Origin: a virus
Direction: 5' to 3' (one strand)
IMG/VR virus record: IMGVR_UViG_3300010354_000315
Location: 1-33,381 of that record
Length of the DNA: 33,381 bases
Shown one piece after another: positions 1 to 33,381 of the stretch; within the stretch, counting starts at the first letter, position 1; the number at the start of each line of letters is the position of its first letter. Position numbers and translations under genes: made by a program. The notes under the pieces are model-generated. The model was not told the origin of the DNA. It saw only the letters and a list, made by a program, of their open reading frames with translations, and did not search any database.

Positions 1-1
1 A

Positions 2-391
2 GGAGAAATCCCAGTAAATTATATGGGAAGAATTATAAAATTACCGGGAGATAGAACATATGAAGATTGGACTATCACTGTTCTAAACGATGAAGGGCTA
101 AAAATGCGCCACTTCTTCGAAGACTGGAATAGAAAATTTAATAATCACGTAGCTAATGCACAAGCAGAAAATCATATGTCTCTCATAAGAGGACAAGATG
201 CTATTGTTAGACAGTTAGACAGAACCCACACATCAACGAGAGAATATAAATTACACAACATTTGGTGTGATAACGTTTCGGCTGTTGATCTATCATATGA
301 TACACCAGACACAATATCCGAATTCACTGTGACATTAAAGTATCAATACTTTACTGTACCAAACGGAACTGGTGGAAACATTACAACCTAA
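2..391 (+). CDS. 19: Tail tube protein gp19, 5'-truncated by the window edge
   Basis: Monomer that stacks as hexameric rings to build the inner tail tube through which DNA passes. The reading frame is open from base 2, so the ATG at 23 is probably internal: the residues before it (EIPVNYMGR) continue a match to T4 gp19 (KIPVGFMNR), followed by GDRTYEDWTITVLNDEG against T4 GDRTFDDWTVTVMNDEA. The C-terminus ends in alternating beta-strand residues (EFTVTLKYQYFTV), as in T4. T4 gp19 has 163 residues; about 130 are visible here, so roughly 40 to 50 residues lie upstream. It is followed 18 bases later by the portal gene, as in T4-like phages. Identification is by remembered family sequence and is firm; only the start is missing. 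Confidence 0.93.
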   Translation, partial: GEIPVNYMGRIIKLPGDRTYEDWTITVLNDEGLKMRHFFEDWNRKFNNHVANAQAENHMSLIRGQDAIVRQLDRTHTSTREYKLHNIWCDNVSAVDLSYDTPDTISEFTVTLKYQYFTVPNGTGGNITT

Positions 392-409
392 TTTTAGGAT
401 ATTTTTATT

Positions 410-2059
410 ATGGCATTTAATTTTTTCGGATTCGAATTTGGTAAGTCTAAACAAGAGAAGCCCCTTTCATTTGCCCCGCCTCCATTAGATGACGGGGCTT
501 CTTTTGTTGAGGCAGGCGGTCTTCAAGGTTATTATATAGATCTTGATGGCACTCTGCGTTCAGATTCTGATTTAATTAGAAAATATAGAGAAATGAGTTT
601 ACATGCAGAAGTGGACATGGCAATTTCTAGCATTATAAATGATTTTATAACAGAAGATGCTAAAGGAATATTTGTAAAATTAAACACAGATAGAGTAAAC
701 TTACCATATCCTATTAGAAAAATAATAATTGAAGAGTTCAATGAAGTTTTAAAATTATTAGATTTCAATAGAAAAGGATTTGAAATAGCAAGAAGATGGT
801 ATATTGATGGTAAACTATATTATCATCAAATTTTACACGATGATCCTAAAATGGGTCTAAGAGAACTTAGACAAATAGATCCACTGAAAATAAAAAAAAT
901 AAAAGAAGTAACAGATAAAACACGTTTAAACAACGTTGATATGATTACAGATTACATCGAATATTATGTTTATACCCCATATGAAAAAACAAACAGTTAT
1001 ATAACATCAAACGAATCTATACAAGGACTAAGAATATCTGCAGATGCAATTAATTATGTGCATTCTGGATTATATGATTCAGTCTCAAGACGTATAGTTA
1101 GCCATTTACACAAGGCTATTAAGCCACTCAATCAATTGAGAATGATTGAGGATGCTACAGTAATCTATCGTGTTTCTAGAGCACCAGAACGTCGCGTGTT
1201 TTATATAGACGTTGGATCTCTGCCAAAAGTAAAAGCAGAACAATATTTACGCGATCAGATGAATCGCTATCGAAATAAAATTGTTTATGATGCTGGAACT
1301 GGAGAAATTAGAGATGATAAGAAGCATATGTCTATGCTTGAAGATTTTTGGCTACCACGCAGAGAAGGCGGTAAAGGTACAGAAATTTCAACATTGCCTG
1401 CTGGACAAAACTTGGGTGAAATGGCAGACGTAGAATATTTCCAAAAGAAATTATATATGTCATTAAATATACCAATAACCCGTATGCAAGCAGATAATGG
1501 ATTTAATATGGGTCGTTCATCTGAAATTACTAGAGATGAATTAAAATTTGCAAAATTTATAGACCGTATGCGTGTAAAATTTGCTGAATTGTTCACTAAT
1601 TTCTTAAGAACACAATTATTGGCAAAGGGTATAATGAATGATGTCGATTGGAAGGATATTGAACAAAATCTAAAGGTTGAATTTTCAACCGATTCTTACT
1701 TTCAAGAGTCTAAACAAACAGAATTAATAAAAGAAAGATTGGGAGTTTTACGAGAAGTTGCAGATTATTCTGGTAAATTCTTTTCAGATAAATGGATACG
1801 TAAAAACATTCTTCGACAAACAGATGATGAAATTGAAGAAATTGATCGTGAAATTGAAGAAGAGAAGGCCATACAAACTGCAGAAATTGAGGCTCAGGCA
1901 GCACAACAGCAAACTGAAGCCGCAGCCGAAGCTGAACAACAAGCCCAATCAGGTGGAACAGCTGAACAACCACCACAACAAGAAACTGCCCCAGCAAAAC
2001 AAGAAGTTCAGGAGCAACCTATAACTAAAAATATTTACGACGTAAGTGATTTGCTCTGA
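410..2059 (+). CDS. 20: Portal vertex protein gp20
   Basis: Forms the dodecameric portal at one capsid vertex, which nucleates head assembly, anchors the packaging motor and joins the tail. The 549 residues compare with 524 in T4. Recognisable family segments are DLDGTLRSDSDLIRKYREM near residue 45, the PEVD-like stretch HAEVDMAISSIINDFI, and the central RAPERRVFYIDVGSLPKVKAEQ region with the LPAGQNLGEMADVEYFQ clip/stem region after it. The C-terminal 60 residues are a low-complexity Gln/Glu/Ala/Pro tail (about residues 480-535), probably disordered and longer than in T4. The start at 410 follows an AGGA ribosome site. It lies between gp19 and an accessory island; in T4 and cyanophages the core genes 67/68/21 follow directly. 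Confidence 0.97.
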   Translation: MAFNFFGFEFGKSKQEKPLSFAPPPLDDGASFVEAGGLQGYYIDLDGTLRSDSDLIRKYREMSLHAEVDMAISSIINDFITEDAKGIFVKLNTDRVNLPYPIRKIIIEEFNEVLKLLDFNRKGFEIARRWYIDGKLYYHQILHDDPKMGLRELRQIDPLKIKKIKEVTDKTRLNNVDMITDYIEYYVYTPYEKTNSYITSNESIQGLRISADAINYVHSGLYDSVSRRIVSHLHKAIKPLNQLRMIEDATVIYRVSRAPERRVFYIDVGSLPKVKAEQYLRDQMNRYRNKIVYDAGTGEIRDDKKHMSMLEDFWLPRREGGKGTEISTLPAGQNLGEMADVEYFQKKLYMSLNIPITRMQADNGFNMGRSSEITRDELKFAKFIDRMRVKFAELFTNFLRTQLLAKGIMNDVDWKDIEQNLKVEFSTDSYFQESKQTELIKERLGVLREVADYSGKFFSDKWIRKNILRQTDDEIEEIDREIEEEKAIQTAEIEAQAAQQQTEAAAEAEQQAQSGGTAEQPPQQETAPAKQEVQEQPITKNIYDVSDLL

Positions 2060-2060
2060 A

Positions 2061-2068
2061 TATAAATA
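2061..2068 (+). promoter_or_regulatory. Late promoter box TATAAATA
   Basis: Exact match to the T4 late-promoter -10 octamer recognised by the gp55 sigma factor. It sits just after the portal stop codon and 20 bases before the next start, with an AGGAG ribosome site between. The expected transcription start would give a short leader for the 569-residue structural protein and the island behind it. Confidence 0.75.
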
Positions 2069-2088
2069 CTACCAAATAGGAGATTTTT

Positions 2089-3798
2089 ATGCCTGCAGCA
2101 TATTACGATTTATACGGCGAAGAAGGTGCATTTTTTGTATTAAAATTAAATTTATTAGATAAAGATGGGAAACCTGTAAATTTATCAGATTCTACCAAAG
2201 GATTTTATGTTCCAGAGGAACTGCAAGCATTGGGTATTCAATCTTCCGAAATACAATCTATAAATGGAAGATTGCAATTAAAATCTAATATTTTTAATGA
2301 AGATTCTATAATATTATTTAAGAGTGATGGCCCAACCACATCTGAAGGGTCAATTATATTAAAAGACAGTTTAAATAATAAAACTTTAGATCATAATATA
2401 TTAATTCATAAAAAATTAACCAGAACAACTCTAATTTTAGGTCAATTGGAAGGCATGGAATTAGTTGAACCGGGAATAGGATTGGTTCCACAAAATTTAA
2501 TAGTCACTGATGTTAAGGGAACTACTTATAGAATTACAACATCTAAATTAGGAAATCCTGACACAGAAGCAACATATCATAGTGCAGATAAACCGTATCC
2601 AAGAACACGATTATATACAACTGGAGGAAATTTTGGTGTATGTGATTACACACTTTCAAATGTGACAATAAATAAAGTTAATACCAAAGCATCATATTCT
2701 GAAGGAGAAATATTAGATCTAAATGTTGGAGCAGGCGGATTTCCGTGTGTATATTACACTTATGGCGCAAGTGAAGGTATAGGCACAGAAGATCCAATAG
2801 AAACTGAAAATTTAATCTACTATTTATCTGTGACTTCCTTATACGGTGCAGCAACTCCACAAGTTCCCAATCAAGGAGATATAATACCGTTTACAGGAGT
2901 AATAAATGGACAAACTGTAACTTTACCTTTTACAGTAGCAGTCAGATATGGTGGAACCCCACGGGAGGGTCGTTGGGATGCAGTATTTGGTTTATGGTAT
3001 GGTGGTGATACTTCTACTGGAGATTTTAAATCATATACAAAATTACAACAATTTTTTTCTACTGTATCTAGAACTAATAATATTACATTTACGCGCCAGA
3101 ATTGGAATGACGGTACCCCAAAGGGGTCAATTCCGGCTGGTGCAGGAACCGGAGTAATACAGGCACTAGGTGGTGCCCATGCAGTTTATTGTGGTGATAA
3201 ATCACAATGGAAGAACCCCCCAAATGCAGATGTTTTTAACACAGCAGCACAAAAATCATTAACATTAAATAATTTTCAAATAGATCCTAGAGTTATTACT
3301 GATATTGGTGGCAATCCTTCATCGGGGCCTTCAGGATCTGCAGAAAAAAGATTATATTTTTTATCTTGCTCTAAACAACAAAAATACTTAAACCAATGGG
3401 ATGGTTGGGCAGACGGGTTTGCACAATGTGGATGTTTAATGAAAATATATGCCGGAGCAGATAATACTGCAATAGAAACAATGAACACAAGAATAGTGGA
3501 TGAAGTAGCCACATCAGTTTTACCTGATGCAATATATGATTTAAAATCGGGCACAACTGGAGGCGTACCATCTGGAAAATTTATGAATGGAGTTGAAGTA
3601 CAAGATGGAAGAGATCTTATGCGTTATGTTACTCCAAAAATTAAAGTAACATCAGTATCCCAAAAAGACGTAAGCATTTTAGGAACGCATTTTTATGATC
3701 TAGAATTAGACTTTGTTGTTACCGGAGCAAATGCAGGCACTTATACAATAAGAATGATGCAAGGAAAGTTTACAATTTCACCAGAGGTAAGTTTCTAA
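2089..3798 (+). CDS. Putative structural protein, 569 residues, function unknown
   Basis: I do not recognise a named family. The protein is rich in Gly, Thr, Ser and Asn with many short beta-strand patterns, no membrane segment and no signal peptide, which suits a virion surface or baseplate/fibre component. Its first 45 residues (MPAAYYDLYGEEGAFF, then KDGKPVNL) resemble the first 40 residues of the small protein at 28982-29371 (MPAGIFDI, then DVAINLTG), so both may start with the same beta-rich attachment domain; this is weak. The second half has a Cys-containing patch (FLSCSKQQ, FAQCGC near residues 425-452). It is preceded by a late promoter box and AGGAG ribosome site, and its stop overlaps the next start by one base, so it belongs to the late structural island. 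Confidence 0.7.
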   Translation: MPAAYYDLYGEEGAFFVLKLNLLDKDGKPVNLSDSTKGFYVPEELQALGIQSSEIQSINGRLQLKSNIFNEDSIILFKSDGPTTSEGSIILKDSLNNKTLDHNILIHKKLTRTTLILGQLEGMELVEPGIGLVPQNLIVTDVKGTTYRITTSKLGNPDTEATYHSADKPYPRTRLYTTGGNFGVCDYTLSNVTINKVNTKASYSEGEILDLNVGAGGFPCVYYTYGASEGIGTEDPIETENLIYYLSVTSLYGAATPQVPNQGDIIPFTGVINGQTVTLPFTVAVRYGGTPREGRWDAVFGLWYGGDTSTGDFKSYTKLQQFFSTVSRTNNITFTRQNWNDGTPKGSIPAGAGTGVIQALGGAHAVYCGDKSQWKNPPNADVFNTAAQKSLTLNNFQIDPRVITDIGGNPSSGPSGSAEKRLYFLSCSKQQKYLNQWDGWADGFAQCGCLMKIYAGADNTAIETMNTRIVDEVATSVLPDAIYDLKSGTTGGVPSGKFMNGVEVQDGRDLMRYVTPKIKVTSVSQKDVSILGTHFYDLELDFVVTGANAGTYTIRMMQGKFTISPEVSF

Positions 3799-4022
3799 TG
3801 GCATATCTTGTAGTAATAGCAAAACAACCAAAAACTGTTTTTGAACTTTCAGAAAATAATTATTCTGTTAAAGATACATCTTTTGTTAAATCTAGACCAA
3901 TAGATTTGACACAAGATCCGGATTATGAAAGAATAACGCAAACAGTATCATTATTTGCACCACCAAGCAATATATTAGGTTGTGATGAAACGTACAATGT
4001 GATAAATGTATGTAATGAATAA
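3798..4022 (+). CDS. Small 74-residue protein ending in a shared Cys module
   Basis: No known family recognised. The start overlaps the preceding stop (TAATG), indicating translational coupling. Its last 17 residues carry NILGCDETYNV followed by NVC (Cys62 and Cys72), then stop. The same pattern appears at residues 53-69 of the 205-residue protein (NLLGCADSFFV, then C69) and residues 18-34 of the 2002-residue protein (NLLGCDESFDV, then C34), where it is followed at once by Pro/Ser linker. So this protein looks like the stand-alone form of the N-terminal module, or a truncated relative that has lost its linker and distal domains. A role in docking these proteins to the virion is inference. Confidence 0.7.
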   Translation: MAYLVVIAKQPKTVFELSENNYSVKDTSFVKSRPIDLTQDPDYERITQTVSLFAPPSNILGCDETYNVINVCNE

Positions 4023-4025
4023 AAT

Positions 4026-4033
4026 AATAAATA
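4026..4033 (+). promoter_or_regulatory. Possible late promoter box (AATAAATA)
   Basis: One mismatch to the TATAAATA late box, placed in the 34-base gap between the 74-residue protein and the 205-residue Ser-rich protein, 23 bases before its start. Spacing to the start is like that of the exact boxes elsewhere in the window. The AT-rich background makes chance matches possible. Confidence 0.4.
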
Positions 4034-4056
4034 TAGTTTTATAGGTATTTTTAATT

Positions 4057-4674
4057 ATGAAAAAAGAAAGAAAAATAAAATTAAAAATACAAAATAAAAC
4101 TGTATTTAAGAGTAAAAATGTTTTATTGTTGTTTGATAATGCATTTAAAGAATACGAACCATTAAAATATAAAGACGCATTTTTAAATGAATTAGGTGTA
4201 CAGAGTGCACCTAATTTGTTGGGTTGTGCAGATTCGTTCTTTGTATTAGATGCAGATCCCTGTGATCCTCCTCCACCACCTCCGCCTCCTCCACCACCAA
4301 GTTCGTCCAGTTCGTCCAGTTCGTCTAGTAGTTCTAGTAGTTCTAGTAGCTCTAGTGGTGTTAGTAGCAGCAGTAGTAGTAGAAGAAGTTCTAGTAGCAG
4401 TGGTGGCCCATGCATAATACCCGGATGTTGTTTTAGCACCTGTCAATCATGCGAACTAGCATTAGATGGCACAGGAAGTGTTATCTTTGTAAATGGATGT
4501 CCTGTTTATAATTGTTTTGCTGCTTGTGCAAACGGCTGTAGGGATCCAAATTTGTGTGGTTCTAGTTCATCATCGTCATCATCAAGATCATCGTCATCAT
4601 CCAGCAGTGGTGGCGGAAGCGGATCTACTGGCACAGGAACTAGTGGACAAGGATTGGGAGTAACATTATTATGA
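4057..4674 (+). CDS. Pro/Ser/Cys-rich putative surface protein (205 residues)
   Basis: Unrecognised, but strongly organised. Residues 1-50 are basic and possibly folded; 53-69 carry the shared module NLLGCADSFFV with Cys57 and Cys69; 71-81 are eleven Pro; 82-115 are Ser tracts broken by GV and RR; about 118-167 form a compact domain with about ten cysteines (PGCCFSTCQSCE, CPVYNCFAACANGC) that suggests disulfides or metal binding; 168 onward is a second Ser tract ending in a Gly/Ser/Thr tail. The reading frame is real: the Ser codons mix TCN and AGY types, and the stop overlaps the start of the glycosyltransferase gene (ATGA). Probable role is a small linker-bearing virion surface protein, possibly modified by the neighbouring enzyme. 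Both statements are inference from layout and composition. Confidence 0.75.
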   Translation: MKKERKIKLKIQNKTVFKSKNVLLLFDNAFKEYEPLKYKDAFLNELGVQSAPNLLGCADSFFVLDADPCDPPPPPPPPPPPSSSSSSSSSSSSSSSSSSSGVSSSSSSRRSSSSSGGPCIIPGCCFSTCQSCELALDGTGSVIFVNGCPVYNCFAACANGCRDPNLCGSSSSSSSSRSSSSSSSGGGSGSTGTGTSGQGLGVTLL

Positions 4675-5456
4675 AAATATATCTATCATATTGGCCAAAT
4701 GGTTATGTAAATGGAATGACGGAAGAAGTTATGAATATGCATAAATTGTCTGTTCACTTGGTAAATAAAAATTACGGAGAATGTCATTTGATGACAGATA
4801 AAAAAGGTAAAGAATTATTAAAACATTTGCCTTTTAAATCTATAAGCACAGATTTAGACATAATTTCTAATGTAAGAACACACAATTGGGCTTTAGGTAA
4901 ATTATACACATATTACATGTTATCAAAATATGGCATAAATTTTTTACATTTAGATTATGATGTTTTTTTATGGAAACCTTTACCTGATACCTTTTTACAA
5001 AATTTGATATTTGCACAAAGTATAGATTACCATACACACTTTTATTGTGAAGAAATTTTTCAAAGAGAAGCAAAAAACAAATATTCGGCAAAAAAATTCA
5101 ACAATAATAACATTGCATACAATATGGGTATTTTTGGTGGAAGTGATTTGGATTTTATATCTAAATATTCAGAAGAGGCAATTGAATTGACATTAGATAA
5201 AGAAAATCAAAATTGTTATAATTCTATGGCAAATTGTTTTCATTCTTCAGTGGCGTGCTTTTGTGAGCAAATGTATTTAAGAATAACAGAGCAAAATTAT
5301 AATAAAAAAATAGAATGTTTATTCGGTACTCTAAGTGATCATAAAAAAATGGATAAATTGAGCGTTGAATACGGTTATACCCATTTAATAGGTGAAAAAC
5401 AAAATTTAACAGTTCATAAAAAAATAAAGAAAAGAATAATTGAACTCGGATTATAA
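4671..5456 (+). CDS. Putative GT-A type glycosyltransferase (DUF6734-like)
   Basis: Likely transfers a sugar from a nucleotide-sugar donor. Visible support: an N-terminal beta-strand start (MKIYLSYWP), the segment WALGKLYTYYML at residues 73-84, and FLHLDYDVFLWKPL at 91-104, in which Asp95-x-Asp97 has the form and position of the metal-binding DxD motif of GT-A enzymes such as GT32/GT8 and related bacterial families. NMGIFGG near residue 151 fits the acceptor-side segment of such enzymes. The 261 residues are a normal length. It overlaps both neighbours (ATGA at the start, TAATG at the end), so it is coupled to two poly-serine proteins. That placement suggests Ser O-glycosylation of the fibre linkers, but host-surface modification cannot be excluded. 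I am fairly sure of the fold, unsure of the substrate. Confidence 0.72.
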   Translation: MKIYLSYWPNGYVNGMTEEVMNMHKLSVHLVNKNYGECHLMTDKKGKELLKHLPFKSISTDLDIISNVRTHNWALGKLYTYYMLSKYGINFLHLDYDVFLWKPLPDTFLQNLIFAQSIDYHTHFYCEEIFQREAKNKYSAKKFNNNNIAYNMGIFGGSDLDFISKYSEEAIELTLDKENQNCYNSMANCFHSSVACFCEQMYLRITEQNYNKKIECLFGTLSDHKKMDKLSVEYGYTHLIGEKQNLTVHKKIKKRIIELGL

Positions 5457-8400
5457 TGACAGACCCACGATTAAATGACTGGTTTGTAGATAGAATAACA
5501 CAATCTAACCTTTTAGGTTGTGATGAGAGTTTTGATGTTCCTGTTTTTAATGTATGTGGTCCTGGAGGTCCACCAATATCAAGTTCATCTACTGCACCAC
5601 CCCCTCCGCCACCATCTTCATCGTCATCTTCATCATCGATTTCTTCCAGTTCATCTACTTCTTTAAACTGTTCTATCTTACCATATAAGTTAAGACTTCA
5701 GATGACTGATCATTATTATGTTGTAATGGATGCATCAAAAAACGGTTATCTCTCTGAAGTGCAGATACCTGGTACATTACCTAATAACAAATATTCTTCT
5801 TTTTTTATAAGAGCAGTTCCTGATTCAGGTATTGTTGATTTAACTCTTTGTTGTGATCAATATAATGCAAGATATGCTAGTAATTTAATTAGATTAAATT
5901 TAACAGTTCCTCCAAATTCAGTTCTTGTTAAAAATCTAATAGAAGTTAATAAATTAAATCCTTTATTGTTTAAAAAAGGCCCTTATTATTGGTATAAAGA
6001 AGAGGGATGTGCGTCCGCTTCCCCCGTTTTACTGAATGTTTATGCGTATGCCTTTTTGACTTGGTCTGAAGGCGCAAAAAAATGGTATTTTCAATATTAT
6101 GTTGTTGCTCCTGTGTGTTATACGGGTTCAGGTTGTGATAGTTTCACGGTAGCACCTGCAGATTTTAAATACCCAAACAGCTTTAGTGATCCCTGCATAG
6201 GATTCAATGAATTAAGCATGGATGTTATAGAACCATATAAAACTGTAAAAATACCAAGAATAGAACACGGTTCGTTTTTTACATGTAAAGATGGTTATGA
6301 ACTAGATTTACAATCACCATATCTGATTGAAGTGCCAAGATTTGGTAATAGGCTTGAAGAGTTTACTACTTACGATTTATATCACCAATCACCAGATAGA
6401 AGATCTCGTGGTGAAATAATCAATGAACCAATGATAGCCGAGGGACCGAGAAGATCTATTACCAACTATGCCCCATTTGCTTTGAACTGCAATACTGGTG
6501 CAATAGCACCCCCAAGTGTTCCTGGTGTAGATTGTTTTAATACAGTAGATTATAGATGTTATCAAGATTCTCTTTTTACTAGACTAGGAAGATATTTGCT
6601 AAATGTTGATTTTTATCGTTTTAGAGTTGAAGGTGACGCTTTTGTAAAATATTCGTATTACTATTACAGCACAGAAGTATATTGTTTACAAAAAGAACAA
6701 CCTTCTAGCAGCAGTAGCAGTAGCAGTAGTTCATCCAGACCTACAATTTGTTCTACTGCACCAGAACAAATTACTGTAAAATATACATTAGAAATTCCAA
6801 TTATTGAACAAGAAAATATCGTATATAAAACTTTTATATTCCAACAAACATTATATGCATTAAACATACAATATGTTAATTATCCAGTTTATAGTGCACT
6901 AAAACCAACAAAAACAACAACAAACAGCCCAAATAAAACAATAAAAATATTAGATTCAGAAGGGTTTAATGAGGCATCTGCACTATTTGATGTTGATGTT
7001 TGGGGACATATTAATGCATATGGCGTATTTGAAGATGGAGTTATAAAATATAAATTTGGGTTAACTTTTTATCACTCAGGAATATCTTGTAATAGTTATG
7101 ACAGTTCAGGTGTAAATTGTTTAGATTGCCCATACGAAAATAGAATTCCGACTCCAATAACATCTGTTGACTACACATATGATCAAGCAAAACAGATATA
7201 TGAGCAACAAGGAAGTTTTACTCCAAAATATAAGTTAACAGATGAAGCATGTAATTCTGTTATATTAACTTGTCCAGAAAAACTATGCCCAATCGGAACA
7301 GAAATACAAGAACTTTTTAAATTAAATGTTCAAAAATTATGTAGTGCTACACCGGATTCAGAAAAAATTTCATATATTGAAGCAGAACTTGTAAACACAA
7401 ATCCGGATGTTTGGATTCCCGGAAGAATTATAGATTCAGCAAATTATACTTGTCCGTCTGGTGGATTTTGGGATAGAGTAGTTTCTGTCGAGTTTATTGA
7501 CCTAGAAGATCCTGTTTGCAGATCTTCTTCTAGTTCTTCTAGTAGTTCGTCTTCTAGTTCTTCTAGTAGTTCGTCTTCTAGTTCTTCTAGTAGTTCATCT
7601 TCTAGTAGTCGTTGTCCTACAGCACCAGAATATATTCAAATATTTCATACATTAGAGGTAACCTCTTTTTATAATATAGGTGCACCAACACCAGAAACAA
7701 AATTATTTTGGTTCGTAGAAACCTTATATCCTTATCAATTAGAATATAATACTAATCCGGTGTATCTTCCACTTCAAGCTTCTGCTGCCATTGATGTTGG
7801 AGGTTTCCCAGACACAACAGTAAAAGTACCAACCTCTACATTTAATTTTCCAGCAAGTGGTGTTTTAGATTCGCCTGTTTGGTCCACGTCTATATTATAC
7901 CCACAAACTATAGGCGGAGTTACAAAATATTATTATAAAAGACACTTAAATACTCAAACTGGGGGTTGCACCGTTTTAACTGCAGGGTCTTGTTTATCAC
8001 AATGTCCAACTGACAGACAAATATTAACACCGGTGGTCCCCAAGATATATGATGGTAGCACAGAATTAACATCAGTATATAATCGTTTATATGTTCAAAA
8101 TTTAAAACCACTTTTTGTAATATCCACTGCAACTCCGGTTTGCACAGATACAAATCCGAATCCACCTGCAGTTGGAACATGTTGTTCTACGCTATTATTG
8201 CCAAATGAAACAACAGTCACGTTAATGCCTCTTTCGTTTACAAGAGATGGAACAACTGCGGAATATTGGAACACGGATACCGGAGAACTATTAGAATCCA
8301 ATCCATCAAATTGGAATAATCGTATGGTTTTATATGACGTAACCACAGGAGATGGCACTCCTTATCGTATTAGGAGGAAAATAGAATTAGATCTTGTTCA

Positions 8401-11400
8401 GTTTCCTGCTTGTTTTTCTAGTTCATCCAGTTCTTCAAGCCGCTCTTCTTCGAGTAGTTCTTCTTCATCATCTTCTAGTAGTTCAAGTAGAGCATTTTGT
8501 AACAAAACAGTAACATATACAATAGATGTTAAAAACCAATATTCAGGTTATGAAACTACAGGGTGTAAATTTATACATTATCTACATCAATGTACACCAG
8601 TAACCGGTGTCACAGGTAATCTAAAACGAACATATACAACCACATTGTACAATGAAGCAGATTTAACTAGTACTATGAGAAATACTAGGGATCGGTGTTC
8701 GAATCCGGCATATCAGGGTGATTCTATTTTATGGAGTAAATTACAAATAACCCACGAACCCGGAAACGTTGGTACAGGATTTAGCAATGGTAAGTTGGAA
8801 GTTTTGGGGTTTGTGGAATATGCTAAATGTTGTAATGAAGGAACAACAATACCAAATATTAGAAGTGAAGGATATACTGTATCACAAGCATGTTCCGGCG
8901 AACAAATAAAATTAAAATACGTAACAGCAGATTGTCACGGTGCTGTAAATGATGATATTGTGAGACTTGGGCCTATTGCTGGTGGTGCAATAGCTAATTC
9001 GTTTTATTTTGCAAAAAATACCCAAAATGAAAATTCTACTTGGTTATACCAATCCTCTTTTGCAGATGGACTTCCGGATTGGAATAATGGGGATTTAGGA
9101 TCATATAGAATATCTATGACCATATCTGATAACTGCAGTTCTAGTAGCAGTTCTTCTAGTTCATCATCCAGTTCATCTTCCAGCTCATCTTCAAGTTCTT
9201 CATCAAGTTCTTCATCAAGTTCTGCGTTATGTCCCAAGTTAATAAAAACAAAAATAACTTTTAAAAACAATAAACCAACAACACCAGAGCCGGTAAATAA
9301 TGTTATTTTTAATACCATAGTGGATAGAACCACGTTAACACCAGAGGGTCCAAATTCTCTACAATATTCTGCTAAAAAATTATATGAACCGGATATTAGC
9401 AGTTTTGAAAAAACTGCTAAAGTGGTGTGTGCCGATGGCAGTTATAGAGATTCCAAGTTGTGGGCATATTCGTCTTTTATTTTTAATCCTAGTACTCAAC
9501 AACTAAAATTAACAACTAAAATATATTCTGCAGGTTGTAATTGTTTTTCTGGCTGTGCATCTTGTTCGGATTTTAGAGTGCCAATTGTAAGCAGTGAAAA
9601 TGTTTCTGTTGCTGGATCGTATATACCAAGATTAGTTTACAATGAAGCCACTTGTTCAAATGTTGTTGGTTCGTTCTCAAGTGAACCGGAATATATAACA
9701 ACAACTGAAACATTTACATTATCATCATTTACAAATATTAATAATACATATACTGCTTCTAATGCAAGTATTGGATTCTCTATAGAATACCAAATAACAG
9801 ATGACCCCACTTGTATAGTGCCATCTTCTTCATCTTCATCCTCTAGAAACTATCCAATGTTTGCTTTATTGGGAGACAGTGGTGAATTGCCATTAGATGA
9901 AGATCTTAGAATTGCAAATGCAATAAAAGCACAGAATCCAGATTATATTATTCATATAGGCGATACTAATTATTATACACCGACAACAGGAACAGCATAT
10001 ACTAACGCATTTACAACAAATTTTTTCAATCTTTGGTCTGGAACTGGAAATTGGTTAAACAAAATGTATGTTGCTTTTGGTAATCATGATTTAGATTTAA
10101 GCACAGATTATGGCTTAACAATAATTAATAATTTATCTTTAGTTAGCAATGAAATAGGTTTAACAAATATAAACAATAGAAGATTATATTACGATTTTAT
10201 ATACCAAGGAATGCATTTTTTCGTATTAAACACAGGAAACACCCTCTGCGGTGACAGTATGACAGAAACAACAGGTTCTCCGAATAGGGATGCCAAACTA
10301 CAATGGACAACACAAACTACTGCAATAAAAGCGGCAATAAGAGCATCAACTGCACCTTGGAAAATATTAGTTTTACATAAAGCACCTTATACAAACGATA
10401 GCACCCACTATCCAGGTGTAACTAAAGCAAGAAATCTCGGAACTACTAATGGCATAGTAGACACACATAAATCTCTTGGAATAGACGTAGTGATATCTGC
10501 ACACTCTCACTTGTATGAACATCTAATAATAGATACTGTTAATTATATTGTTCAGGGAGCAGGTGGTGCAAACTTAAGGTGTCCTGTTTCTCCTCCCCAA
10601 ATAGGAACACAATTATCATATTGTTTAAAACACAGTTATACACTTTTAAAGAAAATAGATAATGGATCAATTTCAAATCTTATATTTGAAACAAGATCGA
10701 TTGATGATGAATTTATTGATTATGTAACACTAACTAAAAATACCAGTAGTTCATCGTCTTCATCATCCTCTTCTTCCTCATCCTCTTCTTCATCATCTTC
10801 TTCATCTTCCTCTTCTAGTAGTTCTAGTAGTTCTTCAGGAGTAAATCCAGTTTCAATTTATAGAATGAAAATTAGTTTTAATGGCACTCCATCATGTGGC
10901 CAAACTCTTTCAAATGTAACTTTTCAAGATAATCTTTATGTGTGTGATCCAACAAACCCAATATTCCATGTGCCACTAAAAGCAACAAGAGCACTTACTC
11001 CAACACAAGCAGGATATCCTTGTACAAATCTGTATAAATCAGTTTGCGCAAATAGTGTGTGCCTAGATTCTCCAATGTATGGGGTGTGTGGTCTTTATGA
11101 ACAAGATTATGGTGCAGGTGATATTAGAACTACAGTATATGTGAGAGTATTTGCAGAACCCTGTGTATGTGTAGACACCTATAATACACCAAATTGTTGG
11201 TATGGTAATTGTAATTCGGGTCAGTATAATATAGGAAATGTAACATCCATTACTTTATCGTTAGATAATGCTTGTATACAACCATATCAATTTAAATCTA
11301 ATTTTACAACATGCGCATGGGAGGCGAACTCTTTTGTTGGTATAGACGAAGTTGTATCTGATATTGCAGAAATATCTTTACCAATAAATCAACTAAATGG

Positions 11401-11464
11401 CACATATTCACTTACAACTATTAATTGGTCATGGCCTTTGGAATTAACAATTACAAAATTATAA
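5456..11464 (+). CDS. Giant modular poly-serine fibre/adhesin with a phosphatase domain (2002 residues)
   Basis: Probable host-contact virion protein. Order: shared module NLLGCDESFDV (18-34), Pro/Ser linker (41-70), then modules separated by Ser runs at about 417-428, 690-718, 988-1012, 1228-1256, 1457-1463 and 1764-1794. Modules after the runs begin alike (an early Cys and a beta-strand such as VKYTLE, IFHTLE, VTYTID) and contain D-x-x-x-W/Y: 512-516, 805-809, 1089-1093, 1332-1336 and 1871-1875. They look like diverged copies of one Cys-containing beta domain of 200-270 residues; the first (71-415) is longer and only loosely similar. Residues 1465-1763 are instead a purple-acid-phosphatase-like metallophosphatase. 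No signal peptide or membrane segment is seen. The start overlaps the glycosyltransferase stop. Fibre role is inference from size, modularity and neighbours; the reading frame is certain. Confidence 0.85.
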   Translation: MTDPRLNDWFVDRITQSNLLGCDESFDVPVFNVCGPGGPPISSSSTAPPPPPPSSSSSSSSISSSSSTSLNCSILPYKLRLQMTDHYYVVMDASKNGYLSEVQIPGTLPNNKYSSFFIRAVPDSGIVDLTLCCDQYNARYASNLIRLNLTVPPNSVLVKNLIEVNKLNPLLFKKGPYYWYKEEGCASASPVLLNVYAYAFLTWSEGAKKWYFQYYVVAPVCYTGSGCDSFTVAPADFKYPNSFSDPCIGFNELSMDVIEPYKTVKIPRIEHGSFFTCKDGYELDLQSPYLIEVPRFGNRLEEFTTYDLYHQSPDRRSRGEIINEPMIAEGPRRSITNYAPFALNCNTGAIAPPSVPGVDCFNTVDYRCYQDSLFTRLGRYLLNVDFYRFRVEGDAFVKYSYYYYSTEVYCLQKEQPSSSSSSSSSSSRPTICSTAPEQITVKYTLEIPIIEQENIVYKTFIFQQTLYALNIQYVNYPVYSALKPTKTTTNSPNKTIKILDSEGFNEASALFDVDVWGHINAYGVFEDGVIKYKFGLTFYHSGISCNSYDSSGVNCLDCPYENRIPTPITSVDYTYDQAKQIYEQQGSFTPKYKLTDEACNSVILTCPEKLCPIGTEIQELFKLNVQKLCSATPDSEKISYIEAELVNTNPDVWIPGRIIDSANYTCPSGGFWDRVVSVEFIDLEDPVCRSSSSSSSSSSSSSSSSSSSSSSSSSSSSSRCPTAPEYIQIFHTLEVTSFYNIGAPTPETKLFWFVETLYPYQLEYNTNPVYLPLQASAAIDVGGFPDTTVKVPTSTFNFPASGVLDSPVWSTSILYPQTIGGVTKYYYKRHLNTQTGGCTVLTAGSCLSQCPTDRQILTPVVPKIYDGSTELTSVYNRLYVQNLKPLFVISTATPVCTDTNPNPPAVGTCCSTLLLPNETTVTLMPLSFTRDGTTAEYWNTDTGELLESNPSNWNNRMVLYDVTTGDGTPYRIRRKIELDLVQFPACFSSSSSSSSRSSSSSSSSSSSSSSSRAFCNKTVTYTIDVKNQYSGYETTGCKFIHYLHQCTPVTGVTGNLKRTYTTTLYNEADLTSTMRNTRDRCSNPAYQGDSILWSKLQITHEPGNVGTGFSNGKLEVLGFVEYAKCCNEGTTIPNIRSEGYTVSQACSGEQIKLKYVTADCHGAVNDDIVRLGPIAGGAIANSFYFAKNTQNENSTWLYQSSFADGLPDWNNGDLGSYRISMTISDNCSSSSSSSSSSSSSSSSSSSSSSSSSSSSSALCPKLIKTKITFKNNKPTTPEPVNNVIFNTIVDRTTLTPEGPNSLQYSAKKLYEPDISSFEKTAKVVCADGSYRDSKLWAYSSFIFNPSTQQLKLTTKIYSAGCNCFSGCASCSDFRVPIVSSENVSVAGSYIPRLVYNEATCSNVVGSFSSEPEYITTTETFTLSSFTNINNTYTASNASIGFSIEYQITDDPTCIVPSSSSSSSRNYPMFALLGDSGELPLDEDLRIANAIKAQNPDYIIHIGDTNYYTPTTGTAYTNAFTTNFFNLWSGTGNWLNKMYVAFGNHDLDLSTDYGLTIINNLSLVSNEIGLTNINNRRLYYDFIYQGMHFFVLNTGNTLCGDSMTETTGSPNRDAKLQWTTQTTAIKAAIRASTAPWKILVLHKAPYTNDSTHYPGVTKARNLGTTNGIVDTHKSLGIDVVISAHSHLYEHLIIDTVNYIVQGAGGANLRCPVSPPQIGTQLSYCLKHSYTLLKKIDNGSISNLIFETRSIDDEFIDYVTLTKNTSSSSSSSSSSSSSSSSSSSSSSSSSSSSSSSGVNPVSIYRMKISFNGTPSCGQTLSNVTFQDNLYVCDPTNPIFHVPLKATRALTPTQAGYPCTNLYKSVCANSVCLDSPMYGVCGLYEQDYGAGDIRTTVYVRVFAEPCVCVDTYNTPNCWYGNCNSGQYNIGNVTSITLSLDNACIQPYQFKSNFTTCAWEANSFVGIDEVVSDIAEISLPINQLNGTYSLTTINWSWPLELTITKL
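7526..7597 (+). repeat. 24-base tandem repeat, three copies, in a Ser-coding tract
   Basis: The unit TCTTCTAGTTCTTCTAGTAG plus TTCG is repeated at 7526-7549, 7550-7573 and 7574-7597, the last copy differing only at its final base (A for G), followed by a partial fourth copy. Each unit encodes eight Ser, so gain or loss of a unit lengthens or shortens the linker without shifting the frame. It looks like recent slippage or unequal recombination. Confidence 0.9.
9191..9223 (+). repeat. 12-base tandem repeat in a Ser-coding tract
   Basis: The unit TCAAGTTCTTCA occurs at 9191-9202 and 9203-9214, with a partial third copy to 9223. It encodes four Ser per unit in the linker between the fourth and fifth modules of the giant protein. 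Upstream of it (from about 9137) are looser related units. Confidence 0.8.
9848..10744 (+). other. Purple-acid-phosphatase-like metallophosphatase domain inside the giant fibre protein
   Basis: Residues 1465-1763 of the 5456-11464 protein. All five family blocks are present in order: GDSG (Asp1474, the DxG form of purple acid phosphatases rather than DxH), GDTNYY (Asp1503, Tyr1506, matching GDxxY with its iron-binding Tyr), GNHD (Asn1543, His1544), LVLHKAPY (His1641) and SAHSHLYEH (His1683, His1685, matching GHxHxYE with Ala for Gly). From known chemistry of the family this would be a dinuclear metal phosphomonoesterase. The conserved ligands argue that it is catalytically competent. It is bounded by Ser linkers on both sides and replaces a regular module, so it seems to have been inserted as a unit. 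Confidence 0.88.
10745..10837 (+). repeat. Longest poly-serine tract (31 Ser codons)
   Basis: Thirty-one consecutive Ser codons (residues 1764-1794) joining the phosphatase domain to the last module. Codons are mainly TCT/TCA/TCC at first, giving a long pyrimidine-rich strand, then AGT appears at the end. The mixed codons show the run is kept at protein level and is not a simple microsatellite. Confidence 0.9.
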
Positions 11465-11470
11465 TAAATA
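11463..11470 (+). promoter_or_regulatory. Possible late promoter box (AATAAATA) overlapping the giant gene's stop
   Basis: One mismatch to TATAAATA, followed by CTATT. It begins within the stop codon of the 2002-residue gene and lies five bases before the ATG at 11476, so a transcript from it would begin at about that ATG. It may rather serve the core genes downstream. No clear ribosome site precedes 11476. Confidence 0.4.
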
Positions 11471-11475
11471 CTATT

Positions 11476-11664
11476 ATGATAAGTTATATTTTTAGAAAAA
11501 AAAGCGGTGTTTTAGAAATTGTAAGAAAATTTAATAAAGACAATTTTTTAAAACAAACAGAAAATGACAACAAAATTTTAGTTGTTACGGAAGATGATGT
11601 TAAACAAATATCTTCCCCTTTGGCTGAAGAAGTGGCACAATTAACTAAAAATATGAATTTATAA
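11476..11664 (+). CDS. Small hypothetical protein (62 residues)
   Basis: Not recognised. An ATG at 11425 in the same frame would overlap the giant gene by 40 bases; 11476, just after that gene's stop, is the likelier start. The protein begins MISYIFRKKSGVL, is basic in its first half and ends in a helical segment (PLAEEVAQLTKNMNL). Its place immediately before the prohead core genes, where T4 has genes 67 and 68, and the exact late promoter box at its end suggest a small head or core component, but nothing in the sequence proves it. Confidence 0.55.
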   Translation: MISYIFRKKSGVLEIVRKFNKDNFLKQTENDNKILVVTEDDVKQISSPLAEEVAQLTKNMNL

Positions 11665-11667
11665 ATA
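11660..11667 (+). promoter_or_regulatory. Late promoter box TATAAATA
   Basis: Exact late box overlapping the stop of the 62-residue gene and 25 bases before the first core protein start, with an AAGGAAAA ribosome site between. Likely drives the core-protein, gp21 block. Confidence 0.75.
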
Positions 11668-11691
11668 ATATATATAGAAAAAGGAAAAATT

Positions 11692-11976
11692 ATGTCATAT
11701 ATTAAAAATTTAATTGATGGTAATATTGAACAACTAAGAAGAGATGTAGAAGCGTCATTATATTCTAAATTGAATGCCAAATTAGATGAAAAAAGAGTAG
11801 AAGTAGCATCAAACATTTATAATGAAGGCGAATGTCTTCCTTGCTCTCAACAAGTTCAAGAAAGTAAAAAATTAGAAAATATGACAATAGAAGACTGTAA
11901 ACAACATTTAATGGATTCTAAAGATATGAGCGAAAAAGATGCAGCAGAAGAATGCCGCAGAATGAGGCGGGATTGA
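11692..11976 (+). CDS. Prohead core-like protein, first of two paralogues (94 residues)
   Basis: Small charged protein directly upstream of the prohead protease. Its N-terminal part (IEQLRRDVEASLYSKL, then LDEKRVEVASNIYN) resembles the helical segment that T4 gp67 and related internal head proteins use (for example KEEKIAIARNFL in T4). The next gene shows the same pattern, IEQLLYKKLSDRIEETRKE, so the two look like a tandem duplication that diverged in the C-terminal half. This copy has four Cys and a C-terminal half ending in EECRRMRRD. From position and pattern I call it a gp67-type core protein that helps scaffold the prohead; the exact T4 equivalent is unclear. A late promoter box lies just upstream. 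Confidence 0.65.
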   Translation: MSYIKNLIDGNIEQLRRDVEASLYSKLNAKLDEKRVEVASNIYNEGECLPCSQQVQESKKLENMTIEDCKQHLMDSKDMSEKDAAEECRRMRRD

Positions 11977-11978
11977 AC

Positions 11979-12266
11979 ATGAAAAAAAATATTACAAATT
12001 CAATCGAACAATTGTTATATAAAAAACTTTCTGATCGTATAGAAGAAACACGCAAAGAAATCGCATCATCTATATTTGAATCTCAATACAAAGGTGACCC
12101 TGAAGTTGAAAGATTAGCAACACCTTCCTCAGAAGAAGATGAAGATCCAAACGAAAAATATAGAGAGCAATATAAAAAATGTCAAGAAAAAGTAGCAGAC
12201 AAAAACCCAAAAGCAACAAAAAAACAATTAGAAAAATTAGTTAAAGATTGCATGGATAAGCAGTAA
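11979..12266 (+). CDS. Prohead core-like protein, second paralogue (95 residues)
   Basis: Begins two bases after the preceding stop. An upstream in-frame ATG at 11952 exists, but GAGGCGGG at 11964-11971 makes a good ribosome site for 11979. The N-terminus (NSIEQLLYKKLSDRIEETRK, then EIASSIFES) parallels the previous gene; the middle has an acidic stretch (SSEEDEDPNEKY) and the end is Lys-rich and helical. Small acidic/basic helical proteins before gene 21 are typical of T4 gp67/gp68 core proteins, which are cleaved by the protease during head maturation. Duplication of the core gene is the notable feature. Function is inferred from place and similarity to its neighbour. Confidence 0.62.
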   Translation: MKKNITNSIEQLLYKKLSDRIEETRKEIASSIFESQYKGDPEVERLATPSSEEDEDPNEKYREQYKKCQEKVADKNPKATKKQLEKLVKDCMDKQ

Positions 12267-12289
12267 GAAGTAAATAAGGAAAATAATAA

Positions 12290-12931
12290 ATGAAGCTCAT
12301 AACCGAACATACAACAGAAGTAAAACTGCTAACAGAAGAAAAAGAAGGCAAGAAGCATTTCTTTATTGAAGGAATCTTCATGCAAGCAGACCAAAAAAAC
12401 AAAAATGGTAGAATTTATCCATATCCAATTTTATCAAGAGAATGTGGTCGTTATGTAACAGAATATGTTCAACAAAATCGTGCTCTCGGTGAATTAGGGC
12501 ATCCAGAAGGCCCAACTGTAAATTTAGAAAGAGTTTCACATATTATTAAAGAATTAAATATAAATGGAAAAGATATTATAGGTAAAGCAAAAATTATGGA
12601 AACTCCATATGGAAAAATTGTACAAAATCTTATGGATGAAGGTGCAAAATTGGGAGTTTCTAGCCGTGGCATGGGTTCTTTAAGAGAATTTCAAGGTGTA
12701 AACATGGTTCAAGAAGATTTTTCATTGGCAGCTGTGGATATCGTTGCTGATCCATCTGCACCAAATGCTTTCGTAAATGGAATTATGGAAGGCAAAGAAT
12801 GGGTGTGGGAAAATGGTATAATTAAACCAGTAGTTATTGAAAAATACAAAAACGAAATATCAAAAACAAGTTCAAGAAAACTTGAAGAACAAAAACTGAA
12901 GATATTCAAGGATTTCTTATCAAAATTATAA
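12290..12931 (+). CDS. 21: Prohead core protease gp21
   Basis: Serine protease packed inside the prohead; it cleaves core proteins and the capsid protein after an (L/I)xE motif so that DNA can enter. The 213 residues match the T4 gp21 family. GELGHPEG at 68-74 holds the probable catalytic His71 and GVSSRGMGS at 122-130 the probable nucleophile Ser (124 or 125); DIVADPSAPNAF near 150 is the conserved family segment following the active site. The beginning KNGRIYPYPILSREC is also typical of phage prohead proteases. The start at 12290 follows AAGGAAA. It sits in the standard core-gp21-gp22-gp23 order. Confidence 0.95.
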   Translation: MKLITEHTTEVKLLTEEKEGKKHFFIEGIFMQADQKNKNGRIYPYPILSRECGRYVTEYVQQNRALGELGHPEGPTVNLERVSHIIKELNINGKDIIGKAKIMETPYGKIVQNLMDEGAKLGVSSRGMGSLREFQGVNMVQEDFSLAAVDIVADPSAPNAFVNGIMEGKEWVWENGIIKPVVIEKYKNEISKTSSRKLEEQKLKIFKDFLSKL

Positions 12932-12935
12932 ATTT

Positions 12936-12943
12936 TATAAATA
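12936..12943 (+). promoter_or_regulatory. Late promoter box TATAAATA
   Basis: Exact late box in the gap between gp21 and gp22, 33 bases before the gp22 start, with AAGGAG in between. Spacing fits a normal short leader. Confidence 0.8.
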
Positions 12944-12976
12944 TATTAGATTAATTGTCTAAGGAGATTACATAAA

Positions 12977-14188
12977 ATGGACCCCAAAAAAATAGCAGAA
13001 GAATTAATGAAATCACTCTTTGCCCAACAAAATGAATTAGCCGAAGAGGCTGATAATGATGATGAAGAAGAAGGTGAAGAAGAAGAAGAAGAAGGCGACG
13101 AAGAAAGTGCTGAAGAAGAGGCCGAAGAAGGTTCTGAGCATGAAGCAGAAGAACCAGCAGGCCACGAAGCAAAAGAAGCAACTTCTAAAGGCAAAGTGAC
13201 TAACACCGCAGGATCAGCCGCTGCATCAGTTGCAATGAAACCAACTGGAAATATGGCAGTATCAAATAAAGCTGGTTCGGGTGCATATTCTTCTGATGCT
13301 CATGGTGGAAGCACACATGATGCTGAAGGTAAGAGTGGTCAATTTGCACAACCAGTAGCACAACCAGGAACAGCATCACAAGCAGCAGCAACTCTCCAAA
13401 TGAAACCATCTTTTGCTGGAGTTCAAATGCCAACACTAGATCGTGCTCAAATGGCTGAGGATGTTCGTGCTATGTTTGGTGGGGCAGAAGATCTATCCGA
13501 AGAATTTGTTAATAAGGCAGCAGATTTATATGAGGCCACAATTTTAACAAATCTTCAATCAATCACAGAACAACTATCTGAGCAATTCTCTAATAAACTA
13601 GTAGAGACAGTTACAGAAGTTGCCACAACACTAGAAGAACAAGTTGACAACTATTTAAATTATGTTGTCGATGAGTGGATGAAAGATAATAAACTAGTTG
13701 TTGAGCAAGGTTTAAGAACTGAAATTGCTGAAAACTTTATCAATAATCTAAAGAATCTATTTGCAGAATCTTACATCGAAGTACCAGAAGATAAGGTAAA
13801 TGCTTTCGATGAAATGGCTAATGCTGTAGAAACTTTAGAGTCAAGAGTTAATGAAGAACTAGAGAAGAATGTTCAACTTGTAAATGAAATTAATGATCTA
13901 AAGGCTTCATTAATTTTTGCTGAAGAAACAGAAACTCTCTCTGATTTAGATGCCGAAAATGTTAAGAAACTTGTAGAAAATCTCCGTTTTGATAACGAAG
14001 AATCTTTCAGAAACAAAGTTGGAACATTAGTAGAAGGCTATGTCAAAGGTAAAGTTACAAAAACAACAAGCAATGTTAAAGTTGAAGTTGATTCAACAAT
14101 AAATGAGGAATCATCAAATGAACCAACATTTATGACAGAATCAATCAAGAGATATGCTCAAGTTTTAGGTAGAACAATTAAAGGTTAA
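12977..14188 (+). CDS. 22: Prohead scaffold protein gp22
   Basis: Main component of the prohead core, which shapes the capsid and is later broken up by gp21. The 403 residues are longer than T4 gp22 (269). Order: MDPKKIAEELMKSLFAQQ, an extremely acidic stretch at about 19-60 (runs of Glu/Asp), an Ala/Gly/Ser-rich flexible stretch to about 150, then long helices (150-360) of coiled-coil type, and a C-terminal ending TFMTESIKRYAQVLGRTIK that resembles the gp22 C-terminus, which in the family contacts the shell. The acidic and flexible insertion explains the extra length. Lies between gp21 and gp23, each with its own late promoter box. Confidence 0.9.
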   Translation: MDPKKIAEELMKSLFAQQNELAEEADNDDEEEGEEEEEEGDEESAEEEAEEGSEHEAEEPAGHEAKEATSKGKVTNTAGSAAASVAMKPTGNMAVSNKAGSGAYSSDAHGGSTHDAEGKSGQFAQPVAQPGTASQAAATLQMKPSFAGVQMPTLDRAQMAEDVRAMFGGAEDLSEEFVNKAADLYEATILTNLQSITEQLSEQFSNKLVETVTEVATTLEEQVDNYLNYVVDEWMKDNKLVVEQGLRTEIAENFINNLKNLFAESYIEVPEDKVNAFDEMANAVETLESRVNEELEKNVQLVNEINDLKASLIFAEETETLSDLDAENVKKLVENLRFDNEESFRNKVGTLVEGYVKGKVTKTTSNVKVEVDSTINEESSNEPTFMTESIKRYAQVLGRTIKG

Positions 14189-14205
14189 GTCAAAAAATAT
14201 TAAAT

Positions 14206-14213
14206 TATAAATA
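14206..14213 (+). promoter_or_regulatory. Late promoter box TATAAATA
   Basis: Exact late box 32 bases before the major capsid gene, followed by AAAGGAG ribosome site. It is expected to be one of the strongest late promoters. Confidence 0.85.
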
Positions 14214-14245
14214 TTTTAAAATAGTTTAAAGGAGCTAGAAAAACA

Positions 14246-15727
14246 ATGGACCCCCGTAATCAAATGTTAACTGAGTCAACAAGACAAAAGTGGGACGCTA
14301 TCGTAAATCACGAAGCACTCCCAGAAATCAAGGACAATTATCGCAAGACAGTTACCACCATTCTTCTAGAGAATCAAGAGCGTGCTCTTCTCTCTGAGAA
14401 CGGCGTAACAGGCACCGGTCTAGGTGTAGTCGGTGGAGCATCAACCGCTGGCACAGGTCAAGGTATCGATGCTTTCGATCCAATTCTCATCAGCCTAGTT
14501 CGTCGTTCTATGCCAAATCTAATGGCTTACGACATTGCTGGCGTTCAACCAATGAATGGCCCAACAGGTCTAATCTTCGCAATGAAGACCAAATATGGTG
14601 CCGCTAACGCATCAACTGGTAGCCGTGGTACAAGCGAAGCACTATTCAAAGAAGCCGATTCTGGATTCTCTGGATACCGCAACGCTGCAAGCATCACCAA
14701 TGGTGCAGGTGGTAATACCACTCACTCAGGAAATATGGGTGATATTTTTGCTTCTGACACATTAGGTGCAGGTGCCGGTACTGATAAGGCTTTCGAGGCA
14801 GGTAACGGTATGGCAACAACAAGTGCTGAAAAATTAGGAAGCACTGGCACATTCAATGAAATGTCTTTCAGCATTGAGAAGACATCTGTAACTGCTAAGA
14901 GCCGTGCTCTAAAGGCAGAGTACACAACAGAACTCGCTCAAGACCTAAAGGCAGTACACGGTCTAGACGCTGAGACTGAACTTGCCAATATTCTCAGCAC
15001 CGAGATTCTTTTTGAAATCAATCGTGAACTAGTTAGAACTATTTACCAAGTTGCCCGTCTAGGTTGCCAACAAAGCGATCTAAACGGTAAGCAATCAGGT
15101 AAGGGTCTAAATGCTCACGGCGGTGGTGGCGTTTACGATCTAGAGTTAGACTCTGATGGTCGTTGGTCAGCCGAGAAGTTCCGTGGTTTAACTTTCCAAC
15201 TAGAAAGAGAAGCTAACGTAATCGGCGCAGATACCCGTCGCGGTAAGGCCAACTTTGCTGTAGTCTCTCCTGACGTTGCTGCAGCCCTCACAATGAGCGG
15301 TCTATTAGACTTCAGCCCAGCATTCAGCGGTGCACTAAACACCGATGTAAATGGTAACACCTTCGCTGGTACACTACACCAAGGCAGAATGAAGATCTAC
15401 ATTGATCCATATTCAATGCCAACTCACACCGAAAACTGGACACCAACAAACTTTGTTTGTGTAGGTTATAAGGGAACCAGCCCATATGACGCAGGTATTT
15501 TCTACTGCCCATACGTTCCACTACAAATGGTAAGAGCTGTTGATACCAGCACTTTCCAACCCAAGATTGGATTTAAGACCCGCTACGGCATGGTCAGCAA
15601 TCCATTCGTAACTACAACACTAACAGGTTCAACTCCAGACGGTGAAAACCTAACTGAAAGAGTTAACCAATACTACCGCATCTTCCGCGTAGACAACTTA
15701 CACGGTAATGATGCAACCCTCAGCTGA
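14246..15727 (+). CDS. 23: Major capsid protein gp23
   Basis: Forms the hexamers of the head shell. The 493 residues compare with 521 in T4. Recognisable parts include MLTESTRQKWDAIVNHEALP near the N-terminus, RRSMPNLMAYDIAGVQPMNGP at about 90-110, MSFSIEKTSVTAKSRALKAEY in the middle and KIGFKTRYGMVSNPF near the C-terminus. The N-terminal helical part is removed in the family by gp21; LSE at 49-51 before NGVTGTG is a plausible site by the (L/I)xE rule. Codon use differs from its neighbours: more C-ending codons (GAC, AAC, ATC, CGC) and higher GC, as expected of a very highly expressed gene. It ends in a double stop (TGATAG) followed by a terminator. Confidence 0.98.
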   Translation: MDPRNQMLTESTRQKWDAIVNHEALPEIKDNYRKTVTTILLENQERALLSENGVTGTGLGVVGGASTAGTGQGIDAFDPILISLVRRSMPNLMAYDIAGVQPMNGPTGLIFAMKTKYGAANASTGSRGTSEALFKEADSGFSGYRNAASITNGAGGNTTHSGNMGDIFASDTLGAGAGTDKAFEAGNGMATTSAEKLGSTGTFNEMSFSIEKTSVTAKSRALKAEYTTELAQDLKAVHGLDAETELANILSTEILFEINRELVRTIYQVARLGCQQSDLNGKQSGKGLNAHGGGGVYDLELDSDGRWSAEKFRGLTFQLEREANVIGADTRRGKANFAVVSPDVAAALTMSGLLDFSPAFSGALNTDVNGNTFAGTLHQGRMKIYIDPYSMPTHTENWTPTNFVCVGYKGTSPYDAGIFYCPYVPLQMVRAVDTSTFQPKIGFKTRYGMVSNPFVTTTLTGSTPDGENLTERVNQYYRIFRVDNLHGNDATLS

Positions 15728-15756
15728 TAGTTGAGGTTGTTTAAGGGGATTCATTA

Positions 15757-15790
15757 GAGTGGGCGGCTGGAAACAGCCGCCCACTTCTTT
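15757..15790 (+). terminator. Rho-independent terminator after the capsid gene
   Basis: A perfect stem, 15758-15769 (AGTGGGCGGCTG) paired with 15774-15785 (CAGCCGCCCACT), closes a GAAA tetraloop and is followed by a T-rich run (TTCTTTTA). The GC-rich stem stands out sharply from the AT-rich genome. It lies 30 bases after the capsid gene and before the next late promoter box. Confidence 0.95.
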
Positions 15791-15798
15791 TATAGATA
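15791..15798 (+). promoter_or_regulatory. Probable late promoter box (TATAGATA)
   Basis: One mismatch to TATAAATA. It begins immediately after the terminator and lies 16 bases before the next start, with AGGAG between. A terminator followed directly by a new promoter would set expression of the tail gene apart from that of the capsid gene. Confidence 0.6.
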
Positions 15799-15813
15799 CT
15801 TAGAGGAGTTCAT

Positions 15814-16362
15814 ATGGCATCAGAGATTGCAAAATCCGTAATAAGCAGACAACCACAAACTATAAATTCTTTACAATACAATCAATTTAGATTTGTATTA
15901 CATAGAACACCAAAAATAATATATTTTTGTCAAGAGGTTAAATTTCCTGGTTTGTCTATGAATACAATAGATCAACCAAATCCACTAGCATCGCCAATAA
16001 AAAGAACACCAAATAAAGTTGCATATGATAATCTAGAGTTGTCTTTTTTAGTTGCAGAAGATTTTAAAAATTGGTTAGAAATATATAATTGGATGCATAG
16101 AATTGTTCCAATAAAAAACTTTGACAATCAATATAAAGAAAAATCAAGTAATATTGTGCCAGATCCATCAGAAGTAAGATTTCAAGATGCCAGTTTAGTA
16201 TTGATGAATAGTGTTTCTAAAGGGTTTATGGAAGTAGTATTTACAAATTGTTTTCCCATAAGTCTTGGTGGTATAGACTTTTCAAGCACCGTTACAGATT
16301 CAAAACCAGTAGTTTGTGCTGTACAATTTGCGTTTTCAGGTTATACTATAAACAACGTATAA
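15814..16362 (+). CDS. Tail-tube-like protein (gp19 fold; position of gp3)
   Basis: Structural tail protein of 182 residues. The N-terminal pattern QFRFVLHRTPKIIYFCQEVK then PGLSMNTIDQPNP follows the layout of T4 gp19 (strand, FQC-like segment, PG, then a strand before the helix DFKNWLEIYNWM, T4 ARQKFVDW), and the C-terminus ends in a beta-strand (VVCAVQFAFSGYTI) as gp19 does. So it has a tail-tube fold but is distinct from the gp19 at the window start. In marine T4-like phages the gene between gp23 and uvsY is usually annotated as tail completion protein gp3, so that is a positional alternative. Ribosome site AGAGGAG precedes the start. Fold is moderately sure; exact role is not. Confidence 0.72.
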   Translation: MASEIAKSVISRQPQTINSLQYNQFRFVLHRTPKIIYFCQEVKFPGLSMNTIDQPNPLASPIKRTPNKVAYDNLELSFLVAEDFKNWLEIYNWMHRIVPIKNFDNQYKEKSSNIVPDPSEVRFQDASLVLMNSVSKGFMEVVFTNCFPISLGGIDFSSTVTDSKPVVCAVQFAFSGYTINNV

Positions 16363-16375
16363 CTGGAGATTTAAT

Positions 16376-16813
16376 ATGGATATTATGAAAATTCGTGATA
16401 TGGCTAAAGAAGATCTTCCTATTGATAATGAAAAATTAGATGTAGAGTCTTTGAATATTCCTCAATTACATGGAAAATATTTAAACATCTATCAAGATGA
16501 AAAAATAGTTCTTCATGGTCTAAAAATAGAACATCGAAAATTAAAAAAATTAAAATGGGAATATTATACTGGAAAATTAGACCAAGAAACTTTACAAAAA
16601 CTTGGTTGGGAACAGTTTGATTTAAAAATATTAAGACAAGATGTAGAACTTTATTTAGAAGCAGATGAAGATTTAATTGCATTAGAAAAAAAACTTTTAC
16701 TTCAAGACGAAAAAGTAGATTATTTACAATCTATCTTAAAGGCTTTAAATAATAGACAATTTCATATACGAGATGCTATTTCTTGGAGAAAGTTCATTAA
16801 TGGAGTAAACTAA
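16376..16813 (+). CDS. uvsY: UvsY recombination mediator
   Basis: Loads the UvsX recombinase on single-stranded DNA by displacing the gp32 binding protein; needed for recombination-dependent replication and repair. The 145 residues are close to T4 UvsY (137). The protein is almost all helical and charged, with the family-like segments LHGKYLNIYQDEKIVLHGLK and KKLKWEYYTGKL at 45-67 and the C-terminal RQFHIRDAISWRKFINGV. Its place between the tail gene and uvsW is the standard one. Ribosome site TGGAGA lies ahead of the start. UvsX itself is not in the window. Confidence 0.93.
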   Translation: MDIMKIRDMAKEDLPIDNEKLDVESLNIPQLHGKYLNIYQDEKIVLHGLKIEHRKLKKLKWEYYTGKLDQETLQKLGWEQFDLKILRQDVELYLEADEDLIALEKKLLLQDEKVDYLQSILKALNNRQFHIRDAISWRKFINGVN

Positions 16814-16816
16814 ATA
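16809..16816 (+). promoter_or_regulatory. Possible late promoter box (ACTAAATA)
   Basis: CTAAATACTATT at the end of uvsY, overlapping its stop, seven bases before the uvsW start. It has the TAAATA core of the late box. In T4 uvsW is a late gene, which favours a real promoter, but spacing would leave almost no leader. Confidence 0.4.
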
Positions 16817-16823
16817 CTATTAG

Positions 16824-18317
16824 ATGTGTGACTTGAAGATTTCCAACATAGATTCTGTTTTTATAAAGGTTGATTGTGATGCAGGATACGCTAAAGAACT
16901 TTCAGATTTCTTTACGTTCACAGTCCCTGGGCATAAATTTATGCCTGCTTTTAGAAAGAAGATGTGGGATGGGAAAATCAAACTCTTCAATCTCTACAAG
17001 AGAGAAATCTACGCGGGACTTTATGACTATGTTGTGCAGTTTGCAAAGGATAGATCATATACGGTTGAGGAACCCCAAATTCAACCAAAAACTAGAATAT
17101 CTTTTGAACAAATCACAGAATATGTCACCTCCCTCAATCCGCACGCAGCAGGAAGCGTCCTAACTCCTCATAAACACCAATTAGAGGCCATTACACAAGC
17201 AATAAACAGCGATAGGTGTTTATTATTATCTCCTACTGCTTCTGGAAAGAGTTTAATAATATATGCTCTTTGCAGATATTATTTAGAAAAAATAAACCCC
17301 AAAAAGAAAATATTAATTATAGTTCCTACTATATCTTTAGTTTCACAGATGTATTCTGATTTTATGGAATATTCATCAAAAAGTAAATGGAAAGCCAGAG
17401 ATTTTTGTCATAAAATTCATGGTGGGCAAGATAAAGAATCTAATAAAAAAATAATTATATCAACGTGGCAAAGCATTTATAAAATGCCAAACAAATATTT
17501 TGAACAATTTGAAGCTGTGTTTGGTGATGAGTGCCACCTATTTAAATCAAAATCTTTAGCGTCAATAATGACTAAGTTAAAAGACTGCCCTTATAGAATA
17601 GGAACAACAGGAACTCTTGATGGGTCATTTACACATAAATTGGTTATAGAGGGATTATTTGGACGTGTATATAAAGTAGTAAGTACAAAAGAACTAATGG
17701 AAAAGAAAATACTTTCTAGTTTAAATATAGATTGTATTCTTTTAAATCACGATGACACCAGTAAAAATTTAGTTAAAAAAATGAAATACGCAGAAGAAAT
17801 TGACTGGTTAATTTCAAATACAGATAGAAATGAATTTATATGTAAATTGGCTAGTTCTTTAAAAGGAAACACACTAATACTATTCCAATTTGTAGAAAAA
17901 CATGGAAAAATTTTACACGAAATATTAAAGAAAAATAATCCAAACAGAAAAATTTATTTTATTTATGGTGCAACTGATGCAGATATGAGAGAATCTGTAA
18001 GAAAGGTTGTTGAAAAACAGGATAATTCTATTATAATAGCATCATATGGAACATTTTCTACTGGTGTAAGTATCAGAAGACTAAATAATATCGTATTCTC
18101 TTCTCCATCAAAAAGCAGAATACGGGTACTACAGAGTATAGGAAGACAACTTAGAAAATCTGAGTTTAAAGATATGGCTAAGTTGTATGATATTGCTGAT
18201 GATTTGAAATGGAAGTCTCACACAAATCACACACTTAGACATTTTAATGAGCGAATTAAAATTTATGAGTCTGAGAAATTTGATTACAAAATTATTAAAA
18301 TTCCTCTGGGAGCATAA
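16824..18317 (+). CDS. uvsW: UvsW helicase
   Basis: Superfamily 2 ATPase that unwinds branched DNA and R-loops, switching replication from origin-dependent to recombination-dependent mode. The 497 residues match T4 (503) from end to end: N-terminal DNA-recognition domain (FMPAFRKKMWDGKIKLFN, 39-56), Walker A SPTASGKS with Lys142, motif Ia IIVPTISLVSQM, DECH box at 235-238, motif III GTTGTLDGS, and motif V/VI ASYGTFSTGVSIRRL followed by LQSIGRQLRKS. All catalytic motifs are intact. The next gene starts at the base after its stop, so the two are co-translated. Confidence 0.97.
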   Translation: MCDLKISNIDSVFIKVDCDAGYAKELSDFFTFTVPGHKFMPAFRKKMWDGKIKLFNLYKREIYAGLYDYVVQFAKDRSYTVEEPQIQPKTRISFEQITEYVTSLNPHAAGSVLTPHKHQLEAITQAINSDRCLLLSPTASGKSLIIYALCRYYLEKINPKKKILIIVPTISLVSQMYSDFMEYSSKSKWKARDFCHKIHGGQDKESNKKIIISTWQSIYKMPNKYFEQFEAVFGDECHLFKSKSLASIMTKLKDCPYRIGTTGTLDGSFTHKLVIEGLFGRVYKVVSTKELMEKKILSSLNIDCILLNHDDTSKNLVKKMKYAEEIDWLISNTDRNEFICKLASSLKGNTLILFQFVEKHGKILHEILKKNNPNRKIYFIYGATDADMRESVRKVVEKQDNSIIIASYGTFSTGVSIRRLNNIVFSSPSKSRIRVLQSIGRQLRKSEFKDMAKLYDIADDLKWKSHTNHTLRHFNERIKIYESEKFDYKIIKIPLGA

Positions 18318-18932
18318 ATGAATAATAATTATAAAATAGTAAAGTTAAAATCAGGTGAAACATTAATCTGCAAATTGGGTAAAATAAAAGACAAAACTAT
18401 AGTTCTAGAAAGACCTATGGTTTTTAAATCTATACCTCTTCCTAATAATCCGATGTTGTTTGGAGCAGAAGCACTTATTATGAAAAATTGGTTAGAATTT
18501 TCTATAGATAAAAACGTAGAAATACCAATAGATCATATCGCTGCTTTACTAAAACCAGATGTAATGATTTCTGGTTGTTATGATATGGAAAAAGAAAAAG
18601 AAGATAATCCTGAATACAAACAACAATTGTTGGAAAAAATGAAACAAGAATTACAAGATAATAATTCTCCCCAAGGATTACCAGAAAAATTAAATATAAA
18701 TTTTAATGTACCTAATGATATGATACCGGAAGTTTTAGATGCTCTAGGGATCGATGTAGATCTTCCAGAAGAAGACGATATTATCTTTGAAGATGAAGAG
18801 CCTTTTCTTCCCCCTAAACCCAAAAAGAACAAGAAGAAAACCAAAGATAAAAAGAAAGATAGTAAAAGTGCAGATTCTGATTGGGGAAATAATTGGTCTG
18901 ATTGGCCAGCAGATCCACACGACTATCTGTAA
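18318..18932 (+). CDS. Conserved phage protein with a possible Sm-like N-terminal domain
   Basis: Function unknown. The first 90 residues (NYKIVKLKSGETLICKLGKI, then IVLERPMVF) have the strand-turn pattern of small beta-barrel Sm/LSm folds, where a GETL-type strand is followed by a basic-hydrophobic one; similar proteins follow uvsW in marine T4-like phages as I recall. The second part is acidic with PNDMIPEVLDALGI, then a Pro/Lys-rich, likely disordered tail ending WGNNWSDWPADPHDY with aromatic residues, which might bind a partner such as the clamp. It starts one base after uvsW and precedes the promoter of gp55. The Sm-like call is weak. Confidence 0.6.
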   Translation: MNNNYKIVKLKSGETLICKLGKIKDKTIVLERPMVFKSIPLPNNPMLFGAEALIMKNWLEFSIDKNVEIPIDHIAALLKPDVMISGCYDMEKEKEDNPEYKQQLLEKMKQELQDNNSPQGLPEKLNINFNVPNDMIPEVLDALGIDVDLPEEDDIIFEDEEPFLPPKPKKNKKKTKDKKKDSKSADSDWGNNWSDWPADPHDYL

Positions 18933-18950
18933 TTAGATTTAGCCTTTGCT

Positions 18951-18972
18951 GACTTACACAGTCAAGTGTAAT
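18951..18972 (+). repeat. Two overlapping small inverted repeats between the Sm-like gene and gp55
   Basis: TGACT (18951-18955) pairs with AGTCA (18961-18965), and TTACAC (18955-18960) pairs with GTGTAA (18967-18972). The two hairpins are mutually exclusive. There is no T run, so this is not a standard terminator. The rest of the 119-base gap holds the promoter described next. Confidence 0.45.
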
Positions 18973-19000
18973 ACCAAAAATTCATCTGTCAAGAACATAC

Positions 19001-19028
19001 TTGCAAACATCAAATTTTGATGTATAAT
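19001..19028 (+). promoter_or_regulatory. Host sigma70-type promoter with a palindrome in its spacer, upstream of gp55
   Basis: TTGCAA (19001-19006) and TATAAT (19023-19028) are separated by 16 bases; transcription would start near 19035, giving a leader of about 17 bases with AGGAG at 19041. The spacer contains ACATCAAA-T-TTTGATGT (19008-19024), a perfect 8-base-arm palindrome that overlaps the first bases of the -10. This would suit an early or middle promoter used by host polymerase before gp55 exists. Confidence 0.75.
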
Positions 19029-19051
19029 CTGTGGATATTAAGGAGTATAAC

Positions 19052-19639
19052 ATGGGCCGAAAAAAGAAACAAAAAACAACAGAAGAAAAAATAAAACCAC
19101 AACCAAAAACTAAAAAAGAACATTATATAGACAATAAATTGTTCTATAAAGAGATGGTTGACTGGAAGAAAAAATTTAAAGAAGCTCAAGAGATGGATGA
19201 GCCTGCCCCTCCTGTATCAGAATATATTGCAATGTGTTTCTTTCATATTGCAGAAAATTTAGCAAAAAAACCCAACTTTGTAAACTATCCCTTTAAAGAG
19301 GATATGATTGGGGATGGAATAGAAAATTGCCTGATGTATTGTAGCAATTTTAATCCCAGAAAATCTAAAAATCCATTTTCGTATTTTACACAAATAATAT
19401 ATTACGCATTTCTTCGTAAGATTCAAAAAGAAAAAAAACAAAATTATATAAAATATAAATTTTTAGAATCACAAGATAAAGAAGGAAACTTCACAGAGTT
19501 CCTGAAGTTATTAGGAATAAATGAAGAAGAGGGTGAGATGTATAAGAGAATGTCTGAAGAAAAGGAAAAAGAAAAAGTAAAAAAGAAAAGAAAAAGCAAG
19601 AAAAAAATAAACACTCTTATAGAGGATACCGATGAGTAA
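19052..19639 (+). CDS. 55: Late sigma factor gp55
   Basis: Directs host RNA polymerase to TATAAATA late promoters and, with the gp45 clamp, couples late transcription to replication. The 195 residues compare with 185 in T4. The centre matches the family: YPFKEDMIGDGIENCLMY, then NFNPRKSKNPFSYFTQIIYYAFLR and RKIQKEKKQNYIKYK, equivalent to sigma region 2. T4 has the same NFNPEKSNNPFGYFTQ pattern. A GTG at 19031 is in frame, but AGGAG at 19041 fixes the start at 19052. Lys-rich ends (first 30 residues and 165-190) flank the core. The start is close behind a host-type promoter, fitting early or middle expression. Confidence 0.95.
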   Translation: MGRKKKQKTTEEKIKPQPKTKKEHYIDNKLFYKEMVDWKKKFKEAQEMDEPAPPVSEYIAMCFFHIAENLAKKPNFVNYPFKEDMIGDGIENCLMYCSNFNPRKSKNPFSYFTQIIYYAFLRKIQKEKKQNYIKYKFLESQDKEGNFTEFLKLLGINEEEGEMYKRMSEEKEKEKVKKKRKSKKKINTLIEDTDE

Positions 19640-20675
19640 AGTTGCTTTTATAACTGATACACATTTTGGTGCTCGTAACGATTCTCCTTTATTTGTGGAA
19701 TACTTTCTGTCCTTTTTAGAAGGACAGTTTTTTCCCTATTTAAAGGCCAATAATATCAAAACAATCGTTCATCTTGGAGATCTGATGGATCGTAGAAAGT
19801 TTGTAAACTTCTTTGTCCTATCTCAAGTTAAGACTAGATTTATAGATTATTTAAAAAAGAATGAAATACAATTTCACTGTATCATCGGAAATCATGATAC
19901 TTTTTTTAAAAACACAAATGATTTAAATTCTGTAAAAGAATTGTTTGGCGATGACGGTATTCATATTTACGATAAACCAACATGCAAATCTATTGAAGGA
20001 TTTGATTTTGCAATTGTTCCTTGGATAAACAAAGAAAATGAAAAAGAATGTCTTGATTTTATCAAGACCGCTAAAGCAGATATATGTCTTGGGCATTTTG
20101 AATTATATGGTTACGAAATCATGAGAGGCATTCCGCACGAAGACGGAATGGATCCAAGCATATTATCTAGATTTGAAATGGTTCTGAGTGGCCATTTTCA
20201 TGTAAAACATAGTAAAGAAAACGTTCATTATCTGGGAACACCGTATCAGATAACATTCAATGATCTAGGTCAAAAAAAGGGATTCTATGTCTTTGATACT
20301 GAAACTCGTAATTTAGAATTTATAGAAAATGAAAAAAAATTATTCTACAGTATTCGTTATAATGATGTCGAATATGATATGTTAACTTTAGATTTTGAAC
20401 GTTATAGAAATTGTTTTATGCGTGTCATAGTTGAAAAGAAAACAAACAAATTAATGTTTGATGAATATATTAACAGATTAAATGCAGTAGAAGTTTCTGA
20501 ATTAAATATTATAGAATCATTTGGGGAAATAAAACAAGAACAAGTTGACATTGACACAACTAAGGATACACTAAGCATCATTAACGATGAAATTGATCGT
20601 ATGAACGAAGTACCTAATAAAAATAAACTTAAAACTATCATTCATACGCTTTATCTGGAGAGTCTTTCACAATGA
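19632..20675 (+). CDS. 47: Recombination endonuclease subunit gp47 (SbcD/Mre11 type)
   Basis: Nuclease subunit of the gp46/gp47 complex, which resects DNA ends to make 3' single strands for UvsX. The 347 residues are near T4 gp47 (339). Metallophosphoesterase motifs are intact: DTHFG (Asp9, His11), GDLMDRR (Asp50), GNHD (Asn87-Asp89), LGHFELYG and LSGHFHVKH. It overlaps the gp55 end by eight bases and the next start by four (ATGA), so it is part of a tight operon. The gp46 partner is two genes downstream. Confidence 0.97.
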   Translation: MSKVAFITDTHFGARNDSPLFVEYFLSFLEGQFFPYLKANNIKTIVHLGDLMDRRKFVNFFVLSQVKTRFIDYLKKNEIQFHCIIGNHDTFFKNTNDLNSVKELFGDDGIHIYDKPTCKSIEGFDFAIVPWINKENEKECLDFIKTAKADICLGHFELYGYEIMRGIPHEDGMDPSILSRFEMVLSGHFHVKHSKENVHYLGTPYQITFNDLGQKKGFYVFDTETRNLEFIENEKKLFYSIRYNDVEYDMLTLDFERYRNCFMRVIVEKKTNKLMFDEYINRLNAVEVSELNIIESFGEIKQEQVDIDTTKDTLSIINDEIDRMNEVPNKNKLKTIIHTLYLESLSQ

Positions 20676-21292
20676 ATATTTTTGCTGTACACGATAATCC
20701 CATAATTTCTGCACAACAACTATGCGATAAGCATGTGGTTAAAATGATCGTTGAAAGTTGTCAGTTGCTTTCGACTGCTCATCGTCTTCTTGACGGCTAT
20801 GAAGATCGTGAAAAAACTAAATCAGGCAAAACTCGTAAAATTTATAGAATGCATGATCCAGAAATGGAATCAAAACTTTGTAAGTTTGTTATGCCTAATC
20901 ATCCCTGTGCAATCTGGGCAAGAGAAACAACATCAAACTATATCTGGCTTTCTAAACACACTCTAGGGCTGTGTGGAGAATATACTGATAGATATAATAA
21001 AATTCACTCTATGGAACCTCTTGCTTTACTTCTAAATGAAAAATTGCCAAATAATATTCCAGTGGATGAATTAACCGAATTCGTTCAGGCAATGCCAACA
21101 CAATACAAAATGCCCAATCCAATTTTAGGATATCGGTACTATTATTGTTATGAAAAATCTAGATTTGCCACTTGGAAAAACTCAAAATGTCCAGATTGGT
21201 ATGTAAATTTACATGATATTAAAGAAATGGTTAAACAAAGTCCAATCGAAGTTGAAATCAATGCACCAACGCTAATAAAGTCTGGATTATAA
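20672..21292 (+). CDS. Conserved phage hypothetical protein, 206 residues
   Basis: The start overlaps the gp47 stop (ATGA) and TGGAGAG precedes it. The beginning MNIFAVHDNPIISAQQLCDK then HVVKMIVESCQLLSTAHR is a pattern I recall from many marine phages and bacteria, with unknown function. His, Cys and Trp residues recur (CDKHVVKM, STAHRLLDG, NHPCAIWARE, KHTLGLCGEY, FATWKNSKCPDWY), which suggests an enzyme or metal-binding fold. It has sometimes been annotated as a pyrimidine-dimer glycosylase, but I see no convincing match to T4 DenV, so I do not assign that. Its place between the two recombination nuclease subunits hints at DNA repair or nucleotide metabolism. Confidence 0.75.
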   Translation: MNIFAVHDNPIISAQQLCDKHVVKMIVESCQLLSTAHRLLDGYEDREKTKSGKTRKIYRMHDPEMESKLCKFVMPNHPCAIWARETTSNYIWLSKHTLGLCGEYTDRYNKIHSMEPLALLLNEKLPNNIPVDELTEFVQAMPTQYKMPNPILGYRYYYCYEKSRFATWKNSKCPDWYVNLHDIKEMVKQSPIEVEINAPTLIKSGL

Positions 21293-21295
21293 ATA
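21288..21295 (+). promoter_or_regulatory. Late promoter box TATAAATA inside the recombination gene block
   Basis: Exact late box overlapping the previous stop, eight bases before the ATG at 21303. A transcript would begin at or within a couple of bases of this ATG, giving almost no leader, unless read-through from upstream also supplies the message. It is the only exact late box in the gp55 to gp62 stretch and marks the next gene as late. Confidence 0.65.
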
Positions 21296-21302
21296 TACAA
21301 GT

Positions 21303-21794
21303 ATGAACGATAATATTTTCTCAAAATACAAAGACATATTAGAGAAAGAGACTCTAATACAGATAGAGGAACAAGATAATTGTATATCAATACAATGTCC
21401 AGAATCTGTTCATTTGTCTTTGTTAGAAATGCTAGATGATGAATTTTTTGATTATAATGAAACAGAAAATGGGGTTGAAATAGTCGATTCTTCTTTTGAA
21501 GAACTATTAGAAATTATCGAAGAATGTGATTTTTACAACTTTTTGACTGAGGCATCTGCTCAAAGAAAAATAGTTATTAGAGCAGGAAGACGAAGAGTAA
21601 TTTTTAAATGTCCTCCTGGATATAAAAGAATTAAAAGAACGTGTAGAAAACGACCTTCATCCGAGTTAGCAAAACTGAAAAGAAGAGCAAGAAAAGCTGC
21701 AAGAAAATCAAGAGGAAAAAGAGCACGGGCAATAAAAAGAAGAAAGGTTTCTCTAAGAAAGAGGAGAGGGATACCTAAGCCAAAACACAAGTGA
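21303..21794 (+). CDS. Putative packaged basic head protein with a gp21 cleavage site
   Basis: No named family, but two clear halves. Residues 1-83 are acidic and end in FLTE; residues 84-163 are extremely basic (RKIVIRAGRRR, CPPGYKRIKRTCRK, then almost continuous Lys/Arg/Ala to the end). Leu81-Thr82-Glu83 followed by Ala84 is an exact (L/I)xE|A site of the T4 prohead protease gp21. T4 internal proteins I-III are built this way: a short leader sends them into the prohead core, gp21 removes it, and the mature basic protein stays with the DNA. The leader here is longer than T4's. The late promoter box directly upstream fits a head protein lying among early genes. Role is inference; the site and charge split are seen. 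Confidence 0.72.
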   Translation: MNDNIFSKYKDILEKETLIQIEEQDNCISIQCPESVHLSLLEMLDDEFFDYNETENGVEIVDSSFEELLEIIEECDFYNFLTEASAQRKIVIRAGRRRVIFKCPPGYKRIKRTCRKRPSSELAKLKRRARKAARKSRGKRARAIKRRKVSLRKRRGIPKPKHK

Positions 21795-21804
21795 ATTTTA
21801 AATT

Positions 21805-23526
21805 ATGTTATTATTAAAAAAGATTAGATGGAAAAATTTCCTGAGCACAGGAAATACTTTTACAGAAATACAATTAAATAAACGAAAAACAACACTCATA
21901 AGTGGCCCAAATGGTTCAGGAAAAACTACCCTCTTGGATGCTTTGGTGTTTGGTTTGTTTGGTAAACCATATAGAAATATTAATATTCCTCAATTAGTAA
22001 ACAGTATAAATTTAAAAGACTGTATTGTTGAAGTTGAGTTTGATATTGGGGGAATAGACTATAAAATTATCAGAGGACTTGCTCCAAAATCTTTAGAGAT
22101 TTATAAACAAGGTAAACTGATAGATCAAGATTCGAAGGCAAAAGATTATCAAAAAATGTTTGAAGAAAACATTTTGAAGATGAGTTATAAAGCATTTTGC
22201 CAAGTAATTGTTTTGGGGTCTACAAACTATATTCCATTTATGTCTCTTACCGCAGCAGAAAGGCGGGAAGTTGTAGAAGCTCTTTTAGATATAGATGTAT
22301 TTTCTATTATGAATACATTATTAAAAGGCAAAATTTCTGAAAACAAAGAAGAACTCAAAGAGGTTTCTTATAAATTGGCTCTTTTGAAAGAAAGAGCCGA
22401 TGCTCAAACTAATCACATTAAAGTATTAAAAGAAAAAAGCAAAACTTCTATTGAAAAATATGAGCAAGAGATTAGCAACTCTGCAAGCCAAAATGAAGAA
22501 TTGCAAAGAGAAATTGATATATTAACTGGAGAGATTGATGTTTTTTTCCAAGATGTTAAAGAAAAAAGTCAAATAGAATTACAAGTTACTACAGCAGAAA
22601 AAAATATAAACGACAACAAAACAACAATTAATAAAATTGATAAAGAAATTGTATTTTATAAAAATAATGATAAGTGCCCAACTTGTTCTCAGAATATAAG
22701 CACTGATTTAAAAAACAATAAAGTACATGCATGTAATATTCAAAAATCAGAATTAGAAGTTTCTAATTCCACTCAACTCAAAGAAATACAACTTTTAGAA
22801 CAAAAAATAAACAAAATATATCAGATAGAGAGTAAGATTAATTCTATTAGAGATAAAGTTAAAGAAGTACAATCCAATATGTCTGCTAATAATCAGTACA
22901 TAAAGAAGATGACAAAACAAATAGCAGAATTACATTCTGAGTCGGGTGATATAGAGAAAGAAAATGAAAAACTACAACTCATAATAGGAGAAGGAAAGAA
23001 ACATCTAGAAGAAAAATCCGAACTAGAGGAAAATTCTCAATATTATGCTATGGCTGCTATGTTGATGAAAGATTCAGGAATTAAAAGTAAAATTATAAAA
23101 CATTATTTACCCATAATGAATAAAAAAATTAATCAATATTTGGATCAAATGGGATTTTTTGTTCAATTTGAACTAGACGAATCTTTTGCTGAAACTATTA
23201 AAAGTAGACACAGAGATGTGTTCACATATGCAAGTTTTAGTGAAGGGGAAAAAAGAAAGATTGATTTGGCTCTTCTTTTTGCATGGAGAGAAATTGCTAA
23301 GATAAAGAACTCTTTAAATTGTAATTTATTAATATTTGATGAGATTATGGATGGAAGCCTTGATGATACTGCAACTGATGCATTCTTATCAATTCTAAAA
23401 ACTTTTAAGAAAGATACCAACATCTTTGTTATTTCCCACAAGTCAAAAGATATCCTACAAGATAAATTTAAAGGTCATCTGTCGTTTATTAAGAAAAATA
23501 ACTTCAGCAGGCTTGACATAGCATAA
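21805..23526 (+). CDS. 46: Recombination endonuclease subunit gp46 (SbcC/Rad50 type)
   Basis: ATPase subunit that works with gp47. The 573 residues match T4 (560). Walker A GPNGSGKTT with Lys40 starts the ABC head; residues about 180-270 and 300-400 form two arms of a coiled coil; between them is CPTC at 291-294, the zinc hook that joins two molecules. ABC signature FSEGEKRK (478-485), Walker B LLIFDEIMDG (Asp512, Glu513) and ISHKSKD complete the second half. All motifs are intact. Its last bases contain the -35 box of the next gene's promoter. Confidence 0.97.
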   Translation: MLLLKKIRWKNFLSTGNTFTEIQLNKRKTTLISGPNGSGKTTLLDALVFGLFGKPYRNINIPQLVNSINLKDCIVEVEFDIGGIDYKIIRGLAPKSLEIYKQGKLIDQDSKAKDYQKMFEENILKMSYKAFCQVIVLGSTNYIPFMSLTAAERREVVEALLDIDVFSIMNTLLKGKISENKEELKEVSYKLALLKERADAQTNHIKVLKEKSKTSIEKYEQEISNSASQNEELQREIDILTGEIDVFFQDVKEKSQIELQVTTAEKNINDNKTTINKIDKEIVFYKNNDKCPTCSQNISTDLKNNKVHACNIQKSELEVSNSTQLKEIQLLEQKINKIYQIESKINSIRDKVKEVQSNMSANNQYIKKMTKQIAELHSESGDIEKENEKLQLIIGEGKKHLEEKSELEENSQYYAMAAMLMKDSGIKSKIIKHYLPIMNKKINQYLDQMGFFVQFELDESFAETIKSRHRDVFTYASFSEGEKRKIDLALLFAWREIAKIKNSLNCNLLIFDEIMDGSLDDTATDAFLSILKTFKKDTNIFVISHKSKDILQDKFKGHLSFIKKNNFSRLDIA

Positions 23527-23541
23527 ACCTTCATATATACT
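23513..23541 (+). promoter_or_regulatory. Consensus host sigma70 promoter at the gp46 end
   Basis: TTGACA (23513-23518), 17 bases, TATACT (23536-23541), close to the host consensus. The -35 lies inside the gp46 coding end. Transcription would start about 23547-23550, at the ATG (23548) of the next gene, implying a leaderless message or a start further in. Likely an early promoter for the block 23548-28982. Confidence 0.8.
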
Positions 23542-23547
23542 GTCTGT

Positions 23548-24645
23548 ATGGCAAAACGAATTCAAAAAGGTGACAGCGTTGATTCTATTGTTATGGGTGA
23601 TGAGCCACTATGGAACATCAATATTGCTATAACAGATGATTATCTTTCTGGGTATATTATCCGTCATACTAACTGGTGTAATTACCACTGGGACATGAAG
23701 GATTACAGAAAAGCCACTTTGGAATATGTAAAGAAAAACAAAAATACACATACTAAACTTTCATCCAAGAATAGTGACAATTTTATTTTTAGAGAAATTG
23801 GCAATTATTGTAGAATGGCCAATCTTGGTTGTCCTCTACCAGATGCAGTTGTAAAAAAAGTTAAAGATGGCATTTCTAGACTTTTATCAGAAAAAGATGT
23901 AAAGATATCAGCTGAACCAGAAATTAAGGTGGATATTCAACAGAGAATTAAAGACAAAACTGTTGATTTAATCGAATTGGTAGAACAAAGAGTTGATAAG
24001 TTTATTGAAAACATTCAACAGAATGATAATTATAAATTTGATGCTCTTTCTTGGCTTCAACAAATTGGAGTCAAGGCAGTTCATACAAAAGCAATTATTG
24101 ATATCTTTACCCCCCGCAAAGACGAATTGGAGAGGGCTTTAAACGGCGATAAGGAACTCATGGAGGGATATTCCTTCTTGGGTAGGGCAAAGACGCGGAA
24201 ATATATGGAATTCAACACAGACATTATAAACGCCTGTGGTGTTATTTCAGAAAATAAAAGAAAACCAAGAAAAAAGAAAAAGGTATCTCCAGAGAAACTT
24301 GTATCAAAGTTAAAGTATCTGGTGGAAGATACTAACACTAAGATTAAATCAATTGATCCCCGTAAAATTATTTCTGCTAATATTTTAATAACGTATAATA
24401 CAAAAACTAAGAAAGTATGTCTTTTTAATTCAAAATCCGGTTTAAGTATCAAAGGCTCAAGTATTATTGGGTTTGATGAAAGCGAATCTTCCTGCAAAAC
24501 TGCTAGGAAGGAAAGTTATATTTTTGACTTGACAAAGCAAAATAAAGATGTATTATCTGTTTACAAGTCTATGAAAACCAAGGAGAAGCCTGTAAAAAAC
24601 AGAATAAATAATGATGTACTGTTACTGCAGGCAATTAAATTATGA
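23548..24645 (+). CDS. Conserved phage hypothetical protein, 365 residues
   Basis: I do not recognise a function. Similar proteins lie next to gp46 in marine T4-like phages as I recall. The N-terminal half (NINIAITDDYLSGYIIRHTN, then YRKATLEYVKKN) is mixed; residues 150-240 are helical with LSWLQQIGVKAVHTKAIIDIF and YSFLGRAKTRKYMEF; residues 245-260 are a basic patch (KRKPRKKKKVSPEK), which suggests nucleic-acid binding; the C-terminal 100 residues hold strands (SANILITYNTKTKKVCLFN). No ribosome site precedes 23548 and a strong promoter ends just before it; the next in-frame ATG is 23593 (Met16), with AAGGTGA 19 bases upstream, too far to be ideal. It overlaps the RNase H gene by four bases. 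Probably replication or recombination related. Confidence 0.75.
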   Translation: MAKRIQKGDSVDSIVMGDEPLWNINIAITDDYLSGYIIRHTNWCNYHWDMKDYRKATLEYVKKNKNTHTKLSSKNSDNFIFREIGNYCRMANLGCPLPDAVVKKVKDGISRLLSEKDVKISAEPEIKVDIQQRIKDKTVDLIELVEQRVDKFIENIQQNDNYKFDALSWLQQIGVKAVHTKAIIDIFTPRKDELERALNGDKELMEGYSFLGRAKTRKYMEFNTDIINACGVISENKRKPRKKKKVSPEKLVSKLKYLVEDTNTKIKSIDPRKIISANILITYNTKTKKVCLFNSKSGLSIKGSSIIGFDESESSCKTARKESYIFDLTKQNKDVLSVYKSMKTKEKPVKNRINNDVLLLQAIKL

Positions 24646-25478
24646 TTCTAATTGATAATTCCCAGTTGTTTTTTTCTTCATACTTTTCACATGGTCATGA
24701 TACGGGAGAAGTAAATGATAATCTTGTTCGGCACACACTTCTATCCCAATACGCAAGAATCAACGATAGGTATCGTTCTAGGTTTGGTGATATTGTCATT
24801 TGTAATGATGCTGATAACTATTGGAGAAAGAAGATCTATCCGGGATATAAACAACAGAGAAAAGAACAAAAAGAAAAAAATCAAAATGTAGACTGGAAAC
24901 ACTTATATGAAGTTTTTGACCGAGTTAGAAATGAAATTCGTGAGAACTTTCCATATAAGTCTATTCGCGTAAATCATTGTGAAGCAGATGACGTTATGTA
25001 TGTTCTTTGTAAGCATTATTCTGATACAGAAAAAATGCTGGTTGTATCTTCAGATAAAGATATGATACAACTTATGAAATTTAAAAATGTTTCAATTTTT
25101 AGTCCAAAGACTGATAGTATAATTAAATCTGTTGGAAATTTGGATGAAGTGTTGTTTTCACACGTTCTTAGAGGGGATTCTTCAGACAATATTCCAAATG
25201 TACTTACTAGTACAGATTCTTTCTTGAATAAAAAAGAGCGTCAAAGGCCAATGACCGCAAAAAGAATTGTTGAATTTTCACAAAATAATTCTTTAATCGA
25301 TCAAGATAATTTAAAAAGAAACAGATCTTTGATTGATCTCTCCTATATACCAGAGGAGTATGAAAAAAATATTCTTATGGAGTTTGAAAAAACAACTCCA
25401 GCAGATAGAAAAAATATCTTTGATTATCTTGTATCCAAGAAGATGAAACTTCTTCTAGAAAGCGTGGAGAGTTTTTAA
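24642..25478 (+). CDS. rnh: RNase H / 5'-3' exonuclease (FEN family)
   Basis: Removes RNA primers and adjacent DNA from lagging-strand fragments. The 278 residues are close to T4 RNase H (305). Metal-binding acidic motifs of the FEN/PIN-like family are in order: LIDNSQLF (Asp5), ICNDADNYWRKKIYPGYKQQ (conserved Asp and basic helix), CEADDVMYVL, VSSDKDMIQL and LRGDSSDNIPN. The last is the helix-turn following the active site in phage and bacterial 5' nucleases. It overlaps the preceding gene by four bases and lies one base before the next, so it is part of the replication operon. Confidence 0.93.
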   Translation: MILIDNSQLFFSSYFSHGHDTGEVNDNLVRHTLLSQYARINDRYRSRFGDIVICNDADNYWRKKIYPGYKQQRKEQKEKNQNVDWKHLYEVFDRVRNEIRENFPYKSIRVNHCEADDVMYVLCKHYSDTEKMLVVSSDKDMIQLMKFKNVSIFSPKTDSIIKSVGNLDEVLFSHVLRGDSSDNIPNVLTSTDSFLNKKERQRPMTAKRIVEFSQNNSLIDQDNLKRNRSLIDLSYIPEEYEKNILMEFEKTTPADRKNIFDYLVSKKMKLLLESVESF

Positions 25479-25479
25479 T

Positions 25480-25917
25480 ATGAAATATATAACTAGATTA
25501 CAATCTGAAATCTTAAATGAAGTCAGACAAGCAAAAACAAAGGAAGAAAAGTTAGAACTTCTTAGAGAAAATAGGTCGGAAACTCTACTTCAACTTTTTA
25601 AATATGCATATGGCAGTATCGAATCTCCCTATAGAACGGGTGTTCCTGAATATTCCCCAGACGATTCTCCTTATGGCTATTCGTATTCGACCCTACAAAA
25701 GGAAATGTCAAGACTACCATATTTTTTTAATACAAAATTATTAATCTCTGATGAAAATTTTAGAAATAAAAAATTAAAAAATATTTTAGAAGTGTTACAT
25801 TTTTCGGAAGCGGCTTTATTGGAGAATGTTTTTACTAAAAAATTAGATGATACTTACAGTATAAGTAAAGAATTAATTTTAGAGGCATTTCCCGAATTAC
25901 AATCTGATATTGGATAA
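25480..25917 (+). CDS. DUF6433-like phage protein (145 residues)
   Basis: Function unknown. Pattern: a helix with KEEKLELLRENRSETLLQLF (22-41), a Pro/Tyr-rich loop VPEYSPDDSPYGYSY (about 54-68), and a C-terminal part with LHFSEAALLENVFTKKL and SKELILEAFPEL. Small cyanophage proteins of the DUF6433 family, as I remember them, have the same order: N(R/N)S-helix, PPYKP-type loop, LEGIHPSEAKLL, and a final (K)EVVAEALPNL. I therefore assign the family with moderate trust. It starts one base after RNase H and sits just upstream of the clamp gene region, suggesting a replication-related accessory role. Confidence 0.7.
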   Translation: MKYITRLQSEILNEVRQAKTKEEKLELLRENRSETLLQLFKYAYGSIESPYRTGVPEYSPDDSPYGYSYSTLQKEMSRLPYFFNTKLLISDENFRNKKLKNILEVLHFSEAALLENVFTKKLDDTYSISKELILEAFPELQSDIG

Positions 25918-25921
25918 CATT

Positions 25922-26530
25922 ATGGAAAACGAAAAAAATCAGTATATAGATCGTCTAAAGGATCTTCCATTACAAAAATTAAAAGAGTTAATGGAACTAA
26001 ATGATAAGATACAAATTACAGAGGTAAAACCCATAGATTCTGGACAATTTGTTAATCCCCCCGAAACAAGTTTGTTAGACAAAGCAAAAAGTTTTGCTAA
26101 GTCTTATATTTCTAGAGGATTAACAAATAAAAAAGCAGAAAGTGTTACAAAATCTCTAAGAATACTAAGTTGTCATGGTGATGAAATGTTACAACCATGC
26201 CCATTTAGAAAAAATAGTACAAACTTTAAAAATTCGTTTTACTGTGGGATTTGTGGTTGTGGAGATAAAGAATCAACACAACTTATTAATTTAAAAAATG
26301 AAGATGGAACGGATAAATACAGTAAACTAGATTTTCCTAAAGTATATTGTCCTATGAGTATGCCTGGATTTTCTAATTACGAAGCACAGGATAGAGATGA
26401 AAAGTCGGCACAAAATTTTAGAAAATTGGCTATAGAAGATATACATGGTGTGGATTTTATTAAACAAAATTCAAATTTAGATAATGGAGCACAAAATGAG
26501 CAAAACAGCAACGACAATGAAAATAAGTAA
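25922..26530 (+). CDS. Cys-containing conserved hypothetical protein upstream of gp45
   Basis: Function unknown. A TTG start at 25910 is possible, but the ATG at 25922 is preferred; ribosome signals are weak for both. The middle has a likely zinc-binding set: CHGDEMLQPCPFRK near residues 84-97, then FYCGICGCGDKES and later VYCPMSMPGFSNYE. Six or more Cys in this order suggest one or two zinc sites. The first 60 residues are helical and charged, the last 40 Asn/Glu-rich and probably disordered. It overlaps the clamp gene by 35 bases in another frame, so their expression is probably linked. Similar Cys proteins are recalled from marine T4-like phages near gp45. Confidence 0.72.
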   Translation: MENEKNQYIDRLKDLPLQKLKELMELNDKIQITEVKPIDSGQFVNPPETSLLDKAKSFAKSYISRGLTNKKAESVTKSLRILSCHGDEMLQPCPFRKNSTNFKNSFYCGICGCGDKESTQLINLKNEDGTDKYSKLDFPKVYCPMSMPGFSNYEAQDRDEKSAQNFRKLAIEDIHGVDFIKQNSNLDNGAQNEQNSNDNENK

Positions 26531-27194
26531 GAAGACTATAGATATCCTAAAGAACTTTGCATCAATCAATACTGGTCTTTATGTTGAAGCAGGTAATAAG
26601 TTATATACCTTATCTTCTGGATATTCTATTATTACTCAAGCAACTATTGATGAGACATTTGAATCAAATTTTGCAATATATGATCTTAGTAAGTTTTTAG
26701 GTGTTCTATCATTATTTGATGGGGCAGAATTAGAGTTTGATTCAAAGTATGTAACTATCTATGATCAAAATAATTCTAGCACAAAATATTATTTTTGTGA
26801 TCCAAAGAATGTAGAGAAAATTGTTAAAAATTATGGTAAGACTCCAAAATGTGGTAAAAACCTTTTTAAGTTTGATATTACTTCAAAACAAATTGAAAGT
26901 CTTAAGAGGGCGGCTAGTTTGTTAGAATTAAAAACAATAAAGATTCAAAAATCTGACCAAGGCGGAGTAGACGTGATTGTTCTTGATCAAGAAAATGTTT
27001 CACCAAATGAATATTCTATTCATTTCTCTGATGCAGATGTTTTAGGGGATGCTGAAATTTTTCTAAATATTGATCTATTAAATCTATATCCTGGAAATTA
27101 TACTGTTGAAGTTGGAGATGATGTTTCTACAAAATGGACAAACAGAGATACCGATCTAACTTATTATATTGTTAAAAAAGCAATTAAGGATTAA
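26496..27194 (+). CDS. 45: Sliding clamp gp45
   Basis: Trimeric ring that holds the DNA polymerase on DNA and, with gp55, activates late transcription. Of three in-frame ATGs (26484, 26496, 26517), 26496 is preferred because GGAGC ends seven bases before it; homology to T4 (MKLSKDTTALLKNFATINSG) begins only at 26517 (MKISKKTIDILKNFASINTG), so that is the alternative. At 232 residues it is close to T4's 228. Further matches are FAIYDLSKFLGVLSLFDGAE (T4 VAIYDLNGFLGILSL) and LYPGNYTVEV. It overlaps the preceding gene and is followed two bases later by gp44. Confidence 0.96.
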   Translation: MSKTATTMKISKKTIDILKNFASINTGLYVEAGNKLYTLSSGYSIITQATIDETFESNFAIYDLSKFLGVLSLFDGAELEFDSKYVTIYDQNNSSTKYYFCDPKNVEKIVKNYGKTPKCGKNLFKFDITSKQIESLKRAASLLELKTIKIQKSDQGGVDVIVLDQENVSPNEYSIHFSDADVLGDAEIFLNIDLLNLYPGNYTVEVGDDVSTKWTNRDTDLTYYIVKKAIKD

Positions 27195-27196
27195 TA

Positions 27197-28141
27197 ATGA
27201 AGATAAAAGAATCCTTTCTTTGGGTTGAAAAATATCGACCACAGAGAATAGAAGATTGTATATTACCAGATGATTTGGGTAATACGTTTACTCAAATTGT
27301 TAACTCTGGTGAATTACAAAACTTGCTATTATCTGGTGGTCCTGGTTGTGGAAAAACAACAGTAGCAAAAGCTCTGTGCGAAGAACTAGATATGGATTGG
27401 ATCATAATTAATTGTTCAGAAGACGGTAACATTGACACTCTTAGAACAAAAATCAGAGAATTTGCTAGTAATGTCTCTCTAACGTCCAATAAAAAAGCAG
27501 TTATATTAGATGAGTTTGATTATTCAAATCCACAAAGCATGCAACCTGCTCTTCGTGGATTTATTGAAGAATTTGCAAATACGTGTAGATTTATTTTAAC
27601 TTGTAATTATAAAAATAAAATTATTGATCCACTAAAATCAAGATGTACAAATATAGACTTTACTTTATCAAAAACAGATAAAAATAAAATAAGTGGAAAG
27701 TTTTTAACAAGATTAAAATTTATTTTAGAAAATGAGAATGTAAAATATGATGATAAAGTATTGGTCAAACTTATAGTAAAATATGGTTCAGACTTCAGAA
27801 GAACTATAAATGAAATTCAACGCTACTCTGTATCTAAAGTTATAGATGCAGGGATATTATCTGAACTTGGTGAAGTAAGTATTGATTCGTTGTTTAGTAG
27901 TATGAAGACCAAAAATTTTATAGAAATTAGAAAATGGGTCTTTGATAATATAGATAATGATCACACTTTATTATTTCATAAATTATATGAAAATATTCAA
28001 ACCAGATTAGTGTCTAGCAGCATACCACAAGCAATCTTAATTATTGCAGATTATCAGTATAAGGCTGCATTTGTTGCGGATCAAGAAATAAACATGACTG
28101 CATGTTTGATTCAGCTTATGGTTGATTGTGAGTTCAAATGA
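27197..28141 (+). CDS. 44: Clamp loader large subunit gp44
   Basis: AAA+ ATPase; four copies plus one gp62 open and load the gp45 ring. The 314 residues match T4 gp44 (319). Motifs: LWVEKYRPQRIEDCILP at the N-terminus, Walker A GGPGCGKTT with Lys53, Walker B VILDEFD (Asp105, Glu106), sensor FILTCNYKNKI and the SRC arginine finger at 148-150, followed by RRTINEIQRYS (sensor 2 region). All intact. The stop overlaps the gp62 start by four bases (ATGA), matching the need for fixed ratio. Confidence 0.97.
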   Translation: MKIKESFLWVEKYRPQRIEDCILPDDLGNTFTQIVNSGELQNLLLSGGPGCGKTTVAKALCEELDMDWIIINCSEDGNIDTLRTKIREFASNVSLTSNKKAVILDEFDYSNPQSMQPALRGFIEEFANTCRFILTCNYKNKIIDPLKSRCTNIDFTLSKTDKNKISGKFLTRLKFILENENVKYDDKVLVKLIVKYGSDFRRTINEIQRYSVSKVIDAGILSELGEVSIDSLFSSMKTKNFIEIRKWVFDNIDNDHTLLFHKLYENIQTRLVSSSIPQAILIIADYQYKAAFVADQEINMTACLIQLMVDCEFK

Positions 28142-28518
28142 GCAATCTTTTTTCTTTTATTGATTCTATAAATTATAGTAAAAAAAATCTGTTAGACGGT
28201 GAAAGTACTGATAAAGAATACGTTCCATTCTTAGTAAATAAGTCTTTATCATATTTTTCTGATACCATAATGCATTCAAATGAAATAAATAGGTGTTCTC
28301 ATATTCCTAAAAAATACCAATATTTTTATTATTTAAACTCAATAAGAAAAAGAAAACGATTTTCTAAATGGTTTAAAAAGGATAAAAATGAAGATATTGA
28401 TAATATTAAAAAATATTATGGTATATCGAACATTAGGGCCAAGGAGTACCTAAAACTACTAAATAAAGATCAACTAACCGCTATTGCTCAATCAGTATCA
28501 GAAGGTGGGCTAGACTGA
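28138..28518 (+). CDS. 62: Clamp loader small subunit gp62
   Basis: Non-ATPase subunit completing the 4:1 clamp loader. Family-like start NLFSFIDSINYSKKNLLDG and VPFLVNKSLSYFSDTIMHSN (about 30-49) and the basic motif RKRKRFSKWFKKDK. Only 126 residues against 187 in T4, but short forms are usual in marine T4-like phages. It ends VSEGGLD. Coupled to gp44 by ATGA overlap and followed by a gap of 56 bases with a late box and hairpin before regA. Confidence 0.93.
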   Translation: MSNLFSFIDSINYSKKNLLDGESTDKEYVPFLVNKSLSYFSDTIMHSNEINRCSHIPKKYQYFYYLNSIRKRKRFSKWFKKDKNEDIDNIKKYYGISNIRAKEYLKLLNKDQLTAIAQSVSEGGLD

Positions 28519-28524
28519 TATTTT

Positions 28525-28532
28525 TATAAATA
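28525..28532 (+). promoter_or_regulatory. Late promoter box TATAAATA before regA
   Basis: Exact late box seven bases after the gp62 stop and 42 bases before regA. Downstream of regA come tail-fibre genes, so this box may serve to express the fibre block through regA at late times. Confidence 0.65.
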
Positions 28533-28563
28533 TAAATGTAAGATTTTATTTATACATTTATAT
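28530..28563 (+). promoter_or_regulatory. AT-rich hairpin in the regA leader
   Basis: ATATAAATGTA (28530-28540) pairs perfectly with TACATTTATAT (28553-28563) around a 12-base loop, AGATTTTATTTA. The stem ends 11 bases before the regA ATG and next to its GGAAAA ribosome site. With no GC and no T run it is unlikely to be a terminator. A role in translation control of regA is possible. Confidence 0.5.
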
Positions 28564-28574
28564 GGAAAAATATC

Positions 28575-28982
28575 ATGGAAAATAGTAATTCATTGGTTGA
28601 TTCTTTATTAGAAGTTTCTTTACAAAAAGAGGATGATTTTTTAAAAATTAAAGAAACTTTGACGCGAATCGGGGTATCTTCCAAAAAAGATAAAAAATTA
28701 TATCAATCGTGTCATATATTACACAAAAAGGGCAAATATTATATAGTTCATTTTAAAGAGTTATTTTTATTAGATGGGCTAGAATCAGACATAAGTGAAA
28801 CTGATATTGGCAGAAGAAACACTATAGCAAAATTATTAGAGGAATGGGGATTGCTGCAAGTAACCGATAAAGAAAAAGTTAATGCAATTATTACACCATT
28901 AAATCAAATTAAAATTTTACCACACAAAGAAAAGGCAGATTGGCAACTAGTACCCAAGTATCATATAGGAAAGAAATTTTAA
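28575..28982 (+). CDS. regA: RegA translational repressor
   Basis: Binds the start regions of phage early mRNAs (in T4 including gp44, gp45 and its own) and blocks translation. The 135 residues compare with 122 in T4. Very clear match: EDDFLKIKETLTRIGV (T4 EDFLKVKETLTRMGI), LYQSCHILHKKGKYYIVHFKE (T4 LYQSCHILQKKGLYYIVHFKE) and the C-terminal WQLVPKYHIG (T4 WKLVPKYTIG). There are about 10 extra residues at the N-terminus. Start at 28575; its stop overlaps the next start (TAATG). In T4 the polymerase gene 43 follows; here structural genes do. Confidence 0.97.
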   Translation: MENSNSLVDSLLEVSLQKEDDFLKIKETLTRIGVSSKKDKKLYQSCHILHKKGKYYIVHFKELFLLDGLESDISETDIGRRNTIAKLLEEWGLLQVTDKEKVNAIITPLNQIKILPHKEKADWQLVPKYHIGKKF

Positions 28983-29371
28983 TGCCAGCAGGAATTTTTG
29001 ACATAATAACTCCATGTAATTCTGATTTTGAATTAAACATTCAATATACTGATTATAATGATGTTGCCATAAATTTAACAGGAAAAAAATTTATTTTTTC
29101 AGTTAAAAGATCTTACTTATCTATACAGAGTGATCTATTTGGAATTTATAGTGACGTTTCTGCGACAACAGAGGGTGAATTAGAATACCCAAACTCAGAT
29201 AATATTTATGGGGAAATAAGTGTAACGGCTGCAACCGGGGAATTAACTATCAGTATTAGTAAAGACACGCTAACGGCATTAACTCCAGGAACATATTTTT
29301 ACAGTTTAAAAATGATAGGAACAACAACAGAAGTTATTTTAAGAGGTAAATTCGAATTAGAGGGCTTCTAA
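28982..29371 (+). CDS. Putative fibre/baseplate accessory protein with BppU-like beta fold (130 residues)
   Basis: Unrecognised by name. An ATG at 28940 overlaps regA by 43 bases; 28982 (TAATG overlap) is the better start. Content is beta-rich: FELNIQYTDYNDVAINLTGK, KFIFSVKRSYLS, GELTISISKDTLTAL then PGTYFYSLKMIG and a final strand ILRGKFELEGF. This order (strand, V.NLTG, F.V.R, ..., L.PGTYYY.L) is that of small N-terminal domains of phage upper baseplate/receptor proteins such as BppU. The start resembles the 569-residue protein at 2089-3798. Probably attaches fibres; moderate trust. Confidence 0.68.
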   Translation: MPAGIFDIITPCNSDFELNIQYTDYNDVAINLTGKKFIFSVKRSYLSIQSDLFGIYSDVSATTEGELEYPNSDNIYGEISVTAATGELTISISKDTLTALTPGTYFYSLKMIGTTTEVILRGKFELEGF

Positions 29372-29372
29372 A

Positions 29373-29495
29373 ATGCAAAATAAATTAGTAATAAAATATT
29401 ATTTACCACATACTGTGTTGGTTGTTAGAAATGTTAAAAATAAAATAAAAATTAAAAAAAATAAACAACAGCAAACCATAGTTTTAACAAATTAA
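29373..29495 (+). CDS. Very small basic protein (40 residues)
   Basis: An ATG two bases after the previous stop opens a 40-codon frame that ends just before the next ATG, filling the space exactly. The peptide starts MQNKLVIKYYLPHTVLVV, then is Lys/Asn/Gln rich (NKIKIKKNKQQQ) and ends TIVLTN. No ribosome site is evident; translational coupling could replace it. Tight packing suggests a real gene, but low complexity of the AT-rich DNA means it could be chance. Confidence 0.4.
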   Translation: MQNKLVIKYYLPHTVLVVRNVKNKIKIKKNKQQQTIVLTN

Positions 29496-29496
29496 A

Positions 29497-29910
29497 ATGG
29501 CATCATTCGGAAGACAACAACCATCTTTTAAATACGGCAGACTAGGCAGAGTGGTCGAAGCAGTTCAAATTCCCACCGGACCAGCAGGAGCAAGCGGTGT
29601 AGATGGGGGTGAAGTTTTTAATATACAAGCAGTAAAAAATGATGAGGGTAGCACTGTTTTATTTACAACTATTATTGGACCACCCGGAAAATCAAAATTA
29701 GTTCAAACTGATTTGGGAAATTTAGATGGTTTAGATGGTGCTGCCACCCCAGGAACAGATTTGCCAATATATGTTGCAGAAAACGGAAAATTGGTATTAA
29801 ATTCGGATATCTTAGTTACAGGTAACATAGAAACCAGTACCGACACAAATCAAATTATTGGTGATATTAAAGATACTATTTTAGAAGATGTAGACGGTGG
29901 AACTTTCTGA
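29497..29910 (+). CDS. Putative fibre-associated protein with collagen-like Gly-X-Y pieces
   Basis: Function unknown; 137 residues. Begins MASFGRQQPSFKYGRLGRVV, then short Gly-X-Y pieces PTGPAGASGVDGGE and IGPPGKS, and the C-terminal half alternates strand and turn (LPIYVAENGKLVLNSDILVTGN, ETSTDTNQIIGD). Phage fibre and collar proteins often contain such pieces. It sits directly before the tail fibre gene and after the BppU-like protein, supporting a structural role. The last residues are acidic (DVDGGTF). Confidence 0.65.
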   Translation: MASFGRQQPSFKYGRLGRVVEAVQIPTGPAGASGVDGGEVFNIQAVKNDEGSTVLFTTIIGPPGKSKLVQTDLGNLDGLDGAATPGTDLPIYVAENGKLVLNSDILVTGNIETSTDTNQIIGDIKDTILEDVDGGTF

Positions 29911-29918
29911 CATAAATA
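29911..29918 (+). promoter_or_regulatory. Possible late promoter box (CATAAATA)
   Basis: One mismatch to TATAAATA, nine bases before the tail-fibre start at 29928. The ATAAATACT continuation is as at 2061-2070. Spacing would leave almost no leader. Confidence 0.45.
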
Positions 29919-29927
29919 CTGTACATC

Positions 29928-32864
29928 ATGAGCATAATTAAACTTAAAAGATCAGAAACAGCAGCAGCAACACCAGCATCGCTTGAATACGGTGAAGTTG
30001 CTATCAATATTACAGATAAAAAAGTTTATATTGGTAATAGTTCAGAAAATCCTGTTTTGATTGTAGACGGTAACAATACAACGTCAGAAGGGGTTCAGGA
30101 TACTGCGGCCTCCCTGCTCACCTCTGGAACACATACAGGAATTATAGTATCTTATCCAGATACAAACAATGCAATCAATCTTTCAATTGATTCATCTGTT
30201 GTTACCCTTACAGGTACGCAAACACTAACAAATAAAACATTAACATCTCCAACATTTACAACTCCAATTTTAGGCACTCCTCAATCTGGCAATTTGAGCA
30301 ACTGCACAAGTTTACCAATATCAACTGGTGTGTCTGGACTTGCTTCTGGTATAGCAACATTCCTAGCAACACCTTCAAGTTCAAATTTAGCAACAGCAGT
30401 TACAGATGAAACAGGTTCTGGTTCTTTAGTATTTGCTACATCTCCAACACTTGTTACTCCAATTCTTGGTACTCCACAATCTGGTACATTAACTAATTGC
30501 ACCGGACTACCAATATCAACTGGTGTGTCTGGATTGGGAACAGGTGTTGCAACCTTCTTAGCAACGCCTTCAAGTGCAAATCTGGCAGCAGCAGTTACAG
30601 ATGAAACTGGAACTGGTAGTTTAGTATTCTCTGCTTCTCCTACATTCACTGGAACAGTAAACGGAGATGCAGCATTGTTCACTGGAGATATCACTGCAAA
30701 TAGATTCTTTGGACATCATGTTGGTGAACAACAAGTTGAAGTAAAAAATACAAGTGGTGTAACAATTCCAAACGGATATCCTGTATACATCACAGGAACT
30801 GTTGGAGCAACATCTGTTTTGGAAGTTGCAGCAGCAGATGCATCAAATTCTGGCAAGATGCCTGCAGTTGGTTTAACAACTCAAGAATTAATAGCAAATG
30901 CCACAGGATATGTTACTATCATGGGTACAGTTACACAGGTAGACACAAGCACCTATGCAGTTGGCAATACTGTATATGTTGCTCCGGGTGGTGGATTAAC
31001 TGTAACAAAACCAACGGGATCAAACTTAATTCAAAACATTGGTAAAGTTGGTAGAGTAAATTCAAATAATGGAGAAATCGTTGTTACTGGTCCTGGTCGT
31101 ACTAACGATGTTCCAAACACAATTCCTTCAAATGCAACATGGAACGGTCAAACAATAGGCGTTGCTTATGGTGGAACTGGAACAGCTACTGGAAGTATAA
31201 CTGGTACTGGAGCACTTACATTTACAGCCGGTGGTACTAATACAAATGTTACATTAGTGCCAAATGGTACAGGAAGTGTAGATGTTTCGTCCAAGAAAAT
31301 TATAAACCTTACAACACCATCATCTTCAACAGATGCAGCAACTAAGGGATATGTAGATTCTGTTGCTCAAGGACTCCATGTTCACTCAACGGTAAAGACT
31401 GCAACAACCACAACTTTAGCCACACTCACTGGTGCAACAGTTTCCTATGCAGGTGGGGCAATCACATGGACAGGTGGAAACGCAGCAAATGGTGCGTCTT
31501 TCAACGATGGTACTACATTAACTGCAAATAATACAGAAGCTTCAGCAGACAAGATATTAGTAAAGAATGAAGCAAGCGTTGGTGGTCTTGGTGCCGCATA
31601 TAATGGTGTATATTATGTCTACGCTGCAAGAGAACTGAGAAGATCATCTGATGGTGACGCTGCATCGGATTGGTTAGGTGGCGATTTCGTATTCGTAACA
31701 GACGGAACGACTTATGATAATACTGGTTGGGTTCAGACAAATAAAGTAACAACTCTTGATACTGACCCAATCGCTTTCCAACAATTCTCAGGTGCTGGAA
31801 CATTCACCGCAGACGAAACTACACTAACATTATCGGGTAGTGTTTTTAGCATCAAGAACACATATGTTGGTCAAACAAGTATTACAACATTAGGAACTAT
31901 TGCAACTGGTACATGGAATGCAACCGCTATTGGTGCAACTAAAGGTGGTACAGGACAAACAACATATGCTGCTGGTGATTTATTATATGCATCGTCATCA
32001 AGTGCATTATCAAAATTAACAATTGGTGCTAATAATTATGTTCTTACATCAGACGGCACAAATCCAGTTTGGACAGCAAACACAGGAACGGGAAGCGTTG
32101 TAAGAGCAACTTCTGCAACTTTATCCTCACCAACATTTACAACTCCAATTTTAGGTACACCACAGTCAGGTACACTTACAAGCTGTACAGGATTGCCATT
32201 GACTACTGGTGTAACTGGAACATTAGGAACCGCTAACGGTGGTACTAACTTGACCTCTTTCACATCTAAAGGATTAGTATACGCCTCATCCGCTAATGTT
32301 CTAGCAACAGGAAGCGTATTTGGTGTTACTGAATCTGGTGCAGCATCTAATACTAGAAAAATTAATATTACATCAACAGTCGGTGTTGCTACTGGATTTG
32401 AAGCAACCGAATCAACTTACGGTAGCACTGCTTTTATTGGTATAGGTTCTGATTATTCTGGTGCAATTCATTCATATTCTGCACCATATGTTTCTTTAAA
32501 TAATGGAACAACATCTACTTTAATTGAAGTTGGTCCTGCTGGAGATAGCACTATTCCCGTTTCGGCATATTCTTTTTATAGTCAATATGACGGTGGAATA
32601 AATCTAACATGGTTAACATCCTCAGATAATATGTTTTATGCAACTATTAAAATAGGCTTTGATTATTCCAGTAATTCATATATTACATTTGAAGACAATG
32701 CATCAAATGGCAACAGCATAAATATAATGGCAAACATACTGAAGATAAACACAACTACACCAGCATCAGGTAAGATATTGACTTGTACCGATTCAAATGG
32801 TACAGTATCTTGGGAAGATAATGCAGGAGCAACACTAGCAATTTATAACGCAGGAGTAATATAA
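29928..32864 (+). CDS. Tail fibre protein with repeats (978 residues)
   Basis: Likely trimeric fibre for host contact. The N-terminus [20 protein letters not shown] then [17 protein letters not shown] is the common phage fibre head that ends in a variable-length repetitive shaft. Residues 107-236 hold two tandem repeats ([43 protein letters not shown]), with a third, partial copy near 734-766. A central domain ([34 protein letters not shown]) and another with [20 protein letters not shown] and [12 protein letters not shown] occur in many marine phage fibres. Next comes [20 protein letters not shown], then a C-terminal part (780-978) without repeats, the probable receptor-binding end. No chaperone or protease signature such as a C-terminal S74 peptidase is seen. 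Confidence 0.88.
30246..30638 (+). repeat. Two direct repeats (about 195 bases each) in the tail-fibre gene, third partial copy at 32127
   Basis: 30246-30440 and 30441-30638 encode near-identical 65-residue units; a partial third unit (about 100 bases) lies at 32127-32225. Shared DNA such as ACTCCAATTTTAGG-like and CCTCAATCTGGC-like pieces shows common origin with synonymous drift. Confidence 0.85.
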
Positions 32865-32865
32865 T

Positions 32866-33291
32866 ATGGCAACACAACCACAATATGCAACAACACCAGA
32901 AATAACAATTACACAAATAAGCACAGCAAATACAAATAGAGATGGAACTGGAACTATTACAGAAGTTTGTGCTGGACCTTCTGCAGTACGAGCAACAGGC
33001 GTAGGTAGGAGAATTACAAGAGTTACAATATGTGCAACAGGTAATACTACTGCCGGAGCTGTTCGTTTTTTCATCTCAACAAACAGTGGAACAAATGATT
33101 TTATGATAGTTGAACGATCAGTTCCAGCAATCACAGTTGCAACTGGTACAACACCTCCATTCAGAACAGAGGTCACAGAATTGATTGGATTGGTTTTACA
33201 GGGTACAGTTAGTAGCGCAACTACCAACTTATATGCATCTACACATAATGCAGAAACATTTAATATTTTAGTTGAGAGTGCTTCATTATGA
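32866..33291 (+). CDS. Putative fibre accessory protein (141 residues)
   Basis: Unknown function. Thr/Ala/Val-rich beta protein: TPEITITQISTANTNRDGTG, ITRVTICATGNTTAGAVRFF, STNSGTNDFMIVERSVPAI and a final NLYASTHNAETFNILVESAS. Such small beta proteins follow fibre genes in marine phages and may form a tip or decoration. It begins one base after the fibre stop and overlaps the next start (ATGA), indicating coupling. Confidence 0.7.
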   Translation: MATQPQYATTPEITITQISTANTNRDGTGTITEVCAGPSAVRATGVGRRITRVTICATGNTTAGAVRFFISTNSGTNDFMIVERSVPAITVATGTTPPFRTEVTELIGLVLQGTVSSATTNLYASTHNAETFNILVESASL

Positions 33292-33381
33292 ATAACGGTA
33301 TTTTTGGTTTACCATCATTAGATCCAAATCAAAATGTAAATATTCAAGAATTTGATTTGAGTGGTTATTGGAGAAAACCAA
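33288..33381 (+). CDS. Start of another structural-island gene, cut by the window end
   Basis: ATG overlaps the previous stop (ATGA) and the frame stays open to the window end (31 codons): MNNGIFGLPSLDPNQNVNIQ then EFDLSGYWRKP. Too short to identify. Coupling to the accessory protein suggests it is also fibre-related. Confidence 0.6.
   Translation, partial: MNNGIFGLPSLDPNQNVNIQEFDLSGYWRKP

Follow-up and report, generated by a model that had tools for sequence, protein, structure and literature searches.

Between the portal gene (gp20) and the prohead protease gene (gp21) of a T4-like phage lies a gene for a putative glycosyltransferase, flanked by two genes encoding poly-serine proteins. The locus raises the question of whether this enzyme decorates the proteins encoded beside it and, if so, on which residues. 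The window, meaning the whole 33,381-nucleotide stretch analyzed, is a phage fragment with a T4-like order of genes (tail tube, gp20, gp21, scaffold, major capsid, replication); portal and protease were identified by profile and the remaining T4-like genes by reading their translations. The portal shares no more than 53% identity with those of phages in the public collection. From the end of gp20 (2059) to the start of gp21 (12290) the window contains 10 kb, and the same gap in three isolated relatives holds small genes only, about 0.4 to 1.6 kb. The coordinates of the features are presented in Table 1. A Pro/Ser/Cys protein, an enzyme bearing LDYDV and a very large protein with seven Ser linkers, which the original prediction had placed here, are all present as described, and together form the core of a longer slot extending from 2089 to 11464. 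The product of the first slot gene resembles the "M[PS]AAYYD/MPAAFYEF" proteins found at the same position in L468, L100, L101, L035 and L037, and the gene had no tblastn match among 50,697 phage records. The ATGA and TAATG junctions of the three-gene unit were also confirmed (ttATGAaa between the 205-aa protein and the enzyme, tTAATGa between the enzyme and the 2002-aa protein), and the first slot gene overlaps the 74-aa reading frame by TAATG. It had been proposed that the three genes are therefore translated together. The overlaps are real, but 11 of the 32 junctions in the window overlap, four of them sharing 4 bases and two sharing 1. Short overlaps thus do not mark this locus out, and they were rejected as proof of translational coupling.

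Table 1. Features of the gp20-gp21 slot and its borders, with positions in the window.
Feature	Position	Strand	Details
Portal gp20, upstream slot border	410..2059	+	Portal_T4 6.6e-168
First slot gene, 569 aa	2089..3798	+	C-terminus matches phrog_1084
74-aa protein	3798..4022	+	mainly N-terminal "anchor" ending NILGCDETYNVINVC
205-aa Pro/Ser/Cys protein	4057..4674	+	LLGCADSF motif, P11-S19 spacer, Cys-rich module, second Ser spacer
DUF6734 glycosyltransferase, 261 aa, "FLHLDYDVFLWKPL"	4671..5456	+	predicted GT-A fold; PF20508 1e-43
2002-aa protein	5456..11464	+	LLGCDESF motif, P/S spacer, seven Ser linkers
Ser linker 1	5615..5662	+	after PPPPPP
Ser linker 2	6704..6736	+	11 Ser
Ser linker 3	7523..7609	+	29 Ser
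Ser linker 4	8417..8488	+	8+15 Ser
Ser linker 5	9137..9223	+	29 Ser
Ser linker 6	9824..9844	+	7 Ser
Purple-acid-phosphatase-like domain (piece 7)	9845..10744	+	PF00149 2.3e-11; tartrate-resistant/purple acid phosphatase 0.001
Ser linker 7	10745..10837	+	31 Ser
Prohead protease gp21, downstream slot border	12290..12931	+	Peptidase_S77 6.1e-35, phrog_207

An N-terminal "LLGCDE/AD" segment is common to the 74-, 205- and 2002-aa products, and in two of these three it precedes a run of Pro, runs of Ser and modules containing Cys. The 2002-aa protein is built of Cys-containing modules, diverged in sequence, plus a single phosphoesterase domain, with Ser linkers between them. Its seven linkers, of 7 to 31 Ser each, separate eight pieces, the third and fourth of which are clear homologues (4e-12); pieces 5, 6 and 8 appear to be diverged copies. 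A predicted model of one module reached a pLDDT of 40, with a mere hint of beta strands, and no tblastn match to the protein was obtained in the 50,697 phage records. Ser codons in runs of at least eight comprised 104 TCN and 54 AGY codons, with the two boxes mixed. TCN and AGY codons are more than one substitution apart, and the mixture indicates that Ser has been kept at the level of the protein and does not derive from one slipping DNA repeat alone. From their position, repeated modules, spacers and common N-terminus, we infer that the slot proteins are carried on the virion.

The enzyme belongs to DUF6734, scoring 150.2 bits with the PF20508 profile against a curated cut-off of 27. This is a family without assigned function, and a search of the available literature gave no paper on it. 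Analysis by tblastn produced no match to the enzyme in the phage records even at E 10, its sequence profile gave no usable match to any solved glycosyltransferase in the PDB, and PF01501 (GT8) did not match it at E up to 1 despite the GT8-like predicted fold. An AlphaFold2 model based on an alignment of 28 phage proteins had a pLDDT of 95.2 and a pTM of 0.93, and a fold search of the PDB with this model placed GT8 and GT6 enzymes on top. The nearest solved structures, all GT-A enzymes, were xyloside xylosyltransferase, alpha-1,3-galactosyltransferase, glycogenin (glycogenin-2, Z 13.0 over 203 residues) and LgtC (Z 12.1 over 219 residues), as would be expected from the GT-A-like assignment made originally. 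Residues K77, H93, D95, D97, N151, G156, E199, H238 and K243 were invariant in 28 divergent viral proteins, D95 and D97 (LDYDV) forming a DxD metal motif conserved in 28/28 sequences. In GT8 enzymes the metal is bound by the DxD motif together with a C-terminal His, and the diphosphate by a Lys close by. Family membership, the predicted GT-A fold and these invariant residues of catalytic pattern make it very likely that the enzyme is an active sugar transferase.

Relatives of the slot were informative with respect to the partner of the enzyme. L035 and L037 share with the window the order gp19-gp20-phrog_1084-like gene-Cys-rich LxGCDE protein-DUF6734-gp21; their Cys-rich partner has the LxGCDE motif but a collagen-like spacer instead of poly-Ser. 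A scan of all loci for this motif recovered only L035, L037 and one chance match, and the L035 protein had no tblastn match in the 50,697 phage records. The nearest poly-Ser relative, L468, has a complete slot with 1000-aa and 845-aa Ser/Cys-rich proteins, and a 74-aa gene at the same place as in the window, with no DUF6734 gene between its gp20 and gp21. L337 carries the same 845-aa protein, with no DUF6734 in the part of the slot covered, and L100 and L101 encode Cys-rich slot proteins without DUF6734. Judged from these patterns of gene content, the slot is modular, with spacer type and enzyme presence varying independently among relatives. As poly-Ser and enzyme are thus separated, the partner is better described as an anchor-bearing Cys-rich protein than as a poly-Ser protein.

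A search seeded with the enzyme recovered 34 viral contigs, and the same 34 were returned by a second scan with a 28-row alignment; single-sequence scans of viral contigs gave nothing. Many of the viral DUF6734 copies lie inside or after tail-fibre-like clusters, some accompanied by GT92-like or sulfotransferase genes. A minority lie directly behind low-complexity or Cys-rich genes, whose products are poly-Gly/Cys (L005, L006), (GS)n (L023), Pro-rich (L030), Gly-rich (L031), Cys-rich (L033) or collagen-like/Cys (L035, L037). Low-complexity upstream neighbours were commoner for viral DUF6734 (5/28 versus 13/445, p 0.0025), as were Cys-rich ones at a threshold of 4% Cys (4/22 versus 10/369, p 0.005), both tests having small samples and thresholds picked after looking. 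A Ser run of at least eight within about 10 kb was observed at 0/34 of these loci.

Three further scans used Pro/Ser or Ser DNA patterns, were made without the enzyme, and yielded 247 loci. With the first Pro/Ser pattern, 8/120 loci contained a poly-Ser ORF by filter; most matches to this pattern were not in poly-Ser proteins, and several of the eight look spurious or host-like. The second scan recovered a poly-Ser phage protein in 63 of 120 loci. An ATGA overlap links the gene for a 480-aa Pro/Ser/Cys protein in L283 to a DUF6734 gene that is full-length but diverged, scoring 77 bits where 2000 shuffles reached 6 at best; the contig has two further DUF6734 genes. Other phage proteins from the poly-Ser/Pro scan lie beside GT25, GT8 or GT2 genes. 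GT25 genes occur in the same records as poly-Ser proteins in L193, L197, L232 and L362. The L193 poly-Ser gene shares an ATGA overlap with its GT25 neighbour, and a GT8 gene comes next. The excess of GT25 above cut-off (4/36 poly-Ser records versus 1/50 controls) is too small for significance and suggestive only, and most poly-Ser phage records tested had neither GT25 nor DUF6734. Positions 4124-5383 of L197, GT-like by eye in the N-terminal half, were left uncounted, with Pfam giving only a methyltransferase in the C-terminal half. The original statement that no T4-like phage with this arrangement is known to have been described agrees with our finding nothing similar in the 50,697 phage records, and literature searches yielded no description of poly-Ser together with glycosyltransferases in a phage.

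These observations bear on the strict version of the proposal, in which the enzyme would O-glycosylate the Ser linkers themselves, as in serine-rich-repeat adhesins. Such a role would suit an enzyme whose gene overlaps a poly-Ser gene on either side, the second Pro/Ser/Cys-DUF6734 pair in L283, and the poly-Ser proteins accompanied by GT25. We nevertheless consider it doubtful, as the slot enzyme of L035 and L037 serves a protein devoid of poly-Ser, L468 has poly-Ser and no slot enzyme, Ser runs are missing around the 34 viral loci, the GT25 contrast is slight, and most poly-Ser records tested have neither enzyme. Linkage of the enzyme with a Pro/Ser-rich gene is seen in the L283 pair but not, as judged by Ser runs, at those 34 loci or in the L468 slot. 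Relatives lying mostly away from Ser-rich genes, which was to have counted against the idea, is in part what was found.

A different reading is that the slot gathers unrelated late genes and that the enzyme is functionally untied to its neighbours. This would account for an enzyme whose presence varies independently of spacer type, in a window where overlaps are common. It fits poorly with L035 and L037, which share the slot and the partner motif, with L283, where ATGA likewise joins the enzyme gene to one for a Pro/Ser/Cys protein, and with the excess of low-complexity or Cys-rich genes upstream of the enzyme, and we regard such hitch-hiking as unlikely.

Bacterial DUF6734 was found at 61 loci, nearly all in Bacteroidota; the phage member does not have the long extension present at the C-terminus of the Hymenobacter and Emticicia proteins. 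With two plasmids added (63 loci), a Cys-rich double-glycine-leader-like peptide was encoded on the same strand as DUF6734 at 10 loci and on the other strand at 3, compared with 0/80 viral control loci. The Emticicia plasmid locus contains lantibiotic dehydratase, LanC-like, VKOR and TlpA genes. Leader peptides and lantibiotic-type genes in these neighbourhoods fit, and favour, polypeptide acceptors for DUF6734. Alternatively, the enzyme could act on phage DNA, or on a host surface glycan or lipid so as to exclude superinfection or alter the receptor. Related folds do include LPS enzymes such as LgtC, and phage glycosyltransferases acting on host serotype and on DNA are known (PMC12619734). 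That such a target applies here seems improbable: the enzyme lies inside a late structural cluster, several unrelated phages have DUF6734 next to virion-type proteins, neither a base-hydroxylating nor a sugar-nucleotide gene was seen among the genes of the window, and the bacterial relatives adjoin ribosomal peptide genes.

Our best explanation, held with somewhat more confidence than doubt, is that the gp20-gp21 interval is a modular surface-protein slot with its own metal-dependent protein glycosyltransferase, DUF6734, which decorates the slot proteins. In this T4-like lineage the enlarged slot would house large Cys-rich proteins composed of an LxGCDE segment, probably the virion-docking piece, a flexible poly-Pro/Ser or collagen-like spacer, and varied outer domains. 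DUF6734 would be made in the cytoplasm of the infected host together with the neighbouring slot proteins, and would attach to them, before the particle is assembled or as it is, a sugar taken from a nucleotide-sugar of the host. Slot proteins are, we infer, its acceptors; candidate residues are Ser/Thr of the linkers or Ser/Thr/Cys of the Cys-rich modules, and the sugars may provide shielding, stiffening, protease resistance or host binding. This reading is supported by the shared order in L035 and L037, the ATGA joint in L283 and the neighbour enrichments; counted against it are the lack of Ser runs at the 34 viral loci, the slots of L468, L337 (in the part covered), L100 and L101, which have no DUF6734, and the failure of the enzyme sequence to match any solved glycosyltransferase. 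It is plausible that the enzyme decorates co-encoded virion-type proteins, recurrently so in L035, L037, L283 and the fibre clusters. The original picture is thus partly supported: right in kind, with a GT-A enzyme and recurrent virion-type partners, but with an acceptor, the Ser linkers, that was too specific and a model too close to the adhesins. More tentatively, DUF6734 enzymes might in general be polypeptide glycosyltransferases acting on Cys-/Ser-rich ribosomal products, namely leader peptides in Bacteroidota and exchangeable "anchor-spacer-head" surface proteins in phages, giving T4-like phages a dedicated coat of flexible, glycosylated appendages. If the best explanation is true, a function can be named for an uncharacterized family, virion glycosylation reaches T4-like phages, by means of an enzyme encoded next to its probable substrate, and there is a bearing on why phages retain long poly-Ser linkers.

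With respect to known systems, the predicted GT-A fold over about 200 residues and the DxD motif resemble those of GT8 enzymes (glycogenin, LgtC, xyloside xylosyltransferase), as does an HxxGxK-like C-terminal motif; in contrast, identity is only ~10% and Pfam gives no GT8 match. As in serine-rich-repeat adhesins, a Ser-rich surface-type protein adjoins a glycosyltransferase. The analogy originally drawn is a loose one, since neither GtfA/GtfB nor accessory Sec genes, signal peptide or cell-wall anchor were seen in the ORF translations of the window or by Pfam in the slot proteins of this partial genome, and the linkers are homopolymeric Ser in a phage gene rather than Ser-x repeats. A likeness to glycocins lies in the bacterial DUF6734 genes that adjoin Cys-rich double-glycine-leader peptides, although the glycocin peptide glycosyltransferases are of another enzyme family. 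In mycobacteriophages, phage-encoded glycosyltransferases are held responsible for virion glycosylation. Capsid and tail-tube subunits are the proteins known to be modified there (Freeman et al. 2023, cited in PMC12619734). Linkage of a glycosyltransferase gene to structural genes, one criterion for a phage virion-glycosylation system, is found between gp20 and gp21 in the window, L035 and L037. While the mycobacteriophage glycans are at capsid and tail-tube C-termini, DUF6734 in the window lies beside large Cys-rich linker proteins, and the enzyme family, the location and the type of protein, none of which turned up in the literature or the phage collection searched, all appear to be new relative to known virion glycosylation.

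DUF6734-like genes (PF20508, probable glycosyltransferases) were found in tandem within single phages: viral contigs L007 and L008 have two copies each, and L009 seems to have as many as four, a pattern that would suit copies with different acceptors or donors. In L007 and L008 the DUF6734 gene directly follows fibre-like genes, whose start resembles that of the fibre-like 978-aa protein of the window, itself Mtd_N-like at its start and containing repeated units (17 protein letters, not shown). In four further viral contigs (L011, L015, L016, L017) DUF6734 adjoins sulfotransferase-like genes within tail-fibre-like clusters, those of L015-L017 holding two DUF6734 genes and one GT2/GT92-like gene; these clusters are possible multi-enzyme virion-decoration cassettes.

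Coordinates of features
Sequence	Positions	Feature
Window	9845-10744	phosphatase-like domain
Window	21303-21794	163-aa protein
Window	29928-32864	978-aa protein
L007	8320-9950	DUF6734-like copies
L008	8572-10202	DUF6734-like copies
L009	57-3840	DUF6734-like copies
L011	9986-11347	DUF6734/sulfotransferase-like
L015	7304-10274	DUF6734/sulfotransferase-like
L016	4662-7632	DUF6734/sulfotransferase-like
L017		DUF6734/sulfotransferase-like

Cys-rich double-glycine-leader peptides adjoin the DUF6734 genes of Bacteroidota in L002, L003, L059, L091 and L093, and no description of a DUF6734-type enzyme in such peptide clusters was found.

Among metagenomic phage proteins poly-Ser tracts were common, occurring at 63 of the 120 DNA-pattern loci (L299-L418). 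Some of them lie at the C-termini of baseplate-wedge-looking proteins (L339, L341, L342, L354 and L382), and Ser content exceeded 60% in the poly-Ser proteins of L366 and L368. Arg/Lys are extremely abundant in the C-terminal half of the window's 163-aa protein. Within the 2002-aa putative surface protein, Ser linkers flank a purple-acid-phosphatase-like domain with the full motif set (GDSG, GDTNYY, GNHD and AHSH); a phosphatase carried on the virion would be unusual.

Follow-up and report, generated by a model that had tools for sequence, protein, structure and literature searches.

The closest described counterparts of the locus presented here are the collars of the L-shaped tail fibres of phages T5 and DT57C and the baseplate fibres of phage 80alpha. 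According to passages of two studies on T5 and DT57C (PMC10038345, PMC10713586), the N-terminus of the fibre is held by a dodecameric p132/LtfC collar, comprises two beta-strands and then a helix that starts at residue 40, and is conserved, while the remainder of the fibre diverges. In Staphylococcus phage 80alpha, FibU and FibL feature a BppU-like Ig domain joined to parts of the fibre, including a collagen-like one, and two fibre types are present per baseplate (PMC7048315).

Putative fibre genes between the portal and the prohead genes

The window, i.e., the entire analyzed stretch of 33,381 nucleotides (IMG/VR record IMGVR_UViG_3300010354_000315), originates from an uncultivated T4-like virus of bacteria. 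The genes in question occupy the slot that, in T4-like phages, lies between the gp20 portal and the prohead genes (gp20 to gp21). Proteins are designated by their length in residues, and the following features were distinguished:

410..2059, + strand: gp20 portal, the upstream anchor of the slot (tblastn: 50-53% identity to T4-like portals and up to 61% to IMG/VR loci)
2089..3798, + strand: p569, with an LtfC/p132/BppU-N-like domain (AAYYD protein; alignment to relatives, phrog_1084 at its C-end)
3798..4022, + strand: p74, standalone head with a predicted N-terminal beta-hairpin/helix region and a Cys hook at 3969-4013 (motif scan, HMM, model)
4057..4266, + strand: p205 head, residues 1-70, Cys hook at 4213-4263 (motif scan, sequence comparison)
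4267..4674, + strand: p205 distal part with poly-Pro, poly-Ser, and a 10-Cys region (sequence)
4671..5456, + strand: DUF6734 protein with a DxD-type motif, HLDYD (PF20508, E=1e-43)
5456..5557, + strand: p2002 head, residues 1-34, a truncated module with its Cys hook at 5507-5557 (motif scan, sequence comparison)
5558..11464, + strand: p2002 distal part, a Pro/Ser linker and then domains parted by Ser runs (sequence segments)
9869..10513, + strand: calcineurin-like metallophosphatase domain within p2002 (PF00149, E=9e-12)
28982..29371, + strand: second LtfC-like/phrog_1084 protein (phrog_1084 match, 2.6e-10)

The stop of p569 and the start of p74 share one base, and the DUF6734 gene overlaps p205 by four bases and p2002 by one.

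The two-cysteine module in the window and in related phages

A six-frame scan of the whole window for N[LIVM]{2}GC..[ST][FYW].V.{2,6}C returned exactly three matches, located in the 74-, 205-, and 2002-residue proteins, with the motif codons at 3969 (p74, C62/C72), 4213 (p205, C57/C69), and 5507 (p2002, C22/C34); about 7e-6 matches to the core motif would be expected by chance in the window proteome, as calculated from composition. The cysteines are 10 residues apart in p74 and 12 in both p205 and p2002. p74 stops two residues past its second Cys, p205 continues with P11 and then Ser runs, and p2002 with GPGGPP followed by Ser/Pro and Ser runs. Smith-Waterman scores of 61 (p74-p2002), 46 (p74-p205), and 40 (p205-p2002) were reached by 0, 1, and 5 out of 5000 shuffles, respectively. 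The scan, the Cys distances, and the shuffle tests thus agree with the preliminary description, in which three neighbouring proteins were proposed to have a Cys motif in common. However, that description confined the shared unit to the Cys hook and missed the likeness upstream of it: RITQ occurs in p74 and p2002, QxKTVF in p74 and p205, and the exact 14-mer TTAGGTTGTGATGA is common to p74 and p2002. The upstream RITQ and QxKTVF matches indicate that the shared unit is larger than a Cys hairpin. Judged from sequence comparison, the motif makes up the C-terminal portion of a diverged module of 60-75 residues that is also present in related phages, and of which p2002 retained only the last ~30 residues. 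LLGC was not taken for a signal peptide or lipobox, since the segments preceding the motif are, by eye, hydrophilic.

At the place of p74, a standalone protein of 74/75 residues was found in five related phages (L103, L105, L106, L107, and L111), which supports the earlier proposal that p74 represents the head without cargo. These five proteins are only 15-24% identical to p74; E19, N20, C62, D63, and C72 are invariant among the standalone proteins of all six phages. An HMM built from the five identified p74 as the first non-member among 4858 six-frame ORFs (E=0.0072; next 0.59). In four of the relatives (L103, L105, L106, and L107), the gene following the standalone one opens with this module, behind which Ser/Thr/Cys-rich linkers occur, and an HMM of these four fused heads found a standalone protein as its top match (E=0.0013). 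Pairwise tests linked p74 to the L103 standalone protein (p=0.001), p205 to the L106 fused head (p=0.002), and p2002 to the L105 standalone protein (p=0.002), against a background in which 1-3% of random N-termini reach p<0.02.

The exact motif had been suggested to define a family recurring ahead of Ser linkers. In its strict form, N-[LI]-L-G-C-x-[ED]-[ST]-[FY]-x-V, it was present only in this phage among the viral contigs scanned, a codon-restricted scan of these contigs yielding only six unrelated frames. The relaxed module, in contrast, precedes Ser-rich linkers in L103, L105, L106, and L107, so the suggestion survives in this wider form. These four phages also agree with the idea of a common head placed before different distal parts, but the proteins at the position of p2002 in L105 and L107 start with a different head of the YKIKEIL type. 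The Ser-linker proteins of L105, L107, and L111 likewise bear another head.

Comparable Cys heads were observed in other phages ahead of poly-Pro/Cys-rich or collagen-like fibres, and in L003, L137, and similar phages fused to a protein of 850-990 residues at the same position. The module of the window is weakly linked to the L003, L137, and collagen types (hhalign E=9e-4, probability 23%), and specificity was lost when all module types were pooled in one HMM. Searches of INPHARED phages by tblastn with p74, residues 1-81 of p2002, and p569 gave no useful match, peptide searches of viral contigs with p569 and p74 alone recovered no relatives of either, and the module profile had no credible match to any solved structure in the PDB sequence set. 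One of the INPHARED searches gave weak matches in phosphate-transport genes.

The LtfC-like neighbour and the distal parts

The N- and C-terminal parts of p569 align with relatives of 147-199 residues and are separated by an insertion of ~380 residues. Its C-terminal part matches phrog_1084 (E=7.9e-5), as do 19 of the 22 AAYYD relatives, two of which also match phrog_3304, 'L-shaped tail fiber protein assembly'. The fold was deduced from the AF2 model of the L105 relative (pLDDT 86.5, pTM 0.82), to which p569 is tied by the alignment of its two ends. The best fold matches of this model were T5 7qg9_L (Z 8.8), DT57C 8hqz_T (Z 8.7), and the Douge baseplate protein 8zdo_a (Z 8.2), the next reaching 6.9 and 80alpha 6v8i_AM 6.6. 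Foldseek returned mostly immune Ig domains with weak E-values, none being ≤0.001, from which the phage collar proteins were set apart by VIA-align. Based on this model, the product of the gene upstream of p74 carries an Ig-like domain that resembles p132/LtfC-type collar proteins.

In 22 of 23 distinct contigs (L014 being the exception), the first 100 residues of the product of the gene following the LtfC-like one contain a Cys pair 9-16 residues apart, compared to 22 of 167 other ORFs; seven of these 22 ORFs carry the module themselves. In most contigs the two genes overlap or nearly touch, and in collagen-type phages the slot lacks an LtfC-like gene. Within the window, the second LtfC-like/phrog_1084 protein lies upstream of a 978-residue fibre (29928-32864), forming a second collar-plus-fibre cassette, the order of which is repeated in two other phage contigs.

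Distal parts across the slot comprise Ser runs, Cys-rich, RCC1, and metallophosphatase regions, as well as collagen in other phages. The metallophosphatase-type region of p2002 (residues 1403-1761) is 44% identical over 360 residues to residues 14-356 of the third protein of L107 (blastp) and sits behind a different head in each of the two proteins; as far as this alignment shows, a distal domain was exchanged behind a different head. The protein encoded at 4671-5456 scores 150 bits against PF20508 (gathering cut-off 27), and L142 encodes a clear DUF6734 member in its slot (8120-9043). The DxD-type motif of the window protein suggests a glycosyltransferase-like enzyme and, together with the gene overlaps, a possible transfer of sugar to the Ser linkers. 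No report of such a system emerged from the literature searched for polyserine fibres of phages, for DUF6734, and for fibres of the collagen-like type next to gp20; the Far-T4 paper contains no mention of collagen, and passages of it no discussion of fibres in the gp20-gp21 slot.

Proposed role of the module and comparison with known systems

The reading we favor, with somewhat better than even confidence, is that the shared element represents the N-terminal docking and registration head of exchangeable fibres held by the LtfC-like collar, p74 being a conserved head devoid of cargo. As a common head that precedes long proteins of widely differing kinds and is encoded beside a ring-protein-like neighbour, it is probably a socket piece for fibre swapping. 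The full head of 60-75 residues would consist of a beta-hairpin region, a short helix, and an extended hook with two Cys 10-13 residues apart, and would serve the docking and chain registration of virion-surface fibres encoded between gp20 and the prohead genes, with the linker and distal parts behind it (Ser runs, poly-Pro, Cys-rich domains) free to vary. The p569 domain most likely forms the ring taking up these heads, in the way that the strands at the N-terminus of LtfA are taken up by LtfC, and p74 probably fills collar positions free of fibre or pairs with the p205 and p2002 heads. The docking to this neighbour, the disulfides, the oligomeric state, the location on the virion, and what p74 does are elements that we infer. 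Attachment of the heads at one virion site, as proposed previously, gains indirect support from the adjoining LtfC/p132-like protein, while none of the findings speaks for gp20 as their partner. Since the head-bearing genes adjoin virion head genes and not tail genes, the ring could be located on the neck or the head.

Alternatively, the module could be a folding and trimerisation cap only, registering three chains and locking them by inter-chain disulfides, with virion attachment elsewhere and p74 as a free cap or chain-terminating subunit. The Cys pairs directly preceding linkers or, in other phages, collagen-like repeats in need of a registration point would fit, as would the shrinkage of the head to ~30 residues in p2002 and the collagen types. 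However, the near-invariant synteny with the LtfC-like neighbour (22/23 contigs) and the gene overlap suggest a partner, and the standalone form retains the N-terminal 50 residues; we regard a mere cap as rather unlikely. p74 acting as a small fibre-assembly chaperone like T4 gp57A, resembling the heads it acts on and absent from the virion, appears improbable: its size, its position ahead of fibre genes, and its conservation in six phages are compatible with this role, but a chaperone does not need a head-like sequence, and the standalone module sits where other phages have the N-terminus of the fibre itself. Even less probable is that p74 is what remains of a fibre gene after the loss of the distal part, as the fused 850-990-residue proteins of L003, L137, and similar phages might imply, because the five diverged phages keep the standalone form with the same conserved residues, which suggests selection. 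Equally remote is a capsid-targeting sequence of internal head proteins that the gp21 protease would cleave. The location between gp20 and gp21 and an [LIV]-x-E ahead of N20 in the standalone proteins are in line with it, but the other fused heads and p2002 have no conserved site there, E19-N20 suits a turn between two predicted strands, and the distal parts and the LtfC-like neighbour resemble those of surface fibres. Finally, the view that the three motif copies arose by chance or from the composition of Cys- and Ser-rich proteins, in favor of which the confinement of the strict motif to this phage might be cited, is refuted, at the significance given, by the shuffle tests, the expected count, and the homologues at syntenic positions, and its probability is practically negligible.

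If the docking-head reading is right, the order of portal gene, LtfC-like gene, and two-Cys head provides a fibre-finding rule for many uncultivated T4-like phages, the distal part behind the head can be read as candidate host-binding cargo, and a shared socket with exchangeable fibres becomes directly testable on small soluble proteins. More speculatively, and in our view doubtful, one LtfC-like ring might bear several different fibres via the Cys-clamped head, with p74 occupying or regulating the sockets left over and the glycosyltransferase-like enzyme decorating the Ser linkers, which would give a T4-like virion a rack of mixed fibres.

Compared to T5 p132 and DT57C LtfC, the locus likewise encodes a small Ig-like (BppU-N-like) protein together with a fibre, and likewise combines a conserved fibre N-terminus with a diverging distal part. 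As in DT57C LtfA, two strands followed by a helix are predicted for p74 (strands 13-18 and 21-25, helix 43-49); the model is poor (pLDDT 57, pTM 0.25), too poor for a fold search, making this likeness only suggestive, and no sequence homology of the head to Ltf/LtfA was detected in the PDB sequence set. In contrast to the siphophage tail tip of T5/DT57C, the phage is T4-like, its slot next to the portal gene holds several fibre genes, and it features a Cys hook and a standalone head protein, neither of which is reported in the passages on T5/DT57C. While 80alpha FibU/FibL unite the Ig domain and the fibre in one protein, here they are encoded by separate genes, and any link between their products would be through the Cys head. 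The phage family phrog_1084, so far listed in the library without an assigned function, is tied here to fibre cassettes, and a function is suggested for it if the docking-head reading holds.

The Cys-hook module in the window

The 33,381-base IMG/VR record represents a T4-like myovirus, whose portal protein is 50–53% identical to cyanophage and pelagiphage portals. The gene order is gp20, p569, p74, p205, DUF6734 protein, p2002, small prohead-type genes, gp21, gp22, and gp23 (p numbers denote protein lengths in residues; some of the other gene names follow T4 usage). Genes overlap at p569/p74 (1 base), p205/DUF6734 (4 bases), and DUF6734/p2002 (1 base), and p2002 is built as a chain of domains with Ser runs between them. 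Features in this region and in L142, another phage contig, are:

Window 4671–5456: DUF6734 gene, among fibre genes
L142 8120–9043: DUF6734 gene, among fibre genes of a phage with different fibres
Window 9869–10513: calcineurin-like phosphatase domain, embedded in p2002, a fibre

The preliminary description had recognized a short Cys motif in p74, p205, and p2002, interpreted as an N-terminal docking or folding tag, with p74 being the tag without cargo. A six-frame scan of the window located the motif in exactly these three proteins and only there, with Cys-Cys spacings of 10, 12, and 12, and one codon-restricted pattern scan of viral contigs found its strict form nowhere else. The feature proved real and its meaning had been read about right; the shared unit is a module (head) of 60–75 residues ending in a Cys hook rather than a short motif. 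The likeness extends upstream of the Cys pair, with RITQ being common to p74 and p2002 and QxKTVF to p74 and p205. Shuffled sequences scored as high in 0/5000 cases for p74–p2002, 1/5000 for p74–p205, and 5/5000 for p205–p2002. The heads of p74 (3969–4022) and p2002 (5507–5557) are closer to each other than either is to p205. An exact DNA 14-mer across the motif is also common to p74 and p2002. Of the shared head, only the end part is kept in p2002, and this part looks as if it had been taken from p74.

Relatives, head types, and exchange of distal parts

Direct searches of phage and viral-contig sequences with the motif, p74, or p569 gave no relatives. Portal matches led to contigs L003 and L004, in which a 177–182-aa protein starting with SAAYYD separates gp20 from a Cys-rich 852–875-aa protein; used as a query, this AAYYD protein, the counterpart of p569, yielded contigs L103, L105, L106, L107, and, later, L111. 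All five match the window order of portal, AAYYD protein, and standalone 74/75-aa protein ending in the Cys hook. In the first four, the next gene carries the same module as its first ~80 residues, followed by a Ser/Thr/Cys-rich linker, and in L105 and L107 a Ser-linker protein comes after it. Another recurrent head type (YKI..I...G) stands ahead of the Ser linkers in the Ser-linker protein of the region between gp20 and the prohead genes (L105 5384–7921, L107 10727–14209, and L111 4418–6094), and is absent from p2002 of the window.

An HMM of five non-window standalones placed p74 as the first non-member (E = 0.0072; next 0.59; 4858 ORFs), and an HMM of four fused heads ranked an L105 standalone at the top (E = 0.0013); p74 and further standalones were among the matches that came next. 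Pairwise shuffle tests tied p74, p205, and p2002 each to relatives (p 0.001–0.014), against a background of 1–3% of random N-termini passing p < 0.02. The standalone proteins keep M1, E19, N20, C62, D63, and C72.

Residues 1403–1761 of p2002 (Ser linker and phosphatase) are 44% identical to residues 14–356 of the third L107 protein (10727–14209), which has a different N-terminal head without the Cys hook, and L111 carries RCC1 repeats behind an L107-like head. Thus, one distal domain is found with different heads, and similar heads are followed by different distal parts.

In other phages, heads of the L003, L137, and L099/L101 types follow the AAYYD gene. The latter two are linked to each other (E = 2e-7, 1e-6), the L003 type being tied more weakly to them (best E = 0.007). 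The window type is weakly tied to these (hhalign E = 9e-4, 23% probability), chiefly by synteny. L124, L126, L134, L141, L142, and L002 have no AAYYD gene; their proteins in this region carry collagen-like Gly-X-Y repeats and Cys-rich regions behind a short Cys head, and this set is treated as analogous. In 22/23 distinct contigs, the protein encoded next to and downstream of the AAYYD gene has a Cys pair 9–16 residues apart within its first 100 residues, as do 22/167 other ORFs, seven of these being module carriers; since this criterion was picked after the first loci had been seen, the count characterizes the family rather than serving as an independent test.

The DUF6734 protein may modify the Ser linkers, as suggested by its DxD-type motif, the gene overlaps, and its presence in the corresponding L142 region, and is a possible linker glycosyltransferase.

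The collar-like neighbour and known fibre systems

The modelled L105 AAYYD protein (pLDDT 86.5, pTM 0.82) has a collar-like fold. Its best structural matches were the T5 tail-tip protein 7qg9_L (Z 8.8), the DT57C baseplate protein 8hqz_T (8.7), and the Douge baseplate protein 8zdo_a (8.2), with unrelated Ig chains beginning at Z 6.9; Z values of this order may reflect a common fold alone. Given chain lengths of 140, 137, and 311 residues, together with the aligned range and the published descriptions, we read the three phage chains as p132, LtfC, and BppU, respectively. The collar-type reading is based on these three phage collar or baseplate proteins topping the list together with family matches, namely phrog_1084 in 19/22 AAYYD relatives and phrog_3304 (L-shaped tail fiber protein assembly) in two. 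Within the window, p569 (2089–3798) comprises an LtfC-like domain and an insertion of ~380 residues, which the relatives (147–199 aa) do not have.

Another family member supports the collar-plus-fibre reading independently of the Cys module, because it is paired with a further fibre:

Window 28982–29371: second LtfC-like/phrog_1084-family protein, ahead of a 978-aa fibre (29928–32864)

Among three other contigs checked, the family precedes a similar fibre in two (L195 and L202) and other proteins in the third.

The likely partner of the heads is p569 rather than gp20, which had been among the candidates named previously for complex prediction. The heads would dock into a ring of the LtfC-like neighbour, which may sit at the neck, baseplate, or head, their cysteines could form disulfides after release, and p74 might fill sockets or pair with fibre heads.

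Exchangeable fibre heads represent a principle already known. In T5 and DT57C, the p132/LtfC dodecamer forms the collar that carries the lateral fibres. The N-terminus of LtfA, conserved while the remainder of the fibre diverges, gives the collar two added strands, and its helix begins at residue 40 (PMC10038345, PMC10713586). The low-confidence p74 model comprises strands at residues 13–18 and 21–25 and a helix at 43–49.

Follow-up and report, generated by a model that had tools for sequence, protein, structure and literature searches.

A purple acid phosphatase-type module between poly-serine linkers of a giant, probably virion-borne protein in a T4-like phage

A purple acid phosphatase (PAP)-type metallophosphatase module, supported by sequence profile, predicted fold, and ligand set, was found at positions 9848 to 10744 inside a giant 2002-aa open reading frame (ORF) of a T4-like phage. 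The window analysed here was the whole stretch of 33,381 nt (positions 1 to 33,381 of IMG/VR record IMGVR_UViG_3300010354_000315, one strand). It is reasonably probable that the giant ORF (5456 to 11464) encodes a late, virion-borne beads-on-poly-Ser protein of a T4-like myovirus, one bead of which would be a catalytically competent PAP. The giant ORF and its inner components were as follows:

5456 to 11464, + strand: giant 2002-aa ORF, composed of an N-terminal anchor, poly-Ser-linked Cys-containing modules, and the PAP module
aa 62-416, 428-689, 719-987, 1012-1227, 1257-1456, and 1795-2002 of the giant ORF: Cys-containing modules
aa 54-61, 417-427, 690-718, 988-1011, 1228-1256, 1457-1463, and 1764-1794 of the giant ORF: Ser runs
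9824 to 9844, + strand: 7-Ser linker (aa 1457-1463) preceding the domain
9848 to 10744, + strand: PAP-type metallophosphatase domain (aa 1465-1763), recognized by Pfam and an AlphaFold2 (AF2) model
10745 to 10837, + strand: 31-Ser linker (aa 1764-1794) following the domain, with TCN and AGY codons mixed

The frame 9848 to 10744 was open throughout, and the PAP domain was bounded exactly by the Ser runs aa 1457-1463 and 1764-1794; the original prediction, which had set the domain between Ser linkers of a giant protein, was thereby borne out. Most linkers of the giant ORF mixed TCN and AGY serine codons, which are not interconvertible by one base change, and thus the serines seemed to be selected rather than produced by slippage. 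The giant ORF contained 64 Cys in 2002 aa, and no hydrophobic signal-like N-terminus was seen when its sequence was inspected by eye. Two Ser-linked modules (6737 to 7522 and 7610 to 8416) were mutually homologous (28% identity, phmmer 7e-13); judged from these sequences, they are a duplication inside the giant gene, and a scan with both of them gave no outside relatives. The giant ORF had no PHROG, and Pfam gave only Metallophos plus a low-complexity match, namely DUF4667, which was set aside since it covered the 31-Ser run.

Repetitive Ser linkers can mislead assemblers, and the nearest non-phage sequence relatives of the domain were bacterial, as would be expected if an assembly chimera or contaminating bacterial DNA had been joined at the Ser repeats; this origin is nevertheless exceedingly improbable, because GC3 and codon usage were alike in the domain, in the remainder of the gene, and across the genome, one open frame ran throughout, and the longest exact DNA repeats were 16 nt in the N-side linker stretch and 21 nt on the C side, making a repeat-driven chimera unlikely.

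Pfam Metallophos was matched with an E-value of 9.1e-13 by the domain alone and 2.3e-11 by the whole ORF. At an E-value of about 1e-3, the only phmmer matches in the PDB were mammalian PAPs, and the top six at E-values up to 10 were mammalian tartrate-resistant (purple) acid phosphatases (TRAPs). A profile built from 75 sequences retrieved 17 PDB sequences (best 6e-17), all of which were PAPs or the PAP-fold protein GAP50: (i) human, rat, and pig TRAP, (ii) wheat purple acid phytase and the PAPs of kidney bean, sweet potato, and lupin, and (iii) GAP50. The Pfam match, the phmmer matches to PAPs, and the best profile match together indicated that the five metallophosphatase blocks did not arise by chance. 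Matches to the yfcE and arsenate-reductase families of NCBIfam were weak, far below cut-off, and were rejected.

The AF2 model of the domain, predicted from the same 75-sequence alignment, had a pLDDT of 79 and a pTM of 0.85, with loops 99-110, 132-143, and 199-203 poorly predicted. PAPs were its best matches in the PDB, superposing over about 260 residues with a Z of about 26. All of the 23 top-ranking VIA rows were PAPs or GAP50 (Z 22.7-26.1, with GAP50 at 24.9), and the next fold was GpdQ (Z 20.4). The profile search and the structure prediction that had been proposed as checks on the original prediction thus both led to PAPs rather than to unrelated folds, and its naming of a PAP-type domain held. 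The N-terminal FnIII-like domain of high-molecular-weight plant PAPs was absent; what preceded the domain was a Ser run and, before it, a module to which Pfam assigned no family.

The active-site positions, numbered as residues of the domain and with conservation counted over 72 bacterial homologues, were as follows:

9875 to 9877, + strand: metal ligand Asp D10 in motif GDSG (D in 71 of 72 homologues, one gap)
9962 to 9973, + strand: DTNY of GDTNY, with bridging Asp D39 (9962-9964; kept in 72 of 72) and PAP-type Tyr Y42 (9971-9973; kept in 70 of 72)
10082 to 10087, + strand: ligand N79 (N in 72 of 72) and second-shell H80 (H in 70 of 72) of GNHD
10376 to 10378, + strand: ligand His H177 in block IV, LVLH (His in 72 of 72)
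10406 to 10408, + strand: candidate general-acid His H187, ten residues past the ligand His (H in 59 of 72)
10502 to 10510, + strand: ligands H219 and H221 of AHSH (each in 72 of 72)

All five blocks, GDSG, GDTNY, GNHD, LVLH, and AHSH, were present in the predicted order (the PAP motifs being DxG, GDxxY, GNH(D/E), VxxH, and GHxH), and all seven metal ligands (D10, D39, Y42, N79, H177, H219, and H221) were present and conserved, in agreement at the sequence level with the earlier claim of intact catalytic ligands. GDTNY aligned with GDNFY of TRAP in the phmmer comparison with the PDB; the Tyr ligand of PAPs gives the Fe(III) charge-transfer colour. Enzymes of this class have a dinuclear Fe(III)-Zn/Mn/Fe(II) centre and act as phosphomonoesterases. 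The PW-x5-H spacing at H177 was the same as in the plant PAP aligned by the profile. The second-shell residues H80 and H187 were both found in the window domain; H187 presumably corresponds to His296 of kidney-bean PAP and His195 of TRAP, the catalytic His of the kidney-bean enzyme lying 10 residues past the motif-IV ligand. Block IV read HKAP in the window and mostly HH-x-P in the relatives; K178 did not represent a ligand loss, because the first His was invariant (72 of 72) while the second was found in only 62 of 72. With this residue set, the PAP domain of the window is likely to be active as a phosphatase. PAPs usually work best at acid pH, a preference that may be a poor fit to the phage habitat.

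Relatives of the domain surfaced only when family alignments were used. Single-sequence scans of viral and genome contigs with the domain, and of viral contigs with the giant ORF, gave no relatives, and, within the sensitivity of the searches, neither IMG/VR nor a set of 50,697 phage records yielded any for the giant ORF. The tblastn comparison of the giant ORF and the domain with the 50,697 phage records returned nothing at E-values of 0.01 and 1e-5, and two weak matches, both in unannotated fecal scaffolds, at E-values up to 10; the gene content of one of them, MT839322, looked bacterial. No giant-ORF relative was present in 80 portal-relative loci, in which poly-Ser frames were mostly short antisense readings. 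In the tree of 82 domains, which had three label changes, the window had a very long end branch of 5.26 and no firm placement.

With the window included, the PAP module occurred in four phage protein architectures, the tree not settling whether they were separate acquisitions. Besides the poly-Ser beads of the window, these were (i) PAP as the C-terminal partner of an adaptor-like domain, seen in at least seven diverged phages, L169, L087 (equivalent to L086 and L088), L170 (equivalent to L175 and L186), L177, L183, L188, and L192 (equivalent to L191 and L193); (ii) PAP located ahead of Big_2 and von Willebrand A (vWA) domains in one chain in L171 to L174, L178, and L179; and (iii) PAP as the C-terminal part of a 1362-aa protein of L180, where the Tyr ligand was missing. 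A separate Big_2-vWA protein was observed after the PAP gene in L087 and L177. Representatives of the first two architectures were as follows:

L171, 7605 to 9854: PAP plus Big_2 plus vWA protein, with relatives in L172 to L174, L178, and L179
L170, 7125 to 8747: adaptor-like domain plus PAP, an apparent phage pseudoenzyme, also in L175 and L186

The N-terminal domain of the adaptor-PAP proteins was conserved and about 260 aa in length. Its AF2 model (pTM 0.68) matched the adaptors of SU10, crAss001, Pa223, cyanophage A4, N4, and T7 with a Foldseek E-value of 8e-7, a Z of about 9-10, and an rmsd of mostly 7-9 A; this domain is therefore a probable head-tail adaptor according to the model, the Z and rmsd values making the assignment less than certain. 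L194 kept the N-terminal adaptor-like domain with a different C-terminal part, indicating that the PAP module was swappable. Any matches to the L169 connector-PAP protein among the 50,697 phage records covered at most 22% of it.

All seven metal ligands were kept in 9 of the 11 phage rows examined besides the window. L170 had 5 of 8 core active-site positions replaced (D39 by Asn, H80 by Arg, H177 by Asn, H219 by Asp, and H221 by Lys), such that the motifs of L170, L175, and L186 read GNNNY, GNRD, FNSPP, and GDSK, and the L170 sequence was found in contigs of three metagenomes (L170, L175, and L186, the last with a partial domain). Retention of this decayed copy indicated a fold worth keeping without catalysis, and thus kept alive the alternative that the PAP domain of the window is a phosphate- or glycan-binding or spacer bead, like the PAP-fold pseudoenzyme GAP50 of Plasmodium. 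The decayed copies shared the architecture of intact ones, L180 lacked the Tyr, and GAP50 was itself a close fold match of the window domain; such a non-catalytic bead is still unlikely here, since most other phage rows were intact and the window, despite its long and diverged branch, kept the seven ligands plus both second-shell His, a pattern not easily explained unless catalysis was under selection.

The window carried a T4-like myovirus gene set, with portal, head protease, scaffold, major head protein, tail tube, UvsY, DNA helicase, gp55-like sigma factor, SbcCD, clamp, and clamp loader as markers; the portal and major head protein were about 51-54% identical to their best cyanophage and pelagiphage matches. 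The major head protein gene (14246 to 15724) had a GC of 0.465 and a GC3 of 0.38, compared with GC3 values of about 0.13-0.23 for the remaining genes and gene segments that were measured. A second metallophosphatase (19632 to 20675) was an SbcD-like nuclease subunit, related to the PAP domain only at superfamily level. Within the cluster of head genes, the giant gene was flanked by gp20 and gp21. The gap between portal and protease, occupied by four small ORFs in HTVC008M and one in P-RSM4, was about 10 kb in the window and harbored a cassette of a 569-aa ORF, a 205-aa protein, a DUF6734 ORF, the giant ORF, and two small ORFs. The features upstream of the giant ORF were as follows:

4026 to 4033, + strand: late-promoter-like AATAAATA, 31 nt ahead of the ORF that starts at 4057
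4057 to 4674, + strand: 205-aa poly-Pro/poly-Ser protein, whose N-terminal NLLGC..SF motif was common with the giant ORF
4671 to 5456, + strand: DUF6734 ORF (PF20508, E 1e-43) with an LDYDVF (DxD-like) motif, a putative glycosyltransferase

The 205-aa and DUF6734 ORFs overlapped by 4 nt, and the DUF6734 and giant ORFs by 1 nt; the three form a putative late operon. Exact TATAAATA sites were found 28-41 nt ahead of the ORFs starting at 2089 and 11692 and of those for the scaffold and the major head protein. The 205-aa protein resembled a short sibling of the giant ORF: the N-termini of both had the motif NLLGC(A/D)(D/E)SF, followed by poly-Pro and poly-Ser. The common motif suggests that the two proteins may be anchored at one kind of site.

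The gene context and the fusion architecture make it likely that the giant ORF product is located in the virion. The original prediction had called the giant protein structural and a fibre: the former is favored by the place in the head cluster, the late-promoter-like AATAAATA, and the fusions of the domain with adaptor-like proteins elsewhere, virion location itself being an inference; the latter found no backing, as no fibre, receptor-binding, or tail family matched the giant ORF and no fibre fold was found (its PAP module being the only part folded). Only one ORF of the window looked fibre-like, a 978-aa ORF (29928 to 32864) that begins with a weak Mtd_N match and contains repeated motifs; by its sequence it is the likelier tail-fibre gene.

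A location outside the particle would apply if the giant protein acted late inside the infected cell, e.g., on phosphorylated nucleotides or proteins. Phage metallophosphoesterases acting within the cell are known, as in the case of mycobacteriophage Gp48 (PMC12287305), but the poly-Ser beads, the high Cys content, the head-cluster position, and the fusions by which other phages join the PAP domain to an adaptor-fold protein all speak against such a role, which is judged improbable. A virion-borne protein thus remains the preferred reading.

DUF6734 adjoined the PAP gene on either side: it was directly upstream in the window and directly downstream in L171 to L174, L178, and L179, whose homologues had E-values of 1e-20 to 8e-23 (Pfam E 4e-37 in L179). 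The window DUF6734 gave nothing by tblastn against the 50,697 phage records at an E-value of 1e-3, was not found in the 80 portal-relative loci, and had no convincing relative in the PDB. The aligned DUF6734 proteins had an (L/I)D-x-DVF motif in common, which suggests a GT-A type glycosyltransferase. GT4-type glycosyltransferases were found two genes downstream in L087, L177, L170, and L188, and none in the scanned parts of L169. PAP might thus be a recurrent virion-displayed module travelling with a glycosyltransferase that decorates particle proteins (DUF6734 or GT4-like), with O-glycosylated poly-Ser strings in the window; this proposal is rather doubtful.

Comparison with known systems gave the following likenesses and differences. 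Low-molecular-weight PAPs (TRAP/uteroferrin) shared with the window domain the fold, the seven ligands including Tyr, GNHD, the second-shell His past motif IV, and a length of about 300 aa without the N-terminal FnIII-like domain, but identity was only about 15-18%, and the eukaryotic enzymes are free and secreted whereas that of the window is a module of a phage protein. The closest sequence relatives were bacterial PAP-like metallophosphoesterases (Hymenobacter, Chloroflexota, and Ensifer; 26-38% identity) with the same ligands, the Hymenobacter protein having a secretion-system sorting tail and that of Ensifer being a giant repeat protein; unlike the window gene, these are cellular genes, with no poly-Ser linkers noticed and usually His in place of K178. 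The connector-PAP fusions resembled the giant protein as probable virion proteins near head genes, but lacked poly-Ser and had PAP as the C-terminal part, in phages that may not be T4-like. ORF22 of Thermobifida phage P1312 (1096 aa, encoded directly after a tail gene) likewise pairs a metallophosphatase (MPP) with a carbohydrate-binding module (CBM4_9), but has a signal peptide and is predicted to be secreted, with neither PAP class nor Ser beads described (PMC4569894). Among viral proteins, the model was matched best in structure by Bacillus phage G Gp352 and further long calcineurin-like phage proteins of BFVD, although with a TM of about 0.6 and less than 20% identity.

The PAP family is old and known, and phage proteins with metallophosphatase domains have been described earlier (P1312 ORF22 and, as a structure match, phage G Gp352). 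The literature searched, with subscription journals thinly covered, contained no phage virion PAP, and no poly-Ser bead PAP in a T4-like phage, recurrence in particle proteins, decayed copy, or linkage to DUF6734 appeared in the searchable literature.

In the proposed mechanism, the giant protein would be made late in infection, its N-terminus would put it in or on the particle, and the flexible serine tethers would display the phosphatase on the virion, to be carried along after lysis. The dinuclear centre, a predicted Fe(III)-M(II) site, would then cleave phosphate esters in debris, on the host surface, or in its vicinity, with phosphorylated glycans, lipopolysaccharide, and teichoic-acid-like polymers as candidate substrates, and the benefit may lie in adsorption, penetration of surface polymers, or release from debris. 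A substrate on the host surface is proposed only tentatively, and the roles named in the original prediction (stripping of phosphate from host surface polymers, receptor destruction, and phosphate release near the cell) would be equally tentative.

Most enzymes known from phage particles are lyases, esterases, or hydrolases of glycan or peptidoglycan. The PAP domain is a protein open to direct expression and assay; if the reading given here is true, a metal-dependent acid phosphatase has been recruited by several phage groups into differing architectures of particle proteins, with decay to a pseudoenzyme in one case, and host-surface phosphate would be a barrier or a receptor feature for them.
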